Notes under the pieces: model-generated
The model's input: the letters and a program-made list of their open reading frames with translations, nothing else
Told to the model about the DNA's origin: nothing
The model's database searches: none
Part shown: in pieces, positions 1 through 64,000 of the stretch
How the letters are laid out: every line of letters begins with the position of its first letter
Position numbering within the stretch: position 1 is the first letter of the stretch
Assembly: GCA_018398585.1 (NCBI GenBank)
Contig: JAGTTD010000022.1
Span: 13,517,359 to 13,581,358 of the forward strand
Origin: Simmondsia chinensis
Taxonomy: Eukaryota; Streptophyta; Magnoliopsida; Caryophyllales; Simmondsiaceae
Reading direction: 5' to 3'
DNA: 64,000 nt
Position numbers and translations under genes: made by a program

Positions 1-190
1 GGGTTCTGTAAGATCTGTGTGTCGACTCCTAGATTCCCGAGAGCGTTTCTGTAGAGTTGTGTGTCGACTAACATAGCACATGTATTGACACACACCATAC
101 TCAATCCAAGTACATTATAAACAAGTCTGAAACACTTTATTAATCACTTTATTTTGAAAATACATCAACAATATGAACATATTGCTTCAA
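1..190 (-). repeat. Fragment resembling the 3' flank of the Ulp1 gene of the MULE
   Basis: Ordered short matches link this stretch to 52990-53240. Both carry GTGTGTCGAC twice, then a TTGACACACA or GTCAACACAC block, then GAAACACTT, then a GAAAATAYATCAACA stretch, in the same order and spacing class. The orientation is the same as at 53 kb, so the window may open with the tail of another copy of that MULE. The match is by eye, patchy and non-coding. Confidence 0.35.
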
Positions 191-214
191 TTCGGTCAAC
201 TTATAAACTATGAT

Positions 215-812
215 AAATTCTCGGTTATCTTTTGTCGTAACTCCCAAAGAGTTGAGACATTGGATAAGTAATAATCGTGATATAGGGATGGAGCCAAGAC
301 TAGGAAAATATCTAAGATGTTTGTTTGGGCAGGGGCGTTTAACTAGTAAGGTTGCAGAGTTAATAGTTGATAAGATCAGCTCTTGCTTAGCCTCTTGGAA
401 GGAAGCCTTGCTTCGTAAGGCCAGAAGCTACTTTAATTCAATCATCCTTGGAATCATTTCCACCCTATGACATGCAATGCTTTCAATTACCTAAGAAGGA
501 TTGTAGGTGGGACTAGATTTTTTTTTTTTTTTTATATTTTTTTTCAAGCCCAAGAAAGTATGATGGTGCAGGACAGGGACCGAACCCAAGGCAATAGGCT
601 AGTGGGACAAGATTAATAGCTAGTTTTTCTAGGTGAAAGGTGCTATAGAAGGAATGAATCTGGTTGCTTGGAATAAAGTTTATAGGTCTAAAGGCGTTGA
701 GGGTTATTTTGATTCTTCTACGCGAACTTGGTTGGAATGTTCTTACAAACGCTAATAGTTTGTTAGTTCGAATTTTTTTGGCAAAGTATCTTAAAAGGAG
801 AGACTTTTTTTT
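215..812 (+). pseudogene. LINE (L1-type) reverse transcriptase, C-terminal fragment
   Basis: The translation reads GKYLRCLFGQGRLT, then VDKISSCLASWKEALLRKA and, after a frame change, MQCFQLPK. This is the region after the catalytic core of plant L1 LINE reverse transcriptases, where GKYLGVPL, LASWK, LLSRAGR and MQCF-LPK are typical. A T-rich, non-homologous stretch (about 514-615) interrupts it. Homology resumes at about 640-800 with WNKVYRSKGVEG, matching the W-K-V--PK--GGLG block of the same proteins. Stops and frameshifts show it is dead. There is no endonuclease, no catalytic FADD box and no poly(A) tail nearby, so it is an internal scrap rather than a normal 5'-truncated insertion. Confidence 0.78.
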
Positions 813-3108
813 TTTACTACGTTTTGAAATGATGTAGTACGAGAATAACATAAAATATGTGATTTATGTTTGGACGAGGCATTTAAATATATTTGTAACT
901 CTTTATGATTTATATTTGAATATTTTAGCAAGGTTCCAAGTTTTTGAGTTTTTGAATACTTCAGAAAGTTTCCATATTTTAAGGCTTTAAATATTTTGCA
1001 AGTTTTCATATTTTTGAGATTTTGAATAGTTTTGCAAGTTTTCATATTCTAGATTATTTAGTTTTTTTAATGTTTGCTCTAAGGATGCCTATATAAATCA
1101 TTTACGTGCTGATTTGGGATGAATGGAGTGGGTAAAACCTGTTAACGTTGGTACCCATGCCAAAGTAAGGCGGGTAGCTGGTGCGGGTTGGGTACTGCCA
1201 TGCCCACACCTTTATGGGCAGGTACGGGTATAACATTATCCCTGCGTTGCCCTGCCTCATACCTATCTTTCCCCACTTCATGCCACCATAATTTGTATCT
1301 AATTAGCTTTAAAACTAAAAAAAATATTTACTTAAATTCAATTATCTAATTTGTCTATCAATGTTATAGCAAAATATAACAAATTCTAAAAATAATATTA
1401 AATAATTAATAAGGACAGGTATTAAAAATCCGTTAGATACCGCCAATAATGTGGCGGGTATGGTTATGAGTTTATACCCGCCGAAGTGGGTAATGGGGCA
1501 TGTATGGATATTTGTCTACTTTTTGACTAACATGCAACATAAAAGTAACTTATAGTCTCCCAATGTTGTTGCCACTACTAGTTACACAATGTTTTGCAAC
1601 ACCCGGTTCTACAGCATCGTGACCACGATTGCGATTCAACTATGGACCGTGATTTATTCCATGGATTTTATATGTGCCAAACTCAAACCAGGTCATACGA
1701 TTAGGATTGAACTGGACTAGTGACTTTTCAGTTTGGTCCCTAATCCTTGATTAAAACCTCTACCTATCTTGGGTGCAATTTGATTTGAGAAGACTAGTAT
1801 CGAGCCAAAATTTAAGCCGTGGAATCAATCCCTGGTTCGCAGTGTTGTCATGGTCAATTTCATGATGAGGGACATTACGTTGTGGCATTAACATTGGAGT
1901 TTTGGGGAATATTAGTTACTTTCAAAGACTTCTATTTGTAAAAATTATAATGAATAGTCATAAAATTGTTATATCTCTTCGAAGGTTTTAGCATGTACAC
2001 ACATTTATATAATTGCTTTACTAAAAAAACACAATACATATGCATTTCAGATGCTAAACTAATTGTGCAATAGCTAACTCAATATTCATTATAGCTTTAT
2101 TTGGTCCCAAGGTTTGAGCATAGATGGTAGCCACAAGCTTTTTTATTTGAGATGTTTGTTTCTGGGGTTGGGTTGAGAGTTAGGAAGTGATAAACAGACT
2201 TCTGTTAACTATGAATGTCTAACCCAAGGGGTTTGCTCAAGTAATATGGCGCCTAGAAGTGGTGCCTCATGAAGCGTTAAGTTTTGGGGTACGGATCCTA
2301 TCATTGGGTGCAAATAATTCCTTGCAACCACTATTACTAGATCTTTGGGCCCCAACTTACCTTGTATATAGTGAAACTTTTGATCAAGGTGTGCACAAGC
2401 TATCTCAAACAGTTGGTCACAGAAATCGATGAATGTCTACTTATAAATTGGACTCTTAGAAAAATGCAAATTCTGCCATTGTCTCCAAACTCATTGTTAG
2501 TGTGTAGAGCTTTCAATTCATGTGTTATAAACTGAGAAATCATTGATGCAAAGAGTTAAAGAAAAATAGAACGAGTATCATGATGTTGCTCGTTGCATTG
2601 ACCGTTTAAAATTTTGGCCAAATTGCTAGTTAGCGTTTTTTTCCTTTGCTTTTTGATTGTATCTTCTAGCCTCAATGCGCCACACCCTATCTGTTGGACT
2701 TTTTATTCACTTATTGGGGGAAAAAAATTAGTGTACCATACAACATACTAGTAACAAGTTTTATAGGCATGAGATCCTGAGGGTGTCAGCTAACTCGGTC
2801 AGTACAGTCTTTGGGAGGTGATGTCCAAGACCTTGCATTAAATCCCGCTTTCATCTTGGAGAGGAGGGTTAACATAGGTATAGTCGATATAGCGGTTTAG
2901 ATTAGAGGAGCGCAACTAAGCTAGTACTAGTGCCCTTAGACTTATACGTATGCCTGTTTGATTATATTTGCTATTGCTGTGTGGTGTTAGTTGCTTGTTG
3001 CATGTTTCTCGTGCTGTGAATTGTTGCTTCGAGGTGCTCTATGTTTTGCTGCTTGTTACTTTTTTGCTTAATGCTTCTTTATGTTCTCTCCATTCCATTG
3101 TTTTTATG
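813..3108. other. No gene recognised; AT-rich intergenic DNA
   Basis: No coding or RNA gene is visible. Positions 1125-1520 are unusually rich in GGGTA and its complement TACCC on an AT-rich background, as in some non-autonomous hAT elements, but I could not define terminal repeats or a target duplication. Confidence 0.4.
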
Positions 3109-3236
3109 CTCTTCAGGTTGGGAGGTTTTCGGACACAGCCACCATTCAGAGTCCCTGAAAGGGTAAGGCTGTGTACATCTCCTCCCCCCAGACCCTGCAT
3201 TGGCGGAAGCCCCTGAGGCACTGGGTTTGTTGTTCG
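3109..3236 (+). mobile_element. Au-like SINE, 5'-truncated copy
   Basis: The segment carries the Au SINE body: CGGACACAGCC, GGGTAAGGCTGTGTACATC, CCCCCAGACCCTGC, GAGGCACTGGG and a short TTGTTGTT tail. Other copies in this window (5.4, 8.2 and 42 kb) share these blocks in order. Its left edge (CTCTTCAGGTTGGG) coincides with the point where the 5.4-kb copy changes from 5S rRNA sequence to SINE body. I see no convincing target duplication. Confidence 0.75.
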
Positions 3237-3391
3237 TTTCATCTTGCAAAGAGGGGTTAAAAAATGGGATAAGATTCACAGATTCAACAATCTTGTTCGA
3301 ACCCTTCCAATTTTAGACTAATGTGCACCACTAATTATCAAGCCTTTAACTTTCAGAATAATTGGTTCATTAACATGTACTATCTACACAG

Positions 3392-3577
3392 GATTTCATG
3401 GTTTGCAAAGTGCGAGGAAGCCTCTTCAAAGCGATTTCGTCCTTCCAAGGTAAGGTGCAGGATGAAGAGGATTTGCAGAGACTTATAGAAGAAGAATTCA
3501 TGGTGTTAAAAGGGGTATTTTGTTTACCTAATACAATGGGTGAGGAGGAATCTGAGAATAGAGTTGCTGCAAAATGA
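3392..3577 (+). CDS. Candidate terminal exon of an unrecognised gene
   Basis: A good acceptor (CTATCTACACAG) is followed by 61 codons without a stop and then TGA. The peptide begins DFMVCKVRGSLFKAISSF, continues with an acidic amphipathic stretch (QDEEDLQRLIEEEF) and ends ENRVAAK. Codon use and amino-acid composition look protein-like rather than random for this AT-rich region. I do not recognise the family and could not find upstream exons; the SINE at 3109-3236 would lie in the preceding intron. It could be the last exon of a gene that starts outside my recognition, or a relict left by duplication. Confidence 0.35.
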   Translation, partial: DFMVCKVRGSLFKAISSFQGKVQDEEDLQRLIEEEFMVLKGVFCLPNTMGEEESENRVAAK

Positions 3578-5413
3578 CTTGATCTGTTTAGAACTGAGAG
3601 ACTTGGTTATTTTACTTTAGACTCCCTACCTGGACATGCTTTTTGAGTTGGAGTTTCGCAATTTTTTTTCTTTTAGAAGTTTTTAGTCCCTAATGTAGTA
3701 ATGCTTAGTTTTTATCTGAATAAGAGACTTAACTTTATCATAAAATATAATATAGAGGACTACTTTTAAACGAAAAAGATGAGGAACTAGTTTAGTAGAA
3801 CTTAAAACGTTAACAAAAGAAAATTTTGAGTGACTAATACAAACTTACAAACAGTAAGGTCTAATTCATGCTGACCCAAACTGGGCTTTGGGTTGGGTTC
3901 CAAGGCCTACTTGATGTTATATGAATCTAACCTGATTTAAAACTCATTTGTCAATATCTAAATTCAAATTTATTTAAAATCCAATTTTCACATTCAAATC
4001 TATCATGAATGTGTCAAGTTAGATGAATATCCAATTGATTTATATTCAATTGTCATCCAAATTAGAGATCGATGAAGTATGAACCCAAAACACACATGAC
4101 ATGAAGGCAAACAAAATAAGCAACAAATATACGCACAAAACAAAACAAAGTCATGGAAGCAGCCAATGGGAAGCTGGAGCACCACCAAGCATTGCACCAT
4201 CTCTCATTACCCTTTGCCGTCTCATTACCATGCAAATATGGAATTTCATAATATTAAGCAATATAGTATATAATCCATGTACTTAAAAGTTTTTCTAACT
4301 CACGTATCCAGTTAGTCATGATTGTCCCACATGGGGAAGATGAAGTCATCACTAGAAACCTTAAGGACATGGTACACGAAGGTAAGTTGTCAAGGAAATC
4401 AACGATTATTGACAACTTAAGATGAAGGGAGTAGGGCTTTCTTAGGTTGTCATCAGGTGTGTGCTGTCGTCAAGGAATTTGGCTGTTGGCGTTTTTGAGG
4501 CTTCAATCTTTTTTCATTTGTTGGTTCAATTGATTTGGTAGTTTTTTTTCTGTTGTAGGCATTGGCTTTTTGGTGGGTAGAGTGTCGACTACTTTAATCT
4601 TTGTATATTTCCAACGTGTTGATGCTTGTCTCTTAGCGTTGGTGTGTTTGGTTTTGAGATTGGCTTTTGTTGGGGTTCGCGAGTTGTTTTAGTAGTCACA
4701 ATGTTGCTTGCCTTCGGTTCCTGCCTTGTGTGTTTTGTGCTTTTTTTTGGTTGTATCCTACTTATGGGAAAAAAGGTACATTACAAATTAGTATCATGAG
4801 CTTTAGTGTATTAATATTTTAGCTTATTGCGAAATAATATTTTAGTCCAACATGTATTTAATAAAACAATCAAACGACGGTCTGAGGCTATAAAATGAGT
4901 CTCTCCTTCAAATTGTCTACATTATCAATGTTACGACATTAACATGATGAGGCGAGTGGCAAGGAGATGGCGAGTTCACACAAATAACGACAAGTTTTTT
5001 GCACCCTTTCACACCGCCATTTGGACTATTTTAAGGTACTAAGGTATAGTTTACCAAAAAATACTTAGTTAAGAGGGTCATTCCCTCTAACGTAATTCCT
5101 ATTTGGTTAAAAAATTTAAAGTGTTTTAATACTTTATGTTCTAATTATTTATCTGTCGTATGAGTAATTCAGTGCACTTTTAAGTTTTTGGAGAATTGTC
5201 ATTTCTTACCAGTGTTTGATCCAAAGATTGTTGGTATGCATCATCTTCAGTGGGTTTGGAGTTTTGTTTTGCTTTGTCTGGTTTCATCATGTGCTATTTA
5301 AGCGCCTTGTATCTTTTTTTTTTTTTTTCACGTTCTTTCAATCGTTCCAGTGCTAGTGCCAGTATCGGTGTAGTCTTAGAGCGTCCTTTGGTTTTTAATT
5401 TCTCTCGTTATCG
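3578..5413. other. No gene recognised
   Basis: AT-rich sequence with scattered short open frames that show no recognisable motifs. If 3392-3577 is a real last exon, the first few hundred bases here would be its 3' UTR. Confidence 0.4.
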
Positions 5414-5426
5414 TTTTGAGGCAATT

Positions 5427-5607
5427 ACCAAAGAGGGCACCAACACGCCGTCATCAGATCCCATTAGAACTCCGAAGTTAAGCGTGCTTGGGCGAGAGTA
5501 GTACCAGGATGGGTGACCTCCTGGGAAGTCCTCACCCTCAGGTTGGGGGCACTGAAAAACAGCCTCTCTTCCGGTTAACACCCTGAAGGGGAAAGGCTGC
5601 ATACATC

Positions 5608-5645
<38 letters not shown>

Positions 5646-5706
5646 CGGGTGCGACCCTGTGTAGGCGGGAGCCCTTGAGGCACTGGGTATGTTCTATGTT
5701 CCATCA
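5427..5706 (+). mobile_element. 5S rRNA-headed Au-like SINE
   Basis: One 280-bp unit carries a 5S rRNA-derived head (5438-5533) joined directly to the Au-like SINE body (GGTTGGGGGCACTG, AACAGCCTCTC, GGGGAAAGGCTGCATACATC, then a ~34-C run, GCGACCCTGTGTAGGCGGGA and GAGGCACTGGGTA). The unit is flanked by near-identical 13-mers, TTTTGAGGCAATT at 5414-5426 and TTTTGAGACGATT at 5707-5719 (11 of 13 match), which fits a target-site duplication made when head and body inserted together. Ordinary Au SINEs have a tRNA-derived head. The C run is probably a hypervariable tract. Confidence 0.7.
5438..5533 (+). pseudogene. 5S rRNA-derived sequence with intact internal promoter boxes
   Basis: The stretch from GATCCCATTAGAACTCCG through AAGTTAAGCGTGCTTGGGCG and AGAGTAGTACCAGGATGGG to CTCCTGGGAAGTCCTC is nearly identical to plant 5S rRNA. 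The three pol III control elements are present: A box (about 5475-5489), intermediate element (about 5494-5503) and C box (about 5506-5517). The 5' quarter is diverged, and the last ~15 bases of 5S rRNA are replaced by SINE body. It is therefore a promoter-bearing 5S relict, not a functional 5S gene. Confidence 0.85.
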
Positions 5707-5719
5707 TTTTGAGACGATT

Positions 5720-6874
5720 GGATTTGTTGATGCACATCAGTCTGAAGATCCAACTTGCAGCATCGAACCTCGACAATACAAGATGGTAAGAATAGAGTGC
5801 CTCTAACTCATTGATTGTACTCAACGATGTTAGATTGAGAAGTATAGGCTAAAACCCATTAATTCCACAAATATTTGAAAAATAACATAAAAAAGAGCTT
5901 TGTAGTTTTATTAAAATCTTTCAAAATAAAGTCACAATTATCAACTCAAATCCTAAAATTGGGCACTCTCATACACCTAATAATTCTACTATTCTTAATA
6001 ACAATATAACTCTAAGAACTAATCGTACTTTAAATAAATCTCTACCTATGCATGTCAATCATTTGCATTTGCCATCCGTGTGTACCCTTGGAAGAATCCG
6101 TTCTTGAAAAGGATTTCGTTTTCTAGTTTTGTATCTTAATTGAGTTATTCTTGTCCTGTGCTGCATTATGTGCAAAACATTTTCGTATGATATTGTTGTG
6201 GGGCTGATATTGTCTTCATTTGTTCAAAGAACAAAGCTATTGGTATACATGCTAGAGAAATGTTAGATCACGAAAAGTAAATATTTTAGTGTTTGTACAA
6301 TCTTAATTATTCTCTCCCACCAGCATAACGTATAAAAATGGTGACGTAAATCAAACAATATAAAAATGTTAATGATTTTCTACTCCCAATCATATTTTGC
6401 AAATAACAATAGAAAAAAAAAATCTAAAAATAAAAAGGAAAGCTGGAAATAAAATATGAAAATTAGCTTCCATTTCTAAAGTGACACCTTTGTTTTCACT
6501 ACTGAACAAAAAGCCCTAACAAAGAGAAAATAGACAAAATAATCATGAAACAAACACAGGGACCCTATTAAAAGTGGGATCTAGAGAGTTAGAGCACAAC
6601 ACATTCCTGTATTTCCAACGTAGCATTATATTATAAATATCAAACTAACGTTATTAATAAGTGTTTAACCTTTGCTCAAAAAGAAAGGGTCATACTACCG
6701 ATATATGGAAACACTGCAAGCCATATTCAAGAAATAGATAAATAAACGCAAAATTGTCGCCATCTATCAAATCTAACAATATCTAAGCCTTTATTTCCAT
6801 TAGATACAATCAGCTTCATGGTTCAAAGTATGCCAGTATGCTCTATCATTATATCAAGTAAGCCTTTCTTTGCA
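5720..6874. other. No gene recognised
   Basis: AT-rich sequence; nothing supportable on either strand. Confidence 0.4.
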
Positions 6875-7006
6875 CTAGATAGGGTCGACTTCATGGATAA
6901 CTTCTAATGGATAAGGTCCTTCTCCACGCAACCTAAAAGCATGTCTTTGATCTTCCTCTTCGCTACGTGGCTCAAGCTCTATCAACTGAGCATTCACAGT
7001 TCTCCG
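6875..7006 (-). CDS. Candidate terminal exon of an unrecognised gene
   Basis: Read on the minus strand, an acceptor-like TTGTAAAG is followed by 43 codons and TAG. The peptide starts RRTVNAQLIELEPRSEEEDQ, continues RHAFRLRGEGPYPLEVIHEV and ends DPI. This composition (charged, few Ser/Leu runs, no internal stop) is typical of a real C-terminus. About 270 bp upstream on the same strand, 7275-7320 reads an acidic MGGMEEDEEDG-like peptide that could be another exon, but I could not join the two in phase. Function unknown. It lies downstream of ISY1 on the same strand but is not part of ISY1, whose C-terminus is complete. Confidence 0.35.
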   Translation of the reverse strand, partial: RRTVNAQLIELEPRSEEEDQRHAFRLRGEGPYPLEVIHEVDPI

Positions 7007-7489
7007 CTTTACAAGCACTAAAATGTTTCAAACGCATAAGTAAAACAAGGACAACTAGTAATTTTTTTTTCTTATTGAGTACAGAGCCGCAAAAAGCACA
7101 AAAGGGCGGAAAACAAATAATTGCAAACAAAAAGCGATAACAAACTAATAAGAACATGAAGACTTGATGTGTTATCAACCTTGAATTTTTAGTACGCCTT
7201 TGCTTATAGTAGATCATCTTTCAAAAACAATCAACAGGACGGAAAAATAATTCGCCAATTAGCCTATTATCCTTAAACACCATCTTCTTCGTCTTCTTCC
7301 ATACCACCCATATCACTACACAAGGTAGCTTGATCCATATTATAATTCTTAATGTTCAAGTACAAATAACATCAAAAATAGGCCATTTACCATAAAGTAG
7401 CTTGCTATATACCTTCATTTCTAACACAAGCAGCAGATTACAAACGGATGCCTACCAAATGAGCACAGTGTTAACTTTGGAGACGATGG

Positions 7490-7840
7490 TCTCTCAAAAC
7501 AAACAAATTTTGGTTGGAGTTATGGAGGCCTTTGATGGTGACTTGGGGTCCTGGAAGTTACAATTTGTAAAGCCTATAAATAAAACCTCCTGTTCCATGA
7601 TTTGGTAGGGGGTAAAAGCCAAAGGGGCAAGGATAAAGGGAGGTAGAGTTGAGTGAGGAACTTTTTTGTAATACCTCCATTCCTATAGTGAAATTATGTT
7701 GCTCCCCCTTCGTGGATGCAGCCTTTGGTTGAACCAAGTAAATCAGGTGTTTAAATTATTCCCTCAATTCTTTTATTTTGTTTGCTATTTCGATTTAGGA
7801 TTCAATGTGTCGGTCTTAACAACAGGTATCAGAGTTGGTT
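7490..7840 (+). mobile_element. LTR 3' end plus primer-binding site of a copia-like element
   Basis: Sequence of the type ...CCTATAAATAAAACC..., CTTCGTGGATGCAGCC, TTGAACCAAGTAAATC and an AACA end (about 7824) is the classic 3' part of a plant copia LTR. It is followed immediately by GGTATCAGAGT (7825-7835), one base off the primer site complementary to initiator methionine tRNA. A short gag-like open frame starts at about 7919 and stops within 40 codons. No pol or second LTR follows, so this is a fragment. Confidence 0.65.
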
Positions 7841-8023
7841 AGGATTGCCAAGGTCTCCCAACGCACGGGAGAGAACACCCCCCCCCCCCCCCCCCCCCAA
7901 TTTGGAATGAGATAGCTCTATGCTAGATAAGTCCGAAACTCCAACACTCGTTCAAACCATAGAAGAACACACTAATGGTAAGATCTCGCATCCAATCATC
8001 TTCAAAGAAGAGGAAAAGCTAAA

Positions 8024-8386
8024 GGCTCGTTTTGTATGATTTTCTATTTGCAATTTTTTTATTTTTAAGAAATTAAATGCTAAGTTTTAGAAATAATTTT
8101 TCCTAGTTTTTTTATTTTAAGTTTTTTCCTTAGTTGAGTGAAAACTTGAAACAAAAAACCAAAAATAAGAAAAAATCATTTCCAAACCTTGTTTTTACAA
8201 CAACAAGAAGTGCCACAAGGGCTCCCGCATAAGCAGGGTCGGGGGGGATGTGCACATCCTTCCCCGTTTATGGTGCTACCCCAAAATGAGGCTGTTTCCG
8301 AGGACTCCCAAGAAATCACCATTTCCAAACCTTGTTTTTAATTTCTTGAAAATAAAAAATTGCAAATAGAAAACCATACCAAGCTA
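8024..8386. mobile_element. MITE with ~45-bp terminal inverted repeats, interrupted by a SINE
   Basis: The left arm (GTATGATTTTCTATTTGCAA and onward through TTTTTATTTTTAAGAAATT) is the inverted complement of the right arm (AATTTCTTGAAAATAAAAA then TTGCAAATAGAAAACCATAC). Short direct repeats GCTAAA at 8018-8023 and 8389-8394 could be the target duplication. The superfamily is uncertain. The middle holds the SINE at 8198-8319. Confidence 0.6.
8198..8319 (-). mobile_element. Au-like SINE with a 21-bp target duplication
   Basis: On the minus strand it reads the SINE body (CTCGGAAACAGCC, ACCCTGCTTATGCGGGAGCC, TTGTGGCACTT) and ends in TTGTTGTTG. It is flanked by identical 21-mers starting CATTTCCAAACC and ending TTGTTTTTA (8177-8197 and 8320-8340). 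These prove target-primed insertion into the MITE. The 5' end is truncated just before the GGTTGGGGG part of the body. Confidence 0.85.
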
Positions 8387-8908
8387 GTGCTAAATAAGAA
8401 ATGTTGATTGCTTTCCTGCTTACATTACCAGCCTTGAGTCCTTATGGCAAACCTTAATGGACCACCTCCCCCAACAGTAGAAATTTCCCTAGAAGATGAT
8501 GTGACAAATCTCATCTGATTTCTTCACCAAAATTAGTGAAGTACTAGGATAAGGAAAAGAGCAACATAAGCCAGTGACAATCAAGGGCAACTTATCCTGA
8601 ATAAGATGGCAACATAACTCGGGTTAAGATCACTCTCACTGACATATTGATTAGACCTCGATATAGGCGATAACAACTACATAATGTACATTAGGAAACA
8701 AAATGATTCCCCACCCCCCAAAACCAACCCCCCCCTCAAAAAAAAAAAAAATTTATTGAAGTGAAGCATCAATTTCATCTAACACCTACCATGATCCACA
8801 TCCATGGTAAAATGAATTTTCTTCTATATTCTTGATCATGGCTATACCGCAAAACATATGATTATGTAAAATACAATACTACATGCACCAAACAATTTTA
8901 AGATTACT

Positions 8909-9267
8909 TAGGCTCTATTTCTTGTGATGGGAACATTTCCTATCTCAATTCTATTATTCCTTTGCCTAATTTCATAGCAACTACAAATGTGGAAAATTCT
9001 CTCTACCGTTAAGGGGAAATTAAGTTGACAGGAAATCATTTTCCTTGACAGAAAAAAAAAACATTTTTCGAGGTAGTATCTCATCAGATGTCTCACTTCA
9101 ACTTCAACCATTTTCTCTCACCAAATGAAGTGTAAATCCCATTCAGATTTACAAAATGAAATCATTTTCTTTACCTAGAAAAATAAAAACTTTTGAGAAA
9201 AAAATATTTTTGATTGAAAATATTTTATGAAGAATAAGGAAAATGTTTACCACTGAACCAAATGAAG
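8909..9267. mobile_element. Possible degenerate MITE
   Basis: The left end (GGCTCTATTTCTTGTGATGG then GAACATTTCC) and the inverted right end (GCTTCATTTGGTTCAGTGG then TAAACATTTTCC) match imperfectly as terminal inverted repeats of an AT-rich 360-bp unit. No target duplication was identified. Confidence 0.35.
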
Positions 9268-9539
9268 CATTATGCATGATTTACTCACAAAAGCGTCTAA
9301 TAGCAAGAATATTTATCCCATCATGAAAGCTTATAAACAAAAAGGCTAAGAAGACCTCGCGTCAGAGACTCAACAACATTAAACTAACCATTACTTGTCA
9401 GCAACTACTCAATATAAGCAAGTTGTACTAACAACTAGTTAATACTTGCTAATTGACAAATGGCAAATACCATTTGGACAAATGGATTTACCTTTCCAGC
9501 CGTAGTGTCTCCTAGAATCTTGATAGAAAATACAGAAAA

Positions 9540-9562
9540 AGGTAAAAAGGAATACTCACCTT
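9540..9562 (-). promoter_or_regulatory. Possible splice donor just after the ISY1 stop codon
   Basis: Immediately after TAA the minus strand reads AAGGTGAGTATTCC, a near-consensus donor (AG|GTGAGT). A 3'-UTR intron starting within about 6 bases of the stop is possible. No acceptor was assigned. Confidence 0.35.
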
Positions 9563-10468
9563 TTACCGCTGAATGTTCAACATTGCTTTTGCCTCGGTCT
9601 GTTCCTCCAGCAAGTTCTCACTAGTATACTTGTACAGAAGCTCCACCTTCTTCTTCTCCACAATCATCCTCTCGATTTCTCTCTCATCTGGCAATGGAAC
9701 ATGTGCCACAAACTCCCTCTTCTTCCTTATTTCTTCCTCCTCATCTGCCTCCTCTCTCTCCCTCCTCTTCTCTTCCTCAATCACCTCCTCCTCCTCCTCG
9801 AACAAAATCCCTTTCACGTTCACCACCTCGCCGCTCTTTACCGCCTTCCTCGCCTCCCTCTTGATCTCCTCCATCTCCATCCAATCCCTCACCGCTTCTG
9901 CCCGCATCCTCTCCTCCGCTGGCAACTCCACCTTTTCCAATACCCCATCTTCGTCATCCCTATACCCATAGTAACTCGCATCAATCCTCTTGTATATGTC
10001 GTATCTTGTCCTCCTCTTCCTCAACTCTGGCGGCTTCTCAAACAACTCCCTCACCCCCGGAAGCTTCTTTGCTGCGCCAAAGTACCGGTACCCTGGCCCA
10101 CGCCCGCTAGGGTTTGGGACATCAACAATGTTGCCCTCCAAATCAGTCATCTTAGCTGATTGCTTGGTGTAATTTGGACCACCAAGTTCAACAATCTGCC
10201 GTTCCCAATGCCCCTTTTCTCTGATTAATTTGTTGATCTCATCATTGAGGTCTCGAAGGCGGTGTTCCCCAAGGCCCTCATTCTGGATCTCGGCAACTTT
10301 GCGGCCAATTTCCCGCATGATTTGCTGCCTCCATTTGTCGGCCTCAGCGAGGTCACGGCACTCGGAGGCGAGGTACGGGCGACGCTCCTTAGGTTTCTTC
10401 TTCTCCTCTTGCTTCATCGCTATGAAGCGGTTCAACATGGACTGGGCCTTTTCTTCGTTTCGTGCCAT
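9563..10468 (-). CDS. ISY1: ISY1-like pre-mRNA splicing factor
   Basis: A 301-residue protein in a single coding exon. It starts MARNEEKAQSMLNRF and carries the conserved ISY1 blocks: RPYLASECRDL and EADKWRQQIMREIGRKVAEI (residues ~30-60), GLGEHRLRDLNDEINKL (~65-81), GPNYTKQSAKM, GYRYFGAAKKLPGVRELF, RRTRYDIYKRIDASYYGYRD, an acidic coiled stretch EEEEEVIEEEKRRE, and a C-terminus ending AKAMLNIQR. Yeast Isy1 and its homologues associate with the NineTeen/Prp19 complex and the catalytic spliceosome and affect 3' splice-site handling; the product is nuclear. Length matches plant homologues (~300). The ATG at 10466-10468 was chosen because homology starts there; the in-frame upstream extension is non-homologous and probably untranslated. 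Coding sequence looks intact and it is the only clear host gene here. Confidence 0.95.
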   Translation of the reverse strand: MARNEEKAQSMLNRFIAMKQEEKKKPKERRPYLASECRDLAEADKWRQQIMREIGRKVAEIQNEGLGEHRLRDLNDEINKLIREKGHWERQIVELGGPNYTKQSAKMTDLEGNIVDVPNPSGRGPGYRYFGAAKKLPGVRELFEKPPELRKRRTRYDIYKRIDASYYGYRDDEDGVLEKVELPAEERMRAEAVRDWMEMEEIKREARKAVKSGEVVNVKGILFEEEEEVIEEEKRREREEADEEEEIRKKREFVAHVPLPDEREIERMIVEKKKVELLYKYTSENLLEEQTEAKAMLNIQR

Positions 10469-10526
10469 GTTTAGGGTTCGTGAGAGAAAATTACGGTTTG
10501 TGAAAGCTAATAATTGATGGTGAAGC
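10469..10526 (-). promoter_or_regulatory. 5' UTR with splice acceptor upstream of ISY1
   Basis: On the minus strand, GCTTTATTGCAG ends at 10526, followed by 57 bases of leader containing ACGAACCCTAAAC and the start codon. This is a good plant 3' splice site, so an intron in the 5' UTR is likely. The donor was not located. Confidence 0.5.
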
Positions 10527-11732
10527 TGCAATAAAGCAATGTGAGAGAACAAGTCAGCGCACAACACAAAAAATTCAACAGCTGACAAAAAGAAGGTACA
10601 GTAAAAAGTTGATTGATAATCTATTTTTTGCCAGATATGGGTAAGCCCAAGATCGTTGACAGATCCTTCTAATTAAATTCCATGGCTTAGAAGGAGGAAG
10701 GACGTTTTAATGTTGTTCTTTATATTCAAGATTGCGATTCTACAATGTATTTGTCTATAAAGAAATGCAAGAATCTTTAAAGACCAACATATGCTAGTGA
10801 TTTCCTTATGGGTAAAGATGGTTTCAAGTCATAAGGATTGGTGTCACAGCAGCACCAACAAATTTAGCAACAGCGCCAACTTGTCTTTTTGATCGTCACC
10901 ATGTTTTTATTTCAAAAGGGGTATAGAGATGATAGGAAATTTATTTCAAGTAAGTTCTTCCAGTATTATGTACTTCGTTTATGGTCTCTTACCATAATTA
11001 TACAGGGGCAATGAGGAACAACATACCCCTTTTTCATTTGTTTTTGCTTCCCTCTTTATCCAAGAGAATCGTTCCATTTGGTGTCAAGAAGAACTTCACT
11101 ATATTGATCACAGCAGGTTGATCCAATGATAAATTCGATGCCTCAAATATATAGCCCATTTTTAAGTGCATGCATAAAAAACAGGAACATACAATTTTCA
11201 TCCACCTTCAATTTTCCCAACTCCACACCAAAATGCCAAATTTGGAACATACCCACAAATTTTTTTGATAGACCTTCTAAATGCTCAAATGCACCAGCAA
11301 ATAGAACAACCAATGACAAGTGTTTCAATCGTGGCGTCATCAATAGTCCAATGTCTAACTAGCAACATTTTTCCACAAGGGACCAAACCTTCGGCTCAGT
11401 TGGATAGGGATAGAGTTGGGTGACTTGGGATTCAGGTCAAATGGGGTTCAGTTCACCAAATCCCTAAAGCAAACCCTTGTTTTTGGAGTGGAGTTCGGGT
11501 TTCCCTATTAGGTCGGGTAAAAATTTCCCAAAATTATGCTTAAATAATCGTCTTAACACTGCAGAAAAAGAACTCGAAAGAGAAAGCTACACGGACAAAA
11601 ATATTTCTAACCTAATTTCCAAAATGGGCTACAACTACCCTAGTTTATCAGTGTTTGCACATTGTAGTTTCGTGTACACTGTAGGAATGTACTCAACACA
11701 AGCAAGATAAGTTGGTGAAGCAAAACTCAAAA
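10527..11732. other. ISY1 upstream region; no other gene recognised
   Basis: This stretch should contain the ISY1 promoter and first untranslated exon. I see no additional coding sequence or RNA gene before the CACTA element. Confidence 0.4.
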
Positions 11733-12231
11733 CACTACAAGAAAAATAGTCATTAACGACAGTGATTATTGTTGTTAAAAGCCCAGTTTACCGTCGTTAA
11801 ATTAACGACGGGGAAACCTTCCCGTCGTTTGTCGTCGTTATTGCTTTCGACATTAATACTATCTGGGATTAACAACCGCTAAACTAAGCCGTCGTTAAAA
11901 ATTATCTACAATAGTATACTATGTCCGTCGTTAAAAGCAAAATCAATAACGACAGCACAAGTTGTTGTCAAAAGTAAAGTCTTTAATGTGAGGTGTTACC
12001 ATCGTTAAAGAGTTGATTAATAATGACAGCAATTATTGTCGTTACAAATATTTACCGCCATATATGAATAAGTTTTAATGACGACAAAAACCATCGTTAA
12101 AATTTTTTCACGCTATGAATTGAAAATAGTAACGACAATATAAATCGTTGTTGGGAAATAATAGCAACAAGAATAAACCATCGTTAAAACATTTTCCATC
12201 AATTAATGACAACTAAAGCCGTCATTAAAAA

Positions 12232-12262
<31 letters not shown>

Positions 12263-15200
12263 TCAAACACAATTAAAACGAAAAAAATTTGTCAACGTTA
12301 AAGACCTTGTACATTCATATAGTACAATGTATACATATACATAAATACCTATAAAGTCAAGCAATATAATGATAATATTTTCTTGTTGTTTACAACATAT
12401 GTACATCCATAATTTTTGGGGGTGTTCCTATCACCTACACATAAATATAGTATAACGACATTTCATGTCAATTAAAACACTTATAGAATTATACAATACA
12501 ACCATATAGAAATAACTCTTACATATCATTCAATGCAGCAATGATTCTAATAAAAAATAAAGATGTCATTGAAACTTAAATATCCAAGTACCCACAAAAA
12601 GCCAATTTAACTACAAGAGACACTAAAAGCATACATTGTAAAATTTGTCACCTAATAATTTAGCAAAAATTACAAATCCTACATAAGTTCACGAATAAGT
12701 TCCAACAAAAACAAGAATTTGAATAGCAGTCTTCCAACACGTGGAAAAAAAAACACAACACTCGTATTAGAAAATTCTTGTCATCTGAGCATCAATAATC
12801 AATAGTATAGACACACCACAGATTGAACAATAAAACAAAAATGCAACAGAAAAAAACTATGTTAAAGTAATCAACATAAATTGACAAAAAAGGAAACAAT
12901 TCATATGCTTTTTAATCCAAAAAATAGCAAACCCAATCTCCATATTATAGAACTCAATCACAGCATCACAAATTCATAACATTCTTAAACTCCACTTAGA
13001 ATTCAACACATAGTCCAAACTCCACAACAATTCCAAGCAACTCAATAATGTGCTCTTAATGAATACCAAAATGATTGCAAACTCACTCCATTATGAATCA
13101 CAAAGTCCTAAATCCATAAATCTCAAACTCACATAAAACTCAATCATAGAGTCCAAACGCATCAACAATTTCGAACCACTGAAGACTGACTCTTTTTCCT
13201 AATAAAAGCGGAGACTTTCAATACAAAACAACGCGCACCTACCAAGGAAGGTCCCAGGAGAATGGGCAATCAAAACCAAAACAAAACAAAACAAAACAAA
13301 ACAAAATACAGCCCACGTGCCATGATACATCAAAATGCAAGCTCAAAACGAAGTAAAACTACTATCCACACTTAGTTCAAAAAGCCAATTCGAACCCTCC
13401 TTGCTCTACACATCACGGACGCCCCATAGAGCCTAACACACCAAAGTTTAGCAGCATAAAAATACCCATCACAAGACCTTAGGCATAGAGCTTGGAATAG
13501 TAGAAGCCCTGTGAACAATGTACTATTAATGAATACAAAAATAATCACAAGCTCAAACTCCACGTAGAACTCAATCACAAAGACCAAATCCACAACAATT
13601 CAAATAATTGAATAATCTATTCTTAATGAAAATCCCTAAAAATTAGTAAACCCTAGTATATATCTAATCATACACTCCAAAAGCAATGTCAAACATATTA
13701 GTGTTGGAATTAGTCTTTTACCTTGAAAAGCAACTTAAATCAAGTCCGCTAAGTTGGAGCCAGTTGGATAACCATGGGAATGAGCAGCTTGAGCGCATCA
13801 ACGAACCAAGAAGCGAACATGAACAAGGACACGAATCTGCCAACAAAAAACAGACATAGGGCTTACAACAAACACGAGCTACCAACTAATTTGTTAATTC
13901 AGTGAACATAACACGAAGTACCAGCATAAAACTAACAAATTCAGCTTGAAGCTTTGTCAATCAAGCAAACAATCCTTCAAAGCCAAGGTATAGTGGGTCA
14001 ATATAGCAAAGAACAGAATTAGGGTTGTTAATCACTAACAAACAACAAACATGGACAAATTTGCTTTAAAGCTTTGTAAATCTAGCAAAAACTCATTCGA
14101 AATCTGGGTATAGTGGGTCAATATAGCGAAGAACCGAATCGCGGTTGTTAATCACTGACAAACAACAAACATGGGCTTATAACAAACATAAATTACCAAC
14201 CAATTTGTTAAGTTAGTGAACATAACACGAACTACCAACATAAGAGGGACAAATTCGCTTTGAAGACTTGTATATTTGGCAAAAAATAATTCTAAATTTG
14301 GGTATAGTGGATCAATATAAAGAAGAATCGAATTAGGGTAGTTAATCACTAACAAACAACAAACATGGGATAATAACAAACACAAGCCACCAATTAATTT
14401 ATTAATTCAGTCAACATAACACGAACTGCCAACAAAAAAGTGATAAATTCGCTTTGAAGCCCTGTCAATCTAGCAAAACATCATTCAAAATCTAGGTATA
14501 GTGTGTCAATATAGAGAAAAACCAAATTAGGGCTATTAATCACTAAGAAACAACAAATATGGGCTTATAACAAACACAAACTACCAACTAATTTGTTAAT
14601 TCAGTCAACATAACACGAACTACCAACATAAAAGGAACAAATTTGATTTAAAGCTTTGCTGATCTAGCAAAAATATTCAAAATCTAAGTATAGGGGGTCA
14701 ATATAGCAAAGAACCAAATTCGAATTGTTAATCACTAACAAACCACAAACATGGGCTTACAAAAAGCACGAACTACTAACTAATTTGTTAATTCAGTTAA
14801 CATAATACGAACTACCAACATAGAAGGGACAAATTTGCTTTGTAGCTTTGTAAATCTAGCAAAAAATCATTAAGAATTCAGGTATAGTGGGTCAATATAG
14901 CAAAGAACCGAGGACTTTGTTAATCACAAACAAACAACAGATATGGGCTTATAACAAACACGAACCACCAACTAATTTGCGAATTCAGAGAAACATAACA
15001 CGAACCACCAACATAAAAGGGACAAATTCGCATTAAAGCTTTGTTAATCTAGCTGAAATTATTCAAAATGTAGGTATAGTGCGTCAATATAGCAAGGAAC
15101 CGAATTAGGGTTATTAATCACTAACAAACAACAGACATGGGCTTGTAACAAACACGAATTCCTGACTAATTTGTTAGTGCAGTTAACATAACACGACCTA

Positions 15201-16691
15201 CCAACACAAAAGGGACAAACTCGCTTTGAAGCTTTGTCAATCTAGCAAACAGTCCTTCAAAACCAAGACATAGTGGATCAATATAGCGAAAAATAGAACT
15301 AGGGTTGTTAATCACTGACAAACAACAAACATAGGCTTATAACAAACAGGAACTACCAACTAATTTAATTCAGTGAACATAACAAGTACTACCAACGTAA
15401 AAGGGACAAATTCGCTTGAAGCTTTGCCAATTTATGAAAAAAAATCATTCAAAATCTGCATATAGTGGGTCAATATAGCGATAAACCGAATTAGGGTTCT
15501 TAATCACTAACAAACAATAGAAATAGGCTGAACTACCAAAAATTTGTTATTTCAATGAACATGACACAAACTACCAACATAATGGGACAAATTCGCTTTG
15601 AAGCTCCGTCAATCTAGCAAAACATCATTCAAAATCAGGGTATAGTGGGTCAATATAGAGAAGAACCGAATTAGGGTTGTTAATTACTAACAAACAACAA
15701 ACATGGGCTTTATAACAAACATGAACTACAAACTAATTTCTTAATTCAGCCAACATAACGCGAACTACCAACATAAAAGGGACAAATTCGCTTTCAAGCT
15801 TTGTCAATCTAGCAAAGAATATTTCAAAATCTAGTTATAGTCAATCAATATAGCGAAGAACCAAATTAGGGTTGTTAACCACTAACAAACAACAGAAATG
15901 GGCTTATAACAAACGCAAACTGCCAACTAATTTGTTAATGCAGCGAACACAACATGAACTACAACAAACAAGAGAAATTCGCTTTGAAGGCAAAAAATGG
16001 TTCGAAATCTTGGTACAATACGTTAATACAGTAAAGAACCTGAATCATCACCTGCTTCGCTGCGTCGCTTTGCTTCGCTTCGCTTCAACTGAGGGTTGGA
16101 GATTTAGGGTTTCAACAGGGGTTGCGTATGCTGGGAATGAGGGAGTTGCGTGTGCAGGGAATGAGAAGAGGAAATTGCTTTTGGTTTTCCATTTCATTTT
16201 TTGTTATTATTTTACTTTTTATCTTTTTTGATTAATTTAAAATTATATTTTAGTATATTAAATAAATAATTATCAAGTACAATTGAAGTATACCGAAAGG
16301 GTTAAATATCGAGTTATGTATTAATTGGAATATTATTTGATTCTCGAACTTGAATTACAGTATGGATGGACGAAATGCTAATTAGAAAATTTAATATAAT
16401 AAAAAAATTTGGCAACAATAAATTAAAAAAAAAAGCGCCTAATTTTTAAAAATTAACCAATTTTAACTTTTTAAACCAAAAATTTTACCTCTTACTTAGG
16501 CTTATTAACGACGGTTTTTGAAAAGAATTAACGACCTTATTTAGTGCCCGTCGTTATAAGCCCAACATGTACCACCCTTTAACGACAATATTTTTGTCCT
16601 GTCGCAACTAGTTACGGCACACATACATTTAACGACAAAAAAAGATTCCAGTCTTTATTTTTGGTCGTTAAAGGCCTGCTTTCTTGTAGTT
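11733..16691. mobile_element. Non-autonomous CACTA (En/Spm) DNA transposon
   Basis: The left end is CACTACAAGAAAAATAGTC. The right end is GGCCTGCTTTCTTGTAGT followed by T at 16691, i.e. the inverted CACTACAAGAAA terminus with its last base mutated. A 3-bp duplication AAA flanks it (11730-11732 and 16692-16694), as expected for the superfamily. Both ends carry dense subterminal repeats of GTCGTTAA or its complement TTAACGAC (11740-12230 and 16500-16690), the usual TNPA-like binding arrays. No TNPD/TNPA coding sequence is present in its 4959 bp, so movement would depend on proteins supplied in trans. The interior holds a long tandem repeat. Confidence 0.88.
13855..15990. repeat. ~193-bp tandem repeat inside the CACTA element, about 11 copies
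   Basis: The unit contains ATGGGCTTATAACAAACACG, CTACCAACTAATTTGTTAAT, CATAACACGAACTACCAACA, GGGACAAATTCGCTTTGAAG, CTATAGTGGGTCAATATAGC-like blocks and GAATTAGGGTTGTTAATCAC, in fixed order. The GGGCTTATAAC block recurs near 13859, 14170, 14370, 14563, 14757, 14946, 15142, 15334, 15523, 15706 and 15899. Spacing is therefore 183-197 bp, apart from one irregular copy at the left. Copies are moderately diverged. Confidence 0.85.
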
Positions 16692-16694
16692 AAA

Positions 16695-17879
16695 CTCATA
16701 AATTAACCAATCAGAAATAGGTTAATTCTTCAGTAGTTCACTAGCAACAAAGCATGTGACCGTGATCCATACCATCAGGTTAGTTGCAAATGTCAAATTT
16801 ACATCATAAAGGACGACTCAACTAGAAATATGTTTGAACTTCTAGCATCTTGGTCATTCAACGTTTGAAACACAATCCTTCCTTGAGTTAGAAATAGCAA
16901 ATCAAACACACATGCAAGATGACTCTACTCGTCTTTTTACACTTCAAATTGCTTAGGGAGGATTTCTCACCAACATTTCCACCAGAATCTTTGAACCTAA
17001 CATCGCTTGATGCCAACACACTTGATTATCCTGACTTAGCACTCTTTAACTTGATTAAATTGTGTATAACAATGAATTTCTTACAGTATAAGGTGGTTTT
17101 TTTAGGAGCTTTCTAGGCTAAGAGCTTTAGGAGCTTCCCGGACATACCGTTCACATATTTGCAAAGGGATTGGAAGGCTTTGTGCTATTACTTCTTGGGT
17201 TCTTATGTGATGACCGAGCACATTTTATCCTAAACTCTTTATAGATTCTTTCTTTCTTAATCGCAGTTCTTTTTTCATTCAAAAAAATTGTATATACTGC
17301 ATACCCCATTCAAATCTATACGATGCACAGTCACACCAAGCACCCAATAATACATCCGTGATACAAAGTCACTTGCAAATCCAACAGCCTGAGTTAGATT
17401 AAACAGAAGTTCTTGCCCAAGATGATTCTTCGACTGACATCATTTGATGTTATACTGCCAAACTATTTCTATTGAACACTTCTAGCTTGATTTAGCCATC
17501 CAATAATGCGTATGATTGGAGCTTCTATTGGCAATAGTACTACATTTTTCTATTTGCCCATTGCTTGAACCTTTGCACATCCATCAATTCAGGAATAAAG
17601 TCCACGTTTACTCCATGATTGCTCTATGCTTATAAGAATCAAGAAGTCTACTACTTACCCCCCCCCCCCCCACAAAAAAAAAATCAGAATGTCTACTCCA
17701 AACTCCAAGTAAACAGTATTATATAATGAAGAAGCCTTCTTTGAAGCCTCTTGACACATAATGACTCATCTCATGGAAAACTCCATGTAGCAAAAAAAAT
17801 CCTTAATTTGTAGAGTTGTTTTACATCAAATTTTGTTAAAACTGGAGATTATAATCATTCCATCTCTCCGAGCTGTAAT
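16695..17879. other. No gene recognised
   Basis: AT-rich sequence with a C run at about 17660-17671; no coding or RNA gene supported. Confidence 0.4.
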
Positions 17880-18200
17880 TCACTCAAGCAACAATTGAAA
17901 TCTGTTGATAAGGGTGTAATTTGAGATACATCCACTCCCCTATCTCGAAATTCTGATCAGGCCTCTTCTTCTTGGTATGTCGGACCATCCGATTCTGAGC
18001 TCGAGCTAAATGAAAATTGAGGGCTTTTACCATGCCTTCCCTTGCTTGCAGGCTTCTACCAACCACATTGACCTTTACTTCCCTAGGCAAATAAGGTAGG
18101 TGTATACAAAACATCATACAGAGCGATAATAGTGGAAAATTTTTCATGTAGTGTTGTACCACCACTCAGTAAAGGCTAACATAGATAATGTCTTAAGGAA
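17880..18200 (-). pseudogene. Ty3/gypsy integrase C-terminal fragment
   Basis: On the minus strand the translation includes WWYNTT, LPYLPREVKVNVVGRSLQA, REGMVKALNFHLARAQNRM, KKRPDQNFEIGEWMYLKLHP. This is the segment between the integrase core and the chromodomain in plant gypsy polyproteins, where E-V-V-L--R---L--L--HL--AQ-RMK and DR-F-VGD-VYLKLQPY are typical. It is truncated on both sides and frameshifted. It lies on the opposite strand from the gypsy element at 27-31 kb, so it comes from a separate insertion. Confidence 0.8.
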
Positions 18201-18378
18201 GAGGCTTATCATGCTTCTTGTCCCTCCAACTTTTAGAACATAAAATACGTGAAGGAAAGTCTGGATTTATACGTAATGCAAACATAGCCCCAATGGGCAA
18301 TGTAATTGTGATGTTTTCAACAAGAGAGAGATCATGGAACAAGTTTCAATCTCAACATATGGTTTTAATATATAAATT

Positions 18379-18401
18379 NNNNNNNNNNNNNNNNNNNNNN
18401 N
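18379..18401. other. Assembly gap (23 Ns)
   Basis: A run of N is present. The true distance between the flanks is unknown. Confidence 0.99.
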
Positions 18402-18980
18402 AGGCTCACTCCCTAGTCGCAGTAAGTCCTTTTTGTATGTTTGTTTTATTTTACGGCGACCACATGTTTTATTTTACGACGACCACATCACACTTGATTG
18501 CAAACAAATAGAGCAAACACACCTTTTAGTGTGCACAGTGGGAGGCTTAAAGCAATCGTTGTTTTTAGCCCATCGTGGATTACCAAAATGACCATTGGTT
18601 CCCAAAGTGGTTACAACCTTAGAAGACTTTGTTTTACTTTTTATGAGTTAGCGGTTCAGTTGTATAGTATAAGTTTACTTTTGGAAGTCTTAGCCATTTG
18701 TTTGAGTTTTGAACTCCAATGGATTGTATCGTGTGTTATCCGTTGTATTATAAAGCATATTTAGAATAAAGGTTCTTAGTATTTCACCTACAATGACCAT
18801 TGATTCCCTTGTTATCTTATAAGTCATTGGCCCTTTGTTGCTATGTTTGGGGTCATGACCATGTGCTTACATGAGAGTCTATGCAAAGATGACAAGAAAG
18901 ACAGATGTCTGTGGATGGAATAGAAGGGAAACGTAGGGAAAGATAGGATAGAGGAGTACACAACCAAGGAAAGAAAGGAG

Positions 18981-19112
18981 TGGAAATCAATTTGAATAAA
19001 GGGAATAATTTACTAAGCTAAGAGGAGGAATCTCAGACAAGGCAAGCTATATCCACTATGAGTGGATAAGGAAGGGGAACAACTGAGAATCATTGAGTAT
19101 TTTATTATTCAT
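18981..19112 (+). repeat. Diverged direct repeat, left copy (possible old LTR)
   Basis: Shares with 20365-20550 an ordered series: GGAAATCARTTTGAATAAAG, then AATA-T-AACTAAG and GAGGAAT, then AGGCAAGCT, then AATCATTGAGT and TTATTATTCAT. The two copies are about 1.4 kb apart in the same orientation, with no recognisable coding between them. Confidence 0.45.
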
Positions 19113-20364
19113 ATAATTTACCTAGGAGTCCTCGAAATTCTTCTAGTGTGCGTTGAGATTGTGATCAAACTTCTGAAATTCATGGAATATTTCATCATTC
19201 ATTTTATTGACGATTCTTCTTGATTTAATCTACCATGATCCCCACACAGTTCCTCTTTATACATCACTATTCTCACACAATCCTTGGGTCCACTATGACA
19301 TCCATGCCTCCATCAGTATCACCATCTGTGCTTCATTCTTCTCTATGCAACTCATACCCTCCAAACATCACAACTACCTTCCCTAGCCTTGAAAATGTCC
19401 CACACCTGGCCTAGACATAATCGGACCCAATAATGTTCTGTGCTACTGATGCTCCATCCTTCAATCACCAACACCTACCATTCACTTCACCATCCTATCC
19501 CCCTATATGTCCCTTACCCTACACCTCAACTCATGGCCAGCATCTGGTCCTAAAAACCACTCGCATAATACATCATTCTATCTCCACAATAAACCATACA
19601 TTAACTAAACTATTCCCAATCGTACACCCTGACATCTGACCATAGCCCATTCTATGCCCTATCGAAGCACAGCCCAATCTGCTATGTCAATGGTTGAGGC
19701 CATGACATGACTGGTGTAAGAGATACATGAACTTAAGGAGGAACTATATAACCCATTTTCTTTCCTCCACACAAACGCACCAAGTGCTAGAACCACACAT
19801 GGAAATGCTAAACTTCATTTTGCCAGTGCCTCATCATGTCAACCTAGAAAAGCAATTAAAGACAATCCTTGTCTATTCTGGCAGGCCATTGATTTCCATA
19901 AGGAGATGCCATCTTTAAATCTCTGTAGTTGGTATTCTCACAGCAAGATGGGAAGGTAATGAACTTGGGTGGCAACTGAGGGCACCAATCCACACTGTTT
20001 ATTTTTGAGTTGGGGTTTATTATTTTAAAGGAGAATTTGAGGGAATATCGTACCAAGAGTTAGGAAGCATCCTTGCTGCACAACAGAATTACTTGGTAAA
20101 GCTAATATTTGCTGTTCAATATTTGCATATGCGGCATCTTTTGGGGTTTCCTCATGGAATTTTATACATTTTTGTTACGAAAGGACCCTCTCATTAACTT
20201 AGCCATGCATGGGATGATATGAAGCTAAATGGTGCGGAAGGGGCACGCTCACCTTGCAAGGACTTTTGGATGCTTGCATTAAAGTTCCATGGAGAGTTGG
20301 TAAAAGAGGAGGATATATGCGGGAGCTGAAGAAAGGATAAGGATGAACATAGACTATTACAATG

Positions 20365-20550
20365 ATGGAAAATCAGTTTGAATAAAGGCAATAGTGAACT
20401 TAACTAAGGAGGAATACCATAGCTGATTAGAACAGGCAAGCTCTGTCACATCCAGATACAGATGATACGCTTAGGAGTTATTGGAGTTCTTTATAAGCAT
20501 GCTCCCCTGTTTGTAATCCGAAAATCATTGAGTTTTTCATTATTCATCGT
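20365..20550 (+). repeat. Diverged direct repeat, right copy (possible old LTR)
   Basis: Partner of 18981-19112, with extra sequence between the GGCAAGCT and AATCATTGAG blocks. The pair could be remnants of the LTRs of a small non-autonomous element, or two fragments of one dispersed family. Confidence 0.45.
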
Positions 20551-20819
20551 ATTATTCAATTCTGTTTGATTAAAATTTTCATTTATAGTAATCCATTTCA
20601 AGCCATTCATTTTACATAATCCATTTGTTCCTTGTTTTTCCCTTCAACCAATGCAATGAGTTACGAAAAGCTCCTCCCTTATTTAAAGCAGCTATTCTTC
20701 TGTTCTAGACAGCGTACTATCCTTGGTAGCTAGCTTTATCTACCTTTTTATTTGATTGTACGGGCAATTTCATCGGTTTTTATACTGATAACTACAGTTG
20801 AACCTAAAAATAACTCTCG

Positions 20820-21487
20820 TGCCGTGGGAAATACCATTGTCCTAAAAGACAATTTCGCCTCTGCTCCGGTGCAAACAGATACGTAAGCGGCCGTCCTCCA
20901 GGATTTACACGGCCCGACCCTTAACGTGCACTCGTTAATTGCCGGTTATGAACGCCTCGAACTTTGCCTGTATCGTGAAGAAAATTACGACGAAGAATGA
21001 GAGAGAATAAGGAAGAAGGAGGTGCGGTTTTTGGATGATTTGGGACCTAAGGTGGGATACTCTATTTATACTAATATAAAGATGCTATCGGTATAATTGT
21101 AGCAATTAAAAGGATACTCCAACAGCTAGAAATGGCCCAAATTAAAAAGAGTATTAATAGTAAGCCCAAACGGCTAGTAACGGATATGGGCATTTAAACG
21201 AAGCCCAACAGCTATTTATCATAAACTTCCAAAAAATAAATATACCCGGTGTAAAAAAGCTCACCGACACCCTCGCCCGAGCACGGCACGACATGGCAGG
21301 CGGGCGGCGCGCCCGTGTGGTTCCCACCATTCCTTCACCCAAGGCTTAATTCAAGCAGGTTAAAAACACTCACCCTTATAAACCCAACTACCCCCCCTCT
21401 AAATTGTCAATGTGGTATTGGGGTATTTACCAATTGGAATACAACTTTCCTACTAATTTGGATTTAGCTTGTATCATTTTTTTAACA
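20820..21487 (-). repeat. 3' LTR of the copia element
   Basis: 668 bp from TGCCGTGGGAAATACC to TTTTAACA on the plus strand; near-copy of 26396-27064. Confidence 0.9.
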
Positions 21488-22086
21488 ATCCCCCACAAAG
21501 GATACAAACGAAAGAGAAAGAAAGGAATAGATTGGGAGAAGGGAGTTCGGTTTTTCAGTGCCGATGTCTTGCGACTTGAATCATCACCTAGTGTAACCCA
21601 AGTTTAGGACCAACATCTTGCAAGGTGACTTTCATCTTGAACCTCACAAGGGGTTGTATAGTCTTCCACTTGGACACATACCAACTTCAGATCTCGGCAG
21701 CTTTTGTGGTTTGGCGCTTTTCATCGGCCATGCGCTCGTCCTGGATATTCATAGGCGCTCTAGAAGGCAAGTCTTAAATCCTTCACAGGGAGCGGCCAGA
21801 CTCCCACACCTATATAGGTGGATCCCATCAAGTGTGTGTTACCACACACCACCAAACATATGGATATGGGTCCATTAAGAGCTTTAAGCTTAACCTTACC
21901 TCTGGTAATATACAAACAATGTCTGTCATGTGCAAGTCGTGCTTACACCGCCAAACATATGGAAATGGACCCGTCTCCACACTGTCACACCATAGAGAGG
22001 GACAACATAAAACACAGTGCATATCTTGAATGAAACTATAACTTTTCACATTGAACCTGTTAAAACCAGGTTGGATACATCACAGT
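21488..22086 (-). other. 3' untranslated region of the copia element
   Basis: Lies between the pol stop and the 3' LTR. It contains the polypurine tract at its left edge and two copies of an ATATGG motif block near 21840-21975. No second gene (such as an env-like frame) is visible. Confidence 0.6.
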
Positions 22087-25000
22087 TTATTCATGTATAG
22101 ACTTTAATCCCACCCCCTTCGATGTTTCTACAATTAGTTTACGACAAAGGCCTTTTGTCAATGGATCCGCAAGATTCTTTTCAAACTTCACATAGTCTAG
22201 TGATATCACTCCACTTTCTAGTAGATCTTTCACGATCTTATGCCTGAGACGAATGTGTCTCCTCTTGCCATTCTAAACCTTGTTCTTAGCCACAGCAATT
22301 GCAGCTTGACTATCACAGTGAAGCGACACTGATGGAGCTGGAAGCCCCCACAATGGCACGTCTCCCAATAGACTTCTTAGCCACTCGGCTTCATGACCTG
22401 CCAACTCAAGAGCAATAAACTCATATTCCATAGTAGACGTAGCAGTACAAGATTGCTTAGATGATTTCCAGGATATAGCACCTCCAGCTAGTGTGAACAC
22501 TTATCCACTAGTGGAATTAATTTCATCATTATCAGACACCCAATTGGCGTCACAATATCCTTCTAATACAGCGTGAAACTTCCCATATTGAAGTCCCCAA
22601 TCCACAATTCCTTTCAAATATTTAAGCAATCTTTTTAATGCATTCCAATGCTCTTGATTAGGATTATGTGTGTATCTACTAAATCTACTTACAGTATATA
22701 CAATGTCAGGTCTAGTGCAGTTTATTAGAAACATAACACTACCAATTATCTTGGCATACTCAGATTGGCACAGAGCAATACCTTTATGTTTAGTTAAATG
22801 TATAGTGGGATCATAAGGTGTTCTAACAGGATCAGTATTGACCATATTGAACTTTCTAAGTATCTTCTCCACATAGTGAGACTGGTTTAGGCTTATGTCT
22901 TCTGGAGTTTTCACAATTTTAACTCCTAAAATCATGTCTGCCTCACCCATATCTTTCATTTCAAATTTAGAACATAGAAAGTTTTTCGTCTCATTGACAA
23001 CATTCAAGTCTGTGCCAAATATCAGCATATCATCAACATATAGACAAATTATTACACAACCATTTGAATCAAACTTCGAATACACACATGGATCACCATT
23101 GTTCACAAGGAAATTATTAGCTAATAGTGTGCTGTTAAATTTCTCATGCCACTATTTAGGTGCCTGTTTGAGACCATACAGAGATTTTACAAGTTTACAA
23201 ACTTTATTTTCATTACCAGGAATCACAAAACCCTCAGGTTGCTTCATGTAAATCTCTTTGTCTTGGTCACCATTAAGGAATGTTGTTTTAACATCCATTT
23301 GATGCACTACTAAATTTTGGATGGATGCAAGGGTGATCAAAGCTCTAATCGTGGCAATTTTAGCAACAGGTGAATAAGTATCAAAATAATCTAACCCCTG
23401 TTTCTGGGTGTAACCCTTAGCCCCTAACATTGCCTTAAACTTGTCTATTGTCCCATCAGCCTTCATTTTCTTTCTAAAGACCCACTTGTAACCTATTGGC
23501 TTACAACCTCTAGGAAGGTCTACCAATTCCCATGTGTGGTTACCTAGAATTGATTCTAGTTTGCTATTAATGGCTTCTTTCCAAAGAATAGAGTCAACTG
23601 ACCTTATGGCCTCATCATAGGTTTTAGGGTCTTCTTCTAACATATAGACATTTGCAATTTCTTCATTTATGAAATTATCTTCTAATAGGAAAGTGGTTAC
23701 AAAGTCAGGTCCAAAGTTGGTTTCTTTCCTAGCCTTTTACTCCTTCGAATTTCAGGAGTGTCTATCTCGTTAGTATTATCATGACTAGCAGTTACATTAT
23801 GAGAAGGAAAACTAGTAGGCTGTGCATCATTAGACTTTAAGGGAAATATATGTTCAAAGAATTCAGTATCTCTAGATTCCATGATACTGCCACATGCATA
23901 TGAATCATTAGATCCCTTAATTAAAAAACGATAAGTAGCACTGTGATGAGCATATCCGATAAAATAGAATCAACAGTCTTAGGTCCAATTCTGCTACGTT
24001 TAAAGTCAGGTAACCCAACCTTAGCTCCCCACACGTTTAAATATTTTAGATTAGGCGCATAACCTTTCCACATTTCGTATGGGGTTTTATCTAATTTTTT
24101 ATGAGGAACTCTATTAAGTACATGACAAGCAGATAGTATCGCCTCCCCCCACATGTTGTCAGGTAGTCTAGAACTAATAAGCATAGCATTCATCATCCCT
24201 TTAAAGTTCTATTTTTTCTCTCTGCGACACCATTAGATTGTGGGCAATACGGTGGGCTTCGCTCATGTATTATTCCATTTTCCTCACAGAATCTTTCTAG
24301 AGAGGTTGGATCATATTCTCTTCCTCTATCAGACCTAACTCTTTTAATTTTCCTTCCTAACTGATTTTCTACTTCGGCTTTATATTTTAAAAATATTTCT
24401 TCTGCTTCTTCTTTAGTACTTAGGAGATATAGCATTGAGTATCTAGAGTGATCATCTACAATGGTTATGTAGTATCTTTTTCTCCCTGTACTCATCAGAC
24501 TTTTATAGTCTCTTAAATCAGCATGAACTAATTCAAGAAGTTCAACAATGGACTTAAAGGATTTTTTAGCATATTTAGCTTCTACACATACTTCACACTT
24601 ATTAAAGTTGGCATCACTGAAGTTAGGGATTATGTTCATTTTCTTAAGCCATTTAATTGATTCAACATTCATATGTCCTAAGCGAGCATGCCACAATTCA
24701 AGAGATTCAACAATATAAGCAGAAAAGGTACTAGCGATGTTATTCATGCAAACAGCATCAAGGACAAAGAGACCACCATTAAAACCCTTGCCCACATATT
24801 CTCCATTCTTAGTTAGGACTAGTTTATCTGAGTCAAAGGATAACTTCAACCCAGCTTTAATCAAAAGACTACCCGAAATTAAATTTCTAAGCATATCAGA
24901 CACATGCAGCACATTCATTAAAGTAATAAATTTTTCAAAAGTGAGTTTTAAAGAAATCTTCCCTTTTTCAAGGATTGGTGCAGCTGCAAAATTGCTCATA

Positions 25001-25989
25001 AAGACCACCTCTCCATCGGACATCTTCTGGTATTCCTGGAACATGTTTCTGTTTGTGCAGATGTGCCTGGTAGCCCCGGTATCTACTATCCACTCAGTCA
25101 AGTTGTTGACAAGGTTCACCTCTGAGACAACAGTTATAAAGTTCTCTCCTTCTACAAGGTGGGCTTTGTTTTTCGAGTCTTGAGGCTGGTTCCTTTCACT
25201 TCAGCAGTCTTTGGCCATATGTCCACGTTTTTCATAGTGATAGTAATTTCCGAGGAATTTGCTGTTCGGCTTTTGAATATTTCCACCAGGCTTGAAATTT
25301 GGGTGATGCTTTTTTCCTTTGTTCCTGAACCTGTCTGCATTACTAGGCCTAGCTTCGACAATGTTAGCTTTGGAATGATCGAAGTATGCGTACCCCCTGT
25401 CCCTAAGCCTATTTTCTTCTTCAATTTTTAAGTGGTTTATTAACTCCTCTAATATCAAGTCCTTCTTTTTATACATAAGTAGATTTCTATAATCCTTCTA
25501 AGAAGTTGGAAGTTTTTCAATTAAAACATATGCTTGAGTTATTTCGCAAATTTTAAGGCCTTCTGACAAAAGAGTAGTTATTATGTTTTCATATTCATGG
25601 ACTTGATCAATGATTGGTTTAGTATCCACGAATTTGAAATCTAACCACTTACTAACAGCGTATTTTCTAGTTTCCGCATCATCACCCCCATATTTTTTCC
25701 GTAGGGAATCCCAAATCTCTTTTGCCGTGCTTAATTTTACATAAATGTCAAATAGCCCATCACTCATATAATGCAGTAGATTTCCCCAATAGGTTCGGTC
25801 ATCTACGGTGAATTTTTTTTCATATGCATTTTTCTCGTTTTCACCTTCAGGTGTCTTTTTCTCGTAGAGCACGTAATCAAAACATATTAGTTGTGGGAAA
25901 AATAAAATTTTTTATGACCACCTGTTATAGTTCTTCCCGTTAAGAGGCTCAACCTTAGACATGTTGGGAAGGGGTATTTTGGTTGCCAT
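22087..25989 (-). pseudogene. Copia gag-pol polyprotein, degraded
   Basis: Domains appear in the copia order on the minus strand. Gag begins MATKIPLPNMSKVEPLNGKN (from 25989), with EIWDSLRKKYGGDDAE, then a zinc knuckle reading YYHYEKRGHMAKDC in which the first two cysteines are tyrosine. Protease has VDTGATRHIC. The pre-integrase zinc module has LWHARLGHMN and CEVCVEAKY. Integrase has VDDHSRYSMLYLL, RSDRGREYD and NGVAERKNRTL. Reverse transcriptase has KWVFRKKMKADG and an intact YVDDMLIFG. RNase H has [10 protein letters not shown] and [13 protein letters not shown], ending GVGLKSIHE. Stops (e.g. after NRWS in gag, and between SLYGLKQAPK and WHEKF) and frame changes make it non-functional. Confidence 0.92.
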
Positions 25990-26395
25990 ATTCAAATATT
26001 AGTACGTCAAAAATCGTATTTTAGATTATTGGAAATATAGCGTGTACAACGACAATACTGCGTATAATAATACGTAAAATGCTGCTGTATATTACCAAAA
26101 ATTGACCCAAAAAATACAGTAAAAATAACAAAATAGTACTGCTGTAATTACAGTAAAAATAGCCGAAATGTTGCAGTAAAATAACCAAAATATTATTGTA
26201 AAACAAAACAGCAAAAAACAGTAAACTTAAACCGAAAAAGCAGGAAAAAACAGTAAAAATGCAGCGTTAAGATTTGGTATAACACAGTAAATATTCCAGT
26301 AATTTTATATCGAATAAACGCAGCAAAATAAATGAACACGGCAGTCAAATAATACCGAAAGAGGAAGAACATGTTAGAAAATACAGAAGGTACAG

Positions 26396-27064
26396 TGCCG
26401 TGGGAAATACCACTGTCCTAAAAGACGATTTCGCCTCTGCTCCGGTGCAAACAGATACGTAGGCGGCCGTCCTCCAGGATTTGCACGGTCCGACCCTTAA
26501 CATGCACTCGTTAATTGCCGGTTAGGAACGCCTCGAACTTTACCCGTATTGTGAAGAAAATTACGACGAAGAATGAGAGAGAATAAGGAAGAAGGAGGTG
26601 CAGTTTTTGGATGATTTGGGACCTAAGGTGGGATACTCTATTTATACTAATATAAAGATGCTATTGGTATAATTGTAGCAATTAAAAGGATACTCCAACC
26701 GCTAGAAACGGCCCAAATTAAAAAGAGTATTAATAGTAATTCTAAATGGCTAGTAACGGATATGGGCATTTAAAACGAAGCCCAACAGCTATTTATCGTA
26801 AACTTCAGAAAAATAAATATACCCGGTGTGAAAAAGCTCACCGAAACCCTCGCCGGAGCATGGCACTGCGCGGCGGTCGGGCGGCGCGCGTGTGTGGTTC
26901 CCACCATTCCTTCACCCAAGGCTTAATTAAAGTAGGTTAAAAACACTCACTCTTATAAACCCAACTACCCCCCCTCTAAATTGTCAATGTGGGATTGGGG
27001 TATTTACCAATTGGAATACAACTTTCCTACTAATTTGGATTTAGCTTGTATCATTTTTCTAACA
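26396..27064 (-). repeat. 5' LTR of the copia element
   Basis: 669 bp, near-copy of the left LTR. It would hold the promoter for minus-strand transcription into gag-pol. Its outer edge directly abuts the truncated gypsy element. Confidence 0.9.
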
Positions 27065-27099
27065 ATATATGCAACCAAAAGTATTTCTATGGGCATAAG

Positions 27100-30000
27100 G
27101 GCAACCCCAGACACTTATCGTCTGTAATTAGGGTTGAGCATGGCTACCAACTAGAGGAATTGTCTTCTGAAGACTTTCAGGTATCTACAATTCCATTAGA
27201 GTAGGAAGATGAGGTGAAAATTTCAGTGCACGCTCTAACTGATGGCAGTTCACACAACACTATTAGGATCCAAGGAAAGATCAAGCAAAAGCTCTATTGA
27301 TCTTAATTGATAGTGGTAGTACCCAAAGTTTTTTGGATCCAAAGATTGTGAGAGAAGTTAGGCATGAGCTAATCAGATCCTCACCCTGATAAGTGACAGT
27401 TGCTGATGGTAATACAATGCTTACTAAGACTTCTTGCAAATAGCTTGTATGGGAGATGCAAGGATATCAGTTCTTGTATGACTTTAGGGTACTCAAGTTG
27501 GGAGGATGTGATATGGCCCTTGGGGTAAGTTGGATGAAGACAATTAGTCCAATTGCGTTTGATTTCACCAACCTCTCCTTGGCATTTGAAAGGAATGGAA
27601 CCACTATTAATTTATAAGGAGTTTCTAAATATGGCTTGTTGAAGCTCGTGAGCTGCAAACAACTATAAGGCATCCTTAAGAAGCAAAAGTATCACTAGAT
27701 TGGTCACTTGTACTCCATCAAAGTTGAACCTCAATCTACATGGGTGAATTCTGACACTTCCCTACAAGTTTATTGCATGATTTTAAAGATATCTTCGAAG
27801 TTCCATTTTGTCTTCCTCCAAAAAGAGCTTGGATCATGCTATTAGCCTCAAACCAAATTCCTCTCTAATAAACCTAAGGCCATATAAACACCCTCATTCT
27901 CAAAAGTCTGAGTTAGAAAGACAGATAGAGGAAGTATTTAAATCTAATTTCATTCACCCTAGCCATAGTCCTTTTACTTCTCCTGTGATTGTGGTTAAGA
28001 AAAAAAGATAGTACATCAAGATTGTATATTGATTACCACCAGCTAAATGCCCTTACTATCAAAGACAAATTCAAAATATCTATTATTGATGATTTACTTG
28101 ATGAACTGTATGGCTTAGTTTACTATTCAAAGTTGGATCTCACACAAGGATACCATCAAATTACAATCAAAGATGATGACATATATAAAACTTCCCTTTG
28201 TACTCACCATGGTCACTATGAATATGTAGTGATGCCTTTTGGCCTAACTAATTCTCCTGCAACATTTCAACCTCTCATGAATTCTATCTTCAAACCATTT
28301 TTAAGTAAATTTGTTTTGGTATACTTTGACTACATTCTCATCTATAGTCCCACATTTCTATCCCATCTTTCTCATCTTAGATTGGTCTTTCAAACCATGA
28401 GACAACACCAATTATATGCCAAACTGACTAAATATTCCTTTTGCCAACTCCAAGTTGAATATCTTGGTCATGTAATATCTGGTAAGGGGGTCTCCGCCGA
28501 TCCTTCAAAGGTTCAATGATGGACCCATGGCCAATTCCCATAGCTCTCAAGTCTTTGAGAGATTTTCTTGGTCTTACAAGTTATTATAGAAAGTCTGTCC
28601 AAAGGTATGGGGTCATTATTAAACCATTAACAAACTTGCCCAAGAAAGACTCCTTTATCTGGTCAGGATGACTTCACGCGTTTGAAGATTTCTATGTGTT
28701 CTGCAGCTCATGATGCCTTCATGCATTTGAAGATGGCTATGTGTTCTGCACCTGTTTTAAGCGTGCCTGATTTACTCAATCTTTCATTGGACAATAATGC
28801 TTGCAGTAAGGGAATTGGGGTTTTCTTAATGCTAAGTGAGAAGCCTATTGCCTATCTTAGTCATACTTTAAGTCCAAGACATGAAAGGTCTTTCCATCTA
28901 CAAAAAAGAGTATCTTGCAATTCTTACTGCAGTACAAAAGTGGCATCACTATTTGGAAGGTCGTTATTTTGTGATTCGTACAGATCATGAAAGTCTTAAC
29001 TACCTTCTTGAGCAAAGAATTACAAGAAGCATTCAGAAGAAAGTGCTATTGAACATGTTAGGTTTGAACTACTCTATACAGTACTGAAAAAATAAAGAAA
29101 ATGCAGTGGCTGATGCTCTATCTCACAGAATTGAGAATGCTGCTCTCGATATGCTTTGTGCTTTCACTGAGGTAAGCCTATTTGGATGGAGGAAGTGAGT
29201 AAATCTTACATAGATGACCCTTATGCTCAGTCCCTCATCACTATGCTGTATGTTTCTCCTTAGGGTGCTTCATTTTGTGGTGGCATCTTGAGAATCAGAG
29301 GAAAGGTTTACATTAGAAGGACCTCTGATTTACGATGACAAATATTTGTTGCTATGCACTCTTCTGCATTAGGGGGTCATTCAGTTATACTTGGTAACGA
29401 TAGAAGATTGCAGCTTGGTTCTATTGGAAAGGGATTAAAAGAGACATAATAGGTTGGGTGCAAGAGTATGATGTATGTCAGTGTGTTAAAAGAGAGCATT
29501 GCACTTACCCAGGTTTATTGCAGCCTTTACCTATTCTAGAGTGAGCTTGGAGCCATATTAGTATGGACTTACATCAAAGGCTTACCTAAGTCTGAAGGAC
29601 ATGATATGATATGGATTGTGGTGGATCAATTTACTAAATACGCTCATTTTCGGGCCTTGAAACATCCCATTATTGTAGCAGAGTTAGCTAAAGTGTTCCT
29701 TGACTACATATGCAAGCTTCAAGTTACCTAGAAGCATTGTAATCAATAGAGCTAAAATATTCACAATTGGGTTTTGTCATGAGCTCTTCAGACTTCTAGG
29801 TTTCTCTTTAGCCTTGAGCTTAGCCTACCATCCCCAATCTGATGGCCAAACAGAGAGGCTAAATCAGTGTCTTGAGCAATATCTTCATTGCAATAGATTT
29901 TATCTTAAACGATAGAACAAATGGTTATCCTTGGATGAGTTTTGGTGTAACACACACTTCCATTATTCATTCGGTACCACTCCCTTCTTTGTCTTGTGTG

Positions 30001-30620
30001 CTTATGATCCGCCTTTTCCCATCTTATAAAAGGAAATGGTGTCCTCCATTCCAGTAGTGGAATATTTCCTGCAGCAGAGAAGTTCAATCATTCAGCAACT
30101 CAAGGATCATCTATCGTTAGCTCAATCACGTTTGAAGTATTTTACTAATAGACATCGATTTAATAGAAGCTTTGAAGTTGGGACTGGGTTTATCTCAGAC
30201 TGCAGCCTTATTGCCAAGGCACAGTGGCACTTCGAAAAAATGTTAAAGTTGACAGCCAAGTATTATGGGCCTTATTAGATCTTGCAGCGTTTAGGTGTAG
30301 TAGCTTAAAATCGGATCTCCTTCCTAGTTCAGTATACACCCAATATTTCATGTTTCTTTGTTGAAGAAGAAGATTGACGCTACTATCGTTCCTCAAATGA
30401 AGCCTCCATTGACTTCAGTTGAGGGTCAAGTATTGGTTGAGCCCGTTGCAATCCTTGCTCGTAGAATAGTTCCTCGAGGCAATCAATCAATCAATTATAC
30501 AAGTTCTAGTTCAGTGGTCTGATTTGAGTCCCGAAGATGCTTCTTGGGAGGATTATTAATTTCTTAAAAATGAATTTCCCAATGTTGATTCTTGAGGACA
30601 AGAATCTTCTTAAGGAAGGG
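27100..30620 (+). pseudogene. Chromovirus pol polyprotein, degraded
   Basis: Protease is recognised by LIDSGSTQSFLD (about 27305-27345). RT has RPYKHPHSQKSELERQIEEV, HPSHSPFTSPVIVVKKK, YYSKLDLTQGYHQI, HYEYVVMPFGLTNSPATFQ and YFDYILIYS, where the second catalytic aspartate of the FDD box is tyrosine, followed by [13 protein letters not shown]. RNase H has KPIAYLSHTLSPRHE, KEYLAILTAVQKW and FVIRTDHESLNYLLEQ. The integrase end has LAYHPQSDGQTERLNQCLEQ. Near 30400-30610 a chromodomain-like tail reads VLVEPVAILARRIVPRGN, then VQWSDLSPEDASWEDY, then FLKNEFPN. Multiple stops and frameshifts and the lost catalytic residue show it is dead. Confidence 0.88.
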
Positions 30621-30621
30621 G

Positions 30622-30894
30622 TATTATCATGACCTTTGTAATAGGATAGTCAATTGTAAAGAGCAATTAAACATGTAATTGAATAAATGAATTGGTGGGA
30701 AAGTTAGTTAGGTGAAGAAGTTAGTTAGTGGAGTTTAGAAGTTGTTAGAGCAGTGCAAATAGAAAATATTGTATTTGGATATGTTTTGAATGATAATCAA
30801 AGAACTAACATTCTCTTCTCATCCCTGTCTCTCAATTCTCTACTCATCCCAATCTCTCTTTACTCTTAACTTTGCGATGATCGTTGATAATAAC
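30622..30894 (+). repeat. Probable 3' LTR of the chromovirus
   Basis: Begins just after the purine tract with TATTATCATGACC and ends TTGATAATAACA. It has pyrimidine-rich TCTCTCAATTCTC-type sequence near its end. There is no second copy in the window, so boundaries are inferred from position and end motifs. Confidence 0.5.
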
Positions 30895-31117
30895 ATTTTT
30901 TTTTCCAAAAGATCCAGTGCTAAACTTAGTTCTCAAGACCTCCTATTTATAATATGATTTTGGGTTGAAAATATGCAAAACATTTAATATGAGATCGATT
31001 ACTGGAAAAAATAATATTTATAAAGGTGTAAAGGTTTTGCCACTAACCTCGGTGACCATGATGTGAGGCGCATGCATCTTACATGCTAACCCACTTATTT
31101 GCTTCGTCCCCCCACAC

Positions 31118-31123
31118 CCCCCC

Positions 31124-31157
<34 letters not shown>

Positions 31158-31160
31158 CCA
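31118..31160. repeat. Homopolymer C run followed by A/C runs
   Basis: A ~26-C tract is followed by alternating A and C runs. Several such plus-strand C tracts occur in the window (5611, 7879, 12234, 17660, 39130, 42863). Confidence 0.8.
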
Positions 31161-31199
31161 AAAAAAAAACAATGCGTGAATCACACACATGGGTCAAGC

Positions 31200-31900
31200 T
31201 AGTGTTGCACGACCAGTTTAAGTTTTACTTGTTTCCATTTTTTTTATTTTGTATCTTTTTTGTTTTCCCACATGTATATATTTATCTTAAAAATATTATT
31301 TAGTAAATTATTAATCTTGTAATTAGTTTAAATATTTTCTAACAGTGTCTTTATTAAGGCCTGTGAAGGGGCCTGAGGACAATTTAGTTTTGGCACCAAA
31401 TAGGTTAAATTTTAATTATCATTAGTACTGATAATATTTGACTATCAGTTAACAATAATTCTACTAAATAAATATTGTTGAACTTTAGAATTAAATGTGT
31501 TTATTCAAGAATTCTCAGATTGCCATTGCATGAACAACAGATCCCAAATTTCAAAACGTGCATGTCTTTTCCTTAAGTTTCCAATCCCCTCTTTCAAGAA
31601 TTCTATGATACAAAAAATATTCTTCTCACATAAAAAAGACTAGAAATTATCTAATGGATATTCGCTCCTTCCATAGTTTATGCCATAACCCAAAGTACAA
31701 AGAATATTTGTTCTTTTATGAAACCTCAATTCTGAGTACATCAAATTAATATATATTAAATGTAAGAATTCAAAATTTTCTCATTATTGGGAAAAATAAC
31801 ATTAAAGAGACAACCAAATATGACTTTAACACAATCAAAAAACTAACTTGAGCTAAAAAGGAACGATCTCGAGCTTAAGAATTAGGATCTCGAGAGTGAC
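31200..31900 (-). repeat. Degenerate copia LTR-like sequence, left copy
   Basis: Similar to part of 36143-38065. Both carry CCCACATGTATA, then TTTTAGTAA or TTTGGTAA, then GAGGCCT or AAGGCCT with a following GAAGG, then CTCCAAATGGG or CACCAAATAGG, then TTATCAT and TTAGAATTAAATRTRTTYAY with CAAGAATT. The match is ordered but heavily diverged, and the ends are not definable. It sits on the 3' side of the minus-strand copia pol remnant and could be its 3' LTR. Confidence 0.55.
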
Positions 31901-32689
31901 GAAGGCATATAGTAAAACAATGGAAAATGTAGAGAGCTGAAGGAAGAGATTAAATCAAAGAATTGATGCACAATTGAGAGCTCCCCTACCCTAAGTCATT
32001 TATGCTATCGTACAGGTACAACAAGACTAAGAACACTTTGACCCCCAAGGTTAATACGACGCCCATCTTAGTAGTACACTCCACATGATTAAATTTTGAG
32101 AAAAGGAAGTAAAAGAATGGTATTAGTGAGCAGTAAGACCCACACTTGATGATATTAATGTTTTTTGGATTTGAATTAGTATCTCATGAATATAAGCTTA
32201 TCCTATAACCACCTAAGGTGAACATAGACTTAAACATGAGCAGTCATTGTGAAGAGTACACCTACGCATTTCATGTGGTCCTCGAGGTTGAAACGCACTC
32301 CACAATCAAGACATATGAGGTCCCTTGAAATAGAACCCAATACATGGGTACTCAAGGAAGGTCTAGAGAGTAAGCACGTACTCTCGATAAAGGGTGATCA
32401 AAAACCCCCCACAATCCTATAGTTGAGTTTATAAATTATGTTGGCCCACACCACCCTAACGGGCTACAGACATCATTAAGAGCATAGAGTTCATACTTAA
32501 CATCATGATAGTACTAAGAGGTTCCAAGGCCACTTAAACAACAATATCTCAAAATAGGCTCGAATGACTATCTTATTTTTTTTCAACCCTTGACTCCTTT
32601 TAACCCATTGAACTTGAGGGTAACTTCCAAGATGGGTATCCATCAAGATTAAGACACACAAAAGAGCTTAAGTCTCATTCCATCAAGAT

Positions 32690-35600
32690 TAGGATACACA
32701 AAAGACTTAAGTCCCATTCCCTCTCATGTATCATAAATTATTTTCTTTACAATGCCTTTAGTTAGAGGATTTGCCATATTCTTCTCACTTCTTACGAACT
32801 CTAGTGATATTGCGTTATTCACTATCAAATGTCCCACAACACTGTGTCTGAGGTGAATATGCTCTACTTGCCATTATAAACCTCTCTTTGCGCCACTTTA
32901 ATGGCTGCTCGTGAGTCATAATGCAATGAGACTGAAAGTGTGAGCATCACCCACAATGGAAATTGGAATGTCTCCCAGCACATTCCTTAGCCATTCAACT
33001 TTTATTTGCCATTTATAGTGCAATAGATTAGAACTCCATGGTGATTTACCAAAACATGTTTATTTGGATGATTTCCAAGATATAACACCATTAGCAAGCA
33101 TAAATATGTGGCCACTAGTGTAACGAATTTCATTAGTTTCAAACACCCTATTCGCATTGCAATATCCCTCTAACACAGTAGGAACCTCTTATAGTGTAGA
33201 TCCTAACCCATGGTACCTCACAGATACCTTAACATCCTAGTCAAAGCACTCCAATGCTCATTACTTTGATTAGGGGTATAACAACTCAGTCTATTAACGG
33301 CATATGCAATATCAAGACGAGTATAGTTTATTAAGAAGATTATGCTATCAACTATCTTTAGCATATTCAACATGTGGTACACTTTCTCCTATATTTGATT
33401 TCAAAGGAACACTAGCGTAAAATGGAGTTTTAGGAAGACTGTCATCAAAATGACCAAACTTTCTTCAAATTTTCTACATGTAGTGGGACTGGCTAAGAGT
33501 CAGACCCTCAGGTCTTCTAGTTATTTTTAGCCCAAGTAATACATTCGTCTCACCTAGTTCTTTCATATCAAAGCATGGACCCAAGAACGACTTTGTAATA
33601 TTTACAATATTTACACTCATGCAAAAAATAGGTATGTCATCAAAATATAGACAAAGAATCACAAAACCATCATCATCATGCTTAGAATACACACAAGCAT
33701 CACCACTATTTACAACAAACCATGTGTGACCAAGGTACAGTTAAATTTCTTATGTTATTGTTTAGTAGCGTGTTCAAGACTATTCAAGGATTTTATAAGC
33801 TTACACACTTATGCTTTATACGAGGAACTTCAAACCCCTCTAGTTGTTCCATATAGATCTCCTCCTTAAGGTCACATTCAAGAAAGCAGTTTTACATCCA
33901 TTTTTGCGAGGTTATGTATGGACGCTAGTGCTAAAAAGGCTCTTACAGTGAAAATCTTAGTTACGGGTGAGTAAGTATCAAAAAATATATTCCTTATTTC
34001 TAGGTGTACCTCTTAGCCACTAGTCTGGCCTTCAATTTGTCTATAGATCCATTAGTCCTCAGCTAAACACCCATTTACACCCCATTGGCTTGTATCTCCT
34101 ATGAAGGTCCACTAGTCCAAGTGTTATTACTCGTTATAGAGTCTAATTCATTAATGGCCACTCTCCGATGGAGCTGTAGTTCTCAGGGCTCAGCATATGT
34201 TCTAGCATCTTCCTCTAACATGAATATACTAACCATATGCTCATCAAAATCATGATATTTAGTCAAGAAAGCAGTGATGAAGTCAAGAACAAAACTAGTC
34301 TCAGTTCGAGCCCTCTTACTTTTTCTTAGTTCCTGAACCTTAAGTTCAGGGGGCAAGTGATTAGAGGACGAGATAAATGCAACTAGGGACGTAAATGAGC
34401 CAAGCCGGCTCACGATATAAATCTCGAAAAGCTTGACTCGCTTTGAGCTCGAGCAGAGACGAACCAGCTTGTTTAACTTATTGAGCCGATCCTAGCCTAG
34501 TGAAGCTCAAGCCCGTATGCTCACGATATAAATCTCAAAAAGTTTGACTCGCTTTGAGCTCGAGCAGCGACGAACTAGCTCGTTTAACTTATTGAGCTGA
34601 TCCTAGCCTAGTGAAGCTCAAGCTCGTACGCTCGCGAGCCTAAACGAGCCTTTTTTTAATGTAATGTATTACTTAAATATTGCCTAATAAAGTCAAATTA
34701 GAGCCTAAATAAGCCAAGTCCGAGCTTAAACGAGCCCAAAGAAGCCTATATTGAGCTTAAATAAGCCAAAATATTGTAAGTTTAATTCAAAACTCGCTGA
34801 GCTTAAATTAAGCTAAGTCGAGCCCGAGCTTTTGACGAGCCAAGCTCGAGCTTGAACTTTCAAAGCTCGACGAGCTTTGAACCTAGCCCGAGCTAAGCCT
34901 CGAGACCGGCAGGCTCGGGCTCAGCTTGGCTTAAATACAGCCCTAGATGCAATAGGCAAAGAGACAGGTAATGAAACACGCATAGATTCTTTCCTTGGAA
35001 ACACATGCTTGAAGAATTCAGCATCTTGAGATTATTTTACCAAGTCCAGGACTCGAGTCATTTATTAGCATGAATTTATATGCAGTTTTGTTCATAGTAT
35101 AACCGACAAAGATGGCATCTACACTTTTAGGACCCATTTTACTTCTTTTAGACTCAGGAACCCTAACTTTAGTTAGATACCCCCACACTTTAAGGTATTC
35201 AAGGTTAGGTGCATAACTCTTCCATAGTTCATACGTGCTTTATCTAACAATTTATGTATAACCCTATTAAGTACGTGATTTGCAAATAACATAACTACCC
35301 CCCACAAGCTCGAGGGTAAGCTTGAGCTTATTAGCATAGCATAGCATAGCATAGCATTTATCATGTCTTTAAGGGTTCTATTTCTCCTTTCATCTATGCA
35401 GTTCTGTTAGGGTGTGTAAGAAGCTGAGAGTTCATGATTATGTCGAGTTCTTCACAATGTCTCTTAAGAAAAGTGGCATCATATTCACCACCTCTATCAA
35501 ACCTAATCCTTTTGCTTTGATTGATTTTTGACTTTTGCTTTATATTTAAGAAACATCTCCTCAACTTCATCCTTCGTACTTAAGAGATACACCTTGGTGA

Positions 35601-36142
35601 ATCTCAAGTGGTCATCTATGAATGTGATATAATACCTTTTACCACCTATGACATTGTTGAAATCACCTAGATCCCTATGTACTAGTTCAAGTAGGTAAGA
35701 TGTTCTTTCTACCAGTTTGTTAAAGGACTTTTAGGATGCTTAGTCTCAACACATATTTCACATTGTCAAGTTTAGTTCAACTGCAATTAATCAGGAATTA
35801 AACTCATTTGTTTAAGTCTCTCAACCAAATTATAATTTACGTGTCCGAGCCTAGCATGCCATAGATCTAAGGAATCAACAATATAACCAAAACTGGAACG
35901 AATTTTATTCACGGCATTCAGACCACGATTACAAAAAGCTTTTCTGGCGAAGTTAGCGTTTTTAGTGATAATTGGTTTATTAGACTCAAAAGTTAACTTA
36001 CCCGAAATGAAATTCCCACACAAGTTAGGAACATGCAACACCTTTGGTAAAGAAAAAAATTTTCCGGTGTTAAGTTTAAGGAGGATCTTTCCCTTGCCAT
36101 GGATGGAGGACCGAATTGGAGTTGCTTATGAACACATTCTCC
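32690..36142 (-). pseudogene. Second Ty1/copia pol remnant, heavily degraded
   Basis: Minus-strand blocks in order: HVPNLCGNFISGKLTF and LWHARLGHVNYNLVERLKQM (pre-integrase, 35787-36041), INAML...ISSSLPSSLWG...HVLNR (integrase end, 35173-35364), MYSKHDDDGFVILCLYFDDI with GLTLSQSHYM (RT with YFDD, 33474-33692), and RNase H/C-terminal pieces near 32700-33100 (NAISLEFVRSEKNMANPLTK). Gag is absent. A hAT MITE (34384-34945) interrupts it, and a short ATAGC microsatellite expansion near 35336-35356 altered the integrase frame. Confidence 0.82.
34384..34945. mobile_element. hAT-type MITE inserted in the copia pol remnant
   Basis: The left terminus TAGGGACGTAAATGAGCCAA and the inverted right terminus TAGGGCTGTATTTAAGCCAA match over about 20 bp, in the CAGGG-type hAT style. 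Flanking 8-mers AATGCAAC and GATGCAAT match at 6 of 8 positions. The element is rich in GAGCTCGAGC-like words. It contains an internal direct duplication of ~110 bp (about 34408-34518 and 34520-34632), with no coding sequence. Confidence 0.75.
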
Positions 36143-38065
36143 TGTTGAGAATATAATTCAAAAATATTTCCCTAAACGGACGCAGCGAAAAATTAATTTA
36201 AAATTATTAATTTTAAATCTAAAGCCCTGACCTAATTATACTTTTAATTAGATCAAGATTTTACTTTGATAGATTCATAATACGACAAAAAAAAAAAGTA
36301 TAAACATAGTATGTAGAATAAACGAAATAAAGAAAAGCTAATTAAATATTAAATATTTAATTTAAACATACCTAAAATGTGAATTCAAACTCCGATTTGC
36401 AGATCTGAAATTGGTAGAAGATTTCTTGACACCTCAAGGTCTTCTTTGCAATAACCTCTTGTAGCACCGGAAGTGTGCCTCCCAAAAATATTTATTTTAA
36501 GAAAAATTTCGGAATAAAAATTTTCCTTTAATCTTTCCAAAAAATAATTTTTAAGGAAAAATTATGCTAAAACAATAATTTAGAAACCTCTAAAATAATT
36601 TTAGGGTTTTTGTCATGAAGAAAAACCAAGTTCCAAAAAAAAAAACTTAAAATCCATAAAGAACAGCGCATAAACGTGCATAGTTATAAGCAACAAGGCC
36701 CGCCACGTGTCAATCTATCATTTGCCCATCCATGCGCACATGGATAGCTAACGATAGATATGGTTGCAACATGTGTTAGCGCCTAATTTGCTAACCTGCG
36801 TGTACACAGATGCCCAGCTCCCCAATGCGCCTAGCCAGTAACGCTATGACACGTGTCGCGTCGTGATTACTTGATTTTGTCCGGCACTGATCTTGGGCTG
36901 TGTACATGTGTTTATTTTTTTTTAAATTCCCACATGTATAAATTCATTTTATGAGTATTATTTGGTAAAATAAATTTATTCATCTTATGAATAAATAATT
37001 CATCCCATAAATTATATTTAGCAAAAATAAATTATTTGTCTCATGAACAAATAATTCATCCCATGAATTCATTTTAAATGTTTTCAACTGGTGCTTAAGT
37101 TGAGGCCTACGAAGGACCTCAGGAACAATCTAACGCTAGCTCCAAATGGGACAAATCTGATTATCATCTCATGATAAGAATTTTTTACTATTTAGTAAAA
37201 CTTAATTCCACTAAATAAGTTTTACTACACTCTAGAATTAAATATATTCACCCAAGAATTTTCTAAATAACTTTTATTATGACAATTAACCACTCTATTA
37301 GATATACGTGAGCAAAAGTAACTTTTACTACTATCGTTATTTTTCTCACATCTCTCACTGCAGTTCCCAACTCGCCCTTCTTGAACAATTTAATAATATA
37401 AAAATAATTTTCGCATTAATTTCAAATGTTAAACATATGGAATATTCTGGCTAAATATTTTAGAATATGTTTGTATATTTGCGTATCAACTAAGGGGACA
37501 TTTTTATCTCATTAAAGACTATATATTCTATGTAAAAAAACTGTTCTCGCCACACTTACCAACGCGCATAAGATTCAAGTCAACGCACTTTGACCAATTC
37601 TTTTGGCACATCAAGGCAACAAACAATCCATGCATGAGTTTAGAATGTTTCCTAGATTTAGAGCTTTCTTCTTACGGAATTAATTATTTCTGATAGCAGT
37701 TAAAGAAACAATTAATTCAGATAGTCTTACTCAGTATTCCAATCTTATTGACAACACCAATATGATACTCTTGGATCTCTATCCGTATGACCATGACAAA
37801 TCATCAAAAATATCACATTATAGTCTTATTAGACAAGTTGTCCAAACTTATCACCGATTACGATTGACAACATATCTTTAGTTAAATCTATCTATGATTC
37901 AATCCTATTGACTACTTAAACCAAACCTAGCATGTCATGTTGGACTACATCGATCTCATGGAATGTTTTAAAAAACAATCTCACACATGTTTGACTCGTA
38001 AAATTTAATTAGACAACAAATAAATAAATCTAACTAATTGTGTTTTCAGGATACCAGTTCCAACA
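36143..38065 (-). repeat. ~1.9-kb copia LTR
   Basis: Starts TGTTGAGAAT and ends TTCCAACA on the plus strand, i.e. TGTTGG...CAACA when read on the minus strand. Just outside its right edge the minus strand reads AAGGTGGGGGAAA, a good polypurine tract, so it appears to be the 3' LTR of an element whose body lay to the right (beyond 38066). The left edge joins pol sequence of the older copia directly, without gag or primer site. The flanking 5-mers TCTCC and TTTCC differ by one base, so a solo LTR inserted in pol is the alternative. Confidence 0.65.
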
Positions 38066-38956
38066 TTTCCCCCACCTTGGCTTGCTCAAACAATATTCAA
38101 ATTTCATGAATTGGATATACAAATCATTTTTAGATCAATTAGCCTAATTGTTTAGGTTGAGTTCAGATTTAATTATCAGGTTTTTAGATTTACAGGTATT
38201 ATGCATGCCTGTAATATTCTAATAAAGAAAATAATAACATGTAATTAAATACTATATTAGTAGGTAGCTTTATATTAATGATAATATAGATAAATATCCT
38301 GTTATTATTCACTTAAGATAGTATTAGTTAGCTATCCCCCATCCCAATTTCTATAAATCGGTATTAGTCTTGTAATGAAGGACATGATTTGCAAAGTTAA
38401 TGGAATTCTTTCCCTTCCTTACTATTCTCTCTCTCTCCCTCGATTTCTTCTTCTATTTTCCCCAATTTCTAAATTTATATAGTATAACTGTATCATTTTT
38501 ATTTTTTAGAAAATTAAAAAAATTGGAATCATTTGAAAACATTTTCCAGTTTTTTTTTAATTGGAAAATTGTTAGAAATTTTCTACTATTAAATATATTT
38601 TCTAAATGAAAAATGCTAAAATAGAACATAATTTTGATGGTAAGTAAGTATATTTGTTAGAATTTGATATTTTTTTACCAAAAAATGTTGATATGGCACT
38701 TAATTTCAAAAATATATAGGTAGCTTATATCCAAATTGTGTGAAAATTTTATCCTAATTCATTAAATTTTTGCTAAAAATATTGAAATGACCTATATATC
38801 TTATGGTAATCATGCATTACATTAGCATCTTTTGTATAAAATTAGCCTAATTCTCGCAAAAATTTATCAATTTCCAACATAGAGTACTACCAAATAAAAA
38901 ATATTCAAATCCTAAGATATTTTATTACATTCTTAAAATATCAAAATACTTACATA
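38066..38956. other. AT-rich relict of LTR-element origin; no gene
   Basis: Apart from the purine tract beside the LTR, it holds a TATA-like CTATAAATCGG (about 38352) followed by a CT-rich run (38425-38460), reminiscent of an LTR promoter end. No coding sequence is recognised. Confidence 0.35.
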
Positions 38957-41900
38957 TAGAGGTGGCCAGTGGGCCAGGTTGGCCCAGAACCTGGCCCAAC
39001 CCGGCTCGTTTGTGCCTGGCCAAGCCCGGCCCACTCCCGTCCTATATCAGGCCAGGCCCGGTTGGCCCAATGGCCGTTGCTTCCCCCTTGCTTTTTAATA
39101 AAGACAAAAATATATATTGTCTATAAATCCCCATCCCCCCCCCCCCCCAATTCCATTTCCTTACAACAAATCTTCATTCAATTCTCTTATCTCCCTCTAC
39201 ATTCATCTACGTCATTCTACTTACAAGAATTGTGCACCAAATTGGCCACCTCTAGCTCGTAGAATCTCGATCAAGTTCGAATTTTATTGTTCACTTCGGT
39301 AATTTTAGTATCAAAATTTTATTTGTTTCGCATTTTTATCTACTTAATTTGTATTAGTAGTTGCATTTTTTAAACATTAATCATTAATACTATCATGGCA
39401 CACAACGTACCTTCATCCGGAGCCGGTCGTTCCAGTTCTAGCTCTTCTGGACATCCTAAAGTACCTAAGAGGGGTAGAGTTGTCGAACTTGATACTGATG
39501 AACGAGCATTTTTAGAACCAAGCTCATCACCTCCGTACACTGACACCATAGGTTGGAACCTCCAACATCAGTAGTACTACAACGACCAGGATTTTTCTGA
39601 GTCGGGTGGTGGTGGTGGAGACTTATAGACTAAAGAGGAACCCACACCCACCACCGAACCCCAGCCTGCAAAAACTAGTACTAGAAGGCGTAGTACTAGT
39701 GAGGTATGGAGGCACTTCAACTTAGATAGGAACAACAATAAAGCGATTTGTACATTATGTGACCCAGCCCAGGCTTTTAGTCATCCACCGGGCAGTGGGA
39801 CAGGCACATTAACTAGACATATAATTAGGTGCTGCCCCGAACAAGACCTAGATAGAGCCCAACAACAGTTAGTACAGCAAGCGACCGTTGTGCTTGCTAA
39901 CTTTCGGTTCTCCCAAGAAACTAATAGATGGGAACTAGCTAAATATATAATTAGGGTTGAAACGCCTTTTAGTACCGGCAAAGACCCTAGTTTCGTAGAG
40001 TATCTCCAAACTGCGGTAAACCCTGCCATCGTAAGGGTTCCTCGGAACACTTTAAAGCGGGACGTGTTTAAAGCTTACAATAAGATGAAAACTGAGGTCC
40101 TCGAAATTTTTAGGGCGAACACGAGCATGTTCTCATTGACATTCGACACTTGGAAGTCGAAACACAGTGTGCCATACTTGTGCGTAATGGCACACTGGAT
40201 TGGTTTCCTCCTTCACCATTCAAAAACGAATAATCCATTTTGCATATTTAGATTATCCCCACACTGCCGACATGATCACAGGTGCGATTATGGAGGCAGT
40301 TTGCTAGTGGGGGATAGAGCATCGTATTTTAGTATTCAGTTCGACAACGCTACTAGTAATAATGCATCCATTAAACAACTAAGTAGGCATATGAAACCCG
40401 TGTCAGGTGGGCGGTGTTTTCATTTACGTTGCATCTGCCATATATTGCATTTAATGGTGATGGATGGTTTAGGTCTAATAAATGCTTCTCTTTCCACCTT
40501 AAGAGATGTAACAGTAGCAATAAAATCACCCGGAACTACAAAGAGAAGATTTAAACTTCTCTGTAAGACGCATGGATTAGAGTATAAATATTTAAATTAA
40601 ACTCACCAACAAGGTGGTCATCAACCGTAGAAATGTTAGAGCGCATGCTACCATACAAGGATGTCCTAGTGAAATTTGTACAGGATACTGATTCAGATTT
40701 AAGTTATTATAATCTGAACGATGTACACTGGGACACAATTAACGAAATTTGTAAATTTTTTACCATTTTTAGAGACGCTACCAACTTTTTTTCGGTTGCT
40801 ATTATCCGACCATACCACAAGCAATATCTAGATTAATTAATATTGTATCTTGGATGTTGGAAAATGAATCCAACCCCATGGTGACTGAATCAATTAAGGC
40901 AATGAAAATGAAGTTTTATAAATATTATTCTGAACTACTTATTACATACTGTTTTGCCACTATTTTGGATCCCTGTTGTAAACTCACGGGTTTGAACTTG
41001 TTTGCTAAATATTTTTATGAACAATTAAAATATGATTTCAATACCCAAAAATTCATTGTACAAGTCAATTCAGACCTACACACTTTATTTTCTCATTATT
41101 CTCGGAGATTATCATCTGATAATCCATATGTTACCCCTACTACAGTTGGATCTTCTACATCTAGTGGAATTAGTACACATACGTCAATTGCATGAAAGCT
41201 GTTGGGCCAATTTATGCCCACACAAGCTTCCACGTCATGTGACGAGTTAGATTACTATATGTAGAAGACGCTATTCCAGTTCTTCCCGACACCGGCGAAT
41301 CCGCAATTTAATATTTTAAAATGGTGGTGTACAAATCAAACCCAGTATCCCGTGCTTTCCACCATGGCACGTGATATTCTAATATGTCTAGTGTCTTCAG
41401 TAGCATCGAAGTGTGCTTTTAGTCTTGGTGGGAGGTCGCTTGGGACGAAGAGGGCAAAGGTATCACCGTCCAGCTTGGAGACGTTTGTGTGCTTAAAGGA
41501 CTGGATGAACACAGAGGCTCGGGAGAAAAACGTATTGAGGCTGGGTTCATCGAGCGAGGACGAAGATGACCACACTACGGATACGTTAGACAGCAACACA
41601 ACAACCTCCCCAGCCAGCGTAGACTAATTTCTTATTGTTGTACGTTTATATCTTGTTTGTATTTTTTAATAAATATATTTGTACTTTTAAATAGTAGGAT
41701 CTCACTGCTGTAGTTGTAGTTGTTACATTATTTATTATGCATTTTATTTTATTACATATATTTAGCATTATTAATAATTGTGATGGATTGTATTTGTATC
41801 CTATGTTATTCATCAATGAATTATAATAATTTTTGTACAAAATGAATTTATATTTTTTTAATTTTACATGTTTAAAAAAACCAAAAAGGGGGGACCGGGC

Positions 41901-41992
41901 CAACTCGGGCCCAGCCTGGCTCGGCCAGCTACAATGGCATGCCTAAGGGGCATGGGCCCGGCCCAGCCCTGCCCGGCCCGTAGCCACCTCTA
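38957..41992 (+). mobile_element. Complete hAT transposon (Ac-like) with perfect 8-bp target duplication
   Basis: Terminal inverted repeats start TAGAGGTGGC at both ends (left TAGAGGTGGCCAGTGGGCC, inverted right TAGAGGTGGCTACGGGCC). The 8-bp duplication CTTACATA is exact on both sides (38949-38956 and 41993-42000). Subterminal GGCCCGGCCCAGCC-type words are dense near both ends. The interior carries one plus-strand transposase gene, now broken. At 3036 bp it is within the size range of autonomous Ac-like elements. Confidence 0.95.
39395..41627 (+). pseudogene. hAT transposase, inactivated
   Basis: Starts MAHNVPSSGAGRSSSSSSG. A BED zinc finger follows (EVWRHFNLDRNNNKAICTLC and TLTRHIIRCC). The DDE core then shows TFDTWKSKHSVPYLCVMAHW (first aspartate), SIQFDNATSNNASIKQL (second aspartate) and CFHLRCICHILHLMVMDGL. 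After a frame change come SACYH-type sequence, MLPYKDVLVKF and FFTIFRDATNFFS. The C-terminal dimerisation domain reads STMARDILICLVSSVASKCA, where S-ERAFS has become S-KCAFS, then FSLGGRSLGTKRAKVSPSS and FVCLKDWM. In-frame stops near 39571 and 39627, frameshifts near 40200-40320 and 40600, and gaps between 40836 and 41352 make it non-functional. Confidence 0.92.
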
Positions 41993-42016
41993 CTTACATA
42001 ATAAATGATCAAATAT

Positions 42017-42172
42017 CAACAATAACAACAACAACAGTCCCAATGCCACAAGGGCTCACGCGTAAGCAGGGTCGGGGGGGGGGGGGAGGAGGCGTTGGAT
42101 GTACACAACCTTCCCTCTTTAGGGTACTACCCTGAAGGGAGGCTGTTTCCGAGAACCCCCAACTTGAGGAGT
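42017..42172 (-). mobile_element. Au-like SINE
   Basis: On the minus strand: CTCAAGTTGGGGGTTCTCGG, AAACAGCCTCCC, GGGAAGGTTGTGTACATCC, a C run, GACCCTGCTTACGCGTGAGC, CTTGTGGCATTGGGA and a 3' end in TTGTTGTTGTTATTG. Its 5' edge lies close to the 5S/SINE junction seen in the 5.4-kb copy. No clear target duplication. Confidence 0.82.
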
Positions 42173-42420
42173 GTGTCATCATGGAAGCATAGTGGCTTGT
42201 AAGCATGAGAGCAACATAGTATTAGAGTAACACACCGCACAAGCAAAGCATAACGAAGCAAAACTCAATGGAAACTAACAACAGGCAGATAATCAGCAAG
42301 TGCGTAAGGGCGCAAGAGATCAAGTACACAGATAAGCAAACAAGTGCGCCCATACGTGCGCCAACGAGGAAGTCAAGACGCCTAGAAGCACTAGTGCAAG
42401 CAATAAATAGATTCCCTAGT

Positions 42421-42760
42421 CTAAGCCGCTACATTGGCTACTCCTATGCTAACTCTCCATTGAACTTTATCTAAGGACATCTCCTCTCGTAGGTTTAGGT
42501 GGATGAGGTCATGTCGGATCGTCTCCAATGATCTCTTCTTTGGCTTGCCTCTCCCTCTTCTCCCTAGCGTAGTATGAGGCTGTTTGCATCTTCTGATTGG
42601 GGCAGTGGACGGTCTCCTCCTAATATGACCGAACCGCCTTAAACGTTGTTCCCTTAATTTATCCTTAATCGAGGCCACCCTCAATTTGCTTCTTATGACG
42701 TTGTTCCTGATCATATCCTCTCTTATATGTCTTCACATCCATCACAACATCTTTATCTCC
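42421..42760 (-). pseudogene. Non-LTR retrotransposon ORF2 C-terminal tail
   Basis: Translation on the minus strand gives MIRNNVIRSKLRVASIKDKL, REQRLRRFGHIRRRP, RRGRGKPKKRS and DKVQWRVSIGVA. It matches the LR-NRLRW-GH--RRP...RGRGRPKK-W---V--DL------ALDR--WR--I module at the C-terminus of a widespread plant LINE family. Upstream reverse transcriptase is absent (5'-truncated), and the polarity places its 3' UTR to the left. Confidence 0.75.
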
Positions 42761-43123
42761 ACAAATGAATCACCCCCTTTAGACCCCCCAGCTCCTATTT
42801 AACCATAAATAGACCCCCTTAACCTTAAATAAACCTTTTTGGACAAAAATGCCCTCCCACCTCACCCCCCCCCCCCCCCTCCCAACCCGTCCTCTCTCTC
42901 TCCCATTCTCTCTCCTCATTTAATGCCCAGCCATTTACTTTACCCCATCCCCCCTCCATTTTCTCTCTCCTCATTTAATGCAAAAGTATATTTTTTTACT
43001 TTATGTCTTGTAATTTGCTTCTCACTCTTTACCTCCCTTCTCACTTCCCGCCCATTTTACCCCATTTTACTCACCTCTTATTCACCCTTCTTTGTTATTT
43101 TTCTCTCAATCTGAATTCCCCAA
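42761..43123. other. Pyrimidine-rich stretch left of the MULE
   Basis: CT-rich sequence with two copies of CTCTCTCCTCATTTAATGC (about 42909 and 42963) and a C run at 42863. It resembles a plant promoter or leader region and may be the promoter of the transposase gene. No gene. Confidence 0.35.
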
Positions 43124-43197
43124 GCTCCATTTTTTTTCATCCTCTGTGTGTCGTTCTGCTACATTGGGCCCGAGGAAGAAGAAGAAGAAGAAGCCCT
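43124..43197 (+). promoter_or_regulatory. Likely 5'-UTR exon of the transposase gene with splice donor
   Basis: Short GA-rich leader (GAAGAAGAAGAAGAAGAAGC) ending CCCTG|GTAAGATC, a near-consensus donor at 43197/43198. A second usable donor, TTGAAG|GTAAAATT, lies near 43288. Either would pair with the acceptor just before the start codon at 45939 and place the first satellite array in a 5'-UTR intron. Confidence 0.45.
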
Positions 43198-43339
43198 GGT
43201 AAGATCGTGTTTGAAGCTTTGTGGCATTGCTGTAGGTTCAAGGTTGTGTCGTTACACACATTTCACGGTTGTCAGATCAGATATTGAAGGTAAAATTATC
43301 ATTTGTTGACATTGTCGTTAATGTATCCTTGTCGTATGA

Positions 43340-45850
43340 GGTCGGTGTGTTAGAAGTCATTTATGGTGTATGATTTGTTTCAATGATGTATTATAACTTT
43401 CTTTTGGTGTGTTTGAACTCATTAGTGGTGTATGATTAATCATACACCGTGTATGATTGGTTTAAATGGTGTATTCTCATGTTGTATTGGGGTTTTTCAA
43501 GTCGTTAATAGTGTATGATCAATCATACACTGTGTATGATAGGTTTAAATGGTGTGAAATCAACTTGTTTAGGCGTGTTTCAAGTAATTAGGGGTATATG
43601 ATCAATCATACACCGTGTATGATAGGTTTTAATGGTATGAAATCAACTTGTGTTAGTGTGTTTCAAGTCATTAGTGGTGTATGATTAATCATACACCGAG
43701 TATGGTTGGTTTTAATGATGTAAAACAAACTTATCTAGGTGCGTATCAAGTAAACATTGGTGTATGATCAATCCTACACCGTGTATTGTTAGTTTTAGGG
43801 GTGTAAAAATAACTTATTCAGGCTTGTTTCAAGTAATTAGTGGTATAGGATCAATCATACACCGTTTATGATAGATTTTAATGGTGTGAAATCAACTTGT
43901 TTAGTTTGTCTTGAGTCATCAGTGGTGTGTGATTAATCATACACCTTGTATGGTTGGTTTTAAGAGTGTGAAATTAACTTATTCAGGTGTGTTTCATGTA
44001 ATTAGTGGTGTAGGATCAATCATACACCGTGTATGATAGGTTTTAATGGTGTGAAATCAACTTGTTTAGGTGTGTTTCAAGTAATTAGGGGTGTATGATC
44101 AATCATACACAGTGTATGATAGGTTTTAATGGTGTGAAATCAACTTGTTTAGGTGTGTTTCAAGTAATTAGTGGTGTATGATCAATCATACACAGTGTAT
44201 GATAGGTTTTAATGGTATAAATCAACTTATGTTATTGTGAGTTAAGTAAGCAAGTGGTGTATTATTAGTCATACACCGTGTATGATTTGTTTTTATAGTG
44301 TAAAAACGTGTGTTAGTGTGTTTTAAGTAAAGAGTGGTGTATGATTAGTCATACACTGTGTATGATAGGTTTTAATGGTGTAAAATCAGCTTGTTTAGGT
44401 GTCTTTCATGTAAAGAGTGGTGTATGGTCAATCATACACCGTGTATGATAGGTTTGAATGGTGTGAAATCAACTTGTTTATGTGTTTTTCAAGTAATTAA
44501 GGGTGTATGATAGGTTGTAATAGTGTGAAATCAACTTGTTTAGGTGTGTTTCAAGTAATTAGCGATATATGATCAATCATACACAGTGTATGATAGGTTT
44601 TAATGGTGTAAGTCGACTTATGTTAATGTGAGTTAAGTAAGAAGTGGTGTATTATTAGTCATACACCGTGTATGATTTTTTTTATGGTGTAAAAACGTGT
44701 GTCAGTGTGTTTTAAGTAAAGAGTGGTGTATGATTATTCATACACCGTGTATGATAGGTTTTAATGGTGTGAAATCAGCTTGTTTAGGTGTGTTTCATGT
44801 AAATAGTGGTGTATGATCAATCATACACCGTGTATGATAGGTTTGAATGGTGTGAAATCAACATGTTTAGATGTGTTTGAAGTGATTAGGGGTATATGAT
44901 CAATCATACACAGTGTATGATTGGTTTGATTGGTGTGAAATCAACTTGTTCAGGCGTGTTTCAAATAATTAGGGGTTTGTGATCAATCATACACCGTGTA
45001 TGATATATTTAATGGTGTGAAATCAACTTGTTTAGGTGTGTTTCAAGTAATTAGTAGTGTATGATCAATCATACACCGTGTATGATTGGTTTTTATGGTG
45101 TAAAACCAACTTGTGTAGATATTTTTTAAGTAATTAGTGGTGTATGATTAATCATACCCCGTGTATGAGTGGTTTTATTGGTGTGTTTGCAACTTGTTTA
45201 GTCGTGTTTCAAGTAAGTAGGGGTGTATGATCAATCATACACTGTGTATGATAGGTTTTAATGGTGTGAAATCAACTTGTTTAGGTGCGTTTCAAGTAAT
45301 TAGTGGTGTATGATCAATCATGAACCGTGTATGGTTGGTTCTAACGGTGTATGATAGCTTTAAAAGGTTTGTGATGAACCTGTTTTGGTGTCTTTCAAGT
45401 ATAGAATGGGGCATATTAAACCATACACTGTGTATGATAGCTTCAAAAGGTGTATGATGAACTTGTTTTGGTGTCTTTCAAGTACAGAATGGGGTATGGT
45501 TTACCATACATCGTGTATGATAGCTTTGAATGGTCTATGATGAACCCGTTTTGGTGTCTTTCTTGTATAGAATGTCGTTTCCTTAACCATACACTGTGTA
45601 TGACAGCTTTGAAAGGTGTGTGATGAACTTGTTTATGACTGTAATGCAAATCATACACCATGTATTCTTTCTTAAAGGGGTGTAATACCACGCTGTGTTG
45701 GTGTGTAATACCATGCTATAGCTGACATATAATACCATGCTTTGTTGGTGTGTGTTAAGTCATGTAGTTAGTGGTGCATCGTTAATCATAGACCGGGTAT
45801 GATGGGTTTAAATTCTGTAAAATCATCTGCATTGGTGTGTTACAGGTTTT
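43340..45850 (+). repeat. Satellite array 1 (~83-bp monomer) in the 5' intron of the transposase gene
   Basis: About 28 monomers of the form GTGTGTTTCAAGTAATTAG, then GTGTATGATCAATCATACAC, then CGTGTATGATAGG, then TTTTAATGGTGTGAAATCAA, then CTTG. Neighbouring copies of GTGTGTTTCAAG lie at 44071 and 44154 (83 bp). Each monomer holds three alternating half-sites forming two overlapping dyads. Variants with CATACACAGTGTATGA or CATACACTGTGTATGA change only the dyad centre. Divergence is moderate, highest at the right end. Confidence 0.9.
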
Positions 45851-45938
45851 TAGCTTTGTAGCTTTACATATACACGGTCTGTTAGTGTGTTTCATGTCAT
45901 TATTGCTTTGATATGATGTTGTTTTCTTGTCCACAGTA

Positions 45939-48615
45939 ATGGGTGATTTTGTTGCATGAGTTCTGTACGGTGGCCACTTTAAGGAGAGGGCACAGTACGT
46001 TGGTGGAAAATTGGGTTATTTTTTAGTGGATGAGAAAACTAACTTCGCTGGTTTGCAAAGAACTGTGGCGGAGGTGATTGGTGCTCAGTTGGATGCGGGT
46101 TCAAAGATGCATTTTCAATGTTTCACCGCCGTTCCGGCCGTGCCCTTGTACGATGTCGTTGATGATAGGTCAGTTATGCTTTGGAAGACACTAGCCAAAG
46201 AAGATAGGGCGAAGCATCCTTTGATCGTAACTGTACAGTCATCCGGTGACAGGAATCCTTCCTTCGATTGGCAAAGGACTCCCATTCAAACAATTCCCGA
46301 TGGTGACGAGAACAGTGGCCATTCGCACCCTGAGGTTCCCGAGACTTCTGGTGGATGTATGGATGTGGGGATGGAAGAAGCAGCCCGCGTAGATGCATCT
46401 GAAATCGATTTGAACATGCCTGCTGTGACTGTTGCGGCAACAGCAACAGGTGGAGATTGGGAAAATTCCAATCAAAGTGCATGGGACAATTTGGACAATA
46501 TCAATTTATCCCAGGTGCGACCGACTGTACCTGATGCATCACCTCCAGAGGGGCACACTTATGAGCATCGTAATATTTCCCCTGAAGACCCTCTGATTGT
46601 CGAACCTGCAGTGTAATGGAATGCGGAACCCAGCGGTCAACCGAATGTCCACCCGATGTCCAAGCTGCTGGTGATCCTCGTTATGATGATGATGCTGGCT
46701 CCGGTGATGAGAGGAGCCAGATTGACGGGGTATATGGGCAGGGTAGGATGGTTAATGTAATCGAGGTGCATCAAGTATTTGAATAGAAGAAGGATTTGTT
46801 GAATAACCTGGGAGTAATTGCCATAAGGGAAAAAATTGAATTCAAGAGCTTCAAGTCTAACAAATCCTTAACGGTTATTCGTTTTGTGCTAGAGGGTTGC
46901 ACATGGAGGGTTCGGGCTACGTGTCTAGCAGATGGTGGGTATTGGATGGTTACAAAATTTGAAAATAATCATACCCACCCTACCGATCTCACCACTGTTA
47001 GACACAGGCAGGCAACCAGTTGGGTCGTCGGGGAGTGCGTCCGCAAGAAACTTGTCAACCCCGGAAGAGTGTTCAAGCCATGGGATGTCATAGATGACAT
47101 CCGCAGTTGCTACGGTGTTGATATCAGCTACAATGTTGCATGGAGGGCGAGAGAGTTAGCATACGACAGTGTTAGATTGGGTACTGCCGAAGAGTCATAT
47201 GCATTCTTGCCTGCTTATCTGCAAGTCCTCCAACAGACTAACCCCGGTACCCGCATTTTATTTACGGACAGATGACGAAAGAAGGTTTAAGTACCTCTTT
47301 ATTGTGTTTGATGCTTCCCTGAAAGGGTACCAGTTTTGCCGGCCTGTTGTGAGCATTGACGCAACACATCTGAAGGGAAAATACAGGGGTGTTCTATTCA
47401 TGGCCGTTTGCCATGATGCCAACTAGCAAATTTTCCTGATTGCTGTTGGTATCGGTGATTCAGAGAATGATGCATCGTGGCATTGGTTCCTCAGTAGATT
47501 GAAAGAAGTCAATGGGGAGCCTATTGGCCATGTCATTGTATCTGATAGACACCGAGGCATCCAACGAGCGGTGGAAGAAGTTTTTCCCAACACATTTCAC
47601 GGGCTGTGCATGTACCACTTGCTGAACAACTTGAAGGCCAAATTCAAGAGCAAATCGAAGTAGTTGGATTAGTACTACTACAAAACAGCTAAAGCATACA
47701 ACATTCAAGAGTTCCATAGTTTGTTTTTCAGTTTATGTTGTGCCGTACCCGGGGCTAAAGATTACTTTGAAGATGTGGGACTGGACAAGTGGACTCGTTC
47801 CCACTCCTCTTGTCGTCGGTACAACATAATGACGACAAACATTTCAGAATCCATGAATGCTGTATTGGTCAAGGTGTGTGACTATCCAATTACTGCCCTC
47901 GTTGACGAGTTTAGGCTACTGTTGCAGAAGTGGTTTCATGACAGAAAAGCTAAGGCTGAAGCTTGCACCAGTACAATGTCCCCCGACGTCGAAAAGAAAT
48001 TACAAGACAGATTGAAATTATCAAAAACGATGACAGTAAGCTCCGTATAATTTATGATACGTGCATGTTTTGTGGGTTATTTGTTTAATTTATTTTTTAT
48101 TTTTTTATTGTTTTTGCGCCGTGCAGATTTTGCGAGCTGATGATCGTACTTTCGACGTCATCGATAGGGAGAAGAATTTCTGCCCAGATATGTCACAGAG
48201 GACATGTACCTGCCGCATGTTTCAGCTTGAGCAGCTTCCTTGTGAGCATGCGTTAGCCATCGTACGGCACAGTCCTTATGGTCTGTACGACTTATGCTCG
48301 CCGTACTACAGTAGAGAAAAATGGTACGAGTCGTACAGAGGTGTCGTCTACCCACTGCCGCACATAAGTGACTAGCGTATCCCGCATGATGTGTCTGACA
48401 TGAATCTTCTTCCACCTGACGTGCGAACCTCTTCTGGGAGGAGGCGGAAGAGGAGGATTCCGTCTGTCGATGAGGAGTGTGTTCATCAAAGGGGCAGTCG
48501 GTGCAAGGAACACGGGCATAACCGATCCACGTGCAAGAATCCAATTGCTCTACGTCCTAGTGCCAAAGGCACTTCATCAAACTCCCGCAGTCCTTCTTCT
48601 CAAGTCCCTCCTTGA
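45939..48615 (+). pseudogene. MULE transposase (mudrA-like), two exons, inactivated
   Basis: The start ATG (45939) follows an acceptor (TTCTTGTCCACAG). The N-terminal PB1-like region has YGGHFKERAQYVGGKLGYFL and VPLYDVVDD. A zinc DNA-binding part follows (VLEGCTWRVRATCLADGGYW, KFENNHTHP). The DDE core has RPVVSIDATHLKGKYRGVL (first D), GHVIVSDRHRGIQRAVEEVF (second D), HGLCMYHLLNNLKAKF and TTNISESMNAVL (E). An intron (48036-48126, GTAAGC...GTGCAG) precedes a SWIM finger (CTCRMFQLEQLPCEHALAIV) and a final zinc knuckle (CKEHGHNRSTCKNP). Catalytic residues remain. Stops at 45957, 46614, 46784, 47424, 47661, 47670 and 48373, plus frame changes near 46.6-46.8 kb and 47.26 kb, inactivate it. It would excise and reinsert the element in the nucleus. 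Confidence 0.93.
48036..48126 (+). other. Transposase intron
   Basis: GTAAGCTCCG at the donor and TTTGCGCCGTGCAG at the acceptor, 91 bp, T-rich. It keeps phase 0 between MTVSS-side exon 1 (ending K-T-M-T) and exon 2 (starting I-L-R-A-D-D). Confidence 0.8.
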
Positions 48616-48741
48616 CTGGTGTGACGTGTTGATGTATTTTCATTCTTTATTTATTTACATTCTTTATTTATTTTATTTTTTACAATGTATTTATTAATGA
48701 CAGTTTTGCAGTATCCATACCGCATTGACTGGTGTGACAGT

Positions 48742-48866
48742 GTTGATGTATTTTCAAATTATGTAATGAAATTTGTGAATGAAGTGATTTGAAGTTGGTC
48801 CCAAATGTGTGTTATATGTGTTTTGATATGATGGGTTAGTGTATTGGGTTATGTGTCGACACACAG
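48742..48866 (+). repeat. 3' flank of the transposase gene, inverted copy of 53000-53206
   Basis: TTGATGTATTTTCAAATT, GTAATGAAATTT, AAGTTGGTCCCAA, GTGTGTT and GTGTCGACACAC occur in this order. Their inverted complements lie in the same order at 53000-53206, downstream of the Ulp1 gene. The segment just before (48616-48760) contains a partial duplicate of GGTGTGAC-GTGTTGATGTATTTTCA. Confidence 0.8.
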
Positions 48867-48879
48867 AGCCCTGTGTGGA

Positions 48880-51735
48880 ACCCTTGCTGAGTAGGATATA
48901 CTGTGTTTGAAACGAATAGCTGTGTAAGATGAGTCATACACTGTGTATGATAAGTTACAAATGTGTCAAATGAACTTATATAGGTGCGTTTCAAGAAATT
49001 AGTGCAGTATGACTTATCATACACGGTGTATGATGAGTTGTATGGGTGTAAAATCAAGTTTTGCATGTTTGTTTCTAGTTTTGCTTGTATAATGGTGAAA
49101 AATCAGCTTTTATAAGTGTTTTTCAAGTAATTATTGGTGTATGATGGGTTATATTGGTATAAAATCAAGTTATATTGGTGTGTTTGAAACGAATAGCTCT
49201 GTAAGATGAGTCATACACTGTGTATGATAAGTTACAAATGTGTCAAATGAACTTATACAGGTGTGTTTCAAGAAATTAGTGTTGTATGACTTATCATACA
49301 CGGTGTATGATGCGTTGTATAGGTGTAAAATCAAGTTTTGCATGTTTGTTTCTAGTTTTGCTTGTATAATGGTGAAAAATCAGCTTTTATAAGTGTTTTT
49401 CAAGTAATTATTGGTGTATGATGGGTTATATTAGTGTAAAATCAAGTCATATTGGTGTGTTTGAAACGAATAGCTGTGTATGATGAGTCATACACTGTGT
49501 ATGACAAGTTACAAATGTGTCAAATGAACTTATATAGGTGTGTTTCAAGAAATTAGTGCTGTATGACTTATCATACACGGTGTATGATGCATTATATGGG
49601 TGTAAAATCAAGTTGTGCATGTTTGTTTCTAGTTTTGCTTGTCTAATGGTGAAAAATCAGCTTTTATAAGTGTTTTTCAAGTAATTATTGGTGTATGATG
49701 GGTTATATTGGTGTAAAATCAAGTTATATTAGTGTGTTTGAAACGAATAGCTCTGTAAGATGAGTCATACACTGTGTATGACAAGTTACAAATGTGTTAA
49801 ATGAACTTATATAGGTGTGTTTCAAGAAATTAGTGTTGTATGACTTATCATACACGGTGTATGATGCGTTGTATGGGTGTAAAATCAAGTTTTGCATGTT
49901 TGTTTCTAGTTTTGCTTGTATAATGGTGAAAAATCAGATTTTATAAGTGTTTTTCAAGTAATTATTGGTGTATGATGGGTTATATTGGTGTAAAATCAAG
50001 TTATATTGGTGTGTTTGAAACGAATAGCTCTGTAAGATGAGTCATACACTGTGTATGATAAGTTACAAATGTGTCAAATGAACTTATATAGGTGTGTTTC
50101 AAGAAATTAGTGTTGTATGACTTATCATACACGGTGTATGATGCGTTGTATAGGTGTAAAATCAAGTTTTGCATGTTTGTTTCTAGTTTTGCTTGTATAA
50201 TGGTGAAAAATCAGCTTTTATAAGTGTTTTTCAAGTAATTATTGGTGTATAATGGGTTATATTGGTGTAAAATCAAGTCATATTGGTGTGTTTGAAACGA
50301 ATAGCTGTGTATGATGAGTCATACACTGTGTATGACAAGTTACAAATGTGTCAAATGAACTTATATAGGTGTGTTTCAAGAAATTAGTGCTGTATGACTT
50401 ATCATACACGGTGTATGATGCGTTGTATGGGTGTAAAATCAAGTTGTGCATGTTTGTTTCTAGTGTTGCTTGTATAATGGTGAAAAATCAGCTTTTATAA
50501 GTGTTTTTCAAGTAATTATTGGTGTATAATGGGTTATATTGGTGTAAAATCAAGTTATATTGGTGTGTTTGAAACAAATAGCAGTGTAAGATGAGTCATA
50601 CACTGTGTATGATAAGTTACAAATGTGTCAAATGAACTTATATAGGTGTGTTTCAAGAAATTAGTGTTGTATGACTTATCATACACAGTGTATGATGCGT
50701 TGTATGGGTGTAAAATCAAGTTTTGCATGTTTGTTTCTAGTTTTGCTTGTATAATGGTGAAAAATCAGCTTTTATAAGTGTTTTTCAAGTAATTATTGGT
50801 GTATGATGGGTTATATTGGTGTAAAATCAAGTTATATTGGTGTGTTTGAAACGAATAGCTGTGTAAGATGAGTCATACACTGTGTATGATAAGTTACAAA
50901 TGTGTCAAATGAACTTATATAGGTGTGTTTCAAGAAATTAGTGTTGTATGACTTATCATACACAATGTATGATGAGTTGTATGGGTGTAAAATTAAGTTT
51001 TGCATGTTTGTTTCTAGTTTTGCTTGTATAATGGTGAAAAATCAGCTTTTATAAGTGCTTTTCAAGTAATTATTGGTGTATGATGTGTTATATTGGTGTA
51101 AAATCAAGTTATATTGGTGTGATTGAAACGAATAGCAGTGTAAGATGAGTCATACACTGTGTATGATAAGTTACAAATGTGTCAAATGAACTTATATAGG
51201 TGTGTTTCAAGAAATTAGTGTTGTATGACTTATCATACACGGTGTATGATGCGTTGTATGGGTGTAAAATCAAGTTTTGCATGTTTGTTTCTAGTTTTGC
51301 TTGTATAATGGTGAAAAATCAGCTTTTATAAGTGTTTTTCAAGTAATTATTGGTGTATGATGGGTTATATTGGTATAAAATCAAGTTATATTGGTGTGTT
51401 TGAAACGAATAGCTGTGTAAGATGAGTCATACACTGTGTATGATAAGTTACAAATGTGTCAAATGAACTTATATAGGTGTGTTTCAAGAAATTAGTGTTG
51501 TATGACTTATCATACACAATGTATGATGAGTTGTATGGGTGTAAAATTAAGTTTTGCATGTTTGTTTCTAGTTTTGCTTGTATAATGGTGAAAAATCAGC
51601 TTTTATAAGTGCTTTTCAAGTAATTATTGGTGTATGATGTGTTATATTGGTGTAAAATCAAGTTATATTGGTGTGATTGAAACGATTAGTGCTGTATGAC
51701 TTATCATACACGGTGTATGATACGTTTTAATAATC
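48880..51735 (+). repeat. Satellite array 2: ten 277-bp units plus partial
   Basis: The word GAAACGAATAGC (or variant) recurs at 48909, 49185, 49463, 49740, 50016, 50294, 50571, 50848, 51124, 51402 and 51679, exactly ten 277-bp periods. Each unit carries three sub-blocks related to the dyad monomer: GAGTCATACACTGTGTATGA, TTATCATACACGGTGTATGA and a half-site GGTGTATGATGGG. Units are far more alike than those of array 1. Shared variants recur 831 bp (three units) or 555 bp (two units) apart, showing recent amplification of blocks. Confidence 0.92.
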
Positions 51736-51739
51736 ATGA

Positions 51740-52367
51740 AATAGCGAGGTTGTGTATTATGAATGAAATTGTTTTAAATGGAGGAGGCTGACCATGTTGG
51801 GGTAGTTGGGGGTTGAACATTGAATGTTCAGGGGTCATAATGGACTACCAAGCAAGACATTTAGTAACCTCAACTACCACCTACTTTATCCTATCCCTCT
51901 CCCACGGTATTCCTCAATTTAATAACCTCAACTACCATCTACTTTGTATTTTGTATGCCTTTGCCTATAAATGGAGTAGTTGGACAGGAAGTCTAGCATA
52001 CACGGTTCCCCAATTTCGTGCTATATCTAGCCGTTCAAATTGCTAATGTAAGTGGTTCTAGCAGTGGCGGTGGTGGGCCAGTGACAGCCGAGCCGCAGGG
52101 AGAGGTGGCACTTCTACAGATAATGTTTCATCAACAGTGTTTCAAGTAATTAGTGGTGTATGATCAATCACACATAGTGTACGGTATATGATGAGTCGTA
52201 ATGGTGCGAAGTGCATCCGCATGAAAATAATCATATTGACACTTAACTATCTATATTCTATACTTTGTTGAATTTGTCATTTCAATTCCCAAATTATACC
52301 TGTACCGTGTTAGATTTTAGTCGTTCTTTGCTTCTAAATCTTTGAGTTTTCCTATGTCTTCTTTCAG
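51740..52367 (+). other. Unique segment with TATA-like motif and Gly-rich open stretch
   Basis: Contains a partial direct duplication (CCTCAACTACCACCTACTTT and CCTCAACTACCATCTACTTT, 58 bp apart, near 51871 and 51929). A TATA-like CTATAAATGGAG follows at about 51964. Then comes a stretch reading SGSSSGGGGPVTAEPQGEV (about 52047-52103). This looks like promoter plus leader/first-exon sequence and may have been captured with the fragment that follows. A few degenerate dyad units lie at 52140-52200. Nothing is firmly assignable. Confidence 0.35.
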
Positions 52368-52683
52368 AACGAGATGGCAACTTTAGAGCAAAAGAGGAAC
52401 GACGAGAACGTGTTGAAGTTGGCTGACGAGCACAAGGTCATTATGCTTCAATGCTCAACTCATTCATATTTCTCTTAGATTACGTTTTCATATTTTTCTC
52501 GATTTCGGTTGTGATTAACAGATAGAAAAAGAGGCGCATCAGAAAAGATAATCACCTTCGAGAAAGAGCTTGATCGCAAACAAGCGTTAGAGTTGGAAAT
52601 TCAGAGATTGAGAGGCACTGTACAAGTCATGGAACACTTGGGCCAGTGAAATATGCCCAGTTTGTCCTTCAAATTGTCTGCAA
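52368..52683 (+). pseudogene. Captured FDM/IDN2-like (XH/XS-domain) gene fragment, two exons with intron
   Basis: Exon 1 (52368-52436) follows an acceptor (TGTCTTCTTTCAG) and encodes NEMATLEQKRNDENVLKLAD then EHK, followed by a donor AAG|GT. Exon 2 (from 52522, acceptor TGTGATTAACAG) encodes an E-K-E-A-H-Q-K piece and, after a 1-base frame change at about 52548, IITFEKELDRKQALELEIQR then LRGTVQVMEHLGQ and a stop. The ordered blocks ATLEQ-K-DENV-KLAE-K, EK-LH-KII-LEKQLD-KQALELEI--L-G-L-VMKHM are those of the coiled coil before the XH domain of plant FDM/IDN2 proteins, dsRNA-binding partners in RNA-directed DNA methylation. The retained intron shows capture from genomic DNA. It is only a fragment (under 80 codons) and is frameshifted. 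Confidence 0.75.
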
Positions 52684-52749
52684 GGTAATTTAAATTATGT
52701 ATAACGTGAAGAAATGTACAAAGGATTTCCTGCAACTGTTCACAATTCA

Positions 52750-52985
52750 CGGTGTATGATAGTATAAAATGGTGTGAAATCAACTCCTTTTAATGTGTTT
52801 CAAGTACTTAGTGGTGTATAATCAATCATACACGGTTTATGATGAGTTTTAATGGGTAAAAACAACTTTCACATGTATTTTTAAGTTTGCTGGTAATTAT
52901 TGGTGTGTGATGAATCATACACGGGGTATGATGAGTTATATAGGCATAAAATCAACATATGTAGGTGTGGTTGACGTAAATCCCT
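52750..52985 (+). repeat. Short run of degenerate dyad monomers
   Basis: Three units with CACGGTGTATGATAG, ATCATACACGGTTTATGATG and ATCATACACGGGGTATGATG, spaced ~75-80 bp, oriented like arrays 1 and 2. They lie between the FDM-like fragment and the Ulp1 gene 3' flank. Confidence 0.75.
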
Positions 52986-52999
52986 GTTCTGTATGAATG

Positions 53000-53206
53000 T
53001 GTGTCGACACACGTTCCCCGTGTGTCGACACACACCTCTACATCCATTATCTGTAGGGATGTGTGTTGACACGCCATTCCTGTGTGTCAACACACATCGT
53101 TACACACTTCAAAAACACATCAAACACCAAGAACACACAATTGGGACCAATTTCGAAACACTTCAATTGATAATTTTCATTACACAATTTGAAAATATAT
53201 CAACAG
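53000..53206 (-). repeat. 3' flank of the Ulp1 gene with GTGTGTCGACACAC palindromes
   Basis: Carries two copies of the perfect palindrome GTGTGTCGACACAC (52999-53035) and two diverged ones (GTGTGTTGACACG, GTGTGTCAACACAC), then the block inverted relative to 48742-48866. Read on the minus strand it lies downstream of the Ulp1 stop and is probably its 3' UTR and terminator region. Confidence 0.75.
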
Positions 53207-54174
53207 GAATATACAACATTATTTTGTTCACAAAAAAATAAAAATATACAACAATATGGAAATATACAATATTACATACACATCACAACCTTTATACAAT
53301 TTTCAGTATAATGAATATAATGTCAATCCTATGGTAATATACAATAACATATACACATCATATAATTGTATTCACATGTATACATTTGCATCTGTTTCTT
53401 TCTTCCATGTCTGTACAAGTGTACACAGGTATTCAGCCGCATTTTCCTCATCTGCCCTTGCGTGCATTGGTGGATGCTGAGTCCATTTGTAAGCAAAAAT
53501 TCAATAAACTTTACAACAAAAATGCCACAATCTGACCTACAGTTCATAATAATACAGATGAGACAATAAGAAACTATACATCACTGTAAGTAATGACTAT
53601 TTTGCATCCACTTAATAACCAAAAGGCCGAATGAACGGAATAGTAAAACTGCATAGGAAGTAGAGGTCATACCCCATCTGTTGTGGACATTCACCCCGGT
53701 AGGCTTGCCTCTGAAATTTAGGAGGTCCTTTCGGACATCCCAAAAATTAACCATATCTAGAGCATATGGAAGCAATATTGCAATTGGTTCCACATGTTCT
53801 AATCTTGATTCCTTGGCTGCGGCGGAGTACAAAGAATCAATTACCTGTATCTGCCATTTTTTAAAATGGATGGCAGTAAGGAACCAATGTTGATTAGGTT
53901 GATTGATGGCATGTATATCCGATCCACGTCGTGGCAGCGGATCCCATATGGGACATCCCCGGCAAGAAACTTAATGATCAACGATTCAAAATCATAAAAA
54001 GCTGACTGGACTGGGATTTCTCTGTTTTGAGTCCGTTTGAGTAGGGTCCAAATAAAGGAGCAACCGACGTAGACGCACATCTTGCCCTCTAGTTGAAATG
54101 CTCCGGCCACTGATGTTTTTTCTCCAGAATATAGTGCAGAACTACATCCATTTCCCGCAATTCACCACTAATTA

Positions 54175-55262
54175 GTTGAAACACCCTAACACAAGTTGTT
54201 CTTAGGCAAGTAAAACCTATCATACATGATGTATGGTTAACCATATACCACTAATCACTTCAAAAACACATAAACAAGTTGAATTTACACAATTAAACCC
54301 TATCATACATGGTGTATGACTAATCATGCACCACTCTTTACTTAAAACATACTAACACAAGTTGGTTTTACACCTTTAAAACTAATCATACACGGTGTAT
54401 GACTAATGATACACCACTTGCTAACTTAACACACAATAACATAAGTCGATTTACCCCATTAAAACATATCATACACGGTGTATGATTGATCATACACCAC
54501 TTATTGTGAAACACACCCATACAAATTGATTTCACACCCTTAAAACCAATCATACACGGTGTATGACTAATAATACACCACTTGTGTTTGATACACACAA
54601 TAACATAAGTTGATTTACACCATTAAAACATATCATACACGGTGTATGATTGATCATACACCACTTATTACTTGAAACACACCCATACAAGTTGATTTCA
54701 CACCCTTAAAACCAACTATACACGGTGTATGACTAATAATACACCACTTGTGTTTGATACACACAATAACATAAGTCGATTTACACCATTAAAACATATC
54801 ATACACGGTGTATGATTGATCATACACCACTTATTACTTGAAACACACCCATACAAGTTGATTTCACACCCTTAAAACCAATCATACACGGTGTATGACT
54901 AATAATACACCACTTGTGTTTGATACACACAATAACAGAAGTCGATTTACACCATTAAAACATATCATACACAGTGTATGATTGATCATACACCACTTAT
55001 TACTTGAAACACACCCGTACAAGTTGATTTCGCACCCTTAAAACCAATCATACATGATGTATGACTAATAATACACCACTTGTGTTTGATACACACAATA
55101 ACATAAGTCGATTTACACCATTAAAACATATCATACACGGTGTATGATTGATCATACACCACTTATTACTTGAAACACACCTATACAAGTTGATTTCACA
55201 CCCTTAAAACCTACCATACACGGTATATTATTCATCATACACCACTAATTAGTTGACACACC
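54175..55262 (-). repeat. Satellite array 3 inside a protease-gene intron
   Basis: About 13 monomers in the opposite DNA orientation to array 1, hence co-oriented with the protease gene. They alternate between two variants (CATACACGGTGTATGACTAA with AATACACCACTTG, and CATACACGGTGTATGATTGA with TCATACACCACTTATTA), giving a ~166-bp dimer (twice 83). The intron runs from the donor at 55326 to about 54166, so the array fills nearly all of it. Confidence 0.9.
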
Positions 55263-55831
55263 ACAAAAAAGACTGGGATCCAATTACAGTAATCACACGA
55301 CAAAATTTTCATGATGGGAAACATACCTCATCCGTAAGCCAGGCGCCATCATTTTTCAACTGATACCAAAATTGACCCGTCGTGGCAGTCAAAACAGTGA
55401 AATCCATTCGTTGATCCGGAGGTAACGGAAGGGGAGTCTTCAAATCTCTGTAATATATAATAAGAAGCATGATATATAAGCATCCCATAAGAAAGATGCA
55501 TTCTGGAAACATTTACATACTGATTATCAAAAAGTATAGTGTAAAATCACACTCACTTCTTAACCATTGCATGAAACCTTTTGTAAAAAGCTTCAAACTG
55601 CTTTTTGTCTTCCTTGGAGGGAGGTTGGAATGGATCGAAGGGCAGAACCGGTTCCGGTCCAGGATGGGTCATTCTTGCCCGTTTGCTCTTACCCTCTGCT
55701 GTCCATTCTTCACCTTTATTCTTGGGATTTGGCTTGGGGTCCCTCCTCTCTTGCCACAATCTCAAAACTGTCTCGGACAATGTCATCAAGTTTTCAACGC
55801 CATCCACACGCGTTGACGATAATTCCTTGTA

Positions 55832-56137
55832 GACATTTTCCTCGTCCCTAGTTGGCAGAGCAAATACCAAAGTCAATAAACCTCAACACGCATGAAAACA
55901 TACCAAATTAGGACAATAACAAGGATCCGTAGTGTCATACCTAGTACGTGCAGGAGAAATAATAATTTCTTGCTCAATTGGTTCCTGGTAGACATAATCC
56001 TCGTCCCTGGTTGGCAGAGCAAATACCAAAGTCAATAAACCTCAACATGCGTGAAAACATACCAAATTGGGATAATAACAAGGATCCGTAGTGTCTTACC
56101 CAGTACATGCAGGAGAAATAATAATTGCTTGCTCAAT
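55832..56137 (-). repeat. 159-bp tandem duplication of an exon-intron unit in the protease gene
   Basis: GTTGGCAGAGCAAATACCAA followed by GTCAATAAACCTCAACAYGC occurs at 55851 and 56010. The rest of the unit, including acceptor, a 66-bp exon and donor, is repeated with ~93% identity by eye. Both copies of the splice sites look usable, so the duplication added an in-frame exon. Confidence 0.85.
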
Positions 56138-57769
56138 TGGGGATGGATGAGCGGAAGTCGATGAATAGATTTGTGCGGATGTGGCATGTGGTGGACGGTC
56201 TAAGAGCTCCTTAATCATTGCCTCCTGAGCCTCAAACCGTCATTCGTACATTTGCAGCTGAAGCTGCTGCGCTTCAAGTTTGCTTTCGAAGTGCATCCGC
56301 ATGGTTTGCATATCTTTCTCCATCACTTCGAATCTCTCCATAACCTGCAATAAGTCCTCCAAATTGTCATAAACATGAATTTGAATAATATAGCACTTAC
56401 AAGGATAAAAATGCAATTAAATAAACAAAAAACAAAATGTCAATACCGATTGATGTGCCAAATTGGGTGACGTAGTAGATGGTTCCTCTTGGGATGCCAG
56501 CAAAGGGGTGTTGAGTGGCCAATGGTTCTGGTTCATCACCTGGATCTGCCGGCATTGCCTTAACAGGAGATTGAATCCCCTCCTCACCATCCTCAGCAAA
56601 GGAGATGCTCGTAGATTAGGCTGATTGGCTTCCGCACCCGTCAGTCCAATCCGTTCGGCATTCAATTGCTGATCAAAGGAAGATACATCATATGAACGTT
56701 AGTAAAATTACAAATCATAATTCTAACCCAAATGATATGAAACAACTAGTAGTAAAACAGCAACAACATAATGTATTATTACCTCATCAAATACCATTGA
56801 GAGCAGAGCGGAGTACGAAACCTTAACACACATCTTCCAGTTAAGGATCCGCCCAAGAGGCTGGTTGCCAACCCTCACCACCCCAACCTTGGTAAGTTCT
56901 GGAAGGGTTTCCAGGGCAAATATGGAAACCACATCATAGAACCCGTGGACGGAGTAGGTCCTTTCTAAACCGTGTTGCATTCTTGCAACAAAATCCTTGA
57001 GCTTCCGCACCAAGAATTTCCAGCTCAAGGATCCCCAGGCAACACTGTTAAAAGAGTCCACGTCGTCCACGAGGGCCAGGATGTTGGGATCAATGCCTAT
57101 TCGCTTATGTTTGGCGAACAGTAGACCCTCAACCAAGTAGGCAACAACAAGCTTAACCTAGTCCTCCATGATGGAGCAGGTTCTACATGCTTCAAACAGC
57201 TGCTGCCTAGTCATCCTCCCCCTCATGCCGTACTTGGCAATCAGCCTGTTGGAACCTCCGCGTACCTCTTCCACACCGGCATATCTCAAGCCGGTTAGAA
57301 TGCAAAATTCCCTCCTCCCGAGGTGCACTAACTTCCCACCAAATGAGAATGATAACTCCTCGGGATTTGGGTTGGCCACCTGGTGTAGAAGGACAATGTG
57401 AATTAAACTATGCCAGAAGCCAACATTAGTCTCACTCAGCTGAAGCAGATGCCCGACATTGTATTGTGAAAAAAGGGCAAGCTGTAATGGAAAATATTTT
57501 TAGTTAATAAGGGATCATAAATGTAATTGTAAAAAGTAAACATAATTCATATAGATACTGTGCCAAACCTTGGCTTCGTCGTCCTTCAAGATTTCCTGAA
57601 TCTCCGTCACAACTTTGGTTGATACTCCCATTTGGTTAATTTGCAGGAATTTCGAGCAACTCCTTGGGAAAATATAATCAACCTCCACTGCTGAACGGCT
57701 CTTCCTGCGTGTGTAAAATGCCATCTGAAATAAAAGCAAAGCATCAAAAAACTAGAGATTAAACCCATT

Positions 57770-60700
57770 ATACACCATTGCAACAAGCCATGCAAGGTGT
57801 ATGATTAGGCATACACCACCACTGACATGAAACACACCCAGACAAGTTGATTTCACTCAATGAAAACCTACCATACACGATGTATGATTGATCATACACC
57901 ACTGTTTACTTGATACACACCTTGGTAAGTTCGTTTCACAACATTAAAAGCAACCATACACGGTGTATGGTTGTTCATAACCCACAAATTACTTAAAAAA
58001 CGTCTACACAAGTTGATTTTACACCATTAAAACCAATCATACACAGTGTATGTCTACTTAACACACATAAACACAAGTTGGTTATTCACCATTAAAACCA
58101 ATCATACACAGTGCATGGTTGTTCATAACCCACTAATTACTTAAAAAAAGTCCACACACGTCGATTTTACACCATTAAAACCAATCATACACAGTGTATG
58201 ATTAACCATACACCACTGTCTAATTAACACACACAAACACATGTTGGTTAGACACCATTAAAACCAATCATACACAGTGTATGGTTGTTCATAACCTACT
58301 AATTACTTAAAAAATGCCTACACAAGTTGATTTTACACAATTAAAACCAATCATACACAGTGCATGATTGATCATACACCATTAATTAATTAACACACAT
58401 AAACACAAGTTGGTTATTCACAAGTGTATGATCTTACACAAGTTGATTTTACACAATTAAAACCAATCATACCCAGTGTATGATTGATCATACACCATTA
58501 ATTACTTAACACACACAAACACAAGTTGGTTATTCGCCATTAAAACCAATCATACGTGCATGATTGTTCATAAACCACTAATTACTTTAAAAACATCTAC
58601 AAGTTGATTTTAAACCATTAAAACCAATCATGTATAGTGTATGATTCACCATACACCATTGTCTACTTAACACACACAAACACACGTTGGTTAGACACCA
58701 TTAAAAGCAATCACACACAATGTATGGTTGCCATAACCAAATAATTACTTAAAAAACATCTGCACAAGTTGATTTTACACCATTGAAACCAATCAGACAC
58801 AGTGTATGATTGATCATACACCATCAATTACTTAACACACACAAACATAAGTTGGTTATTCACCATTAAAACCAATCAATCATACACCATCAATTACTCA
58901 ACACATACAAACACAAGTTGGTTATTCACCATTAAAACCAATCATACACAGAGTGTATGGCTGCTCATAACCCACTAATTATTTAAAAAACGTCTACAAG
59001 TTCATTTTACACCATTAAAACCAATCATGCACAGTGTATGATTCACCATACACCGCTGTCAACACATGTTGGTTAGACACCATTAAAACCAATCATACAT
59101 AGTGTATGGTTGTTCATAACCCACTAATTACTTAAAAAACACAAACACACATTGGTTAGACACCATTAAAAGCAATCATACACAATGTATGGTTGCCCAT
59201 AACCAACTAATTATATAAAAACGTCCGCACAAGTTGATTTTACACCATTGAAACTAATCAGACACAGTGTATGATTGATCATACACCATCAATTACTTAA
59301 CACACACAAACACAAGTTGGTTATTCACCATTAAAACCAATCATACACAGAGTGTATGGTTGCTCATAACCCACTAATTACTTCAAAAACGTCTACAAGT
59401 TGATTTTACACCAATAAAACCAATCATGCACAGTGTATAATTCAACATGCACCACTGTCTACTTAACATACACAAACACACGTTGGTTAGATACCATTAA
59501 AAGCAATCATACACAATGTATGGTTGCCCATAACCAACTAATTACTTAAAAAACGTCTGCACAAGTTAATTTTACACCATTAAAACCAATCAGACACAGC
59601 GTATGATTGATCATAGACCATGAATTACGTAACACATACAAACACAAGTTGGTTATTCACCATTAAAACCAATCATACATAGAGTGTATGGTTGCCCATA
59701 ACCCACTAATTACTTAAAAAATGTCTTCAAGTTTATTTTACACCATTAAAACGAATCATGCACAGTGTATGATTCACCATACACTACTGTCTACTTAACA
59801 CACACAAACACACGATTGTTAGACACCATTAAAACCATTCATACAAAGTGTATGGTTGTTCATAACCCACTAATAACTTAAAAAACAAAAATACACGTTG
59901 GTTAGACACCATTAAAAGCAATCATACACAATGTATGGTTGCCCATAACTAACTGATTACTTAAAAAACGTCTACACATGTTGATTTTACACCATTAAAA
60001 CCAATCAGACACAGTGTATGATTGATCGTACACCATCAATTACTTAACACACACAAACACAAGTTGGCTATTCCCCATTAAAACCAATCATACACAGAGT
60101 GTATGGTTGTTCATAACCCACTAATTCCTTCAAAAACGTCTACAAGTTGATTTTAAACCATTAAAACCAATCATGCACAGTGTACGATTCACCATACACC
60201 ATTGTCTACTTAACACACACAAACACACGTTGGTTGGACACCATTAAAAGCAATCATACACAATGTATGGTTGCCCATAACCAAATAATTACTTAAAAAA
60301 CGTCTGCACAAGTTGATTTTACACCATTGAAACCAATCAGACAGAGTGTATGATTGATCACATACCATCAATTACTTAACACACAAACACAAGTTGGTTA
60401 TTCCCCATTAAAACGAATCATACACAGAGTGTATGGTTGCTCATAACCCACAAATTATTTAAAAAACGTCTACAAGTTCATTTTACACCATTAAAACCTA
60501 TCATGCACAGTGTATGATTCACCATACACCACTGTCTACTTAATACATACCAACACACGTTGGTTAGACACCATTAAAACCAATCATACACAGTGTATGG
60601 TTGCTCATGACCCACTAATTACTTAAAAAACACAAACACGCGTTGGTTAGACACCATTAAAACCAATCATACACAATGTATGGTTGCCCATAACCAACTG

Positions 60701-63700
60701 ATTACTTTAAAAACGTCTGCACAGGTTGATTTTACACCACTAAAACCAATCAGACACAGTGTATGATTGATCATACACCATCAATTACTTAACACACACA
60801 AACACAAGTTGGTTATTCACCATTAAAACCAATCATACACAGAGTGTATGGTTGTTCATAACCCACTAATTACTTCAAAAATGTCTACAAGTTGATTTTA
60901 CACCAATAAAACCAATCATGCACAGTGTATGATTCACCATACACCACCGTCTACTTAACACACACAAACACACGTTGGTTAGACACCATTAAAAGTAATC
61001 ATACACAACGTATGTTTGCCCATGACCAACTAATTACTAAAACAACATCTGCACAAGTTGATTTTATACCATTAAAACCATTCAGACATAGTGTATTATT
61101 GATCATACACTATGAATTACTTAACACACACAAACACAAGTTAGTTATTCACCATTAAAACCAATCATACACAAAGTGTATGGCAGCCCATAACCCACTA
61201 ATTACTTAAAAAATGTCTACAAGTTGATTTTACACCATTAAAACCAATCTTGCACAGTGCATGATTCACCATACACTACTGTCAACTTTACACACACAAA
61301 CACACGTTTGTTAGACACCATTAAAACCAATCATACAAAGTGTATGGTTGTTCATAACCCACTAAATACTTAAAAAACACAAATACACGTTGGTTAGACA
61401 CCATTAAAAGTAATCATACACAATGTATGGTTGCCCATAACCAACTCATTACTTAAAAAACGTTTGCACAGGTTGATTTTATACCATTAAAATCAATCAG
61501 ACACAGAGTATGATTGATCATACACCATCAATTACTTAACACACACAAACACAAGTTGGTTATTCACCATTAAAACCAATCATACACAGAGTGTATGGTT
61601 GTTCAAAACCCACTAATTACTTCAAAAACGTCTACTCGTTGATTTTAAACCATTAAAACCAATCATGCACAGTGTATGATTCACCATACACCATTGTTTA
61701 CTTAGCATACACAAACATACGTTGGTTAGACACTATTAAAACCAATCATGCACAATGTACGTTTCACCATACACCAATGTCTACTTAACACACACAAACG
61801 CACGTTGGTTAGACACCATTAAAAGCAATCATACACAATGCATGGTTGCCAATAACCAAATAATTACTTAAAAAATGTCTGCACAAGTTGATTTTACACC
61901 TTTGAAATCAATCAGACGCAGTGTATGATTGATCATACACCATCCATTACTTAACACACGCAAGCACAAGTTGGTTATTCACCATTAAAACCAATCATAC
62001 ACAGAGTGTATGGTTGCTCATAACCCACTAATTAATTAAAAAAAATCTACAAGTTGATTTTACACCATTAAAACCAATTATGCGCAGTGTATGATTCATG
62101 ATACACCACTGTCTACTTAATACACACAAACACACGTTGGTTAGACACCATTAAAACCAATCATACACAGTGTATGTTTGCCAATAACCAACTAATTACT
62201 CAAAAAATGTCTGCCCATGTTGATTTTACACCATTGAAACCAATCAGACACAGTGTATGATTGATCATACACCATCAATTACTTAACACACACAAACACA
62301 AGTTGGTTATTCACCATTAAAACCAATCATACACAAAGTGTATGGCAGCCCATAACCCACTAATTACTTAAAAAATGTCTACAAGTTGATTTTACACCAT
62401 TAAAACCAATCATGCACAGTGCATGATTCACCATACACTACTGTCCACTTAACACACACAAACACACGTTTGTTAGACACCATTAAAACAATCATACAAA
62501 GTGTATGGTTGTTCATAACCCACTAAATACTTACAAAACACAAATACACGTTGGTTAGACACCATTAAAAGTAATCATACACAATGTATGGTTGCCCATA
62601 ACCAACTCATTACTTAAAAAACGTTTGCACAGGTTGATTTTATATCATTAAAATCAATCTGACACAGTGTATGATTGATCATACACCATCAATTACTTAA
62701 CACACACAAACACAAGTTGGTTATTCACCATTAAAACCAATCATACACAGAGTGTATGGTTGTTCAAAACCCACTAATTACTTCAAAAACATCTACTCGT
62801 TGATTTTAAACCATAAAAACCAATCATGCACAGTGTATGATTCACCATACACCATTGTTTACTTAGCATACACAAACACACGTTGGTTAGACACCATTAA
62901 AAGCAATCATACACAATTTATGGTTGCCCCTAACCAAATAATGACTTAAAAAATGTCTGCCCAAGTTAATTTTACACCATTGAAACCAATCAGACACAGT
63001 GTATGATTGATCATAAACCATCAATTACTTAACACACACAAGCACAAGTTGGTTATTCACCATAAAAACCAATCATACACAGAGTGTATGGTTGCTCATT
63101 ACCCACTAGTTATTTAAAAAACGTCTACAAGTTGATTTTACACCAATAAAACCAATCATGCACAGTGTATGATTCACCATGCACCACTGTCCACTTAACA
63201 CACACAAACACACGTTGGTTAGACACCATTAAAAGCATTCAGACACATTGTATGGTTGCCCATAACCAACTAATTACTTAAAAAAAGTTTGCACAAGTAG
63301 ATTTTACACCATTAAAACCAATCAGACAAAGTGTATGATTGATCATACACTATGAATTACTTAACACACACAAACACTCACCATTAAAACCAATCATACA
63401 CAGACTGTATGGTAGCCCATAACCCACTAATCACTTGAGAAATGTCTACAAGTTGATTTTACACTGTTAAAACCAATCATACACAGTGTATGATTCACCA
63501 TACACTACTGTCTACTTAACACACACAAACACACATTTGTTAGACACCTTTAAACCAATCATACAAAGTGTATGGTTGTTCATAACTCACTAATTACTTA
63601 AAAAACACAAATACACGTTGGTTAGACACCATTAAAACCAATCATACACAATGTATGGTTGCCCATAACCAACTGATTACTTTAAAAACGTCTGCACAGG

Positions 63701-64000
63701 TTGATTTTACACCACTAAAACCAATCAGACACAGTGTATGATTGATCATACACCATCAATTACTTAACACACACAAACACAAGTTGGTTATTCACCATTA
63801 AAACCAATCATGCACAGAGTGTATGGTTGTTCATAATCCACTAATTACTTCAAAAATGTCTACAAGTTGACTTTAAACCATTAAAACCAATCATGCACAG
63901 TGTATGATTCACCATACACCATTGTCTACTTAACACACACAAACACACGTTGGTTAGATACGATTAAAAGCAATCATACACAATGTATGGTTGCCCATAA
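57770..64000 (-). repeat. Satellite array 4 with higher-order structure
   Basis: About 75 monomers of ~83 bp, co-oriented with the protease gene, run off the window. A marker variant CACAGAGTGTATGG (2-bp insertion in the dyad centre) recurs near 60838, 61584, 61999, 62745, 63077, 63399 and 63812. Counting a CACAAAG variant at 61170 and 62332, intervals are about 415 or 332 bp, i.e. five or four monomers. Other monomer types have dyads CATGCACAGTGTATGATTC, CATACACAATGTATGGTTG and CAGACACAGTGTATGATTG. The acceptor TTTTATTTCAG at 57725 suggests this array lies in the 5' intron of the protease gene. Confidence 0.9.

Follow-up and report, generated by a model that had tools for sequence, protein, structure and literature searches.

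An 83-bp dyad satellite in the non-coding DNA of a jojoba MULE family with a VANDAL-like layout

Among described systems, the closest to the locus reported here are the VANDAL MULEs of Arabidopsis, which encode the DUF1985 anti-silencing protein VANC; its motifs are repeated in tandem within introns, upstream and in the terminal regions (PMC5735166). The VANC motifs are short (8-9 bp), and in VANDAL21 tandem-repeated target motifs are found in the introns of VANC21 and VANB21 and upstream of VANA21, in one orientation and at high density, as well as in intergenic and terminal DNA (PMC5735166). An unrelated transposable element, AT9TSD1, carries VANC6 motifs (PMC5735166). VANC genes bearing an Ulp1 domain are termed KIU (PMC13317346), and the TIRs of VANDAL elements are degenerate (PMC10398659). 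For KI-MULEs and other Ulp1 MULEs of Arabidopsis, melon, rice and grapevine, PMC2528002 places Ulp1 3' of the transposase and convergent to it. PMC3310237 describes maize MuDR as two convergent genes transcribed from the terminal regions, with transposase sites and promoters contained in its TIRs, and reports MULEs with tandem TIRs.

We analyzed a window of 64,000 nt from Simmondsia chinensis (jojoba; GCA_018398585.1, contig JAGTTD010000022.1, 13,517,359-13,581,358, forward strand), in which positions 43,124-64,000 were followed up and the adjoining downstream contig was also read. The window encoded a mudrA transposase gene on the forward strand and, convergent to it, a DUF1985-Ulp1 protease gene on the reverse strand; Pfam thus bore out the two convergent transposon genes proposed by an earlier sequence-only reading. 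Arrays of an 83-bp dyad monomer, located by TRF and by a monomer HMM, were found 5' of each gene, within a protease intron and in the intergenic stretch. The earlier reading had placed the first three correctly but had missed the array at 48.9-51.7 kb. The features of the window were as follows.

42778..42926, forward: left terminal region with homology to the TIR found in complete copies (blastn 85% to the TIR of copy c6938)
42844..43289, forward: mudrA leader including a putative 5'-UTR exon, 83% match to that of copy c4016, donor GAAG/GTAA
43290..45936, forward: putative 5'-UTR intron of mudrA with conserved donor and acceptor, 30 monomers (forward) at 43,367-45,875 (HMM)
45939..48618, forward: mudrA transposase gene, broken (Pfam), short coding intron at about 48,046-48,126
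48741..48866, forward: segment 3' of mudrA, matching positions 53,080-53,205 (3' of the protease gene) in inverted orientation at 78%
48901..51711, forward: intergenic array, 277-bp higher-order unit, 96% matches (TRF, HMM)
52753..52986, forward: three monomers between the genes (HMM), plus one forward fragment at 52,137-52,174
53375..57724, reverse: DUF1985-Ulp1 gene, broken (Pfam DUF1985 and Peptidase_C48 above cut-off)
54155..55326, reverse: internal protease intron, occupied by 14 monomers (reverse) at 54,160-55,271
55823..56140, reverse: 159-bp tandem duplication in the protease gene (TRF, 92% matches; exon plus intron by eye)
57797..64000, reverse: array 5' of the protease ATG (TRF, HMM), monomers to 63,980 within the window, extending past it to 82,577

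With the downstream contig included, the protease-side array comprised 299 monomers over 24.8 kb. The HMM found no monomer in positions 1-43,366 of the window. The segment 52,368-52,646 may be FDM/IDN2-like; a search for support gave no match.

Both window genes were recognizable by their domains. The mudrA gene showed MULE (PF10551, 83.5 bits; 63.1 in c6938) and SWIM above the Pfam cut-offs, while DBD_Tnp_Mut was below cut-off in the window (19.7 vs 25 bits) and above it in c6938 (32.5); in-frame stops and frame changes interrupted the window gene. On the protease side, DUF1985 (49.3 bits, above cut-off also in two further copies scanned) accompanied a predicted Ulp1 (C48) protease (PF02902, 23.6 bits, above cut-off) with the His/Asp/Cys motifs NQHWFL, DSLY and SDCG recognized by eye. 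DUF287 was not found in the gene pieces scanned (Pfam, piecewise; window and copies), no protease homologue was present among 7,990 scored candidates, and a search for a solved structure matching by sequence gave none. For the window copy dN/dS was below 0.4 both for mudrA and for the DUF1985 exon, and the DUF1985 exons of the closest copies gave dN/dS > 1, each from just 2 synonymous changes.

Four relatives in the same genome retained both ends, with TIRs of about 300 bp that carried (G)GGAAATCGTACGG at both termini and were flanked by 9-bp target site duplications (two perfect, one 8/9, and one perfect if the first TIR base is mutated). The proposed assignment to MULEs therefore stands. Judged by its sequence, the window element is a decayed, truncated copy of this high-copy, TIR-bearing family: a search as far as 104 kb showed no right end, and neither leader nor TIR was found on the protease side. 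In its left terminal region the outermost 14-bp TIR motif was unrecognizable. The relatives showed the order TIR, array, leader, intronic array and ATG on the mudrA side, and the same order on the protease side where the 5' end of that gene survives.

Conserved splice sites support 5' introns in both genes. The mudrA ATG (45,939) follows by 2 bases the acceptor ...ttcttgtccacag and the protease ATG (57,724) follows its acceptor ...ttttatttcag immediately, as had been noted from the letters alone; each acceptor was kept in 5/5 copies inspected, in one copy as ...ttttag on the protease side. The mudrA donor GAAG/GTAA (43,289/43,290) was present in all eight aligned leaders. A GTAAG at 43,199, tried as the main mudrA donor, was rejected, being present in the window and three more distant leaders and missing in four complete copies. 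The internal protease intron measured 272 bp in c4016, c4197, c6396 and L032, and its acceptor read AG in these and in c10991 and GG in the window. We infer from these sites that the arrays would be spliced out with the 5'-UTR introns of both genes and the internal protease intron; from 57.7 kb onward the window copy has only a candidate intron, as no protease-side leader or TIR was found in it.

The proposal that the satellite resides in introns was thus upheld for these positions and not as a rule. The largest arrays of the two-ended copies lay outside the leader, adjoining the TIRs in mirror image, and a further array lay between the genes (c6938, internally deleted, was without it). Such mirror-imaged subterminal arrays might indicate an overgrown subterminal region serving to bind the mudrA protein or to drive transcription, for which the TIR sites and promoters of MuDR and the tandem-TIR MULEs provide precedent (PMC3310237). 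We regard this as unlikely, since arrays also occupy the intergenic DNA and an internal intron of the protease gene, the two longest copies had 0 and 1 half-sites of the satellite in their TIR regions, and the leader holds just a partial inner copy of the TIR. The TIR was likewise rejected as the origin of the tandem unit, which is an unrelated 83-bp monomer.

The best-conserved part of the satellite was the dyad ATCATACAC-N-GTGTATGAT. Its half-site TGTATGAT was absent from the mudrA and protease coding intervals of three copies and reached 8.4-20.9 per kb in the 5' and protease-intron arrays of the same copies. Between arrays, the dyad columns were more conserved than the rest, with 0/80 shifts as high. 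Because local alignment ends could have biased this initial test, we reran it after rotating the register and adding three arrays; the rotated control gave 0/81, with a smaller signal (0.917/0.709 before and 0.874/0.730 after rotation). Arrays of the 5' arms ran in the sense direction of their own gene in 13/13 and 10/10 cases (our tally). Intergenic arrays occurred in either orientation, those of c4016, c4197 and c6396 being mostly opposite to that of the window. A CpG at the dyad centre was discarded as a universal methylation switch; it was frequent in some arrays, and counting in four c6396 arrays gave 0-2 cases.

Restriction to non-coding DNA requires no function, and the unit could be a neutral minisatellite, born in the element and growing by slippage and unequal exchange outside coding sequence. 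It would then persist in introns, flanks and intergenic DNA alone, and its dyad would be kept because hairpins promote copying. Array sizes are consistent with this: array 1 had 22, 22, 27 and 33 monomers in copies with leaders 95-98% alike, and in the window 24.8 kb had accumulated beside the protease gene. We nevertheless consider a functionless unit doubtful, as the spacer drifts while the dyad is conserved, array types keep to their position within the element, and a second transposon family has the same array 5' of its transposase.

This second family belongs to the CACTA elements and is unrelated to the MULE; its satellite arrays, with 19 junction places, are antisense to the CACTA transposase. 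Exclusiveness of the satellite to this MULE, as first supposed, could therefore not be maintained. Genome-wide, a 24-mer of the satellite matched 15,776 forward and 14,650 reverse places (≤2 mismatches). This abundance, together with the non-MULE context, would fit a free genomic satellite into which MULEs had inserted or which they had picked up by chance. On contig C1, exact 24-mer places formed 19 clusters at 25-kb grouping, and 13 stretches covering 12 of them were inspected. All 13 lay within transposons (nine with MULE genes, one with MULE TIR/leader pieces only, three CACTA), so that no transposon-independent array was seen in these stretches of one contig; a free centromeric or subtelomeric satellite had been named beforehand as the finding that would refute the element-borne placement. 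With the monomer-free first 43,366 positions of the window, this makes a free satellite very improbable. DUF1985 exons lay close to the satellite: exact satellite sites occurred no more than 15 kb from 10/11 of them (C1, and C2 among the matches listed; random mean 0.18), 150 of 521 DUF1985 candidates being scored.

Because the layout, including a DUF1985 protein encoded by the element itself, matches that of VANDAL21, we propose a VANC-type anti-silencing system as the most likely mechanism behind the satellite-packed non-coding DNA, with a probability of roughly 0.5. In its favour we also counted the lack of half-sites in coding intervals, the conserved dyad columns, the nearness of DUF1985 exons to satellite sites, the sense orientation of the 5'-arm arrays, the sharing of the array with an unrelated transposon family, as for AT9TSD1, and the low dN/dS of the window copy. 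By analogy, the arrays are probably VANC-like binding platforms. In this family the satellite packs subterminal and intergenic DNA, protease introns and, in each of the two genes, the putative 5'-UTR intron. The DUF1985 protein would bind the dense dyad sites and strip the family's own copies of their DNA methylation. The sites would be expanded and homogenized by slippage and unequal exchange wherever coding is undisturbed. This offers a possible reason for the retention of transposon-borne satellites in introns. Against the VANC-type reading we counted the unit length, the long TIRs, the negative result for DUF287 in the pieces scanned, the dN/dS > 1 in the closest copies, the smaller dyad signal after rotation, and the orientation of the intergenic and CACTA arrays. 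More tentatively, the satellite might be a portable anti-silencing handle across superfamilies, with the CACTA element, its array 5' of tnp2, riding the DUF1985-Ulp1 factor of the MULE in trans. If true, the CACTA family would be a natural parasite of a transposon's own silencing escape, by way of a mobile satellite.

A convergent Ulp1 domain downstream of the transposase is shared with KI-MULEs, for which the available part of PMC2528002 mentions no satellite arrays. Duplicated terminal sequence, here a partial inner copy of the TIR within the leader, is shared with tandem-TIR MULEs, in which the repeated unit is the TIR itself and not an unrelated monomer (PMC3310237). Two convergent genes also characterize MuDR. 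Its second gene is mudrB, unlike the DUF1985-Ulp1 gene here, and MuDR is not known to carry satellite arrays. With the Arabidopsis VANDAL MULEs (VANDAL21/Hiun, VANDAL6) our elements share membership of the MULEs, a DUF1985 protein of their own, and tandem repeats that keep one orientation in introns, upstream, intergenic and terminal DNA and are absent from coding sequence, although the jojoba intergenic arrays vary in orientation. Further common features are a tandem duplication within the DUF1985 gene, the same motif in an unrelated transposon (AT9TSD1 there, CACTA here) and the Ulp1 domain of the KIU versions of VANC (PMC13317346). The jojoba elements differ in their 83-bp dyad unit and kilobase arrays, compared with 8-9-bp motifs, and in TIRs of about 300 bp that are not degenerate; DUF287, which is present in VANC, was not found in the jojoba gene pieces scanned. 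Intronic placement, which the sequence-only reading had held to be undescribed, was already described for VANDAL21 (PMC5735166), and kilobase arrays outside Arabidopsis may already be in print. Experiments in Arabidopsis have worked out sequence-specific anti-silencing by VANC in detail, and the same layout is now found in another plant, with candidate target arrays large enough to be satellites. The locus supplies concrete candidates, a 19-bp dyad motif and a DUF1985-Ulp1 protein, and a natural CACTA case with the same candidate target. Different from VANDAL are the kilobase 83-bp dyad satellites, the long TIRs, the DUF1985-Ulp1 partner and a CACTA family sharing the satellite.

The window (C15:13517359-13581358, of an 831 Mb genome; plant DNA, judged by the genes and closest proteins) holds a MULE that starts at about 42.78 kb, and mapping of the monomer across the window bore out the sequence-only reading that arrays of an 83-bp satellite lie at both of its genes.

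Genes and satellite arrays of the MULE in the window
45,939-48,618, + strand, mudrA
57,724-53,375, - strand, DUF1985-Ulp1 gene (protease), convergent with mudrA
43,367-45,875, array of the 83-bp monomer
48,901-51,711, array of the 83-bp monomer
52,137, single monomer fragment
52,753-52,986, array of the 83-bp monomer
54,160-55,271, array of the 83-bp monomer
57,797 onward, array of the 83-bp monomer, ending at 82,577 with 299 monomers when 40 kb of downstream contig is added

No monomer was found at 1-43,366 of the window. The mudrA gene of this copy is broken by stops and frame changes, the acceptor of the internal protease intron reads GG instead of AG, and a search up to 104 kb showed neither a right TIR nor a leader on the protease side. 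Directly downstream of each convergent gene lies one arm of a 78% inverted repeat (48,741-48,866 and 53,080-53,205). Between the genes, at 52,368-52,646 (+), are two coiled-coil exon-like pieces, which may be FDM/IDN2-like (RNA-directed DNA methylation); a search with them gave no match, and among the copies compared they are present in the window copy only. Elsewhere in the window a 194-bp unit unrelated to the satellite is repeated about 10 times in tandem (14,053-15,989), and there are ORFs that, judged by eye, presumably encode an ISY1-type splicing factor (9,563-10,672, -), copia polyprotein pieces (22,501-25,200, -) and a hAT-type transposase (39,629-40,600, +).

Allowing up to 2 mismatches, a 24-mer taken from the monomer had 15,776 forward and 14,650 reverse places in the genome (reversed-pattern control: 0), and stretches for comparison were chosen via its places on contig C1. 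Four related copies with both ends present, c4197 (17.8 kb), c6396 (17.6 kb) and the internally deleted c4016 (13.2 kb) and c6938 (12.4 kb), carry (G)GGAAATCGTACGG as their terminal motif and are flanked by TSDs of 9 bp, of which two are perfect, one is perfect assuming a mutated first TIR base, and one matches at 8/9 positions. More MULE genes were found in the array-bearing stretches c10991, c11355, L032, L033 and L035. Stretch c1346 (L013-L016, C1:1346001-1386000) contains arrays with TIR and leader pieces, arranged as two units in tandem, spaced by about 18-19 kb, with five array blocks in each, and gave no mudrA or protease match.

On the mudrA side all four copies show the order TIR, array 1, leader, array 2, ATG, and c4197, c6396 and c6938 repeat it on the protease side, while c4016 is without the protease 5' part. 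The mudrA leader ends in the donor GAAG|GTAA in 8/8 aligned leaders, the protease leader has the donor GTGAGTAAG in 3/3, and the acceptors beside the mudrA and protease ATGs are each kept in 5/5 copies. Given these conserved donors and acceptors, both genes have a putative 5'-UTR intron, with array 2 inside it and array 1 outside it, so that the proposed intronic placement would hold for array 2 and not for array 1. The window has 1,172 bp of protease intron between ...WLTDE and EMDV..., against 272 bp in c4016, c4197, c6396 and L032; in c4197 and c6396 the majority of protease-gene monomers are in the neighbouring intron. All tallied 5'-arm arrays with a detected gene are in sense orientation (13/13 on the mudrA side, 10/10 on the protease side), and intergenic arrays occur in either orientation.

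In the window, c4197 and c6396 the half-site TGTATGAT did not occur in the coding intervals of either mudrA or the protease, intervals that partly include short introns. Its density in the same three copies was 8.4-20.9 per kb in 5' and protease-intron arrays, 3.2-9.1 between genes, 0-1.5 in TIRs/leaders and 0-0.13 in flanks. Dyad columns were more conserved than the remaining columns (0.917 vs 0.709, 15 arrays; 0/80 register shifts as high), also in a rotated-register control of 18 arrays (0.874 vs 0.730; 0/81). Among close copies the array consensus varies with position in the element, and same-position arrays are alike between copies.

DUF1985 and Peptidase_C48 both scored above Pfam cut-offs, with the Cys motif SDCG of the protease in a later exon. 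For the window copy, dN/dS was 0.31-0.36 for mudrA in comparisons with two copies, and the DUF1985 exon gave 0.24-0.34 against four; c6938 against c4197 gave 0.51 for mudrA, and three close-copy pairs gave 1.5-1.8 for the DUF1985 exon, each on 2 synonymous changes only. This pattern is one of past constraint and recent decay. Among 7,995 candidates scored, Ulmus minor supplied the closest mudrA proteins, which are 39-69% identical over parts. Of 521 DUF1985 candidates 150 were scored, all above cut-off, and 124 of these were by eye without stop. Taking C1 together with the part of C2 that was listed, an exact satellite site lies within 15 kb of 10/11 DUF1985 exons (random mean 0.18; 0/20,000 sets reach 10).

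The satellite is also carried by a CACTA family, in three stretches without any MULE match.

CACTA-borne arrays
L034:4,293-5,506, 15 monomers
L036:4,505-5,804, 16 monomers
L037:3,980-4,641, 8 monomers

In L034 and L036 the array is upstream of ORFs with a tnp2 domain, L034 additionally having Transpos_assoc, DUF4218 and DUF4216; L037 has flanks in common with both, and Transpos_assoc. Array position and orientation (antisense to transposase) are consistent in 3/3. Over 81 columns L036 and L037 have the same majority consensus as the right array of c11355, with two differences in L034. In all, 10 contigs hold the junction of CACTA flank and array, which occurs at 19 places (control 0). The satellite is therefore common to two superfamilies, with no direction of transfer implied, and this sharing is the most novel part of the finding.

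The sequence-only reading treated the arrangement at the MULE genes as undescribed, which proved wrong. According to Hosaka et al. 2017 (PMC5735166), the DUF1985 protein VANC of Arabidopsis VANDALs binds short motifs and causes hypomethylation, these motifs are repeated in tandem and in a single orientation in intronic, intergenic and terminal DNA, and an unrelated element that carries the VANC6 motif also responds. Sasaki et al. 2023 (PMC10398659) describe RdDM as targeting these same regions, and a 2026 review (PMC13317346) reports Ulp1 in some VANC genes. Because the layout of the present family closely fits that of VANDAL/VANC, the arrays are taken to be candidate DUF1985-Ulp1 binding platforms. 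The family differs from VANDALs in unit size, array size and the length of its TIRs, which are long, and the gene pieces scanned gave no DUF287 match; for these reasons we do not file it as VANDAL, and our reading is that it may work like the VANC system, with putative binding, de-silencing and splicing.
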